From assembly GCF_010092425.1 (NCBI RefSeq), contig NZ_CP048030.1, forward strand, positions 1,561,501-1,625,500: a DNA stretch of 64,000 nucleotides. Direction: 5' to 3'. Made by a program: the position numbers and the translations under genes. Shown here piece after piece: positions 1 to 64,000 of the stretch. Under the pieces are notes generated by a model. That model did no database searches and was not told where the DNA came from. It saw nothing but the letters and a program-made list of their open reading frames with translations. The number at the start of each line of letters is the position of its first letter. Position 1 is the first letter of the stretch. This DNA is from Sinimarinibacterium sp. NLF-5-8 (lineage in GTDB: Bacteria; Pseudomonadota; Gammaproteobacteria; Nevskiales; Nevskiaceae).

Positions 1-759
1 GACCTGGGTTCCCGGCAACAGCCATGCCCGCAGCCAGCCCTGGGGCTGCACGTCATTGAGGTTGAGTTCAAGCTGGCCATGCCATTGATGAGGGCGCGCC
101 ACCGGCCCGTCGATCTGCGCCGACAGCACCACCTCGCCACCCCGATCAGGGGGCAGGCGCAGTTGCGCCACACTGGCAAAGCCCTGCTCGGTTTTCTCGA
201 TGTCGAGGCGTTGCAGGCGCAGCACCGAGGGCTGATCACCCAGCAGGGGATGCTGAAGCCGCAGCTCGCAATCTTCGAGCACCACCCATTCGAAACGCTC
301 CAGCTGGTCAACCCACGACTCACGCCCGCGCTTGCGCCGTCCCACTGCCGGATTGCTGAAGCCACCGATGCGCAGCTGACCATCTTCATCCACTTCTGCC
401 GACATCCGCAGCCCTGCCAGCTCCAGACGCGAGGGCATCCAGCTGCCCCGGAGCAGGTTGCGCAGCCCCATGCCCAGGCTCAGCCGCTCAACGCTGAGGT
501 CATCCTGGCCGTCCTCGCTGAACAGGGTCAGCCCATTGAGATCAAAGCGCGGCGCCAGCCCCCGCCAGGACAGGCTGATACCGTCGATCTGCACCGGACG
601 CCCGGTGGCCTGGGTCACCCAATCGGCAAGATTTTCGCGGTATCCCGGCGCCAGCAGCACGGCAACCTGAAACGCACCGCTGAGCGCCGCCCCGGCAATG
701 ACGGTGGCAGCAACAGCAGAAATCGCCCACGTCCACCAGCGGCGCTTTACACGTTCCAT
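1..759 (-). CDS. yhdP: YhdP/AsmA-like membrane-anchored protein (TIGR02099 type), 3' part outside window
   Basis: The 253 codons visible here are the N-terminal part; the reading frame stays open to base 1. It begins MERVKRRWWTWAIS, a basic cytoplasmic start followed by one hydrophobic segment (about residues 9-35), then a long soluble beta-rich region expected in the periplasm. YhdP-family proteins are very large AsmA-like proteins thought to move phospholipids between the two membranes. Family assignment rests on this N-terminus and on position directly after maf-rng on the same strand, the classic order in gammaproteobacteria. The ATG at 759 lies 100 bases after the rng stop, so co-transcription is likely. 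Confidence 0.8.
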   Translation of the reverse strand, partial: MERVKRRWWTWAISAVAATVIAGAALSGAFQVAVLLAPGYRENLADWVTQATGRPVQIDGISLSWRGLAPRFDLNGLTLFSEDGQDDLSVERLSLGMGLRNLLRGSWMPSRLELAGLRMSAEVDEDGQLRIGGFSNPAVGRRKRGRESWVDQLERFEWVVLEDCELRLQHPLLGDQPSVLRLQRLDIEKTEQGFASVAQLRLPPDRGGEVVLSAQIDGPVARPHQWHGQLELNLNDVQPQGWLRAWLLPGTQV

Positions 760-859
760 GCAGAAAAATCAGTCGGTCGGATGAAATCCCAGGAGGGGCT
801 ATTGTCGCCGCATCAAGGCACCAACTCCATTGGCGGCCGATCAGCGCGCGCGATCGCGG

Positions 860-2320
860 TCACAGTGGCACCACATCAAAGCTTTCCTGGGTATAGGCCG
901 TCTCGGTCTGCACCCGCACCGGGCGCTCCAGCATTTCTTCGAGCAGGGCCAGGCGCTGCGGCTCTTCTTCCATGAAACGCCGTGCCACCTGCGGCGAGGC
1001 CAGCACCAGAAAACTGCGTGCCTCGAACTGACGCGCCGCCCGCTGCAACTCGCGCGCCACTTCATGGCACACCGTCTCAACGGTCTTGATGGTGCCGGTG
1101 CCATCGCAATGGGGACAGGGCTCGCTCAGGATCCGTCCCAGCGATTCGCGCGTGCGCTTGCGCGTCATTTCGATCAGCCCCAACGGCGAAAACGGATAAA
1201 CCTGGATGCGGGCATGATCCGGTGCCAGTGCACGCTCCAGCGCGCGCACCACCTGGGCACGGTGATCCTCGGATTTCATGTCGATGAAATCCAGAATGAT
1301 GATGCCGCCCAGATTGCGCAGCCGCAGTTGCCGGGCAATCGCCTGCGCCGCTTCCAGGTTGGTCTTGAGCACCGTTTCTTCGAGATTGCGGTGGCCGATA
1401 TACGCGCCGGTATTGACGTCGATGGTGGTCATCGCCTCGGTCTGGTCAATAACCAGATGCCCACCGGACTTGAGCTCCACCCGCCGCTCCAGCGCGCGGT
1501 TGATGTCGTCCTCCACGCCGTACAGATCAAAGATCGGCGCGGCGCCTTCGTACAGTTCGATCAGCGGCGCAGCCTGGGGGACGAACAACTGCGCAAATTG
1601 TTTGACGCGACGGCATTCTTCCTCGCAGTCGATGCGCACCCGCTCCACGTCGGTGCCGAGCAGGTCGCGCAGGATGCGCATCGACAGCGGCAAATCACCA
1701 TGAATCAGGCCACTGGGCTTGCTGACCTTGGCCTGCTCGCTGATCGCTTTCCACAGGCGCAGCAAAAAACTGACATCGGACTCCAGTGACGGTGCATCGG
1801 CGCCCTCGGCAGCGGTGCGTGCAATCAGGCCGAACTCGGGTGCCAGCCGTGCCTGCAGATCATCAAAAATGGTTTTGAGGCGCGCGCGCTCGGCCTCATC
1901 CTCGATGCGCGCAGAAACCCCCACATGCCGCTCATGCGGCAACAGCACCAGATAACGCGACGGGATCGACAGCAGCGTGGTCAGCCGCGCGCCCTTGCTG
2001 CCCATCGGATCCTTGAGCACCTGAACGACGATTTCCTGGCCTTCACTGAGCAACTGGCTGATCGTTGGCGGCGGTTCGGCGGTGCCGGAAGACAGCGGCA
2101 GCATATCCGCCACATGCAAAAAAGCCGTGCGCGCCAGCCCGATCTCGACAAACGCGGCCTGCATGCCCGGCAACACCCGTTGCACCACACCTTTGTAGAT
2201 ATTGCCGGCAAGGCCATGCCGCGATGCACGTTGCAGATGTACCTCCTGCACCGCGCCGCCTTCGACCAGTGCCACCCGGGTTTCCTGCTGACCGATGTTG
2301 ACCAGGATCTCGGTACTCAT
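860..2320 (-). CDS. rng: Ribonuclease G
   Basis: 486 aa, normal length for RNase G. This single-strand endoribonuclease matures the 5' end of 16S rRNA and takes part in mRNA decay. The N-terminus MSTEILVNIGQQETRVAL is typical, followed by an S1-type RNA-binding segment (around residues 37-125) and the RNase E/G catalytic core, with ILDFIDM carrying an expected metal-binding Asp. The CPHCDGTG motif near residue 404 is the zinc-link region. The ATG overlaps the maf stop by 4 bases, so the two are translationally coupled. Confidence 0.95.
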   Translation of the reverse strand: MSTEILVNIGQQETRVALVEGGAVQEVHLQRASRHGLAGNIYKGVVQRVLPGMQAAFVEIGLARTAFLHVADMLPLSSGTAEPPPTISQLLSEGQEIVVQVLKDPMGSKGARLTTLLSIPSRYLVLLPHERHVGVSARIEDEAERARLKTIFDDLQARLAPEFGLIARTAAEGADAPSLESDVSFLLRLWKAISEQAKVSKPSGLIHGDLPLSMRILRDLLGTDVERVRIDCEEECRRVKQFAQLFVPQAAPLIELYEGAAPIFDLYGVEDDINRALERRVELKSGGHLVIDQTEAMTTIDVNTGAYIGHRNLEETVLKTNLEAAQAIARQLRLRNLGGIIILDFIDMKSEDHRAQVVRALERALAPDHARIQVYPFSPLGLIEMTRKRTRESLGRILSEPCPHCDGTGTIKTVETVCHEVARELQRAARQFEARSFLVLASPQVARRFMEEEPQRLALLEEMLERPVRVQTETAYTQESFDVVPL

Positions 2321-2910
2321 GCGCGCACGGCTCCCGCCAAAACGTCCAGATCGAACCCACGCAGCAGCGCGGCGGTTTCATGCAGCGGCAACCCCACCAC
2401 GCCGCTGTAACTGCCGGCGATTTTGTGCACGAACACCGCGCCCAGCCCCTGGATGGCATACCCCCCGGCCTTGTCCTGCGGCTCGCCACTGTCCCAGTAA
2501 CTTTGCGCCTGCGCGCGGCTGATCTCGGCAAACCACACATCGGTGACCGACAGCGCGCGCGCCACCCGCGCGCCGTGCACCACCGCCACCGCAGAAACCA
2601 CCTGATGCGCGCGCGCGGACAAATCCAGCAGCATCTGCACCCCATGCGCGCGCGAAGTGGGCTTGCCGAGGATCTTGCCGTCCAGCACCACATCGGTATC
2701 GGCGCCGAGCACCGGCAGCGGGGTCTGCGTTTGCTGTTGCACCGCGCGCGCTTTTTCATACGCCACGCGCGCGGCGTAATCCGCGGGCGCTTCGCCCTGG
2801 CGCACAAGTTCCGGCACATCCGCAGGATGCACCGCCACTTGCAAACCCAGCTGGATCAGCAATTGCTGACGTCTGGGTGAACGCGACGCCAGCAGCAATT
2901 GGGGATTCAC
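2317..2910 (-). CDS. maf: Maf family nucleotide pyrophosphatase (dTTP/UTP type, YhdE-like)
   Basis: 197 aa. Maf proteins hydrolyse non-canonical or excess nucleoside triphosphates (dTTP, UTP, modified pyrimidines) to monophosphates and help limit septum formation. The N-terminal LLASRSPRR loop is diagnostic, as are GADTDVVLDGKILGKP and the later DKAGGYAIQGLG motif. The start is GTG at 2910, preceded on the minus strand by AGGA at suitable spacing; a nearby ATG reads into a stop after three codons. It is the first gene of maf-rng-yhdP and is divergent from the aldolase gene at 3021. Confidence 0.92.
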   Translation of the reverse strand: MNPQLLLASRSPRRQQLLIQLGLQVAVHPADVPELVRQGEAPADYAARVAYEKARAVQQQTQTPLPVLGADTDVVLDGKILGKPTSRAHGVQMLLDLSARAHQVVSAVAVVHGARVARALSVTDVWFAEISRAQAQSYWDSGEPQDKAGGYAIQGLGAVFVHKIAGSYSGVVGLPLHETAALLRGFDLDVLAGAVRA

Positions 2911-3020
2911 TTTGCCATTTCCTAAAGTTTGTTTGTTTAGGGTAGCGTGTTGCGGTTTTCACCGCACCGGGGCGTGCGCGCGCGCCCCACCCGTTTGCCC
3001 GATCATTCAAGGAGAGCTTC

Positions 3021-3779
3021 ATGTCGCAATCCAAGGTTCAAACCCAGGTCAGTTCCGCCGAGTGGCAGGCGCGGGTCAATCTGGCCGCAGCGTACCGGCT
3101 GGTCGCACGCTTTGGCTGGGATGATCTGGTGTTTACCCACATCAGTGCGCGGGTGCCGGACAGCGAGCACCATTTTCTGATCAACCCCTACGGTTGGATG
3201 TTTGAAGAAATCACCGCCAGCAGCCTGGTCAAGATCGACCTGCAAGGTCGCAAGGTGATGGATTCGCCTCACTCGATCAATCCGGCAGGCTTCACCATCC
3301 ACAGCGCCATCCATGCCGCACGGCCCGATGCCCAGTGCGTGATGCACACCCATTCGATCAACGGCGTGGCCGTCTCGGCACAAAAAAACGGCGTGCTGCC
3401 GATCTCCCAGCAGGCGACGCTGGTGCTGGCATCACTGGCCTACCACGACTACGAAGGCATTGCCCTGCGCGATGATGAAAAGCCGCGCCTGGTCGCTGAC
3501 ATCGGCGACAAAACCTTTTTGATGCTGCGCAACCACGGCCTGCTCACCGTCGGCGCCAGCCCTGCCGATGCGTTTTTGGCGATGTATATCTTTGAAGCCG
3601 CCTGCATGATCCAGGTGCGCGCACAGGCTGGCGGCGGCGAGTTGGTCAACGTCGATCCGCGCATCGTTGCCGGCGTGCAGCAGGCTGCGGCACAGGTCAC
3701 CCAGGGGCTGGGCGGACAACTGGCATGGCCGGGGCTGCTGCGCCGACTGGATCGGGTCGATCCTTCCTACCGGGACTGA
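3021..3779 (+). CDS. Class II aldolase/adducin family protein
   Basis: 252 aa, the usual size. Zinc-dependent class II aldolases cleave or epimerise phospho-sugars, but many members of this adducin-like branch have no known substrate. Visible metal ligands are the HTHS motif (about residues 112-115) and a third His in the LRNHGLL motif (about residue 173). The ATG has a strong AAGGAGA upstream. The last 13 bases overlap, tail to tail, the end of the DUF4105 gene on the other strand. No neighbour suggests a pathway, so the substrate is unknown. Confidence 0.85.
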   Translation: MSQSKVQTQVSSAEWQARVNLAAAYRLVARFGWDDLVFTHISARVPDSEHHFLINPYGWMFEEITASSLVKIDLQGRKVMDSPHSINPAGFTIHSAIHAARPDAQCVMHTHSINGVAVSAQKNGVLPISQQATLVLASLAYHDYEGIALRDDEKPRLVADIGDKTFLMLRNHGLLTVGASPADAFLAMYIFEAACMIQVRAQAGGGELVNVDPRIVAGVQQAAAQVTQGLGGQLAWPGLLRRLDRVDPSYRD

Positions 3780-5041
3780 GCGGCTGTTGAACGGCTGCGG
3801 GTCGGAACCCGCGCGCGCTGCGGCATCCCCAGATGCAATGCCAGCCACAGGTTGGGGATGACCAGCAACGCCAGCCAATGGCCGTTGGGCTGATCCCCGA
3901 ACAGGCCCACCGGCACCGCCAGAATCGTTGCCAGCACAATCAGCAAAGCAGCAAAGCGCGCCAGCCATCCGGCCGCTTTCGGAGTGGCGCGCAGTCCTCG
4001 CAGCGCTGGCACCAGCAGCAAAAACCACAGCGGATGCAGCAACAGCTGATTGCTGTTTTCGCTCATGCCCCAATGATCGGTGGCATACGCCCCTAGCATC
4101 AGCACACTGCCCAGCACACCGGCGGCGACGACATAGGCGCTGCTCAAGGCGCCCAGCAGCACGCGCACGGGGCGACGATGGCGCAGCGCCTGCAAAGTGC
4201 TCAACAGCCCGGTAAACCCCAGGCCGCAGAGCAAAAACGCCCATACCCGCAGGCGCGCGTTTTCAGCCGGCGCGACAGCGCCACCGCTGAGCACCCGTTC
4301 ACTGCGAACCAGAGGCTGCTGTTGCTGCGCATCACCGACCTGCACTCCGCGCACTGCACTCATCAATCGTTCCGGCAAAAAAGCGTCTTGCCAGGCATTG
4401 AGCGCGCCATCGGCGCGCGCGCCCAAAATCAGATCCATGCCCCACAGCAGCGGCCTGATGCCCTGGATCAGCCGCAGCACTTCACTGCGATAGCTGCCGC
4501 TGCCCGGCACCGGACTGAGCTGCTTTTGCAGCTGGCCTCCCAGCACGCGGTCGATCGCGTCGCGGGTTTTGGTCGAGCAGTTGCTGATGAAGTAGTCGTA
4601 GTGATATTCGGCATTTTCCGGGCGCGCGTTCCAGGCCAGATAATCAGCCAGCGCGCGGCTTTCGGTATCACTCAGTGCCAGCACCTGTTCGACCACCGCG
4701 CGCCCTTCGGCGGCGTATTGCGCCAGCGTCCAGTCCAGCGGGGCAACATCGAGCCGATAGCGCATGCGCCCACGGGCAAAGTTCAGAAAGAAGTTTTTTT
4801 GCCCAAAATCAAACACGCCGTAGTTGTAAACGCGCGCCTGCGCGCCAGCCTCGCGCACCAGCAATGCGTTGTGCCCAAAGCGCTGCCAGTACACCTCGCC
4901 AGGGGCAAAGGTCAGCAGGCTCACCTGCGGCGCGGCGTGGGCAAGGCTGACCAGACTCCAGATGCAGACGGCCAGCAGTCCGGAAAAAAACCGGCGCGCC
5001 CGCAGCCGCCCCAAAGCGCCGGTTTGAGCGGGGGTGTTCAT
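3767..5041 (-). CDS. DUF4105 protein, Lnb-type (candidate lipoprotein N-acyltransferase)
   Basis: 424 aa. After an N-terminal signal/anchor (about residues 20-36) comes a periplasmic DUF4105 domain with two conserved motifs, RFGHNALLV and YDYFISNCSTKTRD, giving a His/Cys pair. It is followed by about five membrane segments (roughly residues 265-285, 292-318, 332-352, 357-380, 384-400). The 'periplasmic domain plus five helices' layout is that of Lnb, described in Bacteroides as an alternative enzyme that N-acylates lipoproteins. The gene closes the miaB-phoH-ybeY-corC operon, exactly where lnt sits in most gammaproteobacteria. Family membership is clear; the Lnt-replacing role is inferred from topology and position. 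Confidence 0.75.
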   Translation of the reverse strand: MNTPAQTGALGRLRARRFFSGLLAVCIWSLVSLAHAAPQVSLLTFAPGEVYWQRFGHNALLVREAGAQARVYNYGVFDFGQKNFFLNFARGRMRYRLDVAPLDWTLAQYAAEGRAVVEQVLALSDTESRALADYLAWNARPENAEYHYDYFISNCSTKTRDAIDRVLGGQLQKQLSPVPGSGSYRSEVLRLIQGIRPLLWGMDLILGARADGALNAWQDAFLPERLMSAVRGVQVGDAQQQQPLVRSERVLSGGAVAPAENARLRVWAFLLCGLGFTGLLSTLQALRHRRPVRVLLGALSSAYVVAAGVLGSVLMLGAYATDHWGMSENSNQLLLHPLWFLLLVPALRGLRATPKAAGWLARFAALLIVLATILAVPVGLFGDQPNGHWLALLVIPNLWLALHLGMPQRARVPTRSRSTAAQSR

Positions 5042-5042
5042 A

Positions 5043-5903
5043 TCAGTTGGATGAAACCGTCATTTGCAGCAGATGCACGCGGCGGCTGTCGGCGCGCTGG
5101 ACGTTGAAGTTGTAGTGGCCGATGCGCACGCTTTCGCCGCGCTTGGGCATGTGACCAAAGCGGTACATGACATAACCGCCGACGGTATCGAACTCATCAT
5201 CCGGAAAACTGGCGCCAAAGTATTCGTTGAAGTCTTCGATGGGCGTCAGCGCATTGACCAAAAAGCGGCGTTCGTCCTGCTTCAGGATCATCGCGCTTTC
5301 GGCCTCGTCATATTCATCGTCGATCTCGCCGACGATCTGCTCCAGTACGTCCTCGATCGTCACCAGCCCGGCCACGCCGCCGTATTCATCCACCACCAGC
5401 GCCATGTGATTGCGGTCGCGTCGAAAGTCCTTGAGCAGCACATTCAGGCGCTTGGACTCGGGCACGAACGTGGCGGCGCGCGTCAGCGTGTGCATGCTGA
5501 AAACCGTCGCATCGGGCGAGACCCCGCAGCTGAACCGGAGCAGATCCTTGGCCAGCAGGATGCCAACGATCTCATCGCGGGAATCGCCCACCACCGGAAA
5601 CCGCGAGTGACCGGACTCGACCACTGCCGCCAGCACCCGCTCCAGCGGCCAGCTCTGATCCAGCACCACCATTTGCGCGCGCGGCACCATCACATCGCGT
5701 ACCTGGGTTTCGGCGGTTTCCAGAATGCCTTCGAACATGGTCAGCGCATCGCTGTCCATCAGCTCGGCATCGCGCGCTTCGCGCATCATTTCCAGAAGGT
5801 CTTCGCGGGTTCGCGGGCCGCCGGCAAAGCGGGTGACCCGTCGCCACCAGTGCGAAAGGCCGTGGTCATCGGGTTTGGGGCTGGGACTGCTGTCGTCGTT
5901 CAT
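5043..5903 (-). CDS. corC: CorC/HlyC-type CBS-domain protein
   Basis: 286 aa, close to E. coli CorC (YbeX). It has no transmembrane domain of its own. It carries a tandem CBS pair (about residues 65-190) starting at [12 protein letters not shown], with a clear second CBS repeat at [20 protein letters not shown], and a C-terminal CorC_HlyC domain. The family is linked to magnesium/cobalt efflux and to ribosome homeostasis. Its ATG overlaps the ybeY stop by 4 bases (ATGA), and the DUF4105 gene starts one base after its stop, so it belongs to a tight operon. Confidence 0.92.
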
Positions 5904-6334
5904 TGATAGGGGTCGTCAAAACCCAGTTGTTGCAAAATCTTGATTTCCAGGGCTTCCATGCGCTGCGCATCGGCCGATTCAACGTGATCATGCCCCTGCA
6001 CATGCAGGCAGCCATGCACCACCATATGCGCCCAGTGTGCGCGCGCGCGCTTGCCTTGCGCCACGGCCTCGCGCGCCACCACCGGCGCACAGATCACCAG
6101 ATCGCCGGCCACACCAAATTCGGCATCGCCATCAAAGGACAGCACGTTGGTCGGCTTGTCCTTGCCGCGATAGTCGCGGTTGAGCGCCTGGCTTTCGGCT
6201 TCATCAACAATGCGAATGGTCAACTCGCCGCAGGCCACCGGCAGCGCCGCGCGCGCAAACAGGCGCAAACTGGACGCAGAGGGAATGCCGCGCGCAGGCA
6301 CATTGCGCTGAATGATGATGGCGGCGTCAGTCAT
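5900..6334 (-). CDS. ybeY: YbeY endoribonuclease / rRNA maturation factor
   Basis: 144 aa from the ATG at 6334. The open frame extends further upstream, but that part overlaps phoH coding sequence and is not YbeY-like. YbeY is a zinc-dependent single-strand RNase needed for 16S rRNA 3' maturation and ribosome quality control. The zinc motif [11 protein letters not shown] is intact, and [12 protein letters not shown] is the conserved core strand. The start overlaps the phoH stop by 8 bases and the stop overlaps corC by 4. Confidence 0.95.
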
Positions 6335-7340
6335 GGCGCGCACCCGGATGGCGTTCTTCGTAATCGTCATAGGCCTGCACGATGGCCTGCACCAGCGGAT
6401 GACGCACCACGTCTTCTTTCCTGAAGTGGGTGAAACTGATGCCCTTGACCCCATCCAGCACCTGCATCGCATGGCGCAGACCGGAAGCCTGATGCTTGGG
6501 CAGGTCGATCTGGGTCACATCGCCGGTGACCACGGCGACGCTGCCAAAGCCGATGCGGGTCAAAAACATCTTCATCTGTTCAACCGAGGTGTTTTGCGCC
6601 TCGTCCAGAATCACAAAGGCTTCGTTGAGTGTGCGCCCGCGCATGAAGGCCAGCGGCGCGATCTCGATCACGCTTTTTTCAATCAGCCTGGCGACTTTTT
6701 CAAAGCCGAGCATTTCGTACAGCGCGTCGTACAGTGGCCGCAGATAGGGGTTGATCTTGTCGGCCATGTCACCGGGCAAAAAGCCGAGTTTTTCACCCGC
6801 CTCCACCGCCGGACGCACCAGCACCAGGCGACGCACGCGATCGCGCTCCAGCGCCTGCACCGCACTGGCCACGGCCAGATAGGTCTTGCCGGTACCGGCC
6901 GGCCCGACCCCAAAGTTCAGATCAAAACTGCTGATGGCCTTCAAATAGTTTTTTTGTGTGGTACCGCGCCCACGCACGACGCCGCGCTTGGTGCGCACCA
7001 CCACTTCGCCATCGCCGCCACGCTCGGGGGCGGACGCCTCATCGGTGCGCTGTGGATCGTGGCCGTGCTCGGCCAGCGCAAGGTGAACGTGTTCGCTGTT
7101 GATGCTGTCGTCCAGGGTCTGGTTGAACAGCTGCGTCAGCGCCGCCTCGGCGGCGGCTACTTCGCGGCGGGTGCCAACGATCTGGTAACGATTGGCGCGA
7201 TTACGGATTTCAACGCCCAGACGAACTTCGATCTGGCGCAGATGCGCATCAAACGGCCCATTGAGATTCATCAGACGCTGCGCATCATCCGGTTCGAGTA
7301 CCAGATCGGCGCGCGCGCTGCCATGACTGCGACTGCCCAT
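6327..7340 (-). CDS. ybeZ: PhoH-like ATPase YbeZ
   Basis: 337 aa. This is a P-loop NTPase of the PhoH family, a partner of YbeY in rRNA processing. A KH-like N-terminal part (about residues 1-110) precedes the PhoH domain, which has Walker A GPAGTGKT (about residue 144) and Walker [11 protein letters not shown]. The ATG immediately follows the miaB stop. Gene order miaB-ybeZ-ybeY-corC matches many gammaproteobacteria. Confidence 0.95.
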
Positions 7341-8687
7341 TTAAGCGGCGGGAGCCTCCACCGTGAGTAAGGTGCCCCGCAATGAGTTGTTCATTGCTTC
7401 GGTGATCCGCACATCGACAAACCGGCCGATCACCGCTGCGGGTGCATCGAAGTTGACGACGCGGTTGTGCGAGGTGCGCCCGGCCATTTGCGTCGGATCG
7501 CGCCGCGAGGGGCGCTCGACCAGAATGCGTTGGGTGGTGCCCACCAGATTGCGCTTGAACTGCTCGTCGTAACTGCGAATGGTGTCTTGCAGCAACATCA
7601 GCCGCGCGTGTTTTTCATCGGCGCTGACGCCATCGCGCAGATTGGCTGCAGGGGTGCCGGGGCGCGGGCTGTAGACAAAGCTGAACGCCGTGTCAAAGCC
7701 GGTTTGATGGATCAAATCCATCGTCAGCGCAAAATCGGCCTCGGTTTCAGACGGAAAGCCGACGATGAAGTCAGATGACAGCGAGATATCGGGACGCACC
7801 TGGCGCACGCGGCGCATCTTGTCGAGGAACTGCTCGCGGCTGTAGCCCCGCTTCATCATCCCCAGAATGCGGTCGGAGCCTGACTGCACCGGCAGATGCA
7901 GGTAGCTGGCGAGTTTGGGCTCATCGGCAAAGGCCTGGATCAGCGCATCGCTGAATTCGGCCGGGTGCGAGGTGGTGTAGCGAATCCGTTCAATGCCGGG
8001 GATTTGCGCCACATAGTTGATCAGCAACGCCAGATCGCAGGTCTCGGCGGTATCACCCATGCGACCCCGGTAGGCGTTGACGTTTTGTCCCAGCAGGGTG
8101 ACTTCGCGCACGCCCTGATCGGCAAGCTGGGCAATTTCCAGCAGCACATCATCCAGTGGCCGGCTGACTTCTTCACCGCGCGTGTAGGGCACCACACAAA
8201 AAGTGCAGTATTTGGAGCAGCCTTCCATGATGCTGACAAAGGCGGTCACACCTTCGGCGCGCGGCTCTGGCAGGTTGTCGAATTTTTCGATTTCGGGGAA
8301 CGTGACATCGATCACCGCCTTGCGGGTTTCGCGCGTCTTTTCCAGCATCTGCGGCAGGCGGTGCAGGGTTTGCGGGCCAAACACCATGTCCACCAGCGGC
8401 TGGCGCTCGGCCAGCGCCTCGCCCTCTTGCGAGGCCACGCAGCCGCCAACGCCGATGATGCGATCCTTGCCGTCCTGCTTCCACTGACGCCATCGCCCGA
8501 GCTCGGAAAACACTTTTTCCTGGGCTTTTTCGCGCACCGAGCAGGTATTGAGCAGCAGCAAGTCCGCTTCATTGGGATCTTGCGTGCGCACATAGCCATG
8601 CGAGGCCGACAGGACATCGACCATCTTGGCCGAGTCGTAATCATTCATTTGACAGCCGTAGCTGATCAGGTACAACTTTTTAGACAT
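7341..8687 (-). CDS. miaB: tRNA-2-methylthio-N6-dimethylallyladenosine synthase MiaB
   Basis: 448 aa from the ATG at 8687 ([19 protein letters not shown]); an in-frame GTG 18 bases upstream is a less likely start. MiaB is a radical-SAM methylthiotransferase that completes ms2i6A37 in tRNAs reading UNN codons. Visible are the N-terminal cluster-binding cysteines ([19 protein letters not shown]), the radical-SAM motif [12 protein letters not shown], and the C-terminal TRAM domain. It is the first gene of a five-gene minus-strand operon. Confidence 0.96.
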
Positions 8688-8749
8688 CGCAGACAACCGC
8701 GTCACGCCGCAAAAATATAAGTCGCGCAGTATAAATGAACTGTTTTGTT

Positions 8750-9184
8750 TCAGATTTTCCGTGACCAGTCATCAACGCCCTGGGCGATTTCTTCAAACGC
8801 CTTTTGAAAGGCCGCCTTGGGCAGGCGGTACGGGTCGGCAATATCGGCATTGCCCCGCCATTTCATGAATTTGTGAATGCGCCCGCGCAGTTGCGGAAAC
8901 TGATGATTGAGCCAGTCACTGTGACTCTGGTCGAGTGTCAGGATCAGATCCATGCCGCTGAGCAGCGCCGCCGTGGCCTGCTGCGCGCGATGTGCCGACA
9001 GATCCAGCCCGTTGTCGGCGCCCACCTCAAGCGACAGCTCATCCGCCGGAGCCCCCACCAGGGCGCCGGTACCGGCAGAAATCACTTGCTCGACGCGCGC
9101 ACCCAGCCGCGCGCGCAGCAGATACTCGCCCAGGGGACTGCGACAGATGTTGCCGGTACAGATCACCGCAATGTTGTTGAACAT
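8750..9184 (-). CDS. Low-molecular-weight protein-tyrosine phosphatase
   Basis: 144 aa, typical size. The P-loop CTGNICRSP (C-x5-R-S) sits at about residues 9-17 and the general-acid Asp is in ADPYRLP near residue 117. Such phosphatases often act on bacterial tyrosine kinases controlling capsule or exopolysaccharide, but no polysaccharide genes are near. It stands alone between miaB and the divergent cytochrome gene. Confidence 0.9.
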
Positions 9185-9348
9185 GAAAACTCAAAAACTG
9201 TTTTTGAATGAATGAGGCAAAAAGTCACGAAAGCGGATTGTAATCAACCGCGCCGCCCCGGTGCGCAACACCCCGGTTCTGCCTTACGATGCGAGTCCGG
9301 CCAACGATCGCACAAACGGCGCACGGCATGCAGCACAGGGGAGCAGTC

Positions 9349-10698
9349 ATGCATTTACATTCATCAACGCCTGTCTGGCGCATCGCACTTGCGCTGCTCT
9401 CGGGTCTGCTACCGGCATTGGCCGCCCCCCCGCTGCAGGCTCGTCCGCCCCTGCCGTTTGAAGCCCCGCACCAGCATATCGGCGTGGCCACCTGTGCAGG
9501 CAGCAATTGCCACGGCTCGCAGCGTCCGTTTGACGACTCCGCCGTCCTGCAGAACGAATACTTTCTGTGGCAGCGCGAAGATGCGCATTCCAATGCCTAC
9601 AAACTGCTGCTGACCGCCAACGGCAAGCGCATCGCCCAAAACCTCGGCATCAAGGATGCGGCCAGCGCAGCCGAGTGCCTGACCTGCCACACCGATTATG
9701 TGGACAGCAGCCTGCGTGGCCGTCGCTATGCGATGAGCGAAGGCGTCGGCTGCGAGGCCTGTCACGGCGGCGCACAGCAGTGGCTGGGGCCACACGTCTC
9801 CGGCAACACCCACGCGCAGAACATCGAACAAGGGCTGTATCCGCTGGAAAATCCGCTGGCGCGCGCGCGGCTGTGCCTGAACTGCCACATGGGCACAAAA
9901 GACAAACCCATCGACCACCGCATCATGGGTGCAGGGCATCCGCCGCTGGAGTTTGAACTGGATACGTTCACCAATATCCAGCCCGCACATTTTCGCGTGG
10001 ACAGCGATTACCGCCAGCGCAAACCGGCTTACGCAACAGGGGCACAGACCTGGGTGATTGGCCAGCTGGTGGCCGCCGAAACTTTTCTGGATGGCCTGGG
10101 CAGCCCGCGTTTGAGCCAGCGCGGCCTGTTTCCTGAACTGGTCTTTTTTGACTGCAACGCCTGCCATCACGCGCCCCAGAACCGTCGCTGGAATCCCGGT
10201 GTGGCGGATGCGCTCGGCCCCGGCGAGGTTCGCCTGGCCGACGCCTATCTGACGATGACCGGCGTCATCCTCGGCATTCTGCAACCCCAGGCCGGCGCGC
10301 GGTGGAATGCCGCGCTGGCGCAGTTGCACCGCGCATCACAGCAATCGATGAGCCAAATCCGCGATGCCGCACAAAAACTCAAAGACATCGTGCAGGCCGA
10401 ACTTGTGCCTTTGTCGCAGCAATCCATCGACAAGGCACAGGCCACGGCGCTGCTGCAACGGCTCGCACAGCTGGGCATCGACGGCAAGGCCGGGGACTAC
10501 ACCACCGCCAAGCAGATCTACTACGGTGCCGACGCCTTGGTGGCCTCGCTGCGGCTCAACCATGGCGTCAACGGGCAACCCTTTGAAAAACCGCTGGATG
10601 ATCTGTTCAGCGCCGTCGATGCCGTGCAAAATTACAATCCGGATGCACTGCGCAGCGCCGCACAGAAGCTGCGCACCGTGGCCCAGACACTGCGCTAG
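9349..10698 (+). CDS. Exported multiheme cytochrome c (c554-like)
   Basis: 449 aa from the ATG at 9349, which has GGGGAG upstream; longer in-frame starts would spoil the signal peptide (hydrophobic about residues 11-26). Heme-attachment motifs are CAGSNCH (C49, a CX4CH spacing), CLTCH (C110), CEACH (C135), CLNCH (C176) and CNACH (C269), so up to five hemes. The heme part resembles cytochrome c554-type periplasmic electron carriers. The C-terminal 170 residues are helical and heme-free. It is followed within 10 bases by the PP2C gene. The electron donor and acceptor are unknown. Confidence 0.82.
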   Translation: MHLHSSTPVWRIALALLSGLLPALAAPPLQARPPLPFEAPHQHIGVATCAGSNCHGSQRPFDDSAVLQNEYFLWQREDAHSNAYKLLLTANGKRIAQNLGIKDAASAAECLTCHTDYVDSSLRGRRYAMSEGVGCEACHGGAQQWLGPHVSGNTHAQNIEQGLYPLENPLARARLCLNCHMGTKDKPIDHRIMGAGHPPLEFELDTFTNIQPAHFRVDSDYRQRKPAYATGAQTWVIGQLVAAETFLDGLGSPRLSQRGLFPELVFFDCNACHHAPQNRRWNPGVADALGPGEVRLADAYLTMTGVILGILQPQAGARWNAALAQLHRASQQSMSQIRDAAQKLKDIVQAELVPLSQQSIDKAQATALLQRLAQLGIDGKAGDYTTAKQIYYGADALVASLRLNHGVNGQPFEKPLDDLFSAVDAVQNYNPDALRSAAQKLRTVAQTLR

Positions 10699-10708
10699 GC
10701 CCCATCCC

Positions 10709-11461
10709 ATGTTCCGATTACGACGCCATGCCGGCGGGAGGTCTGTTCTGAAAATCGCACTCGCAGGGGCTTCGCACCCCGGAAAACACCGCGACCACAA
10801 TGAAGACGCCTACACCCTGCTGCCCGAGCACAGCGCTGCGGTCATTGCCGATGGCATGGGCGGTCTGGCGCGCGGCGAAGTCGCCAGTCGCATGGTCATC
10901 GACACCGTCAGCGAATATCTCAGCGCCGGACACAGCGCCGATGACGCCATCCAGCAAGCGCACCGCCGCATCCGCGATCACAGCATCGCCAGCGGCAGCG
11001 AGCGCATGGGTTCGACCGCCGTGGTGCTGTGCCTGTCCCGCAGCGACAACACCGCACATGTGTACTGGGTCGGCGACAGCCGCGCCTACCTGTGGCGGGG
11101 CGGGCAGCTCAAGCAGATCAGCAAGGATCACTCGTTCGTCGAAGACCTGATCGACGCCGGCGCCATTTCTGCAGAAGAAGCCGAAACCCATCCCAACCGC
11201 AATGTGCTCACGCGCGCCGTCGGCGTGCGCGACACCGCGCAGATCAAGGTCGATCACATGACGTTGCCGTTGCAGGCCGGCGATCGCATCCTGCTGTGCA
11301 CCGACGGCCTGCATGGCTATCTGCCGCACGCCCTGCTGCTGGATTGCCTGCAACAGTATTCACAACCGGCGGCACTGGTGGAGGCGCTGGTGGCGCGCAC
11401 GCTGGCCGATTCCGAGGCGGGCGACAACGTCACCGCCGTATGCATGGCAGCAGAAGGCTGA
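10709..11461 (+). CDS. PP2C-family serine/threonine protein phosphatase
   Basis: 250 aa. It has the full PP2C metal-binding set: RDHNEDAY near the start, ADGMGGLARGE, GDSRAYLW, LLCTDGLHG and GDNVTAV at the C-terminus. It should dephosphorylate targets of the kinase encoded 5 bases downstream. The ATG at 10709 has no visible ribosome site. An in-frame CTG at 10748 follows GGAGG with 6-base spacing and would give an N-terminus closer to the family (LKIALAGASHPGKHRDHNED), so the start is uncertain. The frame clearly overlaps only non-coding shadows upstream. Confidence 0.9.
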   Translation: MFRLRRHAGGRSVLKIALAGASHPGKHRDHNEDAYTLLPEHSAAVIADGMGGLARGEVASRMVIDTVSEYLSAGHSADDAIQQAHRRIRDHSIASGSERMGSTAVVLCLSRSDNTAHVYWVGDSRAYLWRGGQLKQISKDHSFVEDLIDAGAISAEEAETHPNRNVLTRAVGVRDTAQIKVDHMTLPLQAGDRILLCTDGLHGYLPHALLLDCLQQYSQPAALVEALVARTLADSEAGDNVTAVCMAAEG

Positions 11462-11466
11462 ACGGC

Positions 11467-13599
11467 GTGTTTGAAGCAGGCACTTTATTGGGGAATTACA
11501 AGATCCTGCGCCAGCTCGGTTCGGGCGGCATGGCCGATGTCTACGAAGCCGAGGATCAAACCCTGGGACGCCATGTGGCGCTCAAGGTGCTGCCGCCCGA
11601 ATTCGGGCGCAACCCGCAGCTGGTGGCACGCTTTGAAAAGGAAGTGCGTTCTTCGGCCTCACTGAATCACGCCGGGATCGTCACCGTCTTTGAAGTGGGC
11701 CGCGCCGAGGGCGTTCACTACTACTCGATGCGCCTGCTCACCGGCGGCGATCTGCGCGACCGCATCGACCAGGGGCTGGATGAGATTCAGGCGCTGATGA
11801 TCCTGCGCGAAATCACCGACGCCTTCGTTCACGCCCACGCGGCCGGGTTTGTCCACCGCGACGTCAAGCCCGAAAACATCCTGTTCGACGAGCAAGGCCG
11901 CGCGGTGCTCACCGACTTCGGCATCGCCAAGGCGATTTCATCCGAATCCAAAATGACCGCCACCGGCGTGTCGATTGGCACGCCGCGCTACATCAGCCCC
12001 GAACAGGCACGCGGCAAAGCCGTGGACGCGCGCGCCGACCTGTACAGCCTCGGCTGCATCCTCTACGAAATGCTCAGTGGCGCGCCGCCCTACGATGCCG
12101 ATGACTCACTCGCGCTGATCTTCAAGCACGTCACCGAACCTGTACCGACGCTGCCCGAGTCATACGCGCGCTACCAGCCGCTGGTGGACTCGCTGATGGC
12201 CAAGGACCCGGCACAGCGCCCGGCATCGGCCACCGAACTGCTGCGCCTGATCGACGAACTGCTGTCGGCCCAGCGCACCATCGCCATGCCCGCTTTCGCT
12301 GCGCCATCCGGCGCGCGCCCCCCGTCCAGCGAAAGCAGCCGGGAGCCGACGCTGATCACCGACGAGCGACGGCGCATCGAAGAACTTGCCCAGGAAGAAC
12401 AGCGCCAGAAGGACGCCGAACGCCAGCGCCGCGAAAACGAGCAGCGCCAGAAAGACGAGGCCGAAGCCGAGGCCAGACGCCAAGCTGAACAGCGCGCACA
12501 GCAGCAGGCCGCAGAAGAAGCCGAACACCAGCGCAAGGCCGCAGAAGAAGCCCGCCGCGCCGCAGAAGAAGCCGAGGCCCGGCGCCAGGCCGAACAGCGC
12601 GCACAGCAGCAAGCCGCCGAAGAAGCCGAACGCCAGCGCAAGGCCGCAGAAGAAGCCCGCCGCGCCGCAGAAGAAGCCGAAGCCCGGCGCCAGGCCGAAC
12701 AGCGCGCGCAGCAGCAGGCCGCAGAAGAAGCCCGTCGCGCCGCCGAAGAAGCCGAGCGCCAGCGCAAGGCCGAGCAGCAGCGGCAGGCCGATGAAGCCGC
12801 TGCACGCAAGGCCGCCGAAGCCGAGGCCGCCCGGTTGCGCCGTGAGCAGACGCAGCAACGCAAGGCCGAGGCTGCTGCGCGCAAGAAAATCGAAGCCGAA
12901 GCACTGGCGCAACAGCGTGCCGCCGCCAAACAGCAGCGCCAGGCCGAGCGCGCGGCACAGCGCAGCGAGGCGCCAGGGTCAAAGCGCAAGCCGCTGATCG
13001 TCGCCGCCATCGGCAGCGCCGTCTGCGTCGCCGGCATCATCGGCTGGCTGAATCACGATGAGGCCACGCAAGCCCCCCCGCCCGCCGCCACAGCCACGCC
13101 CGCAACGGCAACGGCAACGGCAACACCGATGTTGCAGACCGGCGCGCCAACCACGGCACCGTCCGCGCAGCCCACCGCAACCTTGATGACCACACCATCA
13201 CCCGCGCCCGCTGCCCTGCCCACGCCCACGCCTGCACCAACCCCTCGTCCCACAGCGGCACCGACGCCTGTGCCAACGCCTGTACCAACGCCTCGTCCCA
13301 CAGCAGCGCCGACCGCCAAAGCCACGGCCAAGGCAACACCTGTGCAGACGCCTGACGATGCCGCGCGCCAGGCGCAGCGCAGAGCCGAGCAACAGGCCGC
13401 CGCCGCAGCCCAAAAACAAAAGGAACAGGCCGAACAAGCCCGTCGTGAACGCGAACAGGCCGAACAGGCCGCCAGGCTGCAAGCCGAGCAGCGCGCACAG
13501 GCCGAACAACGAGCCCGGCAAGAAGCCGAAGCGCGCGCCGCACAACCCACTCCGACGCCAACGCCCAAGCGCAGACCGATGGGGCCGGTGGGCTTCTGA
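11467..13599 (+). CDS. Transmembrane serine/threonine protein kinase with long Ala/Glu/Gln coiled coils
   Basis: 710 aa from a GTG at 11467. The N-terminal Hanks-type kinase (about residues 10-270) has GSGGMADVY, VALKVL, HRDVKPEN, TDFGIAKA and SPEQARG, so it should be active. Residues about 300-505 are a charged A/E/Q/R-rich coiled coil with near-repeated blocks (EEARRAAEEAEARRQAEQRA and variants). A single membrane helix follows (PLIVAAIGSAVCVAGIIGWL), then a Pro/Thr/Ala-rich stretch full of PTP repeats and a second charged coil, both predicted periplasmic. The layout recalls TolA or PknB-like sensors without PASTA domains. Paired with the upstream PP2C gene. Confidence 0.9.
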   Translation: MFEAGTLLGNYKILRQLGSGGMADVYEAEDQTLGRHVALKVLPPEFGRNPQLVARFEKEVRSSASLNHAGIVTVFEVGRAEGVHYYSMRLLTGGDLRDRIDQGLDEIQALMILREITDAFVHAHAAGFVHRDVKPENILFDEQGRAVLTDFGIAKAISSESKMTATGVSIGTPRYISPEQARGKAVDARADLYSLGCILYEMLSGAPPYDADDSLALIFKHVTEPVPTLPESYARYQPLVDSLMAKDPAQRPASATELLRLIDELLSAQRTIAMPAFAAPSGARPPSSESSREPTLITDERRRIEELAQEEQRQKDAERQRRENEQRQKDEAEAEARRQAEQRAQQQAAEEAEHQRKAAEEARRAAEEAEARRQAEQRAQQQAAEEAERQRKAAEEARRAAEEAEARRQAEQRAQQQAAEEARRAAEEAERQRKAEQQRQADEAAARKAAEAEAARLRREQTQQRKAEAAARKKIEAEALAQQRAAAKQQRQAERAAQRSEAPGSKRKPLIVAAIGSAVCVAGIIGWLNHDEATQAPPPAATATPATATATATPMLQTGAPTTAPSAQPTATLMTTPSPAPAALPTPTPAPTPRPTAAPTPVPTPVPTPRPTAAPTAKATAKATPVQTPDDAARQAQRRAEQQAAAAAQKQKEQAEQARREREQAEQAARLQAEQRAQAEQRARQEAEARAAQPTPTPTPKRRPMGPVGF

Positions 13600-13626
13600 A
13601 AACCCGGCAAAAACAGCGTTTGTCGT

Positions 13627-14331
13627 CTATGCAGCCGCTGCGCGCAGCCGCCCACCGTCGAGGGTCAGAACCCGTTCCATGCGCCGTGCCAGGGTCATGT
13701 CGTGGGTCACCACCACCAGGCTGGTGCCCAGCTCACGATTGAGTTCGAGCATCAGGTCAAACACCCGCTCAGCGGTACCACGGTCGAGGTTTCCGGTCGG
13801 CTCATCCGCCAGCACGCAGGCCGGCTGCGTCACCAGCGCGCGCGCCACCGCTGCACGTTGACGTTCACCGCCCGATAACTCGCCCGGTTTATGCGCAGTG
13901 CGCGCGCCCAGACCCACGCGTTCTAGCAATTCTTGCGCGCGCGCGTAAGCCTGTTTGTGCGGCAGGCGCCGGATCAGCAGCGGCAGGGCAACGTTTTCCA
14001 GCGCCGTGAACTCCGCCAGCAGATGATGGAATTGATACACAAATCCCAGCGCCTGATTGCGCAGACGCCCGCGCGCGGCTTCGCTCAAGGCCGACATGCC
14101 TACGCCATTGACCCAGACCTCGCCCGCACTGGCGCGATCCAGGCCGCCGAGGCAGTGCAGCAGCGTCGATTTGCCGCTGCCGCTGGCGCCGACAATGGCA
14201 ATGCGCTCACCGCGCGCCACCGCCAGATCGACGCCGTCGAGCACGTTCAGATGCAGGCGGCCATCGTCAAAGGTCTTGGACAAGCCCTGCGCGCGCAAAA
14301 TCGCCGAAGGGTGATCGGGCTGATTACTCAT
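13627..14331 (-). CDS. lolD: LolD, ATPase of the lipoprotein-releasing ABC transporter
   Basis: 234 aa from the ATG at 14331. It powers extraction of outer-membrane lipoproteins from the inner membrane and their hand-over to LolA. Walker [10 protein letters not shown], signature LSGGERQR and Walker [12 protein letters not shown] are all present. The start overlaps the lolC stop by 8 bases. Upstream in-frame sequence lies within lolC and is not used. Confidence 0.95.
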
Positions 14332-15583
14332 AGCGCAATGCCTCCGCCGGTTGCAGCCTGGACGCGCGCCATGCCGGATACAGCGTGGACAGCAGCCCCA
14401 GCGTGAGCGACAGTCCGGCAATGCGGATCACGTCCTGCAATTTGAGCTCGGACGGCAGATCGCTGATGTAATACACATCGGGCGATAAAAACTGCTGGCC
14501 GGTGAGGTGTTCCAGCAGCGGCACCAGACTTTCGACATTGAGCGCCAGTGCCACACCGCCGGCAACGCCCAGCAAGGTGCCGACAAAGCCGATCACCGAT
14601 CCCTGAACCATGAAAATCGCCATGATCGAACGCGGTGCGGCGCCCAGTGTGCGCAAAATGGCAATGTCGGCCTGTTTGTCCTGCACCACCATCACTAGGG
14701 TGGAGACGATGTTGAACGCGGCCACGCCGACGATCAGCGACAAAATGATGAACATGACCATTTTTTCAGTCTTGACCGCGCGGAAAAAGTTGGCATGACT
14801 GCGCGTCCAGTCGTTGACGTAAAACAGCCCGTTCAGCTCCGAAGCCAGCGCGCGCGCCACCTGCGGCGCGGCAAACAGATCATGCAATTTGAGGCGCACG
14901 CCGGTGACGCCCTCGCCCATCCGCAGCAACGCCTGGGCATCGTTCAGGTGCACCAGAATCAGGCCGCGATCAAACTCATACATGCCCACCCGAAAAATCC
15001 CGCTGACGGTAAAGCGCCTGAAGCGCGGCATCACCCCGGCGGGGGTGACATTGGCCTGGGGGATCATCAAATCCACCTTGTCGCCAATGGTTGCGCCCAG
15101 CGCGGTGGCCAGCTCGTAGCCGAGCACGATGTTGTACTCACCGGCCTTGAGGCTATCCAGCGAACCCGCCTTCATGTGCGCGGCAATGTCTGAAACCCGG
15201 GTTTCTTCTTCCGGCAACACCCCGCGCAGCAGGGTTCCCGACAACTCCCCGCCAACCTTGACCATGCCCTCGCCTTCGATATACGGCGCAATCCCGGCAA
15301 TCTGGCGATGAATATCGGGGTTGGCCTCGGCCTGTCGCGCCACCGAGGGCCAATCTTCGAGACTGCCGCGATAGGCTGAAATCGTCGCGTGCGAGGCCAT
15401 GCCCAGAATACGCACGCGCAGCTCACGCTCAAAGCCGTTCATCACCGACAGCACCGTGATCAGCGCCGTCACGCCAATGGCGATGCCAAGCATCGAAGCC
15501 AGCGAGATGAACGAAATAAAATGATTGCGGCGCTTGGCGCGCGTATAGCGCAAGCCCGCATAAAGTTCATATGGGTTTTTCAT
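14324..15583 (-). CDS. lolC: LolC/LolE-type permease of the lipoprotein-releasing system
   Basis: 419 aa, with the typical start [21 protein letters not shown] first membrane helix (about residues 22-48) is followed by a large periplasmic domain and three C-terminal helices (about 272-300, 318-345, 380-400) in the FtsX-like permease fold. Only one LolC/E-type gene is present next to lolD, so this may be the LolF-like single permease arrangement or the second gene may be elsewhere. Confidence 0.92.
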
Positions 15584-15647
15584 GCGCGCGCATTAGACCA
15601 CAGCTCACGCTGATATAGTCGCGGCACGTTTTTACACGGGGCTTTCG

Positions 15648-15977
15648 ATGATCAAGACCGCCGTTTTTGCTGCCGTACTGACACTGGCCGCGTTGCTGCC
15701 GACACAGGCCGAGACGCTGACGCTGCCCACACCGCCTGGCGCCGAGGGCAACTTTCCCATCCAGGGCAGTCGCCAGGCCGAGGTGTTGCGCAGCTTTGGC
15801 GAACCGACGCGCCGCCATCCACCGATCAGCGGCCACAACGCGCGCCAACCCCCGATCACGCGCTGGGATTACCCCGGCTATTCGGTATTTTTTGAGCGCA
15901 ATACCGTGATTGATGTGGTTCGCCGCGATGTGCCCATGCCGTTGCAACACACCGACGGGTTGATCACCGCGCCCTAG
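15648..15977 (+). CDS. Small exported conserved hypothetical protein
   Basis: 109 aa. A signal peptide (MIKTAVFAAVLTLAALLPTQA, cleaved near residue 21) precedes a short domain with GEPTRRHPPISG, PPITRWDYPGYSVFFE and a following VIDVV strand. Proteins with this 'GEP...PPITRW.YP.F.VYFE' pattern are common uncharacterised periplasmic proteins in gammaproteobacteria and may adopt a BamE/SmpA-like fold. It is divergent from lolC and ends just before a hairpin terminator. Confidence 0.75.
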   Translation: MIKTAVFAAVLTLAALLPTQAETLTLPTPPGAEGNFPIQGSRQAEVLRSFGEPTRRHPPISGHNARQPPITRWDYPGYSVFFERNTVIDVVRRDVPMPLQHTDGLITAP

Positions 15978-16007
15978 CCGCGCACGCGGTAAAATGGGCA
16001 AACCTTC

Positions 16008-16030
16008 GGGGCGCGCGCAGCGCCCCTTTT
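16008..16030 (+). terminator. Rho-independent terminator
   Basis: GGGGCGC and GCGCCCC flank a 5-base loop, followed by TTTT. It closes the small exported-protein gene ending at 15977, just upstream of aguA. Confidence 0.75.
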
Positions 16031-16046
16031 ATTTGAGTGCCCCATC

Positions 16047-17066
16047 ATGACCGTGAGCTTTCCCGCTGAATGGGCGCCGCAGCGCGCCGTGCAACTGACC
16101 TGGCCGCGTCCCGACGGCGACTTTGCCCGCGATTTTGACGCGGTTGAATCCACCTTCATCACCCTCGCCGTCGCCATTGCCCAGCGCCAGGACCTGATTG
16201 TGGCCTGCGGCGACAACACCGCCGATCTGCGCGCGCGCCTGATCAACGCCGGTGCGCCTGCGGCGCGACTGCATCTGTTCAGCGTACCGGCCAACGACGT
16301 CTGGGCGCGCGACCACGGCCCGATCACGGTGGTGCGCAACGGCAACGCCGTGCATCTGGATTTTGTCTTCAACGGCTGGGGCAACAAGTTTGAAGCCGGG
16401 CTGGACAACCAGATCACCCAGGCACTGGCCGCACAAGGCGTCTGGCAGGCTCCGGTTGAGTCCCTGGATTTTGTGCTCGAAGGCGGCGGCATCGAAAGCG
16501 ATGGTCTGGGCACCCTGCTCACCACCGAGCGCTGCCTGCTCGCCCCCACTCGCAACCCGCAGTTTTCCAAAGCGCAAATCGAAGAAAAACTCAAAACCTG
16601 GTTTGGCGTCAGCCGCGTGCTCTGGCTGCGCCACGGCGATCTGATCGGCGACGACACCGACGGCCACATCGACACCATCGCCCGTTTCTGCAACCCCGGC
16701 ACCATCGCCTATCAGTCCTGCGACGATCACAGCGACGCCCATTTTGACGACCTTGCCGCCCTGCAAACCGAACTGCGTGGACTGCGCCAGTCCAATGGCC
16801 AGCCCTACACCCTGATCCCGCTGCCGCTGCCGCGCGCGATTTTTGACGACGAGGGCCAACGCCTGCCCGCCGGGTATCCCAACTTCCTGATTCTCAACGG
16901 CGCCGTTCTCGTCCCCACCTACGGCGACGCGGATAACGACGCACTGGCACTGCAACGGCTGCGCCCGGCGTTTCCCGACCGCACGGTCATCGGCATCGAC
17001 TGCCGCGCGCTGATCGCCCAATACGGCAGCCTGCACTGCGTGACGATGCAGATCCCCCAAATCTGA
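16047..17066 (+). CDS. aguA: Agmatine deiminase
   Basis: 339 aa. It converts agmatine to N-carbamoylputrescine and ammonia, a step of the arginine-decarboxylase route to putrescine. The guanidine-modifying fold is recognised by NDVWARDHGPI, the GGGIESDG motif, HGDLIGDDTDGHIDT and the C-terminal nucleophile Cys in SLHCVTMQIP. The aguB gene follows 78 bases downstream on the same strand, completing the pathway to putrescine. Confidence 0.95.
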   Translation: MTVSFPAEWAPQRAVQLTWPRPDGDFARDFDAVESTFITLAVAIAQRQDLIVACGDNTADLRARLINAGAPAARLHLFSVPANDVWARDHGPITVVRNGNAVHLDFVFNGWGNKFEAGLDNQITQALAAQGVWQAPVESLDFVLEGGGIESDGLGTLLTTERCLLAPTRNPQFSKAQIEEKLKTWFGVSRVLWLRHGDLIGDDTDGHIDTIARFCNPGTIAYQSCDDHSDAHFDDLAALQTELRGLRQSNGQPYTLIPLPLPRAIFDDEGQRLPAGYPNFLILNGAVLVPTYGDADNDALALQRLRPAFPDRTVIGIDCRALIAQYGSLHCVTMQIPQI

Positions 17067-17144
17067 GGGCTGGCGCGTGCGCCAGCCTGCTGCGGACAAT
17101 CGGCGATAATCCGCGCGCTTTTTTGGTTTTGACGAGTTGCCGTG

Positions 17145-18032
17145 ATGAAACAAAACATTCTGCGTGTGGGACTGGTTCAGCAAGCGTGCACGGCCGTGCG
17201 CGCCGAAAACCTGGCCAAATCCGAAGCCGGCATCCGTCAGGCCGCCGCACAGGGCGCGCGCCTGGTGATGCTGCAAGAGATTCATACCTCCCTGTATTTT
17301 TGCCAGCACGAATCCACCGACTTGTTCGATCTGGCCGAGCCGATCCCCGGCCCCTCCACCCAATGGCTGGGCGCGCTGGCGCAAGAGCTGAACATCGTGC
17401 TGGTCGGCTCTTTGTTTGAGCGCCGCGCGCCGGGGCTGTACCACAACACCGCCGTGGTCATGGACAGCGACGGCACGCTCGCCGGGGTCTATCGCAAAAT
17501 GCACATCCCTGACGATCCCGGCTACTACGAAAAGTTTTACTTCACCCCCGGCGATCTGGGCTTTGAACCGATCCAGACCCGCGTTGGCCGCCTTGGATTG
17601 CTGGTCTGCTGGGATCAGTGGTACCCCGAAGCTGCGCGCCTGATGGCGCTGGCCGGCGCCGATCTGCTGCTCTACCCCACCGCCATCGGCTGGAATCCGG
17701 CGGACGACGCCGACGAACAAACCCGCCAGCGTGACGCCTGGGTCACCATCCAGCGCGCGCACGCCGTCGCCAATGGCCTGCCGGTGATCGTTGCCAACCG
17801 CGTCGGTTTTGAAGCCGACCCCACAGGACAAACCCAAGGCTCCCAGTTCTGGGGGCACAGCTTTGTCGCCGGCCCACAGGGCGAGTTTTTGGCCGTGGGC
17901 GGCACCGATGAAGAGGTGCTGGTCACCGACCTCGACCTCGCGCGCAGTGAAAACGTGCGCCGCTGGTGGCCGTTTTTACGCGACCGCCGGATCGATGCCT
18001 ACGGAGATCTGCTGCGGCGGTTCAGAGACTAA
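17145..18032 (+). CDS. aguB: N-carbamoylputrescine amidase
   Basis: 295 aa from the ATG at 17145; a GTG one codon earlier is possible. This nitrilase-superfamily enzyme hydrolyses N-carbamoylputrescine to putrescine. The Glu-Lys-Cys triad is visible as MLQEIHTS, YRKMHIPDDPGYYEKFYF and LVCWDQWYPE. It pairs functionally with aguA just upstream. Confidence 0.95.
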   Translation: MKQNILRVGLVQQACTAVRAENLAKSEAGIRQAAAQGARLVMLQEIHTSLYFCQHESTDLFDLAEPIPGPSTQWLGALAQELNIVLVGSLFERRAPGLYHNTAVVMDSDGTLAGVYRKMHIPDDPGYYEKFYFTPGDLGFEPIQTRVGRLGLLVCWDQWYPEAARLMALAGADLLLYPTAIGWNPADDADEQTRQRDAWVTIQRAHAVANGLPVIVANRVGFEADPTGQTQGSQFWGHSFVAGPQGEFLAVGGTDEEVLVTDLDLARSENVRRWWPFLRDRRIDAYGDLLRRFRD

Positions 18033-18101
18033 AAAGCGCCGCGTGACGGGGGAACGGCCATTTGAACCCAGCCCTGATCGCGCGCGCGGCAAATACCCGT
18101 C

Positions 18102-18121
18102 ATTGCGGCGAAAGCCGCAAT
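18102..18121. repeat. Short extragenic palindrome
   Basis: ATTGCGGC and GCCGCAAT form a perfect 8-bp stem with a GAAA loop, in the 288-base gap after aguB. The pattern (CATTGCGGCGAAAGCCGCAATCCAG) resembles dispersed REP-like repeats of many proteobacterial genomes. No second copy was noticed in the window. The rest of the gap shows no gene. Confidence 0.4.
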
Positions 18122-18320
18122 CCAGAAACCCTTCGATGAACAACCCAAACCCGCCACTGGCCTCTGCCTGCACAAGAATGACGCCCCAAAGCAGCGCGCG
18201 CCCTCACAAAATCGCGGCGGCGTGCCGCACCAAGGCATTCCAGGATGGACGCTCCTGTGCATCCACTGCCTGGATTTGAAGCGCGCGCTTTTCATTTCCA
18301 TCACCTGAAGACTTTCAACC

Positions 18321-18539
18321 ATGGATCTCACCTGGGGCGTCAAGCTCTTTGCCTCACCCCTGCTCATCGGCCTGGCCAGCCTCGCGGGCAGGCGCTGGGG
18401 GCCGACGGCCGCCGGACTGCTGGGCGGACTGCCACTGGTCGGCGGGCCTGTCATCATCGCCATTTGGCTGGAACAGGGCTTGGATTACACCCAGCCTGCG
18501 GTGGCCGCAGCGCCGGCGGGGATGTGGGCCAATATCGTT
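18321..18539 (+). pseudogene. 5' part of a membrane-protein gene interrupted by a transposon
   Basis: The first 73 codons (MDLTWGVKLFASPLLIGLAS...) encode two to three hydrophobic segments. The frame runs into the transposon at 18540 and stops inside it at 18597-18599 after 20 foreign codons. The missing part continues at 32058. Removing the insert and one copy of the 8-bp duplication restores a single frame of 260 codons. The restored protein looks like a multi-helix inner-membrane protein of unknown function. Confidence 0.9.
18532..18539. repeat. Target-site duplication, left copy
   Basis: ATATCGTT lies immediately before the left terminal repeat and is repeated at 32050-32057 directly after the right terminal repeat. 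An 8-bp duplication is typical of ISL3-family elements. Confidence 0.93.
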
Positions 18540-18564
18540 GGGTATCCGGAATACAGTGTGGGTT
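18540..18564 (+). repeat. Left terminal inverted repeat
   Basis: Starts GGGTATCCGGAATA, then a short variable part and TGTGGGTT. The right end read inward starts with the same 14 bases and then has TGTGGATT at the same place. Confidence 0.92.
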
Positions 18565-18833
18565 CGATGACAAATCCGCGTGTGACATGTGATCTGTAAA
18601 GCAGAATTGTATGTGGGTAATCCCTGTGTGATTATCGGCTCGTGAACTGGAACACTGCGTGGCGTTCGATCCCCCCCCTTCACGGACACTTTAGAAACAG
18701 GCCACAGTGGCTGAACAGGGCACCGATATCCCCAGCGAACAAGATCCAGTCCCGACTTCGAGTGAGAAGCCGTTGAGTTGTCCCGTCACGCAGATAGTAA
18801 TGTGGCCCAGGCCGCATGGCATATCGGCATGCG
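18565..18833. other. Left-end non-coding part of the transposon
   Basis: About 270 bases between the left terminal repeat and the end of the ferredoxin reductase gene. No gene or clear terminator was recognised. A C-rich run near 18670 is the only compositional oddity. Confidence 0.5.
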
Positions 18834-20066
18834 TCAGAGCAAAGACTTCAATTCGAGATCCGGATCACTCAATGCTTCAGGGTCGACGTCCCTGTGCTGG
18901 TAGACGAGCTTCTTGCCCACCATGAAAGCGATCGGCAGATTGACCGCGTCCACAGCAACGAGATGACCGTCGCGCATATAGAACACGGCAAATGCCCCGT
19001 CCTCGGGGGTGCCCCGCACCACCCGCTCATCATCCTCTTTGGACAGGCCCACGATCTGCAGCCGTGCCTCATACTGGTTCGACCAGAACCATGGCGCGGC
19101 ATCGTAGGGCTTGTCGTCCCCCATCAGGGTAGCCGCCGCGGTACGGCCTTGATCGACTGCGTTGGCGACCGACTCCAGCCGCTGGGGCTGCTCGAAGAAA
19201 AGGTTCCGGTGGCGGGTACAGTCGCCGATCGCGAGAATGTCCGGATCGCCGCTACGCGCGTACTCGTCGACGAGAATACCATCATCACAGGGCAGGCCGG
19301 CGGACTCAGCCAGCGCGGTTTCCGGCATGATGCCAATCGAGACGAGCACAAGGTCGGCTGGCACGGTGCTGCCATCGGCCACCACGACACCGGCCACGTG
19401 AACATTGTTATCGGCCTCGAAGCCGGTAACCGCCGTGTCCAGGCGCAGTTCCACACCGGCTTTACGGTGCATGGCCTGAAAGAATGCCGAGATTTCCGGA
19501 CCCGTGACACGTTGCATGACACGATCGGCGGCTTCCAGCACCGTGACCTTGAGGCCGCTCTTTACGGCGATGGCGGCCACCTCGAGGCCGATATAGCCGC
19601 CACCCACGATGACCAGACTTTTCCCGGGGACGAATTGTTCACGCAGCCTATCCGAGTCCGCCATGTCGTGCAGATAATGAATGCCTTTCAGGTCGGCCCC
19701 GGGCGCGTTCAGCCGTCGAACATGGGACCCCGTGGCCAGGACGAGTTGACCGTATTTCAACGTGCTCTGGTCCGACAGCCGGATGATCCGGCTGTCTCGA
19801 TCGATCTGTTCGGCACGCACACCGAGGCGCAACTGCTGGCCCGCGTTCTCGTACACTGAGCGCGGCTTCAGGTACAGCGACTCTCGGTCAACCTCTCCTG
19901 CCAGGTAATTCTTGGACAGCGGCGGTCGCTGGTAGGGCGGATGGGGTTCTTCGCCCAGCAGAACCACCTCCTGTTGATATTTCTTTTGCACCAAAGTTGT
20001 CAGCAGCGTGCCTGCCGCGTGCCCGCCGCCCACGATGACCGTCGCTTCCTGTCGTTTGTTTGCCAT
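18834..20066 (-). CDS. FAD-dependent ferredoxin reductase for the CYP153 system
   Basis: 410 aa, the size of rubredoxin/putidaredoxin reductases. It passes electrons from NAD(P)H to the [2Fe-2S] ferredoxin. Two Rossmann motifs are visible: VIVGGGHAAG at the N-terminus (FAD) and VIVGGGYIGLEVAA near residue 153 (NAD). PPYQRPPLSK and the later ILAIGDC motif are typical of this family. It is the last gene of the fdx-P450-alkJ-reductase operon, separated from alkJ by 130 bases. Confidence 0.92.
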   Translation of the reverse strand: MANKRQEATVIVGGGHAAGTLLTTLVQKKYQQEVVLLGEEPHPPYQRPPLSKNYLAGEVDRESLYLKPRSVYENAGQQLRLGVRAEQIDRDSRIIRLSDQSTLKYGQLVLATGSHVRRLNAPGADLKGIHYLHDMADSDRLREQFVPGKSLVIVGGGYIGLEVAAIAVKSGLKVTVLEAADRVMQRVTGPEISAFFQAMHRKAGVELRLDTAVTGFEADNNVHVAGVVVADGSTVPADLVLVSIGIMPETALAESAGLPCDDGILVDEYARSGDPDILAIGDCTRHRNLFFEQPQRLESVANAVDQGRTAAATLMGDDKPYDAAPWFWSNQYEARLQIVGLSKEDDERVVRGTPEDGAFAVFYMRDGHLVAVDAVNLPIAFMVGKKLVYQHRDVDPEALSDPDLELKSLL

Positions 20067-20196
20067 GGCTTCTCTTTTCAGCTGTGTCTCGGGTCGGTCC
20101 GTTCAGGCGTCTCAATGCCAACCGGGACGAGTACAAAGAGCGCTGACAGGATGATGTCAGTGGCGCGCCGCACGTCCCCCCCGGCACGCCGCGCCC

Positions 20197-21852
20197 TCAG
20201 CCGCCAACGATCTGGGCATCCTCAAGCATCATCGCGGCGCCCTTCTCACCGATCATGGTCGCCGGCTGATTCGTGTTGCCACCGACCAGCGTGGGCATGA
20301 TGGAGGCATCGATCACCCGCAGGCGTTGCAGGCCGTGCACACGCAGACGCGGATCGACCACTGCCATCGGATCGACGCCCATCTTGCAGGTGCCGACGGG
20401 GTGATACGCCGACTCGCCGCTGCGCCGCGCCCATGCCGCGAGGTCGTCGTCATTGTTCAGCGCCGACCCGGGCGAGACCTCAACCTCGTGGTGCGGCGAG
20501 AAGGCCGGCTGCGCCAGGATCTCGCGCACCAGGTGGACTCCACGTACCAGTCGCTCGACGTCGGCGGACTCGGCCATGTAGTTGGGGTCGATCAACGGCG
20601 CCGCGAAGGGATCGGCACTGTGCAGGCCAACGCGCCCGCGCGACGACGGTCTGAGGCCGTAGATCATCACCGCGTAGCCATAACCGCTCATCGCGGTCTT
20701 CAGGTCCCGCCCGTGATCGTCGTACAGCATGGGCGCGAAGTGCAGTTGCAGGTCGGGTATCGGCTCCTCGGGCCGGGAGCGGATGAACCCGCCGGCCTCG
20801 GCGCCGTTGCTCGACAGGAGGCCGCGGCGACCGCTCAGGTATTGCAGCAGGGCCCACAGGCCCTTGAGCCAATAGCTCGGATGCATCGAGATGCTCTGGC
20901 GGCTGCGCGCCCTGACGCGCACGAACACATCGATATGATCCTGGAGATTCCGCCCGACCCCCTCCAGCGTATGGCGCAGTTCGATGCCGTGCCGGACCAG
21001 TTCGTCGCCTGAGCCGATTCCGGATAGCATCAGCAGTTGCGGCGAGTTGAACGCGCCGCCGCAGAGCACAACTTCCCGATCGGCGCGGACCTGTGCCAGC
21101 CCCTTCGCGCACCGGTATTCAACCCCGGTGGCGCGGGTGCCTTCGAGCAGCACACGGGTGACTTGGGCGCGGCTGCGGACCGTCAGGTTGGAACGCCCCG
21201 CGGCGGGTTCGAGATACGCGCGCGCATTGCTGCAACGCGCGCCGTCCTTTTGGTAGGCATAGTAGAAACCCACGCCCTCCTGCTCACTGCCGTTGAAATC
21301 CGTATTGCGCCGGTACCCCGCCTGTGTCGCCGCCTCGACGAATGCCGCGCTCAGCGGATTGGTATAGCGGCGCTCGGCAACATTGAGCGGACCACCCTGG
21401 CCGTGAAACGCTGCCTCGACCGGCGTCAGTTTCGGCTCGAAATGTTCGGACCTGCGGAAGTACGGCAGTACCTCTGCGTACGACCACCCGTCGCAACCCA
21501 GCCGCGCCCACTCGTCGTAGTCCCAAGCATGCCCGCGGATATAGACCTGCGCATTCATGCCGCTGGAACCGCCGAGCATCTTGCCCCGCGGCTGGAACAG
21601 CGCGCGGTCGTACATGTTACGCTGTGGTTCGGTATTGAACTGCCAGTTGTAGCGGCGGCTGAACATCAGTTGCAGGAAGCCCAGCGGCATGTTTACGAAA
21701 GGATTGCGGCGGCTCTCCGGACCGGCTTCGAGCAGCAGTACCGAATAGTGACCGCTCTCGGACAGGCGGTTGGCCACCGCACACCCCGCCGAGCCCGCGC
21801 CGACCACCACATAATCGAAGTGTTCGGACTCCACTCCGCTCGGACGACTCAT
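20197..21852 (-). CDS. alkJ: GMC-family alcohol dehydrogenase, AlkJ-like
   Basis: 551 aa, as in AlkJ. This FAD enzyme oxidises the alcohols made by the alkane hydroxylase to aldehydes. The N-terminal VVGAGSAGCAVANRLSE binds FAD, GGSSGMNAQVYIRGH is the GMC signature, and YHPVGTCKMG contains the active-site region with NTNQPATMIGEKGA at the end. Its ATG overlaps the P450 stop by 4 bases. In CYP153 operons of Alcanivorax the same order P450-alkJ-reductase is known. Confidence 0.9.
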   Translation of the reverse strand: MSRPSGVESEHFDYVVVGAGSAGCAVANRLSESGHYSVLLLEAGPESRRNPFVNMPLGFLQLMFSRRYNWQFNTEPQRNMYDRALFQPRGKMLGGSSGMNAQVYIRGHAWDYDEWARLGCDGWSYAEVLPYFRRSEHFEPKLTPVEAAFHGQGGPLNVAERRYTNPLSAAFVEAATQAGYRRNTDFNGSEQEGVGFYYAYQKDGARCSNARAYLEPAAGRSNLTVRSRAQVTRVLLEGTRATGVEYRCAKGLAQVRADREVVLCGGAFNSPQLLMLSGIGSGDELVRHGIELRHTLEGVGRNLQDHIDVFVRVRARSRQSISMHPSYWLKGLWALLQYLSGRRGLLSSNGAEAGGFIRSRPEEPIPDLQLHFAPMLYDDHGRDLKTAMSGYGYAVMIYGLRPSSRGRVGLHSADPFAAPLIDPNYMAESADVERLVRGVHLVREILAQPAFSPHHEVEVSPGSALNNDDDLAAWARRSGESAYHPVGTCKMGVDPMAVVDPRLRVHGLQRLRVIDASIMPTLVGGNTNQPATMIGEKGAAMMLEDAQIVGG

Positions 21853-23264
21853 TGACTTTTTGCCGTCAGCTTGACCATCAGCCTGGAATAGCCCCGCACG
21901 AAGTTGGACTGCACACGTTCCGGCTCACCAACAACTTCGATGTTATCAAAACGCTTGAGCAGTTCTTCCCAGAGAATGCGCAGTTGCAATTCGGCCAGAC
22001 GGTTGCCCATGCAACGGTGAACGCCGTAACCAAAAGAAATATGGTTACGGGCTTCCTTGCGATCAATAATGAGCTGATCCGCATTTTCGAACTTGCGTTC
22101 GTCCCGATTGCCCGAGGCGTACCACATCACCACGCGATCACCCTGCTTGATGGTCTGACCGTTCAGTTCCACGTCCTGCGTGGCCACCCGGCGCATATAC
22201 GCCAGCGGAGTTTGCCAGCGGATGATTTCCGAGACCATGTTAGGAATCAGCTCCGGGTTCGCCTTGAGCTTGGTGAATTGCTCCGGGTACTGATTCAAAG
22301 CCAGCACACCGCCGCTCATGGAGTTGCGCGTAGTATCATTGCCGCCAACGATCAGCAGCGCCAGATTGCCGATAAACTCCAACGGACGGTTGATCAAATC
22401 CTTTGTGTCTTCGCTGCTCTGTAGAAGGCTGATCAAGTCGAAACCGGGTGCTTCGCCCGCCTTGCGGCGTGCCTCCTTGTCGCGCCAAAGCGTGGAGAAA
22501 GCCCACGCCATGTCAGCGGCGTCGTCAAAGAACACATCTTCATCGGTAAACTCGCCGCCGGTCGCCGATGATGCGCCGGACAATCGATCAGACCAGCCAA
22601 TCAGCTTGTGACGTTCCTCGTAAGGGAAATCCAGCAGCGTGGCCAGCATGCGGCCCGTCAGCTCCTTCGATACCGCCGGCACCCAGTTGAAGGGTTTATC
22701 CAGAGGCAGGCTGTCGAGCACCTCCCCGGTGCGCCTGCGGATCAGCCCTTCCATTTCCTTCAGGTTCTGCGGCGCCACTACCCCCTGGACCGCCCGGCGC
22801 TGCACGTCATGCTTGGGCGGATCCATGGCGATGAACATTTCGACCGATAGCCCTTCCGGGGGGTCTCCCAGGATGATTTGCGGCTCGGAAGAAAACAGCT
22901 CGTGATTCTTGTCCACGAACAGGATGTCTTCATAGCGCGTCACCGACCAGAATGGCCCGAAGGGACTGTTCTTCTGGTAGTGCACCGGCGCCTCATCACG
23001 CAGCCGCTTGAAGTAGGCGCCCCATTGGCCTTGCCGGTACAGAAAAGGATTGCTGGTATCGATGTCCTCAAGCGCCAGAGTATTGACGTCGGGCACAGGG
23101 GCTTCGACAAAGTTGATCTGGGGGCGCTTCGTACCGATGGTCTTCTTCTTTGCCTTCATCAGCAACTTTATGGCCTTGATCTGCAAGTGCATCGGCACCA
23201 CTCTGGATGTGGCGTTGACCAACCTGGCCTGGACTACATCGCTTGTCTGAAATTGTGTTGACAT
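21849..23264 (-). CDS. Cytochrome P450 CYP153-type alkane/terminal hydroxylase
   Basis: 471 aa from the ATG at 23264, which follows GGAGG. CYP153 enzymes hydroxylate medium-chain alkanes and fatty acids at the terminal carbon. Signature stretches shared with CYP153A are FIAMDPPKHDVQRR, LLIVGGNDTTRNSM (I-helix), EIIRWQTPLAYMRR (ExxR region) and the heme loop FGYGVHRCMGNRLAE. An N-terminal extension of about 45 residues precedes the part that aligns with CYP153A6. It lies between its ferredoxin and alkJ, which is the expected operon. Substrate range cannot be read from sequence. Confidence 0.92.
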   Translation of the reverse strand: MSTQFQTSDVVQARLVNATSRVVPMHLQIKAIKLLMKAKKKTIGTKRPQINFVEAPVPDVNTLALEDIDTSNPFLYRQGQWGAYFKRLRDEAPVHYQKNSPFGPFWSVTRYEDILFVDKNHELFSSEPQIILGDPPEGLSVEMFIAMDPPKHDVQRRAVQGVVAPQNLKEMEGLIRRRTGEVLDSLPLDKPFNWVPAVSKELTGRMLATLLDFPYEERHKLIGWSDRLSGASSATGGEFTDEDVFFDDAADMAWAFSTLWRDKEARRKAGEAPGFDLISLLQSSEDTKDLINRPLEFIGNLALLIVGGNDTTRNSMSGGVLALNQYPEQFTKLKANPELIPNMVSEIIRWQTPLAYMRRVATQDVELNGQTIKQGDRVVMWYASGNRDERKFENADQLIIDRKEARNHISFGYGVHRCMGNRLAELQLRILWEELLKRFDNIEVVGEPERVQSNFVRGYSRLMVKLTAKSQ

Positions 23265-23278
23265 GGCATCCTCCGTGC

Positions 23279-23599
23279 TTACATCTGAAATTCGGGCATG
23301 CGAACGGTCATGCCGTCCATCGCCTCGGTAGCTTGAACCTGGCAGCCCAGACGCGAGGTTTCTGCCCGCTCCGGGGTCATGGACAGCATCTGTTCTTCGT
23401 CCTGACCGGGCGCGCCGGTCTTGTCGAACCACTCCTGGGCGACGATGAGGTGGCAGGTGCCACAGGCACATTCGCCGCCACAGTCCCCATCAATGCCGGG
23501 AATCAAGTTATCCACCGCGATTCGCATCAGCGAGGAGCCAGCCTCGAATTCAACGACATGCTCGGTGCCGTCGTGCTCGATAAAGGTGATTTTGCCCAA
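23279..23599 (-). CDS. [2Fe-2S] ferredoxin (adrenodoxin type), electron donor to CYP153
   Basis: 106 aa. The start is a TTG at 23599, chosen because AGGAG lies 7 bases upstream and the protein then begins at the family start (GKITFIEHDGTEH). Cluster ligands follow C-x5-C-x2-C (C40, C46, C49) plus C86. It is the first gene of the operon and lies 61 bases downstream of the shared 34-bp promoter element. Confidence 0.92.
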   Translation of the reverse strand: MGKITFIEHDGTEHVVEFEAGSSLMRIAVDNLIPGIDGDCGGECACGTCHLIVAQEWFDKTGAPGQDEEQMLSMTPERAETSRLGCQVQATEAMDGMTVRMPEFQM

Positions 23600-23660
23600 T
23601 GCGCTTCTCCTGTCAGTACGTCTACGCTGCATGATGGTTGTGTGACGGCATCCTGACGAG

Positions 23661-23694
23661 GTCATCTTTTGACATTACGGGGTCATTTAAAGAC
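23661..23694 (-). promoter_or_regulatory. Shared 34-bp operator/promoter element, copy driving the CYP153 operon
   Basis: Read on the minus strand it is identical, but for one base, to the element at 24931-24964. It contains direct half-sites AATGAC, AATGTC and GATGAC spaced 11 and 10 bases apart, the phasing expected for an AraC-family dimer. It precedes the ferredoxin gene and flanks the start side of araC. Confidence 0.75.
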
Positions 23695-23724
23695 AATCAA
23701 TGTATTCCATGGGGGGCGTAGCCT

Positions 23725-24801
23725 ATGACCAAGAAGCAGCATCCGGCTGGTTCGCAAAACCCCGAAGCCGATATTCCGTCGAATTACTCACGGCTGATCG
23801 CCCGTGAACTTGGCCTGGCGGTGCGCCATCTGCCCAGACTGTTGCGCGGTACCGGGCTTGACGTTGCTCAGTTCCTGAACGAGGACAGCTTGCTCACCGC
23901 GGCCCAGCAGATCCGGATTCTGCGCAACGCGCTGAACTTGTCAGGCAAGCCGGAGTTCGGATTACGGCTGGGTACACGTCTGACCCCGGCTACCCACGGC
24001 GCAGTGGGCTTTGTCGCCTATAGCAGCCCCGACCTGCTCACCGCTCTGCAGGCGTTTCATACCTTCCTGCCCACGCGCGCCAGCTTCATCCAATTGCACG
24101 TGCAACAGACTGCGGATCGCCTGAAATGCCTGGTGAGTTTTCAGGTGCCTCTCGATGAGGATGTTGAGCGTTGCTTGGCGGAGACAGTCATCAAGGCGTT
24201 TTTCGAAATTGGCGAATTCATCGTCGGCCAGCCCTTACGTGAGGCCGAGGTCTGTTTCGCCCATCCAGCCCCTACATACCAGGACATCTACCCGGACTAT
24301 TTGCCTGGGCCGGCTTACTTTGGTTGCGATCAGTTGCAGCTCACAATCCCGATGGCGCTGTGCCGGAAACCGAACGCCTCCGCCAATCATGAAAACTATC
24401 GCCTGGCCTTGCAACAGTGCGAATCCATGCTTGCGCGACTTCAGACCCGTCAGTCGAGCTATCGGAACCGGCTCAAGAAAATGATGCTGTCGCGCCCACC
24501 CGGGACGCTCAGTGAAGACGAGGCGGCAGCCGCCCTGTTCATGAGCAAACGCACTCTGGCGCGCAAACTCAAACAAGAAAACAGCGGTTTTCGGCTAATT
24601 CGCGACGAGATTCTGTCCCAGCAGGCGACCCACTATTTGTGTGACAGCCAATTATCAATCGAGGCCATCGCCGCGCTGTTGAATTATCACGACACCGCGA
24701 ATTTCAGGCGCGCCTTCAAGCGCTGGTTCGGGCAGTCGCCCGAGCAATACAGGCAACGTGCCGGCTTGCGAGCCATGCATCCGTCGAGCCCTTCATCCTA
24801 A
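23725..24801 (+). CDS. AraC-family transcriptional regulator
   Basis: 358 aa. The N-terminal half resembles the arabinose-binding-type sensor domain found in AraC/OruR/ArgR-like regulators, and the C-terminal 90 residues carry two helix-turn-helix motifs (DEAAAALFMSKRTLARKLKQ and LSIEAIAALLNYHDTANFRR). The gene is divergent from the CYP153 operon and followed by a second operon on its own strand. Copies of one 34-bp element on both sides suggest that it activates both operons, probably in response to the hydrophobic substrate. Confidence 0.9.
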   Translation: MTKKQHPAGSQNPEADIPSNYSRLIARELGLAVRHLPRLLRGTGLDVAQFLNEDSLLTAAQQIRILRNALNLSGKPEFGLRLGTRLTPATHGAVGFVAYSSPDLLTALQAFHTFLPTRASFIQLHVQQTADRLKCLVSFQVPLDEDVERCLAETVIKAFFEIGEFIVGQPLREAEVCFAHPAPTYQDIYPDYLPGPAYFGCDQLQLTIPMALCRKPNASANHENYRLALQQCESMLARLQTRQSSYRNRLKKMMLSRPPGTLSEDEAAAALFMSKRTLARKLKQENSGFRLIRDEILSQQATHYLCDSQLSIEAIAALLNYHDTANFRRAFKRWFGQSPEQYRQRAGLRAMHPSSPSS

Positions 24802-24930
24802 GCCCGGATATTGCACCAAAACACTGTGAAGTCTTCGTTAAACCTGCTGTGTCGGGGTATGGCGCTTAATCGGTGTTGTCGCAGACCCTCACCGTAAGGT
24901 TTGCCGGCCATCTCGCTTGATCTGTCCTTA

Positions 24931-24964
24931 GTCTTTAAATGACCCCGTAATGTCAAAAAATGAC
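24931..24964 (+). promoter_or_regulatory. Shared 34-bp operator/promoter element, copy driving the plus-strand operon
   Basis: It starts GTCTTTAAATGACCCCG and carries AATGAC, AATGTC and AATGAC at 11- and 10-base spacing. Its orientation relative to the downstream genes is the same as that of the copy at 23661-23694. It lies in the 274-base gap after araC; the remainder of the gap shows nothing else recognisable. Confidence 0.75.
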
Positions 24965-25075
24965 CTTGTGGCATTCTGCCTCCTACCAGAGGCTAGCGCA
25001 TTGACACTGGTCATGGCTGCGGCAATTCGCGCTCGGTTGCCGGAGCCAGCGCCCTCAATCGAATGGATGTTCACA

Positions 25076-25753
25076 ATGAATGCAGACACCCACGACTACC
25101 TTGCACCCGGCGATTTTATCGATAGCGATCATGCCGATATCCGGGCCTTTGCTCTGAACCGCGCCGGGGATGGCGATGACAGACAACGCGCCGTCCGGCT
25201 CTATTATGCGGTGCGCGATGAAATCCGCTACGACCCCTACAGGTTCTCGCTTGACCCCGTTCACCTGCGCGCCAGCGCCACCCTGGCCGCGGGCAGCGGC
25301 TATTGCGTGCCCAAGGCCGGCCTCCTGGCGGCCTGCGCCCGGGCCGCCGGCATTCCCGCGCGCATCGGTCTGGCGGATGTGAAAAACCACCTGGCCAGCC
25401 AACGCCTGCTGGCGCTGATGCAAACCGACATCTTCTATTGTCACGGCTATACCGAGTTGTGGCTGGACAGACGCTGGGTCAAAGCCACCCCGGCATTCAA
25501 CATCGAACTGTGCGAACGCTTCGGCGTCAAGGCGCTGGAATTCGACGGCCGCGAGAATGCGCTGATGCACGAATTCGATACCGCAGGACGCCGCCACATG
25601 CAGTATCTGGCCGATCACGGCCCCCGCGCCGACCTGCCGTTAGCCGAACTGGAAGCGGTTTATCGCAAACATTATCCACGTCTGCTGGCTGCGCCCAATG
25701 CCCTCAGCGGCGACATGGAGCTGGAACTCGAACAGGAAAGGGCGAAGGGCTGA
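25076..25753 (+). CDS. Transglutaminase-like domain protein
   Basis: 225 aa from the ATG at 25076 (MNADTHDYL); in-frame starts at 25067 and 24950 exist, but the latter would place the operator inside the gene. The transglutaminase/papain-like core shows a Cys in GSGYCVPKAGLLAA (about residue 80) and a His in YCHGYTELWLDRRW (about residue 126). The usual third Asp is not obvious. Such small proteins occur next to lipid- or CoA-related genes but their reaction is unknown. The stop overlaps the next start by one base (TGATG). Confidence 0.78.
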   Translation: MNADTHDYLAPGDFIDSDHADIRAFALNRAGDGDDRQRAVRLYYAVRDEIRYDPYRFSLDPVHLRASATLAAGSGYCVPKAGLLAACARAAGIPARIGLADVKNHLASQRLLALMQTDIFYCHGYTELWLDRRWVKATPAFNIELCERFGVKALEFDGRENALMHEFDTAGRRHMQYLADHGPRADLPLAELEAVYRKHYPRLLAAPNALSGDMELELEQERAKG

Positions 25754-26238
25754 TGTCCGGAACAGACGAATTTCCGGACGACGATCTCTCGGCGATAGTG
25801 CGGCAATTCGGCGAGCAAGTGCCGCACAGCAGTGATCTGGGCATGGAAGTGGTTGCGCTGGAAGCCGACCAGGTCCGCATGCGCCTAGCGCCGCAGCCGT
25901 GGCTGCTCGCCGATGATGATGCAGAGGAAATCTGCAGCAGCGTTCTCTATTCACTGGCGGACTCCGCCGCCGGGCTCGCAGTATTCGCCGCGGCTCGGGA
26001 ATTGGCACCGATCGCCACGCTGGACTTGCGCATGGATTATCTCCGACCGGCCGCCATCGACCGCGCCTTGGTGGCGACAGCCTGCTGTCGCCATCTCACG
26101 GACGAGGTCGCATTCATCCATTGCGAAATCTTCTCCGAGGGGGAAGCGCAACCGGCCGCCACGGGCAGCGCCACCTTCATGCGCAATACCGCAGGCAAAC
26201 GCTTCAAGACGGTCAACGAAAAGGAAGACGGCGCATGA
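25753..26238 (+). CDS. Hotdog-fold (PaaI-like) thioesterase, first copy
   Basis: 161 aa. The domain has the hotdog pattern with a central helix at SSVLYSLADSAAGLAVFAAA and the strand DLRMDYLRPA. Family members hydrolyse acyl-CoA or aryl-CoA thioesters. The usual catalytic H-G-G motif is replaced by DDDAEEICSSV, so activity is doubtful; it may pair with the second copy as a heteromer. Start and stop overlap both neighbours. Confidence 0.72.
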   Translation: MSGTDEFPDDDLSAIVRQFGEQVPHSSDLGMEVVALEADQVRMRLAPQPWLLADDDAEEICSSVLYSLADSAAGLAVFAAARELAPIATLDLRMDYLRPAAIDRALVATACCRHLTDEVAFIHCEIFSEGEAQPAATGSATFMRNTAGKRFKTVNEKEDGA

Positions 26239-26708
26239 GCGGCATCACCAAGCTGGCGGAGTCGAGCGCTGACAACACGGCCTGCACCGCCTGGCAGCCC
26301 CTGCTGGCGCGCATCCCCTACGCCCGGCATCTCGGGCTCGAAATCCAGCAGGGCCAGACCGGCATAGAGGTTCATCTGCCGTACCGCGAGGCCCTGGTCG
26401 GCAATAGCATGCTCCCCGCCCTGCACGGCGGCGTGATCGGCGGGCTGATCGAGATCAGCGCGCGTATTGCTGCGCAGAGTCAGGACGCGGAGACCCGCCG
26501 CCCGCGCATCCTGGACTGCAACATCGACTACCTGCGCTCGGCCCGTGCGCAATCCACCTTCGCCAATGCCGAGATCATTCGCCAGGGCCGCCGTACCAGT
26601 CTGGTGCAGGTCACCTGCCGGCAGGAAGGCGCCAGCGCGCCGATTGCCAGCGGACGGGTGCAACTACTGTTTCCCGCCACCGATCGACGGCCACGAGAAC
26701 GAGCATGA
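26235..26708 (+). CDS. Hotdog-fold (PaaI-like) thioesterase, second copy
   Basis: 157 aa. It has the canonical PaaI motif ALHGGVIGGLIEISA with the catalytic-region His-Gly-Gly, and the strand LDCNIDYLRSARA. It probably hydrolyses an acyl-CoA made in this operon. The ATG overlaps the previous stop (ATGA), and its own stop overlaps the thiolase start by 4 bases. The two adjacent hotdog proteins are only distantly alike. Confidence 0.82.
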   Translation: MSGITKLAESSADNTACTAWQPLLARIPYARHLGLEIQQGQTGIEVHLPYREALVGNSMLPALHGGVIGGLIEISARIAAQSQDAETRRPRILDCNIDYLRSARAQSTFANAEIIRQGRRTSLVQVTCRQEGASAPIASGRVQLLFPATDRRPRERA

Positions 26709-28210
26709 CGAACACGGAGAAGACAACGCCGATACTCGTCGGCGCCGGCCAAGTCACCGCGCGGGAGCCGGATACCGAACGCACGCCGATCGGCTTGATC
26801 GCCGACGCTGCCCGGGCCGCGGCCGCGGACTGCGGCGTCGCCGGCGTGCTGGGGCAGATCCAGTCACTGACCTGCCTGAACATTCTGGCGCCGGCCCATT
26901 CCGATGCGCCGGCCAACCTGACGCAGTGCCTGGGCATCGATCCCGGCGAGCGCTTCTACACCCCCATCGGCGGGAATATGGGCCAATGGCTGGTCGGCTA
27001 CTATGCCGACCGCATCGCCGCCGGGGAGCTCGATTGTGCCTTGATCGCGGGCGGTGAGGCGCTGGCCACGCAGATGCGCGGCAAGGGCGCCAGCCTGTCC
27101 GGGGTAATCGACAACGCAACCGGCGAGAGGCCGCGGCTCCTCGGCGACGACCGCGAGCCGACCAATGCGACCGAGAAACGCCACGGGCTGGACCTACCCA
27201 TCCAGATCTATCCGTTGTTCGAGCAGGCCCTGCGCGGCCGCTACGGCCATGGCCCGGTCGAGCACCGGCAAATGCTGGGCGAATTGTATGCCCGGTTCAA
27301 TGCCGTCGCGGTGAGCAATCCGCAGGCCTGGCGCCGCGAGCCGCTATCGGCGGCCGACATCGCCGGGCGCACACCGCAAAACCGCATGGTCGGCGCCCCT
27401 TACACCAAGCACATGAACGCCATCATCGCGGTGGATCAGGCCGCCGCGCTGGTGATGATGTCGGCGGCAAAGGCCCGTCAGCTGGGTATCGACCCCGAGC
27501 GCTGGGTGTACCCCCTGGCCGCGGCCAACGCACACGAGCGCTGGTTCGTGTCCGAGCGGGCGGATGTATCCCGCTCGCCGGCGATCGCCGCCTGCGGCGA
27601 GCGGCTGTTTGCGGCCAGCGGGCTCGCTATCGACGATATCGACCATATCGACCTGTACAGCTGTTTCCCCAGCGCAGTGCAGATGGCGCGCGACGCGCTG
27701 GGCATCACGGCGCAGGATCCCCGGCCGCTGACCGTTACGGGCGGACTGGCCTATCACGGCGGGCCCGGCAACAACTATTGCACCCACGCCATCGCCGAGA
27801 TCATGGCCCGCATCCGCGCCGACCGAAGCGCCGCCGGTTTGGTCAGCGGCGTAGGCTGGTATATGAGCAAGCATTCGCTGGGGCTCTACGGCGGACGACC
27901 GCCCACCGGCGGTTGGCGGCCGATCGATACAGCTGGGCTGCAAGCTGAAATCGACGCCGGTCCCGTCGTGGACGTCGTGGAACAGGCCGAAGGCAAGGGC
28001 CGCATCGAGACCTACACCGTCATGCACGATCGGACCGACCGCCCCGCTATGGGCATTGTCCTGGGCCGCCTGAGCGATGGCCGGCGCTTCGTCGCCAACA
28101 CGCCCACCGATAGCGACTTGCTCGATGCCATGACGAACGAGGAATTTCTCGATCGGACGGGCCTCGTGCACAACGACGGCAAACGCAACCTGTTCGCCCC
28201 GGACGGGTGA
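26705..28210 (+). CDS. Thiolase-superfamily protein (acetyl-CoA acetyltransferase-like) lacking the usual nucleophile Cys
   Basis: 501 aa. The thiolase fold is visible from VGAGQVTAREPDTERTP at the N-terminus to the glycine-rich GGLAYHGGPGNNYCTHA near residue 350, with a C-terminal beta extension of about 90 residues. At the place where degradative thiolases carry the nucleophilic Cys (C-x-S-G) this protein reads PIGGNMGQWL, so classical thiolysis is unlikely unless another Cys serves. Similar 500-residue proteins in actinobacteria and proteobacteria are labelled acetyltransferases without proof. It lies in a tight operon with thioesterases and an acyl-CoA dehydrogenase. Confidence 0.82.
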   Translation: MTNTEKTTPILVGAGQVTAREPDTERTPIGLIADAARAAAADCGVAGVLGQIQSLTCLNILAPAHSDAPANLTQCLGIDPGERFYTPIGGNMGQWLVGYYADRIAAGELDCALIAGGEALATQMRGKGASLSGVIDNATGERPRLLGDDREPTNATEKRHGLDLPIQIYPLFEQALRGRYGHGPVEHRQMLGELYARFNAVAVSNPQAWRREPLSAADIAGRTPQNRMVGAPYTKHMNAIIAVDQAAALVMMSAAKARQLGIDPERWVYPLAAANAHERWFVSERADVSRSPAIAACGERLFAASGLAIDDIDHIDLYSCFPSAVQMARDALGITAQDPRPLTVTGGLAYHGGPGNNYCTHAIAEIMARIRADRSAAGLVSGVGWYMSKHSLGLYGGRPPTGGWRPIDTAGLQAEIDAGPVVDVVEQAEGKGRIETYTVMHDRTDRPAMGIVLGRLSDGRRFVANTPTDSDLLDAMTNEEFLDRTGLVHNDGKRNLFAPDG

Positions 28211-28223
28211 ATGTGAGGAGAAG

Positions 28224-29414
28224 ATGACAATGAGCACCGTACCCGAAATTCAGTTCGACCAGACCAACGTAGCCCAGCGCATGCGCGACATTCGCGAGGC
28301 CACCCGCGTCGTAAGTGAAGGCTTTAGCCGAGCATACATGCGCGAATGCATCGATAACCATCGCTTCCCGCAGGAGGCCTGGGAGGCGCTGGGCGAATAC
28401 GGGCTGCTCGGCATCACCATCCCCGAGGATCTGGGCGGCACGGGCGGCGGCCAAGTGGAATTGGTCGCGCTGATGGAGGCGCTGGCCGAGGCCGGACTGG
28501 TGCTGCCCATGCTGCTGCTCACCGGCTTTGCGCGGGTGCCGATCATCCGCAATGGCACGCCCGAGCAGATCGAGCGTTTCGTCAGACCGACGATCAGCGG
28601 GGCCGAAAAACTGTGCTTCGCCATCACCGAGCCGGATGCCGGCACCAACAGCTTCGCGATGTCCTCGCTGGCGACGCGGGATGGCGACGGCTACCGACTG
28701 ACCGGGCGCAAGGTTTTTATTTCCGGCGCGGCGGACGCCGACCGCATGCTGGTCGTGGCCCGCACCCAGAAGGCCGGCGAGGTCGAGCATCGCACCGAAG
28801 GAATGTCGCTCTTCGTGGTGGATACCGACGCGCCCGGCGTGGAGCTGCAGCCCCTGAACATTGACGTCGGCTGGCCGGAGCGGCAGTACCTGGTTTTCTT
28901 CGACGACGTCGAACTCGGCGCGGACCGCTTGATCGGCAAGCCGGGACAGGGCCTGGCCGGCATGTTCGAGGCGCTGAACTCGGAACGCCTGCTGGTGACC
29001 GCCATGTCCGTGGGCCTGGGCAACTATGCACTTAAAAAGGCCGTGGCCTACGCCAACGAACGCAAACCCTTCGGCGTCCCCATCGGCAGCTACCAGGCCC
29101 TGCAGCACCGGCTGGCCGAGGCCAAGGCCGAACTGGAGGCGGCACGGCTGATGATGATCCAGGCCGCCGCGACGTTCGACGCCGGCGGCAATGCCGGCGC
29201 TCACGCCAACATGGCCAAGTTGCTGGGCTCACGCGCCGCGGTCAAGGCCGTCGAGGCCGCGCTGCAAACCCACGGCGGCTACGGCTTCGACAAGGACTAC
29301 GACATCATCACGCTATGGCCTTCGGCCCGGCTGATGGAGATCGCGCCCATCAACAACGAAATGCTGCTCAACTACATCGGTGAACATGTCCTCGGCCTGC
29401 CCAAATCCTACTGA
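28224..29414 (+). CDS. Acyl-CoA dehydrogenase
   Basis: 396 aa, the normal length. This FAD enzyme introduces the alpha-beta double bond in acyl-CoAs. Signatures are CFAITEPDAGTNSFAM, the FISGAADADRML strand region, and the C-terminal QTHGGYGFDKDYDI helix-loop. The ATG has GAGGAGA upstream. The chain-length or branched specificity is not readable. It suggests that this operon oxidises the acid made by the CYP153/AlkJ route or a related acyl-CoA. Confidence 0.92.
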   Translation: MTMSTVPEIQFDQTNVAQRMRDIREATRVVSEGFSRAYMRECIDNHRFPQEAWEALGEYGLLGITIPEDLGGTGGGQVELVALMEALAEAGLVLPMLLLTGFARVPIIRNGTPEQIERFVRPTISGAEKLCFAITEPDAGTNSFAMSSLATRDGDGYRLTGRKVFISGAADADRMLVVARTQKAGEVEHRTEGMSLFVVDTDAPGVELQPLNIDVGWPERQYLVFFDDVELGADRLIGKPGQGLAGMFEALNSERLLVTAMSVGLGNYALKKAVAYANERKPFGVPIGSYQALQHRLAEAKAELEAARLMMIQAAATFDAGGNAGAHANMAKLLGSRAAVKAVEAALQTHGGYGFDKDYDIITLWPSARLMEIAPINNEMLLNYIGEHVLGLPKSY

Positions 29415-29424
29415 GACTCCCTGC

Positions 29425-30303
29425 GTGATCGAGCGCGACGGATTCACGGCCCCGGACGGCCGCGAAATCGTGCTGTGGCGCTGGCCGCAATCGCAAGCGC
29501 GTCCAACGCTGCACTGGGCGCATGCGACGGGTTTCCATGGCCGCTTGTACAGGCCGCTACTCGACAAGCTGGCGGGCGATTGCAACGTGCTAGCCTGGGA
29601 CATGCGTGGCCACGGGACCAGCGCCGAGGCGGCGGACCTCGCGACTTTCCGCGGCTGGGAAACCTACTATCGCGACCTGACCGCCTTTCTGGACAACCTG
29701 GCTGAACCGATCTGGCTGGCCGGCCATTCCATCGGCGCCACCACCAGCATCATGGCCGCGGCCCGACGTCCGGACAAGGTGCTGGGCCTGATCCTGGCGG
29801 AACCCGTGATCATGGATACCTGGCAGGGCTGGCAGTTGTGGTTGGCCAAGCTGCTACGCCAGTCCCACCGGGTTTCGCTGGCCGCCGGAGCGGCACGCCG
29901 GCGCAGGGTCTTCGACTCGCACGCCGCAGCCCTGGAGAGCTATCGTGGCCGCGGTGGTTTCAAGACCTGGCCCGAGGCATGGCTTGAAGCCTATGTCGAG
30001 CACGGATTGGTGCAGCATGGCGATCAGGTCCACCTGGCCTGTACGCCGGAGTGGGAAAGCACCACCTTCTCCCATACCGAACACAACCCCTGGCCCGGCA
30101 TCCGTCGGTTGCAGTGTCCGGTGATAACGTTGGCCGCGGAATGCGCTTCGACCTTCTCGCCAATGGCTCGCCAGCGCCTGCGCGCCTTACTGCCCTGCGC
30201 CGAAGTGAACGCCCTCGCCGGAACGACCCATTTCCTTCCCATGGAGCGACCGGGCGCGGTCCGCAATGCCGTATGGCAGGCTATGTTACCCAAGACTGTC
30301 TGA
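29425..30303 (+). CDS. Alpha/beta-hydrolase fold protein
   Basis: 292 aa from the GTG at 29425, ten bases after the acyl-CoA dehydrogenase stop; starts at 29380 or 29386 inside that gene are possible. Motifs are HATGFHGRLY (oxyanion region), AWDMRGHGTS, the nucleophile elbow LAGHSIGATT and a C-terminal GTTHFLPMERP with the catalytic His. It could be an esterase or thioesterase of the same pathway. It is the last cargo gene before the transposase. Confidence 0.88.
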   Translation: MIERDGFTAPDGREIVLWRWPQSQARPTLHWAHATGFHGRLYRPLLDKLAGDCNVLAWDMRGHGTSAEAADLATFRGWETYYRDLTAFLDNLAEPIWLAGHSIGATTSIMAAARRPDKVLGLILAEPVIMDTWQGWQLWLAKLLRQSHRVSLAAGAARRRRVFDSHAAALESYRGRGGFKTWPEAWLEAYVEHGLVQHGDQVHLACTPEWESTTFSHTEHNPWPGIRRLQCPVITLAAECASTFSPMARQRLRALLPCAEVNALAGTTHFLPMERPGAVRNAVWQAMLPKTV

Positions 30304-30574
30304 GGGCGTGCAATCCGCCAGCCCTGGGCACCCAGTTGGTGGCCACACGAACCACCACGCAGCAGTCAGGCATCACGATGGCGCGCCGCAAAGGCGGAAT
30401 GATGCTCCGCATCATTGCCCCCTTTCGGCTTAGCCTGCACTTCCAGGGTGGCACTCCCCGCTCCTTGATGCGTTCGGGTGGCTGCGAAAACAAGCACGAT
30501 GCCGATTCGCGTAGTCTGCTCAGTGTTATAGATGTGTGCGAACGGGCCGAGATACGGTCTTGACAGGAGCCAGA
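30304..30574. other. Gap between cargo and transposase
   Basis: About 270 bases. No gene, no copy of the terminal inverted repeat and no clear terminator were recognised. It must hold the transposase promoter. Confidence 0.4.
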
Positions 30575-31924
30575 ATGATTCAGGATTTCTTGAACCTGCC
30601 GCCGCTTCGGGCCCTGGAAATCGATGATTTGGGTGATCATTACCGAGTGCTAGCAGATGGGCAGGCGGAGCCAACCTGCTGCCCACATTGTCAGCATGCT
30701 GTCATGCAGGGGCACGGACGCCAACGACAAAAGTTCATCGATACGCCGATGCACGGCAAACGGGTGGTGATCGAGATTGACCGGCGCCGGTATCGCTGTA
30801 AACGCTGCGGAAAAACCATGTTCAGTGGTTTGCTCAATGTAGATTCGAAGCGTCAAGCGACATCTCGCCTGATTGGATACATAGAGCAGCATTGCCTTCG
30901 CCGCACCTTTGCTGAGATTGCCCGCGATGTCGGTGTGGATGAACGCACCATCCGCCACATCTTCGACGATCATGTCGACCGGTTGTCACGGGATGTGAAG
31001 TTCGAGACGCCCGAGGTGCTTGGCATCGACGAGCTAAAGATCATCGGCCAGTATCGCGCGATGATCACCAACGTCACCGAACTCGCCCTGTTCGATATGC
31101 TGCCGACACGCAAGAAGGCGGACCTGGTTACGTACTTCAAGCGGCTCCCGGATAAGCATCGGGTGCGAGTCGTCACCATGGATTTGTGGAATGTGTATCG
31201 GCAGGTGATCCATGCACAGTTGCCGGGGCGACTCATCGTCGCCGACCGTTGGCATGTCGTTCGTATGGCGAACGAAGCTATGGAAAAGGTCCGCAAGCTC
31301 ATCCGGAAAAGCTTGGACACGCGGACTCGCCTCAAGCTCAAGGATGACCGTTTCCTGCTATTAGCACGTCGGCGAGGCCTTGACGAATCGCAGCGGGATC
31401 TACTCGACCGCTGGTTCGCACAGTTCCCAGCTTTAGGGGCCGCTTATATGGCGAAAGAGGCGTTCCATAGCCTTTACGAGCATGACTCACGGCCGGAAGC
31501 TGAAAGAGCGGCTCAGGCGTGGTTAAACAGCATCCCTGAGCTAGTGGCGCCTCAGTTCAAAGAGACTGCTACTGCCCTTCGCAATTGGTGGGAGCCGGTA
31601 TTCAATTACTACGACCATCCCATCTCGAATGGCTATACTGAGTCCATCAACCGCCTCGCGAAGGACATGAATCGAATGGGCCGGGGTTATAGCTTCGATG
31701 TGATCCGCGCTCGGCTGGTGTACGACGAGAAGGCCCGCCGCCCAAACTGCAAGCCCCTACGACAACGCGCTCGGTCGACCCCTGCGCTACCGGATACCTC
31801 TGCGACCGATTACCTGACATTCACTCGTGCTGCAGCTTCGCCGACGACTGAGAGCCGGACAATCGAGTACGGTCCCCATATCCCTACCCTCTGTGGGCTT
31901 CTGGAAGCGGGTTTCTTCGAATAG
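30575..31924 (+). CDS. tnpA: ISL3-family transposase
   Basis: 449 aa from the ATG at 30575 with AGGAG upstream. An N-terminal zinc finger (C36, C39, C75, C78) precedes a helix-turn-helix segment (about residues 110-132) and a DDE catalytic domain: LGIDELKI (D152), VTMDLWNVYRQ (D203 or D224) and SNGYTESINR (E356). All expected parts are present, so it may be active. The gene ends 125 bases from the right terminal repeat. Confidence 0.94.
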   Translation: MIQDFLNLPPLRALEIDDLGDHYRVLADGQAEPTCCPHCQHAVMQGHGRQRQKFIDTPMHGKRVVIEIDRRRYRCKRCGKTMFSGLLNVDSKRQATSRLIGYIEQHCLRRTFAEIARDVGVDERTIRHIFDDHVDRLSRDVKFETPEVLGIDELKIIGQYRAMITNVTELALFDMLPTRKKADLVTYFKRLPDKHRVRVVTMDLWNVYRQVIHAQLPGRLIVADRWHVVRMANEAMEKVRKLIRKSLDTRTRLKLKDDRFLLLARRRGLDESQRDLLDRWFAQFPALGAAYMAKEAFHSLYEHDSRPEAERAAQAWLNSIPELVAPQFKETATALRNWWEPVFNYYDHPISNGYTESINRLAKDMNRMGRGYSFDVIRARLVYDEKARRPNCKPLRQRARSTPALPDTSATDYLTFTRAAASPTTESRTIEYGPHIPTLCGLLEAGFFE

Positions 31925-32024
31925 ACCTTCCGAGAACCCACATCCTCGGGACCTGCCGTGACTTGGCATAAACCACGGAAATCCACAAGCGTGAGAACGA
32001 ACGAGTTCCAGCGCAGCTTACCCC

Positions 32025-32049
32025 AATCCACAGTCTATTCCGGATACCC
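32025..32049 (-). repeat. Right terminal inverted repeat
   Basis: Read on the minus strand it starts GGGTATCCGGAATA and continues with TGTGGATT after three bases. It matches the left end at 22 of 25 positions. Confidence 0.92.
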
Positions 32050-32057
32050 ATATCGTT
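32050..32057. repeat. Target-site duplication, right copy
   Basis: ATATCGTT, identical to 18532-18539. It is followed directly by the continuation of the interrupted host gene. Confidence 0.93.
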
Positions 32058-32621
32058 TACATGCTGGTGGTGGGTTATGCCAGCGCGCGCTGGGCATGGT
32101 ATGCGGCGATTCCCTTGGGCTGGCTATGTTATTTGCTGGCAGCGTTGCTGCTGGACGCCAGCGGTCTGGCGCGCGCGCTGTGGCTGGGTTTGGCGGCGCT
32201 GCCGGCGCTGTTTTTGGCCGCGCGCCTGGCATTGCCCAAACCGCGTGCAATGCCTGCGCCGGTGCATTTGCCGCGTGCGGAGTTGTTTGCGCGCATGGCA
32301 GCGGCGGCATTGCTGGTCTTGACCCTGACCACGGTGACTCGCCAGCTGGGCAGCCAGTTCACCGGGCTTTTATCCGGTGCGCCGGTGGCGGCGGTGGTGA
32401 TTCCGGCGTTTACCTTTGCCACGGCGGGGCGCGATGCCTTGCTGCTGACGTTAAGCGGCTTTTTAACCGGACTGGTCGGCTTTGGTGTGTGCTTTTTGGT
32501 GCTGGCCTACACGATGACGGCGCTGGGCTTCTGGGCGCTGATTCCGGCACTGATCGCAGGCGTTGCTTGCGGTTTGCTCAGCACCCATTGGGCGGCGGCA
32601 CAGCGGCGCGCGCGCGTCTGA
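32058..32621 (+). pseudogene. 3' part of the transposon-interrupted membrane-protein gene
   Basis: From TAC ATG at 32058 the frame continues for 187 codons and carries about six hydrophobic segments (for example YAAIPLGWLCYLLAALLL and GFLTGLVGFGVCFLVLAY). Joined to the 73 codons at 18321 it gives a 260-residue polytopic inner-membrane protein of unknown function. It ends 9 bases before the convergent pilT-like gene. An ATG at 32061 could still allow translation of the fragment. Confidence 0.88.
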
Positions 32622-32629
32622 ACGCGGAT

Positions 32630-33694
32630 TTAACCCCCAAAGTTGATCTTGGCTTCCAGGTTGCTGCGCGAGTCGGCGTTGATCAATGCTTCGTCCAGAC
32701 TGATGGTGCCGCTGCGGTAGAGCGCAAACAGGGCGTTATCGAAGGTGAGCATGCCTTTGTCGGAGGATTGCACCATCGCCGCCGGAATCTCATCGACGCG
32801 CTTGTGCAAAATCAGCTCTTGCAGATACGGCGTGTTGACCATGACCTCCATCGCCGCCACGCGCCGCCCGTCGGGACGCTTGACCAGACGTTGCGAGATG
32901 ATCGCGCGCAGCGTCATCGACAGATCCATGTACAGCTGATCGCGCAGCATTTGCGGGTACAGGTTGATGATGCGCTGCAAAGCCTGGGCGGCGTTGTTGG
33001 CATGCAGGGTGGACAGCGCCAGGTGGCCGGTGTTGGCCAGCTGAATGCAGGCATCCATGGTTTCGCGGGTACGGGTTTCGCCCACCAGGATCACGTCCGG
33101 TGCTTCGCGCAGCGCGCTTTTGAGCGCGGCTTCGTAGCTGTGCGTGTCCTGGCCGACTTCGCGCTGGTTGACGATGCTGCGCAGGTTGGGGTGCAGGTAT
33201 TCGATCGGATCTTCGATGGTCAGGATGTGCCCTGCGCTGACTTCGTTGCGGTGCCGCAGCATCGCCGCCAGCGTGGTCGATTTGCCCGAACCGGTAGCGC
33301 CGACCATCAAAATCAGCCCCCGCTTTTGCAGCACCAGATCCTTGAGCACCGGCGGCATCCCGCCGAGCGAATCCAGCGTTGGCACCTGCGCACTGATATG
33401 GCGCAGCACCATGCCCAGCGAACCCCGCTGGTTGAAGATGTTGACGCGAAAGCGCCCCAGCCCACCGGCTTCGGTGGCCAGATCCAGCTCCAGCTGTTCG
33501 GCCAGTTGTTGCTGTTGCTGCGCCGACAGCATCGACTCGACCACTTCGGTGATGAACTCGCGCGTCAGTGCGGTTTTGCCGATCGGCACCAATTCGCCTT
33601 CGATCTTGAGTTGCGGCAAGGCATTGGCGGTAAAAAACAGGTCGGAGCCTTTTTTTTCGACGCAGAGCTTGAGATACGGCAGCAGTTTGAACAT
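32630..33694 (-). CDS. Third PilT/PilU-type pilus retraction ATPase
   Basis: 354 aa. It has the retraction-ATPase layout: PAS-like N-domain, Walker A GATGSGKST (about residue 132), Asp box ILTIEDPIEYLH, Walker B region DVILVGETRTRE and His box GHLALSTLHANN. It is closer to PilU than to PilT in these motifs. It follows pilU by 9 bases, the same strand and spacing as pilU after pilT, so all three are probably one operon. Its specific role is unknown. Confidence 0.9.
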   Translation of the reverse strand: MFKLLPYLKLCVEKKGSDLFFTANALPQLKIEGELVPIGKTALTREFITEVVESMLSAQQQQQLAEQLELDLATEAGGLGRFRVNIFNQRGSLGMVLRHISAQVPTLDSLGGMPPVLKDLVLQKRGLILMVGATGSGKSTTLAAMLRHRNEVSAGHILTIEDPIEYLHPNLRSIVNQREVGQDTHSYEAALKSALREAPDVILVGETRTRETMDACIQLANTGHLALSTLHANNAAQALQRIINLYPQMLRDQLYMDLSMTLRAIISQRLVKRPDGRRVAAMEVMVNTPYLQELILHKRVDEIPAAMVQSSDKGMLTFDNALFALYRSGTISLDEALINADSRSNLEAKINFGG

Positions 33695-33703
33695 CGCGCG
33701 CGC

Positions 33704-34870
33704 CTATCGCTCAAAAACGCTGGCTGAACCGTCTTCTTTCATCTGCATCTTGCGCACGCCTTCATCCTCCATCAAATCCTGCCGCGCGCGCGTGGATTCG
33801 AGCTTGATCTTGAGCCGCAGCTCGTTTTGCGAGTCGGCATTGCGGATCGCTTCGTCATAGCTGATCTGGCCGTCTTCAAACAGCTTGAACAGGTATTGAT
33901 CAAACGTGACCATGCCCTGCTCGTTGGAGCGCGCCATGACTTCCTTGATCCCGGCCACTTCCCCTTTGAAAATCAGATCGGCCACCAGCGGCGAGTTGAG
34001 CATGATTTCCATCGCCGCCACACGGCCACCGCCCTGCTTGCGCACAAGGCGCTGAGAAATGATGGATTTGAGATTGAGCGATAAATCCATCAGCAGCTGT
34101 TCACGTTTTTCTTCGGAGAAAAAGTTGATCACCCGATCCAGCGCCTGGTTGGCGCTGTTGGCATGCAGCGTGGCCAACACCAGATGGCCGGTTTCAGCAA
34201 AGTTGACGGCATATTCCATGCTTTCGCGGGTGCGGATTTCGCCAATCAGAATCACATCGGGCGCCTGCCGCAGGGTGTTTTTGAGCGCGTTGTCCCATGA
34301 AAAGGTGTCGGTGCCGACTTCCCGTTGCGTGACCACGCAACCCTGGTGCGGGTGGACGTATTCGATCGGGTCTTCAATGGTGATGATATGCCCGCGCGAG
34401 TTCTGGTTGCGGTAGCCCAGCATCGCCGCCAGCGAGGTGGACTTGCCCGAGCCGGTGGCGCCGACCATCAGCACCAGTCCGCGCTTTTCCATGACGATAT
34501 CGGCCAGCTTGCGCGGCAAGTCGAGCTGCTCGAATGTGGGAATCTCGGTATTGATGGTGCGCAAAACGCCGCCGACGCGACCTTGCTGGACAAAGGCATT
34601 GACCCGAAAACGGCCAATGCCCGGTGGCGCAATGGCAAAGTTGCATTCGTTATCGGCTTCAAAATCGCGCACCTGCCGATCGTTCATCAGCGCGCGCATC
34701 ACCATCGCCGAAATCTCCGGCGACAAGGGTTTGTCCATCACCGGCGTCATCTGCCCGTCGAGCTTGATGGCGGGCGGAAAACCTGCGGTGATGAATAAAT
34801 CAGACGCACCTTTTTGCCGCATCAAGGCCAAAAGCTGCTGCACCAGTTTGACGGCTTGTTCTCGTTCCAT
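33704..34870 (-). CDS. pilU: Type IV pilus ATPase PilU
   Basis: 388 aa from the ATG at 34870; an upstream in-frame extension overlaps pilT and is not used. It has Walker A GATGSGKST, the Asp box ITIEDPIEYVHPH, Walker B DVILIGEIRTRE and the His box GHLVLATLHANS. The long acidic C-terminus (after about residue 350) is typical of PilU. PilU assists PilT in pulling back type IV pili at the inner membrane. Confidence 0.94.
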   Translation of the reverse strand: MEREQAVKLVQQLLALMRQKGASDLFITAGFPPAIKLDGQMTPVMDKPLSPEISAMVMRALMNDRQVRDFEADNECNFAIAPPGIGRFRVNAFVQQGRVGGVLRTINTEIPTFEQLDLPRKLADIVMEKRGLVLMVGATGSGKSTSLAAMLGYRNQNSRGHIITIEDPIEYVHPHQGCVVTQREVGTDTFSWDNALKNTLRQAPDVILIGEIRTRESMEYAVNFAETGHLVLATLHANSANQALDRVINFFSEEKREQLLMDLSLNLKSIISQRLVRKQGGGRVAAMEIMLNSPLVADLIFKGEVAGIKEVMARSNEQGMVTFDQYLFKLFEDGQISYDEAIRNADSQNELRLKIKLESTRARQDLMEDEGVRKMQMKEDGSASVFER

Positions 34871-34878
34871 CGCGCGCC

Positions 34879-35919
34879 TCAGGCACTGAAACTGCGAGGA
34901 TCCGCCGAACGCGCGCGCGCTTCTTCGAGCGAGGTGACGCCTTTGCGCACCAGTTCCTTGAGACACTGATCCAGCGTTTGCATGCCTTCCTTCTGGCCGG
35001 TCTGGATCGAGCTGTACATCTGCGCAACCTTGTTCTCGCGGATCAGGTTACGGATCGCGGGCGTGCCGATCATGATTTCATGCGCGGCCACGCGGCCGCC
35101 GCCTTTTTTCTTCAGCAGGGTTTGCGAGATCACCGCGCGCAGCGATTCCGACAACATCGCGCGCACCATGTCTTTTTCCGCCGCCGGGAACACGTCCACG
35201 ATGCGATCCACGGTCTTGGCCGCAGACGAGGTGTGCAGCGTGCCAAACACCAGATGCCCGGTTTCGGCGGCGGTGAGCGCGAGGCGAATGGTTTCCAGAT
35301 CGCGCATTTCGCCCACCAGCACCACGTCGGGGTCTTCACGCAGCGCCGAGCGCAGCGCCTCGTTGAAGCCCAGTGTGTCGCGGTGCACTTCGCGCTGGTT
35401 GATGAGGCACTTTTTCGATTGATGGACGAATTCGATCGGATCCTCCACGGTGAGGATGTGGCCGTATTCGGTTTCGTTGATGTAGTTGATCATCGCCGCC
35501 AGCGTGGTCGATTTGCCGGAACCCGTCGGTCCCGTCACCAGCACGATGCCGCGCGGGGTTTCGGCAATGTCCCTGAAGATCGGCGGACACTTCAAATCTT
35601 CCAGACTCAGGATTTTGGACGGAATGGTGCGAAACACCGCGCCCGCGCCGCGCGCCTGCGTGAACGCGTTGACGCGGAAGCGCGCCAGGCCGGGAATCTC
35701 GAACGAAAAATCGGTTTCCAGAAACTCGTCCCAGGCCTTGCGCTGCTTGTCGTTCATGATGTCGTACACCATGTCATGCACCTGCTTGTGATCCAGCGGC
35801 GGCAGGTTGATGCGTTTGACATCCCCATCGACACGAATCATCGGCTCGATCCCCGCCGACAAGTGCAAATCGGACGCACCCTGCTTCACGCTGAACGTCA
35901 ATAACTGCGCAATATCCAT
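34879..35919 (-). CDS. pilT: Type IV pilus retraction ATPase PilT
   Basis: 346 aa from the ATG at 35919 ([20 protein letters not shown], the classic PilT start). Motifs: Walker [10 protein letters not shown] (about residue 134), [24 protein letters not shown] and [12 protein letters not shown], and the C-terminal AIRNLIRE motif needed for retraction. It is first in a pilT-pilU-pilU-like row. Confidence 0.96.
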
Positions 35920-36030
35920 CGGAACACAATCCCCCTCAAGGCTCGACCCGCGAACGGTAGCACAGCCTCGGGCGCTTGCGACGATGGCACGGCGGCGGCA
36001 GACTGCGCGCCCTTTTGTCCTGTTGCCGCC

Positions 36031-36702
36031 ATGTCTCCACAAGATGTTGCCAAGCGCCAGGCTGCCGCCGCAGCTTTGGCCTACCTCGAACCCGACGCCC
36101 TCGTCGGCGTGGGTACCGGTTCCACCGTCAACCATTTCATCGACCTGCTCGCCGAGCGCGCGCGGGTCAGCAACATTCGCGGCGCGGTGTCGTCATCCAA
36201 CGCCACCAGCGAACGCCTGCGCGCCATCGGCGTGCCGGTATTCGATCTAAACGAGGTGGAAGGGTTGTCGCTGTACGTCGATGGCGCCGACGAAGCCAAT
36301 GATCGCCTGCATCTCATCAAAGGTGGCGGCGCGGCGCTGACGCGCGAAAAAATCGTGGCCGCAGCCAGTGCAAGATTCGTCTGCATCGTCGATGAATCCA
36401 AATGCGTGGATGTCCTCGGCAAATTTCCGCTGCCGGTGGAAGTGATTCCAATGGCGCGCGCGCAGGTTGCGCGCGAACTCGCCACGTTTGGTGGAACACC
36501 CCAATGGCGCGAGGGCATCACCACCGACAACGGCAATCACATCCTCGACATCCACGGTTTGAAAATCACCGATCCGGTCGCACTGGAAAACGCCATCAAC
36601 GGCATCACCGGCGTGGTCTGCGTGGGCCTATTTGCGCGCCGCCCGGCCGACGTGCTGATCGTTGGCGGCAGCAGCGGCACGCGGGTGCTGACGGCGCGCT
36701 AA
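36031..36702 (+). CDS. rpiA: Ribose-5-phosphate isomerase A
   Basis: 223 aa. It interconverts ribose-5-phosphate and ribulose-5-phosphate in the pentose phosphate pathway. The substrate loop [12 protein letters not shown], the DGADEAN motif with catalytic Asp, and [14 protein letters not shown] are intact. The stop overlaps the end of nhaA on the opposite strand by 4 bases. Confidence 0.95.
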
Positions 36703-37892
36703 TCGTCTGTAACACCACGGAGCGTGCGGCGATACAGCACGCCCCACGCCAGCCCCAGCAGCGCTGCGACCAACGATCCGGCCAGCACGCCGAGCTTGGC
36801 CGCCTCCAGCAGAGCAGGATCGTCGAACGCCAGCATGGCGATGAAGATCGACATGGTGAAACCGATGCCGGCCAACACGCCGATCAACACGATGCCGCCC
36901 CATGACACGCCGGGCGGCAATCGGCACACGCCCAGCCGTACCATCAACGCACTCACGCCGATCACGCCCAGCGGCTTGCCCAGCACCAGCGCCAGTACAA
37001 CGCCCAGCGTGACGCCGCGCGCGCCCCCGGCAGACAGATCGATACCGTCCAGACTCACCCCAGCATTGGCCAGCGCAAACAGCGGCAGGATGCCGTAAGC
37101 CACCCAGGGATGCAGCGCCACCGGCACGCGCACCACCGGCGGCGATGGTTGCCGCAATACGCGCACGGGCGTCACCATCCCCAATACCACACCCGCCAGC
37201 GTCGGGTGCGCGCCGCCGATCCAGATCCCCAGCCACAGTATCGCGCCCGGCAATACATACGCCCATGCCGAATCGATCCCAAGGCGTTGCCACAACCCCA
37301 CCCACAGCAGACCGGCACCGGCGATGGCAAACCCATGCAGCGCCAGACCATCGGAGTAAAACAGCGCAATGATGAGCACGGCGATGATGTCGTCGATGAC
37401 CGCCAGCGCCAGCAGAAGCACCCGCACACTGGCGGGAATGCCGCGCCCCAGCAAGGCCAGCACGCCCAATGCAAACGCAATGTCGGTTGCCGCCGGAATC
37501 GCCCAGCCGGAATGGCGCAGCGGATCGTGATTGAGGGCCAGATAGATCAGCGCAGGAACCGCCACGCCGCCCAGCGCGGCCAGAATCGGCAGGCCGGCTG
37601 CACGCAAATGACTCAACGCGCCGTCATGGATTTCACGGCGGATTTCCATGCCCACGATGAGAAAAAACACCGTCATCAGCCCATCGTTGATGATGAAATG
37701 CAGCGAAGGGGTGATGGCACCAATACCCAGCGTCAGATGCCATAGTGCGTGGTAACTGTGCGCTTGGGGTGAGTTGGCCCAGATCAGTGCAGCAACGGCT
37801 GCGATCATCAATATGATGCCGCCGGTGGCCTCAAGATGCAGGAGCCGTTGCAGGCGCTGGATGAGGGCAGATACAGAACATTCGTCGGGCAT
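36699..37892 (-). CDS. nhaA: Na+/H+ antiporter NhaA
   Basis: 397 aa from the ATG at 37892, which gives the normal N-terminus; an upstream extension looks random. About 12 membrane helices are visible. The ion-binding double Asp is present in [16 protein letters not shown], and the GMEIRREI loop is conserved. It exchanges sodium for protons in pH and salt homeostasis at the inner membrane. Confidence 0.93.
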
Positions 37893-38040
37893 GGCGATCC
37901 AATCTCCACGCGGCGGCCCGACCTGCGCATCAACCTGCCCGGCGACTCTGCCGCACACCCGGCGCCAAGTATAACCAACAGCGTTTCGGGTATCGCGCCG
38001 CCGCACAATGCCAGGGACGTATCACCCCCAGCGCCACGGC

Positions 38041-39399
38041 CTACTCCGCAGCAGGACGCGCACGCCGACGAGGACGACGGCGGCGCTGCTGGGCAGCGTC
38101 GCCATCGGCTTTGGAGGCATGGCCTGGCTCCGCAGCGCGATGCTGCGACGGACGGGTGTGAGTGGCCGCAGGCTTGTTCGGCGTTTTTTGCGTTGACCGC
38201 CCGGCAGGACGCCGCGCAGATCTGGCAGGACGATCATCCGAAACGGTATCGACCACCGTACCGGGATGAAAGCCTTCGATCTCAAATGCCGGAATGCTTT
38301 GTTTGAGCAGCCGTTCGATGCCGCGCCAGTGGTCGTATTCATCCCGGCTGATCAGCGAAACCGCTTCGCCCACCTGCCCGGCACGCCCGGTGCGACCGAT
38401 GCGGTGGACATAGTCTTCCGGCACATTCGGCAGCTCGAAATTGACGACGTAGGGCAACTGGTCAATATCGAGACCGCGCGCGGCAATGTCGGTTGCCACC
38501 AGCACGCGCACCGTACCGGCCTTGAAATCGGCCAGCGCCTTGAGGCGCGCGTTCTGGCTCTTGTTGCCATGCAGGGCAGCGGCGCTCAGGCCATCCTTGT
38601 TGAGCCGCTCGCACAAACGGTTGGCACCGTGCTTGGTGCGGGTGAATACCAGCACCTGCTGCCAGTTGAAACGACCGATCATGTATGACAGCAGTGCCGA
38701 CTTTTGCGCCTTGTCGGTAAATACCGCGCGCTGGGTCACCGCCTCGGCGGCGCTGTTGCGCGGGGCGATGTCGATGGTTTCGGGGTTGACCAGCAAGCCT
38801 TCGGCAAGCTTGCGGATATCGGCCGAGAACGTGGCAGAAAACAGCAGGTTCTGACGCTGTTTGGGCAGCTTTTCGATGACACGGCGAATATCGCGGATAA
38901 AGCCCATATCGAGCATCCGATCGGCTTCATCGAGCACCAGAAAACGCACGTGTGACAGGTCGACCGTGCCCTGCTGAACATGATCGAGTAACCGCCCGGG
39001 CGTGGCGATGATGACATCCACGCCGCGCCGCAGCGTGTCGATCTGCGGATTGATGCTGACGCCACCAAAGATCAGCACACTGCGCAACTGCGCAGCATCA
39101 CTGCCGTAGCTGTGCACACTTTCACTGATCTGCGCCGCCAGCTCACGGGTCGGCGTGAGAATCAGCGCGCGCGGCTTGCGCTTGCCACCGGCGGTGCCGC
39201 CTTCGGCCTGCAAGCGATGCAGCATGGGCAGGGTGAATGCTGCGGTTTTGCCGGTGCCGGTCTGTGCAGCGGCGAGGACATCACGCCCCGCCAAAATGGC
39301 AGGGATCGCACGTTGCTGGATCGGGGTGGGTGCGGTATAGCCCTGCGCAGCAATCGCGCGCAGCAGCGCGGGCGCAAGGCCCAGCGTTTCAAAAGACAC
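38041..39399 (-). CDS. rhlE: DEAD-box RNA helicase RhlE
   Basis: 452 aa from the GTG at 39399: AGGAG lies 7 bases upstream and the protein then begins [20 protein letters not shown], the family start. An ATG 18 bases earlier is not preceded by a site. Motifs: [40 protein letters not shown]. The C-terminal 80 residues are Arg/Pro-rich, as usual for RNA binding. It remodels RNA in ribosome assembly or decay. Confidence 0.94.
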
Positions 39400-39685
39400 T
39401 GAAAAACTCCTGAACATGCCTGCCAAGCGAGCGTTGTTCCCGCACTGGGCCGGTTCAGGCGAAAAGTTAACGAGTCGTCCTGCAGGCTCCTGTTGGAGTA
39501 AGGCAAGACTAAACGAAGGATGCGGCGCCATGCTCATTGCCGCTTCACAACCAGCACCAACCGGAAAGTGCTGCACGAAAGCTCGCAAGTATAGCGTACC
39601 CATCAGGATTCACCTAACCTTGTCCTCCCGCCCTTGCCAACGGCCAGGTGCGGCAATGCACATTGATCTGATCAGGACAAATCCC

Positions 39686-40171
39686 ATGAAAAAACTCATC
39701 TGGCTTGCCACCGCCGCAACCCTGTTTGCCGCCCCCGCCCATGCCGACAGCTGGAAAACCCTCAAAGATGCTGCAAAGCAACAGGCGTCGCAAAAAGTCG
39801 AGGAAACCCTGGACCTGGCCCAACCTGCCAAGCCGGGTACCAGGGTCTATCTGGTCGCCCCCGAAAACGGCGCCGAAGTCAGCAGTCCGGTACATGTGGT
39901 GTTCGGCCTCAGCCAAATGGGTATCGCGCCCGCTGGCGTCAACCAGGAAGGCACCGGCCACCATCACCTGCTGATCGACAATCCCGAAGTAGACATGAGC
40001 CGCCCATTGCCTGCCACTTCACAGATCGTCCACTTTGGTGGCGGACAAACCGAGACGCTGCTGGAGCTGTCCCCGGGCGAACATACCCTGCAACTGCTGC
40101 TGGGCGACTGGAAGCATCAGCCGCACACCCCGCCGGTGCAGTCCGAAACCATCACCATCACCGTCAAATAA
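39686..40171 (+). CDS. Exported DUF4399 protein
   Basis: 161 aa from the ATG at 39686 with AGGA upstream. A signal peptide (MKKLIWLATAATLFAAPAHA) precedes a helical spacer and a beta-rich DUF4399 domain: PENGAEVSSPVHVVFGLSQMG, GTGHHHLLID and a closing GDWKHQPH. The His cluster GHHHLLID could bind metal. Function is unknown. The 286-base gap before it is divergent from rhlE and shows no gene. Confidence 0.85.
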   Translation: MKKLIWLATAATLFAAPAHADSWKTLKDAAKQQASQKVEETLDLAQPAKPGTRVYLVAPENGAEVSSPVHVVFGLSQMGIAPAGVNQEGTGHHHLLIDNPEVDMSRPLPATSQIVHFGGGQTETLLELSPGEHTLQLLLGDWKHQPHTPPVQSETITITVK

Positions 40172-40588
40172 GAGCAGTGCCCGCTGTTTTTCCGATGCGG
40201 TCTTCATGGCCGCATCGGCACTTTTGATGAAACCTTTGGGCGGTGACGCAGTCTGACTTGCACTGCGCTGCGTTTTGCGCAACGATGACTCCAGCGCTCG
40301 GCGACCTTAGTTTGCCGACGCGCCACCAACCCAGGGGCACGCATGAATCAACACCATGGTCTGCTGCAACCATCCTCACCGCACCGGTTTGAGTGTCATA
40401 GGGTTGAACCCCGATTTCTTCAGTCTTCCGATGACGCTGCGCACAACTGCGCGGCATGTCCGGACGCGCTGCGCGCGCCCTGCAGGAGTCCCGAAACAAC
40501 TCTTTAACCTTTCGTCACGCCACAAAGAGGTTTTGTGGCAGACACAAACCGCCAGATCAGACTGGCACTTAGCTTTAGGAGGTCACCG
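40172..40588. other. Intergenic region upstream of hpf
   Basis: 417 bases without a recognisable gene. A 9-bp hairpin at 40192-40218 (CCGATGCGG / CCGCATCGG, 9-base loop, followed by CACTTTT) may terminate the DUF4399 transcript. The usual rpoN gene that precedes hpf in many gammaproteobacteria is not here. The ribosome site TTTAGGAGG lies just before hpf. Confidence 0.5.
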
Positions 40589-40909
40589 ATGAATTTGAAC
40601 ATCTCCGGTCAGCATGTCGAAGTTACGCCCGCACTGCGTGAATACGTCATCACCAAGCTCAAGAAGCTGGAACGGCGCTTTGACCACCTGATCCGAGCGG
40701 AAGTCGTTCTGTCCGTCGAAAAACAGCGCCAAACGGCAGAATGCACCATCCGAGCCAGCGGCATGAACCTGCACGCCGAGGCAACCGATACCGATCTGTA
40801 TGCCGCCATCGACATGCTCAGCGACAAACTGGAGCTGCAAACGCGCCGCTATAAGGAAAAGCTGCGCGACCATCGTCCGCTCGAAGCACACAAACGCATG
40901 GCCGTTTAA
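40589..40909 (+). CDS. hpf: Ribosome hibernation promoting factor (short HPF/YhbH)
   Basis: 106 aa from the ATG at 40589 after TTTAGGAGG. It binds resting ribosomes and promotes 100S dimers. It is the short form, with the typical start MNLNISGQHVEVTPALREYV and the basic helix KLKKLERRFDHL. It leads a row with ptsN and the rapZ fusion. Confidence 0.94.
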   Translation: MNLNISGQHVEVTPALREYVITKLKKLERRFDHLIRAEVVLSVEKQRQTAECTIRASGMNLHAEATDTDLYAAIDMLSDKLELQTRRYKEKLRDHRPLEAHKRMAV

Positions 40910-40932
40910 GTAAAATCCACGCTTCATCCACA

Positions 40933-40958
40933 AACCCGGGAACGGATGTTCCCGGGTT
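40933..40958 (+). terminator. Strong hairpin between hpf and ptsN
   Basis: AACCCGGGAAC and GTTCCCGGGTT form a perfect 11-bp stem with a GGAT loop, followed by the T-rich CTTTGTTTTG. It may end part of the hpf transcript so that ptsN is read less, or act as an attenuator. Confidence 0.65.
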
Positions 40959-40981
40959 CTTTGTTTTGCGAGGCACCGTTG

Positions 40982-41446
40982 ATGATCAAGATTGCAGCGC
41001 TTCTATCGGCAGATCGGGTCTGTCTTGATGCCCTGGCCCAGACCAAGAAAAAAGCACTGGAAACCCTGTCGGAGCTGTTCAGACACGACACACCTGACAT
41101 TGCCGCAGCCGACATGCTCAGCAGCCTGTGTGCGCGCGAAAAACTCGGTAGCACCGGGCTCGGGCATGGCGTGGCCATCCCCCACGGCAGGCTTGCCGGG
41201 CTGAATCGCTGCATCGGTGCATTCATCCGTTTGCCGCAAGCCATCGATTACGATGCACACGACGGTCAGCCTGTGGATCTGATCTTTGCTTTGCTGGTGC
41301 CGCAGGAAGCCTGCGAAAATCACATCAAACATCTGGCCGCCATCGCTGAGATGTTTTCCGATCCGGATTTTTGCCGCCGCATCCGTGAAATGCCCAACGA
41401 TCGCGAGGCAGTTTATCAGCAGCTATGCCAAACCATTGCCGCTTGA
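40982..41446 (+). CDS. ptsN: Nitrogen-PTS protein EIIA-Ntr
   Basis: 154 aa from the ATG at 40982. It accepts phosphate from NPr and regulates potassium uptake and nitrogen metabolism. The phospho-accepting His is in GHGVAIPHGRL (about residue 68). The downstream gene encodes RapZ fused to an NPr-like domain, the likely phosphate donor. Confidence 0.93.
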   Translation: MIKIAALLSADRVCLDALAQTKKKALETLSELFRHDTPDIAAADMLSSLCAREKLGSTGLGHGVAIPHGRLAGLNRCIGAFIRLPQAIDYDAHDGQPVDLIFALLVPQEACENHIKHLAAIAEMFSDPDFCRRIREMPNDREAVYQQLCQTIAA

Positions 41447-41586
41447 ATCTGAATCAGAGGCCCCACCACGCGGTTGTGTCCCTCCGTCTGGGGCCGTCAT
41501 CGCCAACAGCAAAACCTGGGGCGTAGCTGTTGCATAATGGAACGCCCCCTTTCCAATACGCGGAGCAACCGCAATGGTAGGCGCAT

Positions 41587-42822
41587 GTGACTTCTGATTC
41601 GCAATCCGATGCCTTGTCAACCCATTCTCGCGGCTCTTTGGCGCAACCATCCAAGCTGGTGATCATCAGCGGCTTGTCGGGGGCAGGCAAGACGGTTGCG
41701 CTCAAGCAATATGAGGATCTGGGTTACACCTGTATCGATAATCTGCCACTGGCATTGCTGGCGCCCATTTCCAGACGCACCGCGCGCACCACGGATCGGC
41801 GTTACGCAAAAGTCGCCATCGGCATCGATGCGCGTGAAAATCCCGAAGAAATCGCGCGCTTCCCACGTTATCTGGAGCGTTTGCGCCAGCAGGGGGTGGA
41901 GTTTCGTGTGCTGTTCCTGCACGCCGACGAAACGGTTTTATTGCAGCGCTACGCCGAGACCCGGCGGCCTCATCCGCTGGCTCGCGAAGATCGCTCCCTC
42001 ACCGAAGCCATCGCATTGGAACAGGCGTTGCTGTCCCCGATTGCCGCTTGCGCCGACGCCACCATCGACACCAGCAACAAAAACCTGCACGAACTGCGCG
42101 AAGCCCTGCAAAGCCAGATTCCCGGAGGCGGCGCAGGCAAGCTGATCATGCAGCTGCTCTCCTTTGGTTTTCGCAACGGCGTGCCCAAGACAGCCGATTT
42201 TGTCTTTGATGTGCGCTGCCTGCCAAATCCGCATTGGGAGCCCTCGCTGCGCAAACTCAGCGGCCGGGACGAAGCGGTCATCGCCTGGTTTGAAACACAG
42301 CCTTCGGTACAGGCCATGCTGTCGAGCCTGCATCAGTTTCTGACCCAATGGTTGCCTGAATTCGTGCGGCAAGATCGCGCCTATCTCACCATCGCGATCG
42401 GCTGTACCGGCGGCCAGCATCGCAGCGTGTTCCTCGTTCAGCAATTGGCGCAGTTGCTGGCAAGTGAGTATCCGCAGATCAGTGTGCGCCATCGTGAACT
42501 CGGTATCGCCCCACAAGCGCTGCCAATGGATGAGGCCTCAACCGGGCTGTACGCGCAACGCACAGTTGAAATCATCAATGCACAGGGCCTGCATGCGCGT
42601 GCAGCAGCCAAATTGGTGGCATTGGCCAACAAATTCACCTCGACCATCGAGATCACCGATGGCAGCCGCCGGGTAGACGGCAAATCAACCATGGATGTCA
42701 TGGTGCTGGCGGCGCCACAAGGCACCGAACTGACGCTGAGCGCGCGCGGTGCCGATGCCGAGCAAGCCATCGAGGAGCTGGGCAATCTGGTCGCCGCGCG
42801 CTTTGGCGAGGCCGAGAATTAA
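41587..42822 (+). CDS. rapZ: RapZ fused to an NPr/HPr phosphocarrier domain
   Basis: 411 aa from a GTG at 41587. Residues about 22-305 are RapZ: Walker A GLSGAGKT (29-36), the IDNLP motif, and the C-terminal RNA-binding domain with CTGGQHRS near residue 273. Residues about 325-411 are an HPr-like domain: GLHARAAA with phosphorylatable H336, and KSTMDVMVL around S367. In E. coli rapZ and npr are separate adjacent genes; here one frame covers both. A methionine at residue 314 could act as an internal start for free NPr, but no ribosome site is visible there. RapZ controls the GlmS adaptor sRNA pathway. Confidence 0.92.
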   Translation: MTSDSQSDALSTHSRGSLAQPSKLVIISGLSGAGKTVALKQYEDLGYTCIDNLPLALLAPISRRTARTTDRRYAKVAIGIDARENPEEIARFPRYLERLRQQGVEFRVLFLHADETVLLQRYAETRRPHPLAREDRSLTEAIALEQALLSPIAACADATIDTSNKNLHELREALQSQIPGGGAGKLIMQLLSFGFRNGVPKTADFVFDVRCLPNPHWEPSLRKLSGRDEAVIAWFETQPSVQAMLSSLHQFLTQWLPEFVRQDRAYLTIAIGCTGGQHRSVFLVQQLAQLLASEYPQISVRHRELGIAPQALPMDEASTGLYAQRTVEIINAQGLHARAAAKLVALANKFTSTIEITDGSRRVDGKSTMDVMVLAAPQGTELTLSARGADAEQAIEELGNLVAARFGEAEN

Positions 42823-43283
42823 GTGCCCGCCAATGTGCTGACGATGTGGATCTCGGATGTCAGCGTGCGGTGAACCGGGCATTTGTTGGCAATTTCCAGC
42901 AATTTCTGTCTCTGTTCATCGGTCAGATCCCCCTCCAGCGTGATCACCCGTTCAATTTGGTCAAGTTTGCCGGTTTTGCCTTCACATTCCTGGCAATCTT
43001 CAGCATGCACCTTGCGATGTTTCAGCGCCACTGCCACGCGCGTGAGCGGCAACTTTTTAAGATCTGCGTACATGCGCACGGTCATGCTGGTGCAGCTCCC
43101 CAACGCCGCCAATAAATAGTCATAGGGGTTGGGCGCGCGGTTGTGCCCGCCCACGTCCTCCGGCTCATCGGCATGCGCCAGATGCGTGCCCATGCGCACA
43201 TGCTGAAAGAACCGGCCCGTGTCGGCCTCATGCACCACCACCGTGCCTTGCGGCTGCTGGGAGGGGATTTCGGTCAGTGCCAT
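42819..43283 (-). CDS. OsmC-family protein
   Basis: 154 aa. OsmC/Ohr-type peroxidase fold with two redox-type cysteines, in AALGSCTSMTVRMYA and NKCPVHRTL. Family members reduce organic peroxides, though this YhfA-like branch is less studied. It converges on rapZ with a 4-base stop overlap. Confidence 0.88.
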   Translation of the reverse strand: MALTEIPSQQPQGTVVVHEADTGRFFQHVRMGTHLAHADEPEDVGGHNRAPNPYDYLLAALGSCTSMTVRMYADLKKLPLTRVAVALKHRKVHAEDCQECEGKTGKLDQIERVITLEGDLTDEQRQKLLEIANKCPVHRTLTSEIHIVSTLAGT

Positions 43284-43310
43284 GTCTCGAACCTTTTTGC
43301 CAAATAAATT

Positions 43311-45629
43311 TTACGCACGCCGTGTAGCGGCGGCTTCAACCACCGCCAGCGTGACCATGTTGACGATACGACGCACCGTCGCCGATGGCGTCAGAATATG
43401 CACCGGGCGCGCGCACCCCAGCAGAATCGGGCCAATCGCAACATTTTGCCCTGCGGCAGTTTTCAACAGGTTGTAGGCAATATTGGCGGCGTCCAGATTG
43501 GGCATCACCAGCACATTGGCCTCTCCCTTGAGTGCAGAATCACGCAAAATGCTGCGCCGCATCGACTCGCTGAGCGCGCAATCCCCGTGCATTTCACCTT
43601 CGACTTCCAGCTCCGGTGCCTGTTCACGCAGTAATTGCAAAACCCGGCGCATCTTGACCGCTGATGGGGCGTCCGAGCTGCCAAAGTTGGAGTGCGAGAG
43701 CAAGGCCACCTTGGGTTCCACGCCAAAACGGCGGACTTCAATCGCTGCCATTCGCGTAATTTCTGCCAACGCCTCCGCAGACGGATCCAGATTGACGTGC
43801 GTATCAACAATGAAAACCTGCCGATCCGGCAAGATCAGGGCATTCATCGCCCCGTAGACGTTGCAGCCCTCGCGCTTGCCGATGACCTGATCGATGTAGT
43901 GCAGGTGTTTGTCGGTGGTCGAGATCATCCCGCAGATCATGCCGTCAGCCTCGCCCTTGGCCAGCAACATCGCCGCAATCAGTGTTGAGCGACGGCGCAT
44001 TTCCAGGCGCGCATATTGCTCGGTGACACCGCGCCGCTGCATCAGTTTGTAGTAATCCTGCCAATACTCCCGATAGCGTGGGTCATGCTCGGTGTTGACC
44101 ACACTGTAGTGCTCGTCGGGATTGAGCCTCAGGCCATAACGCTCGATACGGTGCGCAATCACTTCGGGGCGTCCAACCAGAATCGGACGGGCGATATTTT
44201 CATCCACCAGTATCTGCACCGCCCGCAGAATACGTTCTTCCTCGCCTTCACCAAACACGATGCGCTTGTCCTGGCTCTCAACCCGCCGTGCAGCAGAGGT
44301 GATCGGCTTCATCATCGTGCCGCTATGGTGCACAAACTGCGTCAGACGCTGCTCATAAGCCTCAAAATCATCAATCGGCCGCATCGCAACACCAGAGGCC
44401 ATCGCCGCGCGCGCAACCGCAGGCGCAATGTGCACGATCAGGCGAGGATCAAACGGCTTGGGAATCAGGTACTCGGATCCAAACCGCAAATCTTCGATCC
44501 CATACGCAGTGGCCACCACATCGCTTTGTTCGCGCCGCGCAAGATCAGCAATCGCGCGTACCGCAGCAATCTCCATCTCGCGGGTAATGGTGGTGGCTCC
44601 CACATCCAGCGCCCCACGGAACAAGAACGGAAAGCACAGCACGTTATTGACCTGGTTGGGATAATCCGTACGCCCCGTGGCAATGATGGCATCACTGCGT
44701 ACCGCTTTGGCCTCTTCCGGCAAAATCTCCGGACTGGGATTGGCCAAGGCAAAAATCAGCGGCTGTGGCGCCATCTTGGCCACCATATCCGGCTTGAGAA
44801 CCCCGCCTGCCGACAAGCCCAGGAACATATCGGCATCAACGATAACCTCGCCCAGCGTGCGTGCCTCGGTTGGCTGGGCATACTGAGCCTTGCGTTCGTC
44901 CATCAGCTCGGTACGCCCCTGCCAGACAACCCCGGCAATGTCCGTCAACCAGATATTCCGACGCGGCAATCCCAGATCTTCGAGCATGCCGACGCATCCC
45001 AGCGCAGCAGCGCCCGCGCCGCTGACGACCACCTTGATCTGATCAATACGCTTGCCAACGATCGAAAGGCCGTTGAGCGTGGCCGCACCGACGATGATCG
45101 CCGTGCCATGCTGATCATCATGAAACACCGGGATCTTCATCCGCTCCCGAAGCTGTTTTTCAATGTAAAAGCACTCGGGGGCCTTGATGTCTTCGAGATT
45201 GATGCCGCCAAACGTCGGCTCCAGAGCCGCCACCACTTCGATGAACTTATCCGGATCGGTCTGATCGACTTCGATATCGAAGACATCAATTCCCGCAAAT
45301 TTTTTGAACAGAACCGCCTTGCCCTCCATCACCGGCTTGGATGCCAGTGCGCCGATCTGCCCCAAACCGAGAACCGCCGTCCCGTTGGTAATCACGGCAA
45401 CCAGATTGCCCCGGCTGGTATAGCGATAGGCGTTGACCGGATCGGCTGCAATTTCCTCGCACGCGGCAGCCACACCCGGCGAGTAAGCCAACGCCAGATC
45501 GCGCTGACTGACCATCTGCTTGGTCGGAACCACCGACAGCTTGCCCGGCACCGGGAACTCGTGATATTGCAAAGCTGCCTCGCGCAGCGCCGCGCGCGCA
45601 TCTGGCGCAACCGAACTATCTTGGCTCAT
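43311..45629 (-). CDS. maeB: NADP-dependent malic enzyme, long MaeB type
   Basis: 772 aa. Residues 1 to about 430 form the malic enzyme (malate to pyruvate plus CO2): [23 protein letters not shown] and [15 protein letters not shown]. The C-terminal 340 residues are a phosphotransacetylase-like regulatory domain that senses acetyl-CoA. This is the standard size for MaeB. It is divergent from infC. Confidence 0.95.
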
Positions 45630-45850
45630 ACCACGCCCACCTCGTCCAAATAAGGGATCAGAGCGCTATATTCTCACGACTTGGGATTCCCGCACAGAAT
45701 TTTGCACGGCTGCCTGCACACTAGGCACCACCCCCGCTTGTTAAGTCCTGGCGCTCAGATTAAAATTGTTGCTTTGACAGTAACAGCTCCGTCACATCCT
45801 CAATTGCAGGGTAAACTGGCGGCTCACATGGTTTATTCAGGAGACTTCGC

Positions 45851-46369
45851 ATCGCACTGGAACGTGAAGATCGGCGCAACGCACAGATTACCGCGCCGCG
45901 TGTCCGCGTTATTGATAACGACGGAACACAATTAGGGATTTTGCCAACTCGCGAGGCTCTGGCTCGCGCCGAGGACGCCGGACTGGATCTGGTTGAGGTG
46001 TCGCCAAACGCCGAACCGCCGGTTTGCAAGATCATGGATTACGGCAAGTTCTTGTATCAAAAGGACAAAGACCAGCAAGCTGCAAAAAAGAAGCAGAAGC
46101 AAATCCAGGTCAAAGAAATCAAGTTTCGCCCCGGCACCGAAGAGGCCGACTATCAGACCAAATTCCGCTCCATCAGCCGCTTTCTGGCCGATGGCGACAA
46201 GGTCAAGATCGTTGTCCGCTTCCGTGGCCGTGAAATGGCACACCAGGAGCGCGGCATGCAGCTGATGAATCGCCTGCGTGAAGAGCTTGGTGAAACTGTC
46301 ACCATTGAGCAATTCCCCAAAATGGAAGGACGTCAATCGGTCATGGTCATTGCTCCACGCCGCAAATAA
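45851..46369 (+). CDS. infC: Translation initiation factor IF-3, starting at ATC
   Basis: 172 aa if started at the ATC at 45851. The frame contains no ATG or GTG at its beginning, AGGAG lies 7 bases before the ATC, and the codons from there encode the IF-3 N-domain ([20 protein letters not shown]). Rare AUU/AUC/AUA starts are known for infC and let IF-3 repress its own m[20 protein letters not shown] and [12 protein letters not shown] are the conserved linker and C-domain motifs. It opens infC-rpmI-rplT-pheS-pheT-ihfA. The usual thrS is not upstream; maeB is. Confidence 0.93.
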
Positions 46370-46491
46370 CACCGCACGCTACAGTCATGCGTGCAAAAAC
46401 CGCTTCAGCGCGCTTGTAATCACGCAGCTCAGGCTGCACAATCGCGCCCCTTTTCTGCAAAGCTTTCAGCACAGAAAAGCAGCAAGGAAGT

Positions 46492-46511
46492 CCTTTTCAG
46501 TTGTGAAAAGG
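46492..46511 (+). promoter_or_regulatory. Hairpin in the rpmI leader, candidate L20 control site
   Basis: CCTTTTCA and TGAAAAGG form a perfect 8-bp stem with a GTTG loop, in the 200-base gap between infC and rpmI. In E. coli, L20 represses rpmI-rplT by binding structured RNA in this region. No T-run follows, so it is not a terminator. The link to L20 is only positional. Confidence 0.35.
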
Positions 46512-46569
46512 CTCGGCCAGCTCCTTGGCAGGGATGCGACGCCGGCAACCACCGTTATGGAGTTCACAA

Positions 46570-46767
46570 ATGCCAAAACTCAAAACCGTCAAAGCGGCGG
46601 CCAAGCGCTTTTCCAAGACTGGAAAAGGCGGCTTCAAGCGCTCGCAGGCCAATAAGCGCCACATCCTGACCAAAAAATCCCCTAAGCGGATTCGCCAGCT
46701 GCGCGGCGAAGCACAGGTTCATCCATCGGACCACCGCGAAGTCCGCATCATGCTGCCTTACGCTTAA
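46570..46767 (+). CDS. rpmI: 50S ribosomal protein L35
   Basis: 65 aa from the ATG at 46570. Highly basic with the family core [14 protein letters not shown] and [11 protein letters not shown]. It sits between infC and rplT as usual. Confidence 0.96.
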
Positions 46768-46782
46768 TCGGGAGAAATCAAT

Positions 46783-47145
46783 ATGGCACGTGTCAAAAGA
46801 GGCGTTACCGCTCGCGCCAAGCACAAAAAAGTGCTCAAGGCAGCCAAGGGTTACTACGGCGCCAAGTCGCGTCAGTTCCGCTCGGCCAAGCAACAGGTCA
46901 TCAAGTCGGGGCAATATGCCTACCGTGATCGCCGCAATAAAAAGCGTGAATTCCGCGCGCTGTGGATCATCCGCATCAGTGCCGGCTGCAAAGAGCTGGG
47001 GCTTTCCTACAGCCGCTTCATCAACGGGCTGAGCAAAGCCGGGGTCGCACTGGATCGCAAGGTTCTGGCCGACCTGGCCATGCACGACAAGCCGGCATTC
47101 GCCAATCTTGTCGAACAGGCCAAGGCACAGCTCAACGCCGCCTGA
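46783..47145 (+). CDS. rplT: 50S ribosomal protein L20
   Basis: 120 aa, start [19 protein letters not shown]. Essential for early 50S assembly and, in E. coli, repressor of its own operon. A strong terminator follows at 47180. Confidence 0.97.
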
Positions 47146-47179
47146 GCCCTGCGCGTTTTTACCAAACGCGGCAGCAAAC

Positions 47180-47210
47180 AAAAGGGAACGGCGCTTGCCG
47201 TTCCCTTTTT
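47180..47210 (+). terminator. Rho-independent terminator after rplT
   Basis: AAAAGGGAACGGC and GCCGTTCCCTTTT pair around a GCTT loop and run into T residues. It separates the ribosomal genes from pheS, probably as a partial terminator. Confidence 0.85.
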
Positions 47211-47278
47211 CATTGGCGCGCGCCCTTGGCTTGGTCCGGCTGCCCGGACGCGCCCCACTCACCGTTTTGGATCAATAG

Positions 47279-48277
<999 letters not shown>

Positions 48278-48291
48278 GGGAGCGATGGACG

Positions 48292-50658
48292 ATGAAATTA
48301 AGTGAAATCTGGCTGCGCGAATGGGTCAATCCCCAGGCACCGATCGACGACATCGCCGAGCGGCTGATCATGGGCGGCCTGGAGCTGGAGGTCGAGCCCG
48401 TCGTCAGCCCTCTGCCCCAGGGGGTCGTGGTCGGGCAAATCCTCAGTGCCTCACCCCACCCGCAGGCCGACCGCCTGCAAGTCTGTGAAGTCGATATCGG
48501 TCAGGCAATGCCTTTGACGATCGTTTGCGGCGCCGCCAACGCGCGCGCCGGTATCCGCGTACCCTGCGCCACTGTCGGCGCCACCCTGCCTTCCGGCATG
48601 GCCATCACCCAGGCAACCCTGCGCGGTGTCGAAAGTGCCGGCATGTTGTGTTCGGCAAAGGAATTGGGTCTCAGCGAGCACTCGGACGGCCTGCTGGAGC
48701 TGGACGCCAACACCCCGATCGGCCAGCCGATCGTCGAAACGCTCACCTTGAGCGACAACATCCTCAACCTGGAAATCACCCCCAACCGTGGCGACTGCCT
48801 ATCGATTCAGGGATTGGCGCGCGATGTCGCCGCATTGTTTGGCGTGCAGGTCAAACGCACCCCACCGCCGGCCGTGGTCGTCGTCGGCGCACAAACGCTC
48901 AAAGTTGAAGTCATCGACACCCACGCCTGCCCAACCTATGCCGGGCGCGTGATCTCCAGGCTCAATCCCAAGGCACACACCCCCGACTGGATGCGTCAAC
49001 GCCTGTTGCGCAGCGGCCTGCGCTGCATCCATCCGCTGGTCGATGTCACCAACTACGTCATGCTGGAGTTGGGGCAGCCTCTGCATGCCTTCGATACCGA
49101 CAAGATCAAGGGCAGCATCCATGTTCGCCCCGCACACGAAGGCGAAAAACTCACCGTTCTCACTGGCGAACAACTCACCTTGCGCGCCCAAGAGCTGGTG
49201 ATCGCCGACGATACCGCCGCGATTGCACTGGCAGGCGTCATGGGCGGCGCCGACTCCGGTGTCGGCGTCGATACCACTTCGATCTTTCTTGAATCTGCAT
49301 GCTTTGCCCCTGCCGCCGTAGCGGGCACGGCACGCCGCCACAAACTCAGCTCGGATGCTGCATTTCGTTTTGAACGCGGCGTTGATCCTGCACTGCAACG
49401 CACGGCACTGGATCGCGCAACGCAGCTGATTCTGGATATTTGTGGCGGCGAGGTTCACCCCGTCAGCCAGGCCGGCCGCCACAGCCCTGACCCCATCCAG
49501 GTCCGGCTGCGCCACGCTCGACTCAAGCAATTGCTCGGCCACGACATCAGTGCGCGCGATGTCGAACATCTGCTGGCACGACTCGGCATCACCACACGCA
49601 ACGAGATCGGCGACGCCTGGCTGTGCAAAATCCCCAGCTACCGATACGACCTGCGCCTGGAAGTCGATCTGATCGAAGAAGTCGCCCGCCTTTACGGTTA
49701 TGACCGTATTCCTGCACGCCCCTATCAAGCCGCACTGGCACCCTCACAGCCGACGGAAACGCAGCGCAATCTCAGCCACATCCGCCAGACACTGATTGCA
49801 CGCGGCTGGCAGGAAACCGTATCGCTGGCGTTCATCGACGCCGCCCAACATGCCGTGCTTGATCCTCAGACCCCGGCGATCGCCGTTGACAATCCAATCG
49901 CTGAAACACAGTCCCTGATGCGCACCACGCTGTGGCCAGGGCTCATCAACGCCTGGCAACACAACCGTCAACGCCAGATCGACTACCAGCGCCTGTTCGA
50001 AATCGCCGTCTGCTTTACCCAGAACAACGGCACGATCACCGAAACCGCACGCATTGCCGGCCTCGCCTCAGGCCCTGCGACTCCAGAACAATGGGGTGTG
50101 CCCGCGCGCGCCGTCGATTTCTACGATCTCAAAGCCGAAGTGTGCGCACTGTTTGGCGCCGCCGCCGAGCAATACCGCTTCGAGCCCGCCATCCACCCCG
50201 CCCTGCACCCCGGGCGCTGCGCCCGGATTCTGCGTGGAAAAACCTTTGCCGGCTGGATCGGAGAACTGCACCCATCGGCAACGCACGCACTCGACTTGTC
50301 CAGTGCACCGCTGCTGTTCGAACTCGACTGGCACACACTGCGCGATATCGCCATTCCCACCACCTCCGCACTGTCAGAATTTCCATCCTCGCGCCGCGAC
50401 CTGGCGCTTGTCGTCGATGCCGGCATCAGTGCGCAGCAGATCCTCGACTGTGTTCACAGCAACGCCGACCCACGGCTCAAAAAAGCCATCATTTTTGACG
50501 TTTATCTAGGTGAACGCCTTGAAAACAATAAAAAAAGTATCGCTCTGGGGTTGATTTTCAACGATCCATCGCACACCCTAAAGCTAGAAGAGATTGATGC
50601 GGCAACAACCGCCGTCACCGCAGCACTCCATCGCGACCTGGCCGCAACCCTGCGGTAA
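48292..50658 (+). CDS. pheT: Phenylalanyl-tRNA synthetase beta subunit
   Basis: 788 aa, full length. It contains the N-terminal tRNA-binding OB domain (VVGQILSASPHPQADRL), the B3/B4 editing region, B5, the class II-like core and the C-terminal ferredoxin-like anticodon-binding domain (SEFPSSRRDLALVV). It starts 14 bases after pheS. Confidence 0.97.
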   Translation: MKLSEIWLREWVNPQAPIDDIAERLIMGGLELEVEPVVSPLPQGVVVGQILSASPHPQADRLQVCEVDIGQAMPLTIVCGAANARAGIRVPCATVGATLPSGMAITQATLRGVESAGMLCSAKELGLSEHSDGLLELDANTPIGQPIVETLTLSDNILNLEITPNRGDCLSIQGLARDVAALFGVQVKRTPPPAVVVVGAQTLKVEVIDTHACPTYAGRVISRLNPKAHTPDWMRQRLLRSGLRCIHPLVDVTNYVMLELGQPLHAFDTDKIKGSIHVRPAHEGEKLTVLTGEQLTLRAQELVIADDTAAIALAGVMGGADSGVGVDTTSIFLESACFAPAAVAGTARRHKLSSDAAFRFERGVDPALQRTALDRATQLILDICGGEVHPVSQAGRHSPDPIQVRLRHARLKQLLGHDISARDVEHLLARLGITTRNEIGDAWLCKIPSYRYDLRLEVDLIEEVARLYGYDRIPARPYQAALAPSQPTETQRNLSHIRQTLIARGWQETVSLAFIDAAQHAVLDPQTPAIAVDNPIAETQSLMRTTLWPGLINAWQHNRQRQIDYQRLFEIAVCFTQNNGTITETARIAGLASGPATPEQWGVPARAVDFYDLKAEVCALFGAAAEQYRFEPAIHPALHPGRCARILRGKTFAGWIGELHPSATHALDLSSAPLLFELDWHTLRDIAIPTTSALSEFPSSRRDLALVVDAGISAQQILDCVHSNADPRLKKAIIFDVYLGERLENNKKSIALGLIFNDPSHTLKLEEIDAATTAVTAALHRDLAATLR

Positions 50659-50686
50659 GTCTTGACTACATAATTAAGGAACATCC

Positions 50687-50983
50687 GTGGCGCTAACGAA
50701 AGCAGAACTCGCCGAAACTCTGTTTGATGAGCTGGGCCTGAACAAACGCGAAGCAAAAGAGTTCATCGACCTGTTCTTCGAAGAGGTTCGAGGTTGTCTG
50801 GAGAGTGGCGAAGAGGTCAAGCTATCCGGCTTTGGCAACTTTGAGTTACGATCCAAGAATCAACGTCCTGGCCGTAACCCCAAGACCGGTGAAGAAATTC
50901 CGATTTCGGCACGGCGCGTGGTGACCTTCAAGCCCGGACAGAAACTGCGTTTGAGAGTCGAATCCGATGTCCCTCGCCGATAA
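50687..50983 (+). CDS. ihfA: Integration host factor alpha subunit
   Basis: 98 aa from a GTG at 50687 with AAGGA upstream. The DNA-bending arm [14 protein letters not shown] is intact. It forms a heterodimer with IHF-beta. The last 17 bases overlap the merR start. Confidence 0.95.
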
Positions 50984-51374
50984 GCAACACAGCACATCCG
51001 CCGCCCTGCCGGAAATTCCGGACAAACGCTACTTCACCATTGGTGAAGTCAGTGAGCTGTGCGATGTCAAACCCCATGTGCTGCGCTATTGGGAGCAGGA
51101 GTTTTCCCAGCTCAGGCCAACCAAGCGCCGGGGCAATCGCCGTTACTATCAGCAAGACGACGTGCTGATCGTGCGCAGGATTCGCAACTTGCTCTATCAA
51201 CAGGGTTTTACCATCGGCGGCGCACGCCAGCGCATGAAGGAGCTCGGCAAGGCCGCACTTGATGACGACACCCTGATCGCCGCCAACCAACCCAGCCTGA
51301 TCGGCGATCGCGCCAGCGAAATCAAAGAACTGCGCGACGAACTCGAATCCCTCCTGCGGCTGCTGCCGGAATAA
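50967..51374 (+). CDS. MerR-family regulator downstream of ihfA
   Basis: 135 aa. The winged helix is [22 protein letters not shown], followed by a wing ([13 protein letters not shown]) and a short C-terminal helix. No metal-binding cysteines are seen. This conserved small MerR protein often sits between ihfA and tRNA-Pro in gammaproteobacteria; its target is unknown. Confidence 0.9.
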
Positions 51375-51449
51375 CCACCCCCACGGCACAACTTTTACTT
51401 TCATTGCAGCGGGCACTTGGGTACACTTCGCGCCCCTGCAAAAAACCGA

Positions 51450-51529
<80 letters not shown>

Positions 51530-51540
51530 ATCACAGTGAC

Positions 51541-51575
51541 AAACAAAAGCCGCGCTCATGCGCGGCTTTTGTTTG
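51541..51575 (+). terminator. Strong terminator after tRNA-Pro
   Basis: AAACAAAAGCCGCGC and its exact complement form a perfect 15-bp stem with a TCAT loop. The A/T-rich ends let it work in both directions. Confidence 0.88.
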
Positions 51576-51662
51576 TCCGTCACGCAGAATCTTTTGCTTT
51601 CGCAGGGACAACGGCAGTGGCGTTTTCGCGCGCACAGGCGCTTTTTCTGAATGCGCGGCACA

Positions 51663-52412
51663 TCATCCGTTGAGCGCAGCGATGCTGGCAAGGGCGCGCG
51701 CACTGAGCTGGCTGCCGTCTTCGCTGAGTAATGTCAGTGCCACGGATGGACGGCAAAACTGCCGCACAAAGTCGGTTTGAATCCGCGCGATGACCGGGGC
51801 AGCATCTTCAACCATGCCGGCACTGACCCAGTGCATGAGCCGCGCCTGCTGCAAGGCCATCATCAGTTGCGCGAGATCGGTACCGTCGCCGGGCACAAAC
51901 CATTTTTGCGCCTGTCCCCAGGCAAAAATGCCGCGCATTTGCTCCAGCCCCTGTTTCCACAAGCGTTCTTCCTCAGCACTCGGCCATGAAGTGGCGTGAT
52001 ACCACGCAAAACCTTGCTGAAGCTGAATGCGAAGGTAGTCGCGGTGGTCGAGCAAAAACTGCACTTGCACGCCAATGAGCCACAAAATCGGTTCCACACC
52101 CGTGGGTTTAACCAGCACCTGCACACCCCGCTGCGTGACGGTTTCTACCATTTGCTGAGAGCGGCTAATCAAGATCGCGCGGTGCAGTTCGCCCTTGCCC
52201 GCAAACGATTGATAGAGCGTCCCCAGCGAGATGCCCACTTCGCGCGCGATGTCTTGCATCTTGGTGGCGTCTACGCCCTGCTCGGCAAAAATGGCTTCAG
52301 CGGCGGCCAAAATATGTTCTCGGTACAGCGCAGCCTTAGCTTCTCGCAGTGGCGCGCGCGCCGTTTTTTGACGTTTTTGGGATGCCGAAGCGATAGAGGG
52401 AGGTGAACTCAT
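51663..52412 (-). CDS. TetR-family regulator of the sterol gene cluster
   Basis: 249 aa from the ATG at 52412. The N-terminal helix-turn-helix is TKMQDIAREVGISLGTLYQS; the C-terminal ligand-binding part is larger than in TetR itself and mostly helical. It is divergent from the sterol operon, and a perfect 11-bp inverted repeat lies between them, so it probably represses that operon until a hydrophobic ligand binds. Confidence 0.88.
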   Translation of the reverse strand: MSSPPSIASASQKRQKTARAPLREAKAALYREHILAAAEAIFAEQGVDATKMQDIAREVGISLGTLYQSFAGKGELHRAILISRSQQMVETVTQRGVQVLVKPTGVEPILWLIGVQVQFLLDHRDYLRIQLQQGFAWYHATSWPSAEEERLWKQGLEQMRGIFAWGQAQKWFVPGDGTDLAQLMMALQQARLMHWVSAGMVEDAAPVIARIQTDFVRQFCRPSVALTLLSEDGSQLSARALASIAALNG

Positions 52413-52455
52413 GGCAATAGCAACACGGTCAGTGAAGTGGGTGCGCACAACACAG

Positions 52456-52484
52456 TTGACAAATGCCGCGCGCTGATTCATTAA
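52456..52484 (+). promoter_or_regulatory. Candidate promoter of the sterol operon
   Basis: TTGACA at 52456-52461 is followed after 17 bases by a weak -10 (CATTAA). The predicted start would fall at the palindrome at 52492. The 197-base remainder up to the first start codon shows no other gene. Confidence 0.45.
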
Positions 52485-52491
52485 TGTACGA

Positions 52492-52522
52492 AATTACAAT
52501 TATCAATTGAGTAATTGTAATT
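52492..52522. promoter_or_regulatory. Palindromic operator between tetR and the sterol operon
   Basis: AATTACAATTA and TAATTGTAATT are perfect 11-bp arms around a 9-base centre. The strong A/T content stands out in this GC-rich genome. Size and place fit a TetR-type operator. Confidence 0.78.
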
Positions 52523-52680
52523 ATTATATTGTGCGAGAGTCCCGATTCAGGAGTACGCAAAGGCTTGATTATGCCGTGTTTGCCGTTGACCCGACGAACA
52601 GCAGCCCTGGCCGGTGCACTTTCAAACTGGGCGAATCGCTTCCTTTCACCCAAGCCGTTTGCATCAGGAGTCCATGTGTC

Positions 52681-53373
52681 GTGACAACGACGTTTTTCAC
52701 TATCTGGGGCATCATTTTCGCGTTCGATGGCGCCCTCATCGCGTTTTTGACCTGGGCGGCCACGTCAGATCGCTTTGCCAAGTACCGTATTCGCAGTTCG
52801 GCAACTTACGTCATCAAGCCCGCACGCAAGAGAATCAACACGATGCTCAACAACGTGTTGTCGCTGTGCATTTTTGCGTTTTTTGTGGTGTACATGGCCG
52901 AGCGCGCGCTGTATGAAGGCTGGCCCGCGCACTTCACCACACTGCTGGGCGAGGTCTTGGGCGTGCTGATGCTGTATGACGTGATGTATTACTTTTTTCA
53001 TCGCGCCATGCACCACCGCAAGCTGATGAAGTATGTGCACAAAATCCATCATCAGGTGCGATATCCGTTGGCAGATGAAAGCATTTATCTGCACCCGGCC
53101 GAGAACATCGGTGGCCTGGGCTGCCTGCTGCTGGCGATCTGGATTTTGGCGCCGATCAGCGCAATGTCGTTTTTGATCATTTTTTTCATCCACTCTGCGG
53201 CCAATATCATCGTCCACAGCAATCTGGCATTTCCGCATCCGGCGTTTCGCCTGTTCAACTTCTGGACACGCGCGCACGATGTGCACCATTTTGAAGTCAA
53301 GCACAACTACGCCTCGATCTTCCCGTTCTGGGATCAACTGTTTGGCACATCCAAACCTCGGAGCACGCCATGA
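52681..53373 (+). CDS. ERG25/SMO-like sterol C-4 methyl oxidase (fatty acid hydroxylase superfamily)
   Basis: 230 aa from a GTG at 52681 with AGGAG ten bases upstream. The membrane di-iron hydroxylase has about four hydrophobic segments and the His boxes HRAMHH (H107-H112), HKIHH (H120-H124), H138 and HDVHH (H199-H203), followed by NYASIFPFWDQLFGT as in eukaryotic C-4 methyl oxidases. Other members of the superfamily are C-5 desaturases and alkylglycerol monooxygenases, so the substrate is inferred from the neighbours. It is first in the operon and overlaps the next start by 4 bases. Confidence 0.82.
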   Translation: MTTTFFTIWGIIFAFDGALIAFLTWAATSDRFAKYRIRSSATYVIKPARKRINTMLNNVLSLCIFAFFVVYMAERALYEGWPAHFTTLLGEVLGVLMLYDVMYYFFHRAMHHRKLMKYVHKIHHQVRYPLADESIYLHPAENIGGLGCLLLAIWILAPISAMSFLIIFFIHSAANIIVHSNLAFPHPAFRLFNFWTRAHDVHHFEVKHNYASIFPFWDQLFGTSKPRSTP

Positions 53374-54377
53374 GCCGCACTGTTTTGATTACCGGTGGAC
53401 AAGGCTTTGTCGGGCGCGCACTGGTGGATCGCTTTGCCGATCTGGGCTTTAGCGTGATCTGCGCCGACCTCAACGCCACCGCGCACCGCAAGGATGTGCG
53501 CTATCTGAAGCTGGACATTCGTGATGCCGACGCGGTACTGGCGGCCTGTGAGGGCGTGGACAGCCTTATCCACAACGCCTCACTGGTGCACACCAAGCAC
53601 AACCGCGTGGAAGATGTGTGGGCGGTGAACCTGGGCGGCACCGAGAATCTGCTGGCCGCCTGTCGCGCGCACAACATCCCGCGCATGGTGTACATCAGCT
53701 CCGCCAGTGCGGTGTACGAAGGCCGCGATATTGAAAACGGCGATGAAACCCTGCCCTATTCCACCCTCTCTCAAGCCCCGTATGCCGATAGCAAAATCCA
53801 GGCTGAGCAAAAAGTGCTGGCGTTCAGCGGCACGGCGCAAACGCAGTGCTGCGCGATTCGCCCGCATGTGATTTTTGGCGCGGGTGACAAGCGCTTTGTT
53901 CAGGCGATTCTGGATAAAGCCGCCAAGGGTCAGCTCAAGCGCGCGGTGGGCAACCGCGACAAACTCTCTGACTTTACCTATATCGACAATCTGGTGGATG
54001 CCGTCGTCGCCGCCGAAAACAAACTCACGCCCGGCGCAGCCGTGTGCGGCCAAGCCTACTTTGTCACCAACGGCGAACCGATGGCGTTTTTTGATTTTGT
54101 TGAAGATTTCATCGTTGCGATGGGCTATCCGCCAATCAAAGGCAAGGTGCCGTATTGGCTGGCCTATGGGGTTGCCGCCATCGCCGAGGGCATCGACACC
54201 CTCAAAGGCGGCACCCTGAACGCCGAAAACGGCCTGACCCGATTCTCGGTGCGCTACATGGTCACCCATCACTACTTCAACATCAGCAAAGCCCGGCGCG
54301 ATCTGGACTGGGCGCCGCAAGTCACACTGGCCGAAGGCATCAAACGCACCGTCGCTGATCTGGCGCGCGCGGCATAG
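53370..54377 (+). CDS. ERG26/NSDHL-like 3beta-hydroxysteroid dehydrogenase/C-4 decarboxylase
   Basis: 335 aa. A short-chain-type NAD(P) enzyme: VLITGGQGFVGRALVD binds the cofactor and YADSK (Y138, K142) is catalytic. The middle (RPHVIFGAGDKRFVQAILDK) and the later DFTYIDNLVDAV and FFDFVEDFIVAMGY stretches align well by eye with eukaryotic sterol-4-carboxylate 3-dehydrogenase. It would remove the carboxyl group made by the upstream methyl oxidase. The ATGA overlap makes the two translationally coupled. Confidence 0.85.
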   Translation: MSRTVLITGGQGFVGRALVDRFADLGFSVICADLNATAHRKDVRYLKLDIRDADAVLAACEGVDSLIHNASLVHTKHNRVEDVWAVNLGGTENLLAACRAHNIPRMVYISSASAVYEGRDIENGDETLPYSTLSQAPYADSKIQAEQKVLAFSGTAQTQCCAIRPHVIFGAGDKRFVQAILDKAAKGQLKRAVGNRDKLSDFTYIDNLVDAVVAAENKLTPGAAVCGQAYFVTNGEPMAFFDFVEDFIVAMGYPPIKGKVPYWLAYGVAAIAEGIDTLKGGTLNAENGLTRFSVRYMVTHHYFNISKARRDLDWAPQVTLAEGIKRTVADLARAA

Positions 54378-54395
54378 CCCACCGGAAAGCCTGCC

Positions 54396-56342
54396 ATGAA
54401 CCTCACTCGCTTAACTTCTTTTAACTGCACCGCGAGGAACATGAGCACAGCGCCCTTTGTACTACTCATCGGGGCTTGTGGCGGGTTTTTTTTGCCCGCG
54501 CAAGCCGCCGAACTGGAACTGGGCGAGGTGACCGCCAAATACACCCTCACTGCCAGCTACGCTGCGGCCTGGCGTATTGAATCTCCTGATGCGCGCATCA
54601 TCGACGCCCCCGGTGATCCGCGTATTCCCGTTTCAGACAAGCTCAAATATCCACAGTCCAATAACTTTGACGATGGCGATCGCAATTTTGACCGCTGGGA
54701 TATGGTCAACAATCGCATCTCCTTGCTAGGCGATGTGGAGCTGAGCTGGCAAAACTACGGCGTGCTGCTGCGCGGCGATACGTTTTATGACTTTGCCTAT
54801 CACGGCAAAAACGCCAATACCGCACCTGATCGCCTCAACACCGATCAGCAACCGCCGAATACATTCACCCGTGATGCCCAGCATTACAGCGGCCAGCGCA
54901 GCCGCTTGCTGGATGCTTACGCCTATGCGTATTGGCGCTTTGATAACGATATGGCGCTGTCGATCAAAGCCGGTCGCCATATCGCCGCCTGGGGACAAAG
55001 CCTGTTTTTCTCAGGCGTGGCTTTGGCGCAATCCACCGCCGACGCCACGCGCTCCACCATCCCTGGGGTGGACGTTAAAAGCATTTTGCTGCCCACCGAT
55101 CAAATCTCGATGCGTTTTACCGTGCTCGAAGGCTTGACCTTGCTCGGCCAGTATCAGTTTGAGTTCAAGCCGTTTGAGATTGATCCGGTGGGGACGTTTT
55201 ACTCGGTCACTGATGTGGTCGGGCCTGGCCGCCAGTTTGCCTATGGGTTTTTAAATCCGCTGTTTCTGGACACCCTCGGCAACTTTAATTTGACTGATTT
55301 GAATGATGTTGCCGGGATTGTTGAAACCATTGATTCGGTCGTCGATGGCCGTCTCAACACTGGCGCGCTGACGTCATTTTTAAGCAGCCTCGGCGCGCTG
55401 CCAGTGCCGGTTTCACTGCCGGGACTGGGCATCAACCCCCTGCGCGCGCCGGAAGGCATCAACCCCATGTATGGCGGCGAAGATCGGCCGCGCAGCGCGC
55501 AGTACGGCGCGGGTTTGCTGTATACGCTGACCGATACCACCGAGGTCGGTGCGTATTACCTGCGGTATCACCAAAAAACGCCGGCGCCGACGATGCGGTT
55601 TGGCAAGCTGGTGATCATCCCCGGCCAGGCGCTTGCACCCGGCCTGAGCATTCCCGATCTCACCACACAAGAGCTGGGTCTGAGCGTGCCTGAGGTTTAT
55701 ATCGTCAAATACTTTGACAACGTAGACCTGTACGCCCTGAGCATTTCAACCATGCTGTGGGGCGTGAACGTCGGCGGTGAATTGATTCGCAGGCAAGGCG
55801 TGGATGTGCTGCTTGATCTTGACGAAGGCATTAACGGCATCATTCCCACGCCCACGCGCGCGAACACCACGCAAGCGTTGGTCAACGGCATTTTTACCTT
55901 TCGCCCCCCGTGGTTTTTCGACGCCATCGCCATGGTCGGTGAGCTGGGTTACATCCGCGCCGACGGCATCACACCGCAGCCCAGCCACGAGGGCATTAAT
56001 GCCGGGCAAACCTCGGCCAATCTCACCGCCGATCGTGAAGCTTGGGCATTCGCGGCGCTGGCCTTTTTTGATCGCGCCAATGTGCTGGATGGCTGGGATA
56101 TGCGCATCCCGCTGTCATTTCAAATGGCGCTCAAAGGGCGCTCTCCGCTGGCCGGTGCGTTTGGTTCGTTATTCGATCAAGGTGATATTCGCGTTGGCGC
56201 TGGCATTGAGCTGACGTATTTGCAGCGCTTTACCGTGGGACTCAATTACAGCGGCTTTACCGGGCGCGCGCCTCACTTTTTTGACCGTCCCTTACAAGAC
56301 CGCGACACCATTGGAATCAATCTGAAATACAACATTTTTTAG
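54396..56342 (+). CDS. DUF1302 family outer-membrane protein
   Basis: 648 aa with a signal peptide (hydrophobic about residues 22-38, cleavage near AQAAE). The remainder is rich in alternating beta strands and aromatic residues and ends in a Phe (LKYNIF), as in outer-membrane barrels. DUF1302 proteins are nearly always paired with DUF1329 proteins, often near genes for hydrophobic-compound use. A role in moving sterols across the outer membrane is an inference from this place in the operon. Confidence 0.82.
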   Translation: MNLTRLTSFNCTARNMSTAPFVLLIGACGGFFLPAQAAELELGEVTAKYTLTASYAAAWRIESPDARIIDAPGDPRIPVSDKLKYPQSNNFDDGDRNFDRWDMVNNRISLLGDVELSWQNYGVLLRGDTFYDFAYHGKNANTAPDRLNTDQQPPNTFTRDAQHYSGQRSRLLDAYAYAYWRFDNDMALSIKAGRHIAAWGQSLFFSGVALAQSTADATRSTIPGVDVKSILLPTDQISMRFTVLEGLTLLGQYQFEFKPFEIDPVGTFYSVTDVVGPGRQFAYGFLNPLFLDTLGNFNLTDLNDVAGIVETIDSVVDGRLNTGALTSFLSSLGALPVPVSLPGLGINPLRAPEGINPMYGGEDRPRSAQYGAGLLYTLTDTTEVGAYYLRYHQKTPAPTMRFGKLVIIPGQALAPGLSIPDLTTQELGLSVPEVYIVKYFDNVDLYALSISTMLWGVNVGGELIRRQGVDVLLDLDEGINGIIPTPTRANTTQALVNGIFTFRPPWFFDAIAMVGELGYIRADGITPQPSHEGINAGQTSANLTADREAWAFAALAFFDRANVLDGWDMRIPLSFQMALKGRSPLAGAFGSLFDQGDIRVGAGIELTYLQRFTVGLNYSGFTGRAPHFFDRPLQDRDTIGINLKYNIF

Positions 56343-56380
56343 CGCTTTATTAAACGGATAGAGCATCAGGAGGAGAGCCG

Positions 56381-57754
56381 ATGACCCCGTTCAAAATCAA
56401 CCCCGCAGCCCTGGCCTTAACCCTGGGTAGCTGCTTATGCACTGCGCCCGCTTGGGCGGTCAGTGCCGAACAAATTGCCCAGCTCGATGGCGACCGTTAC
56501 TCCTGCATGGGCGCCGAGCGCGCGGGCAGCGACTCTGGCGTGGCTCCATACAGCGGCAAGTGGTTCAAAACCTGGCCGGGGCAAAGCAAGGCACACGGCT
56601 ACGAACCCGGCCCTTATGCCGACGAAGCGCCGCTATTCACCATCACCGCCCAAAACATGGCGCAATACAGCGCGCACTTGAGCGAGGGACAACAAGCCCT
56701 GTTTGCGAGGCATCCCGATCATTACAAGATGCATGTTTATCCCAGCCATCGGGATTTCAAACCTGCCGACTGGGTGTGCGATGCGGTCAAAAGAAATGCG
56801 CAAAGTGCCAAGCTCAGTGCCGATGGTCTGGGCTTGGAAGGCACCACCGGCGCGCACCCGTTCCCCTTTCCCACCAACGGGCTGGAGGCGATCTGGAACG
56901 TGATCATGCCCAGTCGCGCGTGGACTGAGGCCGCCGTTTTTGATGTGGCCGATGTGTTTGCCAATGGCCGTATTGCCTGGGGCAAATGGGATTACAAGGT
57001 TTTGAGCGTAGGTAACGATCCGAACGAACGCCATTCATTCAGCGATCCGATCAACGGTTACTTTTTGATCAAAATCCTCGCGCCATCGCGGCAAAAAGGC
57101 GAGATCAACGTCGGCTATCAGCTCAACAACTTCAGCAGCGGCACCTCCACCCAAGCCTGGCAATACAACCCCGGCATCCGCCGCACCCGCAAAGCGCCCG
57201 AAATCGGCTTTGACTACCCGGTGCCGCCTTCAGGCATGCGCACCTCGGACGACGATTACATTTTTAACGGCTCGCCCGATCGCTATAGCTGGAAGCTGGT
57301 CGGCAAAAAAGAGCTGTACATCCCCTATAACAACTTCAAGATCAACGATCCTGCACTCAAATACAAAGACCTGCTCACCCCCGGCACGATTAACCCGGAG
57401 CATGTGCGCTACGAGCTGCACCGCGTTTGGGTGATCGAGGGTCACTTAAAAGAAGGGCTGCGCCACGTTTATAAAAAGCGCGTGATCTATGCCGATGAAG
57501 ACACTTGGCTGGCCTTTATGGGCGACAACTACGACAACCGCGACAACCTGTGGCGGGTGAACTGGATTCACTACTTTTACTCTCAAGAATCCGGCACTTA
57601 CCACCGAGGCGCCTCGGTTTATAACGATTTGATTGCCGACAGCTACGAGGCCACGCACCTGGTCAACGAAGCCGGTAATGGCTGGTGGCGCTTAAACCAG
57701 CCGATGAAGAAAAACGACTTCACCCCCGAAGCCGCCACTCAGCAGGGGCAGTGA
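56381..57754 (+). CDS. DUF1329 family periplasmic protein
   Basis: 457 aa with AGGAGGAG before the ATG and a signal peptide ending near TAPAWA. The mature protein is beta-rich, with typical motifs YQLNNFSSGTSTQAWQYNPG, RRTRKAPEIGFDYP and VWVIEGHLKEGLRHVYKKRV. DUF1329 proteins resemble LolA/LolB-like lipid carriers in fold predictions. It is separated from DUF1302 by 38 bases and from the P450 gene by one. Confidence 0.85.
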   Translation: MTPFKINPAALALTLGSCLCTAPAWAVSAEQIAQLDGDRYSCMGAERAGSDSGVAPYSGKWFKTWPGQSKAHGYEPGPYADEAPLFTITAQNMAQYSAHLSEGQQALFARHPDHYKMHVYPSHRDFKPADWVCDAVKRNAQSAKLSADGLGLEGTTGAHPFPFPTNGLEAIWNVIMPSRAWTEAAVFDVADVFANGRIAWGKWDYKVLSVGNDPNERHSFSDPINGYFLIKILAPSRQKGEINVGYQLNNFSSGTSTQAWQYNPGIRRTRKAPEIGFDYPVPPSGMRTSDDDYIFNGSPDRYSWKLVGKKELYIPYNNFKINDPALKYKDLLTPGTINPEHVRYELHRVWVIEGHLKEGLRHVYKKRVIYADEDTWLAFMGDNYDNRDNLWRVNWIHYFYSQESGTYHRGASVYNDLIADSYEATHLVNEAGNGWWRLNQPMKKNDFTPEAATQQGQ

Positions 57755-57755
57755 C

Positions 57756-59471
57756 ATGAGCACCCTGGTCAACCCATCCACTGCGGCGATTCCTCACCAG
57801 CGCAGCCCGATTCCTTGGGTGGGGCATATGTTTGGATTTGCCCGCAATCCGTATCAGTTTGTGGCGCGCGTAGCCGCCGAAAAAGGTGAGATTGCCGCCT
57901 TTACTCTACTCGGCCAGCGCATTGTGCTGCTCACCGGCGATGAGGCCAGTGAAGTGTTTTATCGCGCCAGCGATGAGGTGCTTGATCAAGCCGCCGCTTA
58001 CAAACTGATGACGCCGATCTTTGGCGAAGGGCTGGTGTTTGATGCGCCGCTGGCGCGCAAAAATCAGCAACTCAAAATGCTGATGCCATCGCTACGCGCC
58101 GACGCCATGCGTCATCACGCGCACAAAATCGTCGGTGAAGTCGATGAGCTGATGCGCCAATGGGGCGATAGCGGGCAAATGGATTTGGTGGCGCAAATGA
58201 AGCAGCTCACCATCAACACCGCCAGCCATTGCCTGCTGGGGCGTGAGTTTCGCTACGAGCTTTCGGCGGAGTTTGCGCAGATTTATCACGACCTGGAACA
58301 AGGCGTAAATCCGCTGGCATACCACTTTCCCAATCTGCCGATTCCGGCCTTTAAGCGCCGCGACCGCGCGCGCGCGCGCCTGCAACAACTGGTGGGCGGC
58401 ATTGTTCAAAAGCGCGCGCAGCAACCCGTTAAACCCAACGATTTGTTTCAATCGCTGATCGACGGCGCTTATGACGACGGCACCAAACTCAGCGATAACG
58501 AAATCACCGGAATGCTGATTGCCACCATTTTTGCCGGCCACCACACCAGCTCCGGCACCGCCGCTTGGGTATTGCTGGAGCTGCTCAAACATCCCGCCGT
58601 AATGCGCGAAGTGCTGACCGAGCTGGATACGGTGCTGGGCGATCAAGACGATTTGAGCTTTCAAAATGTGCGCGATTTGGTGGTGCTCGATCGGGTGCTC
58701 AAAGAAGTGCTGCGCCTGCATCCACCGCTGATTATTTTGATGCGCCAGGTCAAACAAGACATTGCCTTCAAGCAATACACCATCGCCGCCGGTGACATGG
58801 TGTGGGCCTGCCCGCCGATTACCCACCGCCTGCCGCATTTATTTGCCAACCCCGAAGCCTTTGACCCCAGCCGCTTTGGGCCTGACCGCCATGAGGATAA
58901 AAACCTGATGGCTTACCAGCCGTTTGGTGGCGGCCACCACAAGTGCTCTGGCAATGCTTTTGCACAGTTCCAGATCAAGGCCATTTTTGCCGTGCTGCTG
59001 CGTCGCTACACCTTTGAACTGGCCGATCCGCCAGAACACTATGTGGACGACTACACGCAAATGATTGTGCAGCCGCGCGCGCCCTGCCGCGTGCGCTACC
59101 AAATCCGCAGCACGCGCGCAGCACCGCCGTCTGCACCGCCGTCTGCACAGCCGTCTGCACAGCCGTCTGCACAGTCCGCCCCGACTGCCGCCGACTCAGC
59201 CACGGCCAGCGCCGCCGGTGCTTGTCCATTTCATAGCTCTGCGCCCAGCGGCGCGCGCGTACCAACCTTTCGGGTGGTGGTGGATCGCCAGCTCTGCCAA
59301 GGCCATGCGATGTGCATGAACGAAGCGCCGGAGGTGTTCAACGTTGATGCCAATGGACAGTTGCACATCCTCAAACCAGAGCTCACCGAACAAGCCCGTG
59401 AACAAGTCACGCGCGCGGTGCGTTATTGCCCCAACAGTGCGCTCAAGATTGTGGAGGGGCCGACACCATGA
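57756..59471 (+). CDS. CYP51 sterol 14alpha-demethylase fused to a [3Fe-4S] ferredoxin
   Basis: 571 aa. Residues 1-450 are a CYP51-type P450: AYKLMTPIFGEGLVFDAP (B'-C region), IATIFAGHHTSSGTAAW (I-helix, GHHTSS 261-266), ExxR at 317-320 and heme loop FGGGHHKCSGNAFAQ with C397. A linker of about 50 residues contains four PSA(P/Q) repeats. Residues about 503-571 are a small ferredoxin: C514-x5-C520 and C558-P, three cysteines suiting a [3Fe-4S] cluster. The same fusion is known from Methylococcus capsulatus CYP51. It removes the C-14 methyl of sterols. Confidence 0.9.
   Translation: MSTLVNPSTAAIPHQRSPIPWVGHMFGFARNPYQFVARVAAEKGEIAAFTLLGQRIVLLTGDEASEVFYRASDEVLDQAAAYKLMTPIFGEGLVFDAPLARKNQQLKMLMPSLRADAMRHHAHKIVGEVDELMRQWGDSGQMDLVAQMKQLTINTASHCLLGREFRYELSAEFAQIYHDLEQGVNPLAYHFPNLPIPAFKRRDRARARLQQLVGGIVQKRAQQPVKPNDLFQSLIDGAYDDGTKLSDNEITGMLIATIFAGHHTSSGTAAWVLLELLKHPAVMREVLTELDTVLGDQDDLSFQNVRDLVVLDRVLKEVLRLHPPLIILMRQVKQDIAFKQYTIAAGDMVWACPPITHRLPHLFANPEAFDPSRFGPDRHEDKNLMAYQPFGGGHHKCSGNAFAQFQIKAIFAVLLRRYTFELADPPEHYVDDYTQMIVQPRAPCRVRYQIRSTRAAPPSAPPSAQPSAQPSAQSAPTAADSATASAAGACPFHSSAPSGARVPTFRVVVDRQLCQGHAMCMNEAPEVFNVDANGQLHILKPELTEQAREQVTRAVRYCPNSALKIVEGPTP
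59127..59174 (+). repeat. Four 12-bp tandem repeats in the P450-ferredoxin linker
   Basis: CCGTCTGCACAG repeated four times (first copy with CCG end). It encodes PSAP and PSAQ units of the linker. Such in-frame repeats can change linker length by slippage. Confidence 0.9.
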
Positions 59472-60268
59472 GCCGACTGTCATCGCTGTATTCCAGCAAC
59501 CCTGATAAAGCGTGGGTTGAGCGTTTTTTTATGCTCTACACGCCCGTGTGGATGCTGTCGATGGCCTTGATGATGCTCACCGGCTCCGACAAAAACTGGT
59601 CCGACGGCGCGCTGTTGCTGCACGCTGCCGCCACCGCACTGCCGGTGTTGCTGGTGCCGATGTGGCTGGCACGCCGCCAGCGCACTTCGCCGTGGTATGA
59701 CAGCTATTGGCTTAAAGCCAATCTGTACCTTGCCGTGTTTGGCTTTTTTGGTAACTACTTTGGCTCCGAGTATTTTTTTGATGTGCTCGGCATGGTCTAC
59801 CACTACCCCAACGCCACCACCACTTTGGATGCCACCTTGCTCGGCAGCGGCACACAAACGGTGCCGGTGATCATGTATTTCTACACGCATGTGTATTTCA
59901 TGACGTATCACGCCAGCGCCAACATCGCCCTGCGCCAAATCAAGCGCCGCCAGTGGCCGGGCATGGTGCTGATTTTCCCAATCGCCGTGTTTGTGGTGGG
60001 CTATGTTTGGGCGTGGCTGGAAACCAAAGCCATGGCCAATCCCCTCATGGCCACCAGCTTCTACTATCAAAAAATGGAGCTGATGCTGCGCTACGGATCG
60101 GCCATTTACGCCACCTACTTTTTAGCCAGCTTTCCGATTTATTACTTTTTGGATGAGGACCGCGCACGCCGCTGGTCACTCTGGCAAACCGTGGCAGGCG
60201 CTTTGAGCGCCAGCATGCTGACGTTTTATTTACTCGACTTTGCCGCGCGCATGGTCGGCGCGCTGTAA
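59468..60268 (+). CDS. Cycloeucalenol cycloisomerase homologue
   Basis: 266 aa from the ATG at 59468, overlapping the P450 stop by 4 bases. Six to seven membrane helices. The sequence follows the plant enzyme closely by eye: SSNPDKAWVERFFMLYTPVW, WYDSYWLKANLYLAVFGFFG, NYFGSEYFFDVLGMVYHYP, YHASANIALRQIKRRQWPG and AIYATYFLASFPIYYF. The plant enzyme opens the 9beta,19-cyclopropane ring of cycloeucalenol to give obtusifoliol. It supports a cycloartenol-type substrate for this cluster. Confidence 0.85.
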   Translation: MSRLSSLYSSNPDKAWVERFFMLYTPVWMLSMALMMLTGSDKNWSDGALLLHAAATALPVLLVPMWLARRQRTSPWYDSYWLKANLYLAVFGFFGNYFGSEYFFDVLGMVYHYPNATTTLDATLLGSGTQTVPVIMYFYTHVYFMTYHASANIALRQIKRRQWPGMVLIFPIAVFVVGYVWAWLETKAMANPLMATSFYYQKMELMLRYGSAIYATYFLASFPIYYFLDEDRARRWSLWQTVAGALSASMLTFYLLDFAARMVGAL

Positions 60269-60304
60269 GCACACATCTTCACGACCTTAAAGAGGAGAAA
60301 CTCC

Positions 60305-61069
60305 ATGAACACTGCCACGCTCACATCACGGCCAGCACCAATTCCCTGGCTACCGTTTATCCGCAGTGAAGTGTCTTTGCTGATCAGCTGCTTTGCCTTT
60401 GTGGTGATTGCCGTTGGGCAAATTGGCGCCATTGGCGTGCATTTTTTTGGCTTTGATCGCGTCACCATGGCCTATGCCAATTTTTGGGCGTTTGATTTCA
60501 CCCTCATTGGCATGCTGATTGTGCCGTGGCTGCCGCTACCCAGCCTACACAATCACACGCGCGCGCAGCGATTGGATTTGATGGTGCAAGTCTGGGTTTG
60601 CACCTACGTCGCCATCGTCTTCACCTGGGAGATTCCGTGGCTGCTGCTGTACAAACACATCGCCGTGGCGCACGACCAGTTCTGGGCATATCAATTCTGG
60701 GCTTACATCGACGGCGGCGATATTCGCTACAAAGACCCCGATGCCCAAGTGCTATTTGCCGAATTCTGGACGTGCTTAAACGGTGTGGGCGCGCTGTTTG
60801 CCATCCGCGCCTGGTTTAAAAGCAACAAAACCAGCGCCGCTGCGGTGTTTTATTTAATGCTGGCGGCGGTGGGGCACATCACCACCTCGGCTCAGTATTT
60901 TTTAACCGAAACGCTGACGGGTTTTCCGAATGTGGATGTGACCGTGGCCAGTAACTTTTGGGCTAAGTTTGTGTTCTCCAACTGCTCGTGGATGATCATG
61001 CCGTTCATTGTCATTGTCTGGGGCATGGGCACCATTAAGCGGATTTACAGCCAAAATCCTGCTCGCTGA
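60305..61069 (+). CDS. Emopamil-binding-protein-like sterol isomerase (EXPERA type)
   Basis: 254 aa, with AGAGGAG before the ATG. About six membrane helices. The pattern VFTWEIPW (E109), AYIDGGDIRYKDPD and AEFWTCLNGVGALFAI (E153) resembles the EBP delta8-delta7 sterol isomerase active region, where two acidic residues are catalytic. Identity to known EBP is low by eye, so the isomerase reaction is inferred mainly from motif placement and from the surrounding sterol genes. It is the last gene before the terminator at 61090. Confidence 0.65.
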   Translation: MNTATLTSRPAPIPWLPFIRSEVSLLISCFAFVVIAVGQIGAIGVHFFGFDRVTMAYANFWAFDFTLIGMLIVPWLPLPSLHNHTRAQRLDLMVQVWVCTYVAIVFTWEIPWLLLYKHIAVAHDQFWAYQFWAYIDGGDIRYKDPDAQVLFAEFWTCLNGVGALFAIRAWFKSNKTSAAAVFYLMLAAVGHITTSAQYFLTETLTGFPNVDVTVASNFWAKFVFSNCSWMIMPFIVIVWGMGTIKRIYSQNPAR

Positions 61070-61089
61070 TTCAATCGCAACGTTGCATC

Positions 61090-61126
61090 AAAAAAGCCGC
61101 TGATCATTCAAGATCAGCGGCTTTTT
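61090..61126. terminator. Bidirectional terminator between the sterol operon and nirK
   Basis: GCCGCTGATC and GATCAGCGGC form a perfect 10-bp stem with an ATTCAA loop, flanked by AAAAAA and TTTTT. It can end both convergent transcripts. Confidence 0.93.
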
Positions 61127-61149
61127 AAATGCCTCGCAATCGCGCGCGC

Positions 61150-62622
61150 TTAGTGCCCGCCGCCGCTGCTGTGTACCGTACCTTCGGGCTGGGCATCGGC
61201 CCAGTGGAAGTACTGCATGTACTGGTCAATTTCAGCATCGCTGAGGTTTTGGTTGGGCATCGGAATGTTGTTGTATTTCTTCAACAACTCCTGCGCCACC
61301 GGATCGGTTTCCAGCATTTTTTCGGGTGCCTTGAGCCAAGCCCGCAGCCAAGCATCGTCCCGCAGCTTGGTGACACCCAGCAGATCGGGGCCGAGTTTGT
61401 CACCGCCGCCAATGGAGTGGCAGGCCAAACACTTGCTTTCAAAGTCGAGCTTGCCTTTGACCGCATCCGGATCGGTGGGGGTGCCGGTGGCGGGAATGTT
61501 GTGGTGCTCCACATCGCCCGCGCCTTCAGGCTGGAGACGCGCATCGATGATGCCCACTGCGCCTTGTGAGGCGTTGGCAAAGTGGTGATCGACCATCACA
61601 TATTGGCCTTCCTGCGGAATCACAAACTCTACGATCGCACCGTTGGAAGAACCCAGCAGCACGGTCTGCATGCCGCGCATTTCATTGTGCGGATTGCCGT
61701 CCATCCACACCCGATCAAAGATCGTGCCGACGACGTGAAAGCTGGAGGTTTTGCTGGGGCCGACGTTGAGCACAAACAAGCGCACACGCTCGCCCGGTTT
61801 GGCCGGCAGCGGGTTTTTCACCAGGCCGTTATGAAAGCCGTTGAAAACCGTGTAGGTCGGCGTGGCTTTCTTGAGGTTGTCACCATCCAGCACATAGACC
61901 GGCTGGCCATCAACTTTGCTGCCTTCAGGATCGGGTTTGGCGTAGAACTCGCTTTGCACCACCACATATTCGCGATCAACTTGCGTGGGATAGCCCTCTT
62001 TGGGCTCCACCACCAGCGCGCCATACATGCCGGCGGCAATGTGCTCCAGCACCATCGGCGTGCCGCAGTGGAACATGAATACGCCGGGATAGTTGGCGGT
62101 GAACTCGAACTCGATGGTCTGACCGGGCGCGATGGAACGATATTTATCGTCCGGGGCAACCATGGCGGCGTGAAAGTCCATGGAGTGCATCATCGGCGCG
62201 GCAACGAAGCCGACGCCGGGCATGACTTCATCGCTGCGGTTGGTCATCACAAATTTGATCCGATCACCGACGCGCGCGCGGATGGTGGGCGCGGGCACCT
62301 GATCACCAAAAGTCCAGCCGCTGAACTTCACGCCGGGGGCGATTTCAATGACTTTATGGGTGGTGTCCAGCCGCACGGTTTTGACTGGCGACGGATCCAG
62401 CGGCTTGATGTAGGCATCCATGCTCAGCGCTGCGCCTTCGGCAAACGCACCGCTGTGGCGTTCACTGCTGACCTTGGCCGGCGGCGAGGTCAAATCCATG
62501 GTGCGAATATCGTAAGGGTCAGCGGTTGACTGCGCCGTTGCCATACTGCCCTGCTGGCATGCTGCCAGCATCAGCGCACCTGCGCCCGTGACGACCCCCA
62601 GTGCCCAATGTCCAAATTGCAT
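61150..62622 (-). CDS. nirK: Copper nitrite reductase fused to cytochrome c, lipoprotein
   Basis: 490 aa from the ATG at 62622 with GGGAG upstream. The signal ends in a lipobox LMLAAC (C22), predicting a lipid-anchored periplasmic protein. Two cupredoxin domains follow: MMHSMDFHAA (H146, H151), FHCGTPMVLEH (H185, C186, H194) and M199 supply copper ligands, and VDHHFANASQG is in the second domain. The C-terminal about 100 residues are a class I cytochrome c with CLACH and a late Met. It reduces nitrite to nitric oxide. No nitric-oxide reductase gene is in the window. Confidence 0.88.
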   Translation of the reverse strand: MQFGHWALGVVTGAGALMLAACQQGSMATAQSTADPYDIRTMDLTSPPAKVSSERHSGAFAEGAALSMDAYIKPLDPSPVKTVRLDTTHKVIEIAPGVKFSGWTFGDQVPAPTIRARVGDRIKFVMTNRSDEVMPGVGFVAAPMMHSMDFHAAMVAPDDKYRSIAPGQTIEFEFTANYPGVFMFHCGTPMVLEHIAAGMYGALVVEPKEGYPTQVDREYVVVQSEFYAKPDPEGSKVDGQPVYVLDGDNLKKATPTYTVFNGFHNGLVKNPLPAKPGERVRLFVLNVGPSKTSSFHVVGTIFDRVWMDGNPHNEMRGMQTVLLGSSNGAIVEFVIPQEGQYVMVDHHFANASQGAVGIIDARLQPEGAGDVEHHNIPATGTPTDPDAVKGKLDFESKCLACHSIGGGDKLGPDLLGVTKLRDDAWLRAWLKAPEKMLETDPVAQELLKKYNNIPMPNQNLSDAEIDQYMQYFHWADAQPEGTVHSSGGGH

Positions 62623-62773
62623 CTGTTGACTCCCGAAAATCAGAAAATGACGCCCCAAGTGTAGGCGAGCCGTGATCCGGTTTGAATGGCTGCCTCGCTT
62701 GCAGCGGTACAGGCAAACCGTTTTTGCGCGCGCCATTTATACTCATCCGTCATTGTGTGATTTGCCTGCCGCC

Positions 62774-62974
62774 ATGCTTGATCCTGAAGTCGAACAACTT
62801 GAAGACCGTGTCCACCGTTTGATTGACGCACTGCGCCAGTCGCGCCTTGAGCACCAGCGTGTCGTGCAGGAGCGCGACCGTCTGCTGGCATTGAATGCAG
62901 AATTGCGCCGCCGCATCGAAGGGATTGTCGATCGCGTGCGCTGCCTGGAAACCGAATCGGAGCCTCAAGCATGA
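62774..62974 (+). CDS. ZapB-like coiled-coil protein (TIGR02449 type)
   Basis: 66 aa from the ATG at 62774. It is one continuous coiled coil (VEQLEDRVHRLIDALRQSR and following). Such small proteins precede zapA in many gammaproteobacteria and are thought to support the division ring. It overlaps the zapA start by 4 bases. Confidence 0.85.
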   Translation: MLDPEVEQLEDRVHRLIDALRQSRLEHQRVVQERDRLLALNAELRRRIEGIVDRVRCLETESEPQA

Positions 62975-63300
62975 GCAGCCCTCTCAAACCCGCCGATCCG
63001 CTCAGCGTGACCGTCCGCATCATGGGCAAGGAATACACCGTGGTCTGCCCGCAGGAGGAGCATGAAGCACTGGTGCGCTCGGCAGACTATCTCAACGATC
63101 GCATGACCAGCATCCGGCGGCGCGGCAAAGCACTCGGCACCGAAAAAATCGCCGTCATGGCTGCGCTGAATATTGCCCGTGAGCTGCTTGAATCCCACGG
63201 TGACGGCAGCACCCCCGGCGTCGGGCCGGAAGCCGCACAGCGGTTGCGCCAGATGTCGCTTGAGATCGACTCGGCGCTGCAGCCCGAAACCAGAAACTGA
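62971..63300 (+). CDS. zapA: Cell division protein ZapA
   Basis: 109 aa. It cross-links FtsZ filaments at midcell. The start ADPLSVTVRIMGKEYTVVCP and the following dimerisation helix fit the family. It is followed by 6S RNA and fau, the conserved gammaproteobacterial order. Confidence 0.93.
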   Translation: MSSPLKPADPLSVTVRIMGKEYTVVCPQEEHEALVRSADYLNDRMTSIRRRGKALGTEKIAVMAALNIARELLESHGDGSTPGVGPEAAQRLRQMSLEIDSALQPETRN

Positions 63301-63370
63301 TCCCAGATGGATGACATCAGTCATTGCACGCCGTCTTCTGCGGCCCTGCCCGGCAGTGGTATGATTGCAT

Positions 63371-63559
63371 CGTCTCCTGCGGTGTTCGATGTTTTGCTCA
63401 GTGTCCCTTGAGCCTATTTTGTACCCTACGGGAGCCGTACTTGGTTGGGAGTGCAAGCCCACGCTTTATTGCAGTGGGAAGCCCGATAGCCAAAGCAGGC
63501 ACCCACTTGAGACCCACGTCTCAAGGTCAAGAGCACGATGACGGCACAGGCGGGAGACA
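63371..63559 (+). ncRNA. ssrS: 6S RNA
   Basis: 6S RNA binds sigma70 RNA polymerase in stationary phase. The place between zapA and fau is diagnostic. The ends pair (GTCTCCTGC near 63372 with GCGGGAGAC near 63550), the 5' side has TGTCCCTTGAGCC like other 6S RNAs, and a central open region with flanking stems is expected. The ends are approximate. The 3' end reaches over the fau start codon. Confidence 0.82.
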
Positions 63560-64000
63560 CTTCTGAACATAAACGCGCGCTGCGCCGACAGCTTCGGCAG
63601 CAGCGCGCGGCCTTGTCGCCCGCCCAAAAAAACGCTGCCGCCGCGCGCGCGCTGCGCCATCTGCAAGGGTTGCGCATGTGGCAACACGCACGGCATATCG
63701 GTCTTTACCTCGCGTATGCCAGCGAAACCCCCACGGATACGCTGATCGCCCTTGCCCACCAGCAGCACAAGCAGGTCTATGTGCCACGCATCACCGGCGA
63801 AGGGCTGATGCAGATGCACGAGCTGCGCGCTCACGATCCGTGTCACCGCAATGGTTACGGCATCCGCGAACCACGGATCACCCGTCCGATCCGACCGCTG
63901 CGCCAACTGGATTTATTGCTGATCCCGCTGATCGGCTTTGATCCGAATGGATACCGGCTCGGCACAGGCGGCGGATTTTACGATCGTTATCTTGCCCGCC
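63538..64000 (+). CDS. fau: 5-formyltetrahydrofolate cyclo-ligase, 3' end outside window
   Basis: The first 154 codons are visible from the ATG at 63538. It converts 5-formyl-THF to 5,10-methenyl-THF with ATP. KRALRRQLRQQRAALS is the N-terminal ATP/substrate region and GYRLGTGGGFYDRYL the conserved C-terminal loop, present just before the window ends. A later start is possible because 6S RNA overlaps the first codons. Confidence 0.92.
   Translation, partial: MTAQAGDTSEHKRALRRQLRQQRAALSPAQKNAAAARALRHLQGLRMWQHARHIGLYLAYASETPTDTLIALAHQQHKQVYVPRITGEGLMQMHELRAHDPCHRNGYGIREPRITRPIRPLRQLDLLLIPLIGFDPNGYRLGTGGGFYDRYLAR

Follow-up and report, generated by a model that had tools for sequence, protein, structure and literature searches.

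The operon at positions 52681 to 61069 of the window, i.e. of the whole 64,000-nucleotide stretch of DNA from Sinimarinibacterium sp. NLF-5-8 that was analysed, probably encodes a catabolic funnel (we put the chance at roughly two in three), which would remove the 4-methyl groups, the 14-methyl group and the 9,19-cyclopropane from plant- or fungus-type sterols and thereby open them to degradation. The evidence consists of the identities of the genes at the family level, of a genome that holds steroid-degradation genes and no match to a cyclase, and of a conserved synteny. A preliminary description had presented the operon as a plant-like set for sterol synthesis or tailoring; the types of enzyme and the imported substrate are supported, but degradation fits better than the framing as synthesis, given the presence of degradation genes.

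The genes form a tight run on the + strand, and the claim that five enzyme genes share one operon proved right in coordinates, strand and spacing. The run starts with an ERG25/SMO-like membrane FA_hydroxylase, a predicted C-4 methyl oxidase (52681..53373; PF04116, E 1e-23), and an ERG26/NSDHL-like 3beta-hydroxysteroid dehydrogenase/decarboxylase (53370..54377; PF01073, 3Beta_HSD, E 1e-53). It continues with a DUF1302 protein, predicted to be an outer-membrane lipid channel (54396..56342; PF06980, E 8e-124), and a DUF1329 protein, predicted to be a periplasmic lipid carrier (56381..57754; PF07044, E 2e-113), which also matches LolA_like at 2.8e-5, under the cut-off of that model. A CYP51 sterol 14-demethylase-ferredoxin fusion follows (57756..59471; p450, E 1e-72; PDB 6mcw, 1e-184), its stop overlapped by the ATG at 59468 of a putative cycloeucalenol (cyclopropyl sterol) cycloisomerase (CPI) homologue with seven long predicted helices (59468..60268), and the run ends with an EBP-like (EXPERA) membrane protein (60305..61069). 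Divergent from the operon lies a TetR-family regulator (51663..52481, - strand; PF00440, E 1e-13), homologues of which (44-46%) stand beside the same cluster in two related loci (L018 and L022). The earlier inventory named the enzymes well and left out this regulator and the DUF1302 and DUF1329 genes inside the operon; our literature search returned no paper that joins DUF1302 and DUF1329 with steroid degradation. A promoter scan found 3 sites where 5.1 were expected, i.e. nothing above chance, and there were 19 terminator-like sites against 12.6 expected.

In the case of CYP51 the assignment is firm: the protein matches PDB structures of this family over its full length and well above other P450s (6mcw, which we take to be the Methylococcus capsulatus CYP51, at 618 bits, 1x8v at 404 and 3jus at 315, all CYP51), and the first match without a CYP51 name (9wat, 247 bits) appears at rank 19, with some fungal and protist CYP51 structures ranking lower. 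The ferredoxin domain (Fer4_15) occupies residues 507-565 at the C-terminus. A tree made by a quick method from 35 rows (the window, one relative from the order and, out of 37 loci that have a CYP51 of at least 40% identity, the 33 that offer one piece of more than 400 residues free of stops) places the window within a set of eight rows, support 98, together with Zavarzinia, Stagnimonas and Stenotrophobium; the branch of the window is long (0.35), and the exact sister is therefore unsure. Another P450 of the window (21849-23159) was considered as a sterol side-chain P450 and rejected, being of the CYP153 type (alkane hydroxylase 8b2p, 6e-275; CYP125, 4e-73).

The single-contig genome (3.2 Mb; 98% complete) contains no match to the cyclases by which de novo sterol biosynthesis would be recognised (0 matches for squalene/oxidosqualene cyclase with SQHop_cyclase_C and TIGR03463). 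The earlier remark that the window holds no cyclase thus extends to the whole genome, which points to a substrate taken from outside, as had been proposed. From the set KstD, KshA, HsaA, HsaC and HsaD of 9,10-seco steroid degradation the first three were found, in a cluster in which the HsaA-like gene (1e-88 to the 3-HSA hydroxylase 2rfq) lies between those for KshA (E 3e-58; 5e-51 to the solved KshA) and a KstD-like protein (6e-189 to the 3-oxosteroid 1-dehydrogenase 7p18). The genome further encodes a side-chain thiolase, presumably 'Ltp2-like', which scores 534 on PRK07855, NCBIfam's 'lipid-transfer protein' model (cut-off 469), and a ChsH2-like OB/zinc-ribbon protein. The KstD/HsaA/KshA genes lie apart from the operon. 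Taken together with the finding that all six genomes with a CYP51, out of the 85 of the order, also have a KshA_C match, these genes make the degradation of imported sterols the better explanation of the operon. It would also be consistent with the absence of a hopanoid or sterol cyclase match, given which a membrane triterpenoid would need to be imported, and with the resemblance of the enzyme set to a sterol-maturation pathway, if imported 4-methyl or cyclopropyl sterols were trimmed and then kept in the membrane as a hopanoid substitute. This we consider unlikely, since KstD, HsaA, KshA and the thiolase/ChsH2-like proteins are encoded in the genome and such degradation genes adjoin the module in one relative (G003), where homologues of the thiolase, ChsH2 and a hydrolase (80, 61 and 51% identity to those of the window's genome) lie next to the operon and a weaker-type KshA_C protein is encoded some 12.5 kb from the CPI gene.

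A placement of the FA_hydroxylase with ERG25/SMO is suggested by its match to the PF04116 superfamily, which is broad, and by its three His boxes (HRAMH, HKIHH and HDVHH). A comparison with yeast sequences gives a weak preference for ERG25 over ERG3 (62.8 vs 43.9 bits), so that the predicted ERG25 identity draws mainly on the context: genes with 53-61% identity occupy the same position in three related loci (L018, L019 and L022). The dehydrogenase carries a YxxxK motif (YADSK) and its nearest relative of known function is a sterol-4-alpha-carboxylate 3-dehydrogenase (PDB 6jkg, 9e-35; runner-up 1e-15); genes 71-78% identical to it are found in the same neighbourhood in four of five relatives, the exception being L021 (G001), a CYP51-bearing relative without an ERG25 or ERG26 homologue in its 20 kb stretch. 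As to the known bacterial C-4 demethylase, the dehydrogenase scored 58.5 bits on the SdmB model and the two KshA_C-type Rieske proteins of the genome scored 51-57 bits on the SdmA model, both against cut-offs of 600, which upholds the earlier view that a eukaryote-like pair stands in place of SdmA/SdmB. The close kinship of the dehydrogenase to OleD, its top NCBIfam model (250.7 bits, below the cut-off of 580), calls for caution and, with the breadth of the FA_hydroxylase superfamily and the weakness of the yeast comparison, would fit a reading in which CYP51 alone works on sterols, the substrate of the pair and of the membrane proteins being some other lipid (e.g. an alkyl ketone or another triterpenoid). 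We regard this as still less probable than retention in the membrane, because NSDHL is the best PDB match of the dehydrogenase by 19 orders of magnitude and because 9 of the 16 loci of the alpha- and gammaproteobacterial close group hold the pair alongside CYP51 and CPI.

The gene between CYP51 and the EBP-like gene, described before as that of a six-helix protein, encodes the putative CPI homologue. Its product has no match in Pfam at E 0.1, to any NCBIfam model or in the PDB at E 1, and the AlphaFold model (pLDDT 88.7) gave no informative match in a structural comparison. The tentative assignment draws on its homologues, present in 17 of the 85 genomes of the order, and on 34% identity over 267 columns to an Arabidopsis CPI1 sequence; the name cycloeucalenol cycloisomerase is a lead, backed by the conserved context.

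The EBP-like protein matches EBP in the PDB (6oht, E 1e-8), and its score on the Pfam EBP model, 21.7, is below the curated cut-off of 25.7. According to excerpts of PMC6549186, human EBP loses its activity in the His76Ala and Glu80Ala mutants and keeps little in Glu122Ala and Trp196Ala. The EBP-like protein keeps the equivalents of Glu122, Asn193 and Trp196 (Glu153, Asn226 and Trp229) and probably that of Glu80: a MAFFT alignment that includes the Planktothrix protein as a bridge puts Glu109 opposite Glu80 and Val105 opposite His76, and a HMMER alignment puts Thr107 and Ala103 at these positions, so that neither shows an equivalent of His76. Of the earlier 'EBP-like isomerase' the family likeness thus remains and the isomerase activity is doubtful, the essential His being missing. 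The gene occurs in one of the 85 genomes of the order, that of the window, and a contig scan with its product by short peptide patterns, which reaches close relatives only, returned no relative. The other five CYP51 genomes of the order, for their part, carry the gene of a predicted bacterial 8,14-sterol reductase (8,14-Bsr), in which the pocket residues described for M. capsulatus (Y37, Y43, Y78, Y80, D133 and D136) are, all six, invariant at a constant offset of +27, by positional match rather than direct alignment. In the window's genome neither an 8,14-Bsr homologue (at E 1e-3) nor a match to ERG4/ERG24 was found, by which the reduction of the delta-14 bond is left unaccounted for and the enzyme set, although of sterol type, is less completely plant-like than had been described. 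The PDB holds no relative of 8,14-Bsr at E 0.1, although a match to a mycobacterial NTF2 structure had been expected. We propose that the EBP-like protein, like the 8,14-Bsr of the relatives, shifts the ring-B double bond off C-9; the absence of the one and the presence of the other would make this genome a natural experiment on the handling of the delta-8,14 diene.

Within the order, KshA_C matches were found in all 17 genomes with CPI as compared to 32 of the 68 without (Fisher p 2e-5, with no correction for kinship). They are common anyway (49 of 85 genomes), their association with CYP51 alone is weak (6/6 vs 43/79, p 0.03), and G067 has only the weaker type (1e-29). Among the wider CPI loci, obtained by a contig scan with the CPI alignment, 37 of 38 genomes have a KshA_C match against one of 14 control genomes (that one below the cut-off); KshA_C covers several Rieske proteins, with up to 10 matches per genome in Myxococcota, and a match is therefore no proof of steroid degradation. 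Modules of CPI and CYP51 occur across alpha- and gammaproteobacteria as well as Myxococcota, and the ERG25/ERG26-like pair is found beside such modules across alpha- and gammaproteobacteria. Zavarzinia marina and Stenotrophobium rhamnosiphilum are among the species with a strain genome that contains the module. Relatives have in their loci a second SDR gene besides the 8,14-reductase, and in some cases GMC and ALDH genes, all of which the window's operon lacks; in L020 the DUF1302 gene is followed by those of an MMPL/sterol-sensing and a LolA-like protein. TIGR03463 has no match in the 16 close-group genomes, whereas OSC-like cyclases (446-704 bits, below the cut-off of 851) occur in five of the 38 module genomes, four titled Myxococcales or Polyangia and one 'uncultured bacterium', and in those genomes the module may have a part in synthesis. 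For the window's genome we reject plant-type de novo synthesis, for which the squalene epoxidase and cyclase genes would lie outside the window, as close to refuted: those five genomes and the five enzyme types, all kinds of step that follow cycloartenol, speak for it, but neither cyclase model matches a nearly complete single-contig genome, SQHop_cyclase_C is absent from the six CYP51 genomes of the order, and a seemingly biosynthetic cluster, carried by a plasmid of Planktothrix, includes by annotation a squalene synthase and a squalene-oxidase-repeat protein.

The degradation of imported sterols can be pictured as a series of steps, whose reactions, order, natural substrate and transport we infer. 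The DUF1302 and DUF1329 proteins would import the lipid, the ERG25-like and ERG26-like proteins would take methyl carbon off C-4, with a 3-ketone as the product, the cycloisomerase would open the 9,19-cyclopropane, CYP51-ferredoxin would take off the 14-methyl group and the EBP-like protein, as the reductase would in the relatives, would shift the ring-B double bond to a place clear of C-9, upon which KstD, KshA and HsaA, whose genes lie elsewhere in the genome, could open the rings. The 4,4-dimethyl group prevents aromatisation of ring A, and KshA acts at C-9, a position taken up by the 9,19-bridge or by a delta-8 bond; the 4-methyls, the 14-methyl and the cyclopropane are the expected blocks to 9,10-seco degradation, to which the operon would form an upstream funnel for methylated sterols. 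Cycloartenol and 24-methylenecycloartanol, whose type of sterol combines the three blocking features, are widespread plant and algal lipids, and the module offers a testable answer to the question of how bacteria could handle all three.

Part of such a system is already published, namely CYP51 with 8,14-sterol reductase in sterol degraders: in the excerpted text of Lee, Giner and Welander 2026 (PMC13277303) the mycobacterial enzymes act on exogenous lanosterol. Shared with that system are the CYP51 with a ferredoxin, the sterol-degrading host, the proposed action on imported methylsterols and, in the five relatives, the 8,14-Bsr with its six residues; compared with the same excerpts, the window's genome lacks the 8,14-Bsr and adds the ERG25/ERG26-like pair, the CPI homologue, the EBP-like protein and DUF1302/DUF1329. 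Strains of E. coli engineered for lanosterol production are described there and in PMC10202945. The word 'cycloeucalenol' does not occur in the main text of that paper as it was available, nor do 'CYP51' and 'lanosterol' in that of two surveys of steroid degradation (PMC5790920 and PMC4810484), and a module of ERG25/ERG26 with a cyclopropyl isomerase was not found in the literature searched. It is conceivable, at somewhat less than even odds, that the operon represents an undescribed route in which 9beta,19-cyclopropane opening and ERG25/ERG26-type C-4 demethylation solely feed 9,10-seco catabolism, and in which, in the lineage of the window, an EBP-like protein whose proton donor is altered has taken the place of the 8,14-reductase and clears C-9 otherwise. 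The plant pathway from cycloartenol, as excerpted from PMC8172173, uses the same kinds of enzyme (SMO, 3betaHSD/D, CPI, CYP51 and 8,7-isomerase), the cyclopropyl isomerase included, whereas the direction here is probably catabolic, in a genome without a match to a cyclase or an ERG4/ERG24-type reductase. With the SdmA/SdmB(/SdmC) system (excerpts of PMC10202945) the operon shares the outcome, bacterial C-4 methyl removal, which is predicted here, but it has a di-iron-type hydroxylase and an NSDHL-like dehydrogenase instead of a Rieske oxygenase and SdmB. If true, this would be bacterial C-4 demethylation outside the SdmAB type; it would also bear on the origin of eukaryotic sterol enzymes, as a bacterium that has them does not necessarily make sterols.

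A search of plasmids gave no match for CPI, one weak match for EBP, seven records for CYP51 (at most 44%) and one for ERG26 (36%). Plasmid p2 of Planktothrix agardhii carries a CYP51 homologue (39%) and an EBP-family gene on one stretch, in which it resembles the operon; it differs in that three Rieske genes are annotated on it, next to a squalene synthase and a squalene-oxidase-repeat protein, which makes the cluster look biosynthetic, and its EBP-family protein keeps the His that the window's protein lacks.

The operon consists of seven plus-strand genes (52681-61069) in a head-to-tail row, neighbours overlapping or separated by short gaps, in the order FA_hydroxylase (ERG25-like), 3beta-HSD family dehydrogenase (ERG26/NSDHL-like), DUF1302, DUF1329, CYP51-ferredoxin fusion, a helical membrane protein (a putative homologue of cycloeucalenol cycloisomerase, CPI) and an EBP-like protein; the hydroxylase stop is overlapped by the dehydrogenase start, and the CYP51 stop by the start codon of CPI (59468). 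Transcribed divergently from the operon is a TetR gene (51663-52481), and a tRNA-Pro (51451-51527) is located just upstream of this region; the GC fraction is 0.568 in the stretch 51528-62740 versus 0.607 in the whole window. Since CYP51 was found in none of ten other genomes of the same genus, the operon was likely gained horizontally in this lineage. ARAGORN also called a second tRNA-Pro(GGG) at 36719-36791 (-), little like the first in sequence and possibly false. Directly after the operon lies a gene (61150-62736, -) whose product resembles copper nitrite reductase (TIGR02376 188.8 bits, under its cut-off) and ends in a cytochrome c domain. Elsewhere in the window, a CYP153-type alkane hydroxylase P450 (8b2p, 6e-275) adjoins a choline-dehydrogenase-like GMC oxidoreductase (20197-23159, -), probably for alkane or alcohol oxidation.

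The operon CYP51 matches CYP51 6mcw with 618 bits, and NSDHL is by a wide margin the best solved relative of the dehydrogenase, which scores 250.7 bits on the OleD model, under cut-off. The FA_hydroxylase assignment was made from a superfamily match and the His boxes only, and comparison with approximate yeast sequences weakly favours ERG25. For CPI, family-model and PDB searches returned neither a family model nor a solved relative; it is 34% identical to an approximate Arabidopsis CPI1 sequence, and an alignment of 12 sequences holds 59 invariant columns.

The sole solved match of the EBP-like protein at E 0.001 is human EBP, and equivalents of Glu122, Asn193 and Trp196 from the published residue list (PMC6549186) are present. 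MAFFT, with a Planktothrix homologue as bridge, pairs human Glu80 with Glu109 and His76 with Val105, and in the HMMER alignment the partners of Glu80 and His76 are Thr107 and Ala103; neither alignment offers an equivalent of His76, which the Planktothrix homologue retains. Because this residue is missing, and because His76Ala is reported to abolish the activity of human EBP (PMC6549186), we do not claim the protein as a delta8-delta7 isomerase. Among 85 genomes of the order, the gene occurs in the window's genome only. A Spongiibacteraceae MAG encodes a fragment (L129 20598-20759, -) 44% identical to the end of this protein; the fragment is cut by the locus end, and a distant homologue of CPI lies some 10 kb away.

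The window's genome (3,200,809 bases, one contig, 98.09% complete) gave no match to SQHop_cyclase_C, TIGR03463 or ERG4/ERG24. It does encode, together at 1,945.7-1,950.1 kb, KshA (PF19298 E 3e-58; solved KshA 5e-51), a KstD-like protein (7p18, 6e-189; 593.6 bits on PRK07843, under the cut-off of 788) and an HsaA-like protein (2rfq, 1e-88), and at about 1,973-1,976 kb a thiolase ('lipid-transfer protein' model), a ChsH2-like protein and a hydrolase. The genome's other KshA_C-type Rieske protein is encoded alongside ferredoxin-like, DUF1329, SDR and ALDH genes; SdmA identity is ruled out for both Rieske proteins (51-57 bits versus 600).

KshA hydroxylates C-9 and ring-A aromatisation requires a free C-4, positions that in cycloartenol are, respectively, bridged to C-19 and occupied by two methyls. 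CYP51 leaves a delta-8,14 diene (PMC13277303), of which the delta-8 bond would also occupy C-9. The predicted operon activities would clear these blocks: an ERG26-type enzyme would yield a 3-ketone, the right entry to KstD, and C-9 could be freed either by the reductase of the relatives described below or by an EBP-type shift. The proposed mechanism would not account for reduction of the delta-14 bond in the window's organism.

In five relatives in the order (L018-L022), CYP51 precedes a gene for a second SDR, one of NTF2 size and CPI. ERG26 was found in four of these stretches, and neither ERG25 nor ERG26 in that of genome G001 (L021); L018 and L022 have GMC and ALDH genes ahead of ERG25 and ERG26. 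For the second SDR encoded in L018, the HpnA and SdmB models give 153.5 and 106.9 bits, below the cut-off in each case. The NTF2-size protein, for which Pfam, NCBIfam and PDB returned no match, contains Y, Y, Y, Y, D and D spaced exactly as the six pocket residues reported for the M. capsulatus 8,14-sterol reductase (PMC13277303), at an offset of +27 and invariant in all five relatives. This reductase has been shown in methanotrophs, with homologues in gamma- and alphaproteobacteria, Mycobacteriales and myxobacteria that are often co-located with CYP51, and mycobacteria are suggested to modify imported lanosterol (PMC13277303). Strong matches occur in five of the six CYP51 genomes of the order (that in G003 crosses one stop ahead of the start used for the residue comparison), weak ones (E 1e-10 to 2e-6) in 20 further genomes and none in the window's genome at E 1e-3.

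CPI homologues are present in 17 of the 85 genomes, and the six with CYP51 (E 1e-60 or better), the window's included, are the same six whose CPI is at least 65% identical. KshA_C, found in 49 genomes, occurs in all 17 with CPI versus 32 of the 68 without. SQHop_cyclase_C occurs in 32 genomes and in none of the six with CYP51. ERG4/ERG24 exceeds its cut-off only in G001, a CYP51 genome (L153 7823-9028, -; 3e-103), on a contig other than the module operon's.

When the CPI alignment was used to scan named genomes, 73 loci were found, of which 39 are close (CPI at least 45%), several of the fetched stretches being short contigs. Within these stretches CYP51 (at least 40%) accompanies CPI in 32 loci, the reductase (45%) in 24, GMC (45%) and ALDH (50%) in 16, ERG25 (50%) and ERG26 (60%) in nine, and EBP in none. 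For the 16 alpha- and gammaproteobacterial close loci the numbers are 15 (CYP51), 14 (reductase) and nine (ERG25 plus ERG26); the reductase was not found in the stretches of L087 and L088, which also lack EBP. In the alphaproteobacterium Zavarzinia marina (L079), a stretch of about 10 kb contains CYP51, SDR, reductase, CPI, ERG26, ERG25, ALDH and GMC. CPI homologues are present in records titled Spongiibacteraceae, Halieaceae and Haliea, and steroid-degrading isolates are reported among the first two (PMC5790920). Literature titles on a bacterial ERG25/ERG26-CPI module were not found in the coverage searched, outside which most subscription papers lie.

TIGR03463 and KshA_C were searched in 38 module genomes, namely those of 37 of the 73 loci and the window's (five are also in the order's set). 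TIGR03463 exceeds its cut-off in none and gives any match in eight (four at 673-704 bits, one partial at 446, one at 270, two marginal at 21-23). The five best are four titled Myxococcales or Polyangia and an 'uncultured bacterium' with a CYP51 that falls among those of Myxococcales in the CYP51 tree; the 16 close-group alpha- and gammaproteobacterial genomes have no match. KshA_C is present in 37 of the 38, the sole miss being the genome of L115. The module could therefore serve sterol synthesis in some Myxococcota, unlike in the alpha- and gammaproteobacteria, where it occurs together with KshA_C genes and no TIGR03463-type cyclase. The available account of Enhygromyxa salina describes it as lacking homologues of the proteins that demethylate C-4 in eukaryotes (PMC10202945).

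In a distant CPI-like subfamily (30-39% identity; L120, L122, L123, L124, L132, L134, L136, L139 and others), 14 of 34 loci include KshA-like Rieske genes in the retrieved sequence, CYP51 being mostly absent; this subfamily may have a separate role in steroid degradation. CPI homologues in records titled Klebsiella pneumoniae and Bathyarchaeota (L118, L149) probably reflect mislabelled or contaminated metagenome bins. A Planktothrix agardhii plasmid stretch (L176 1442-20828) is annotated with squalene synthase, a squalene-oxidase-repeat protein, a CYP51 homologue, three Rieske proteins and an EBP-family protein, and by this annotation looks like a sterol synthesis cluster.
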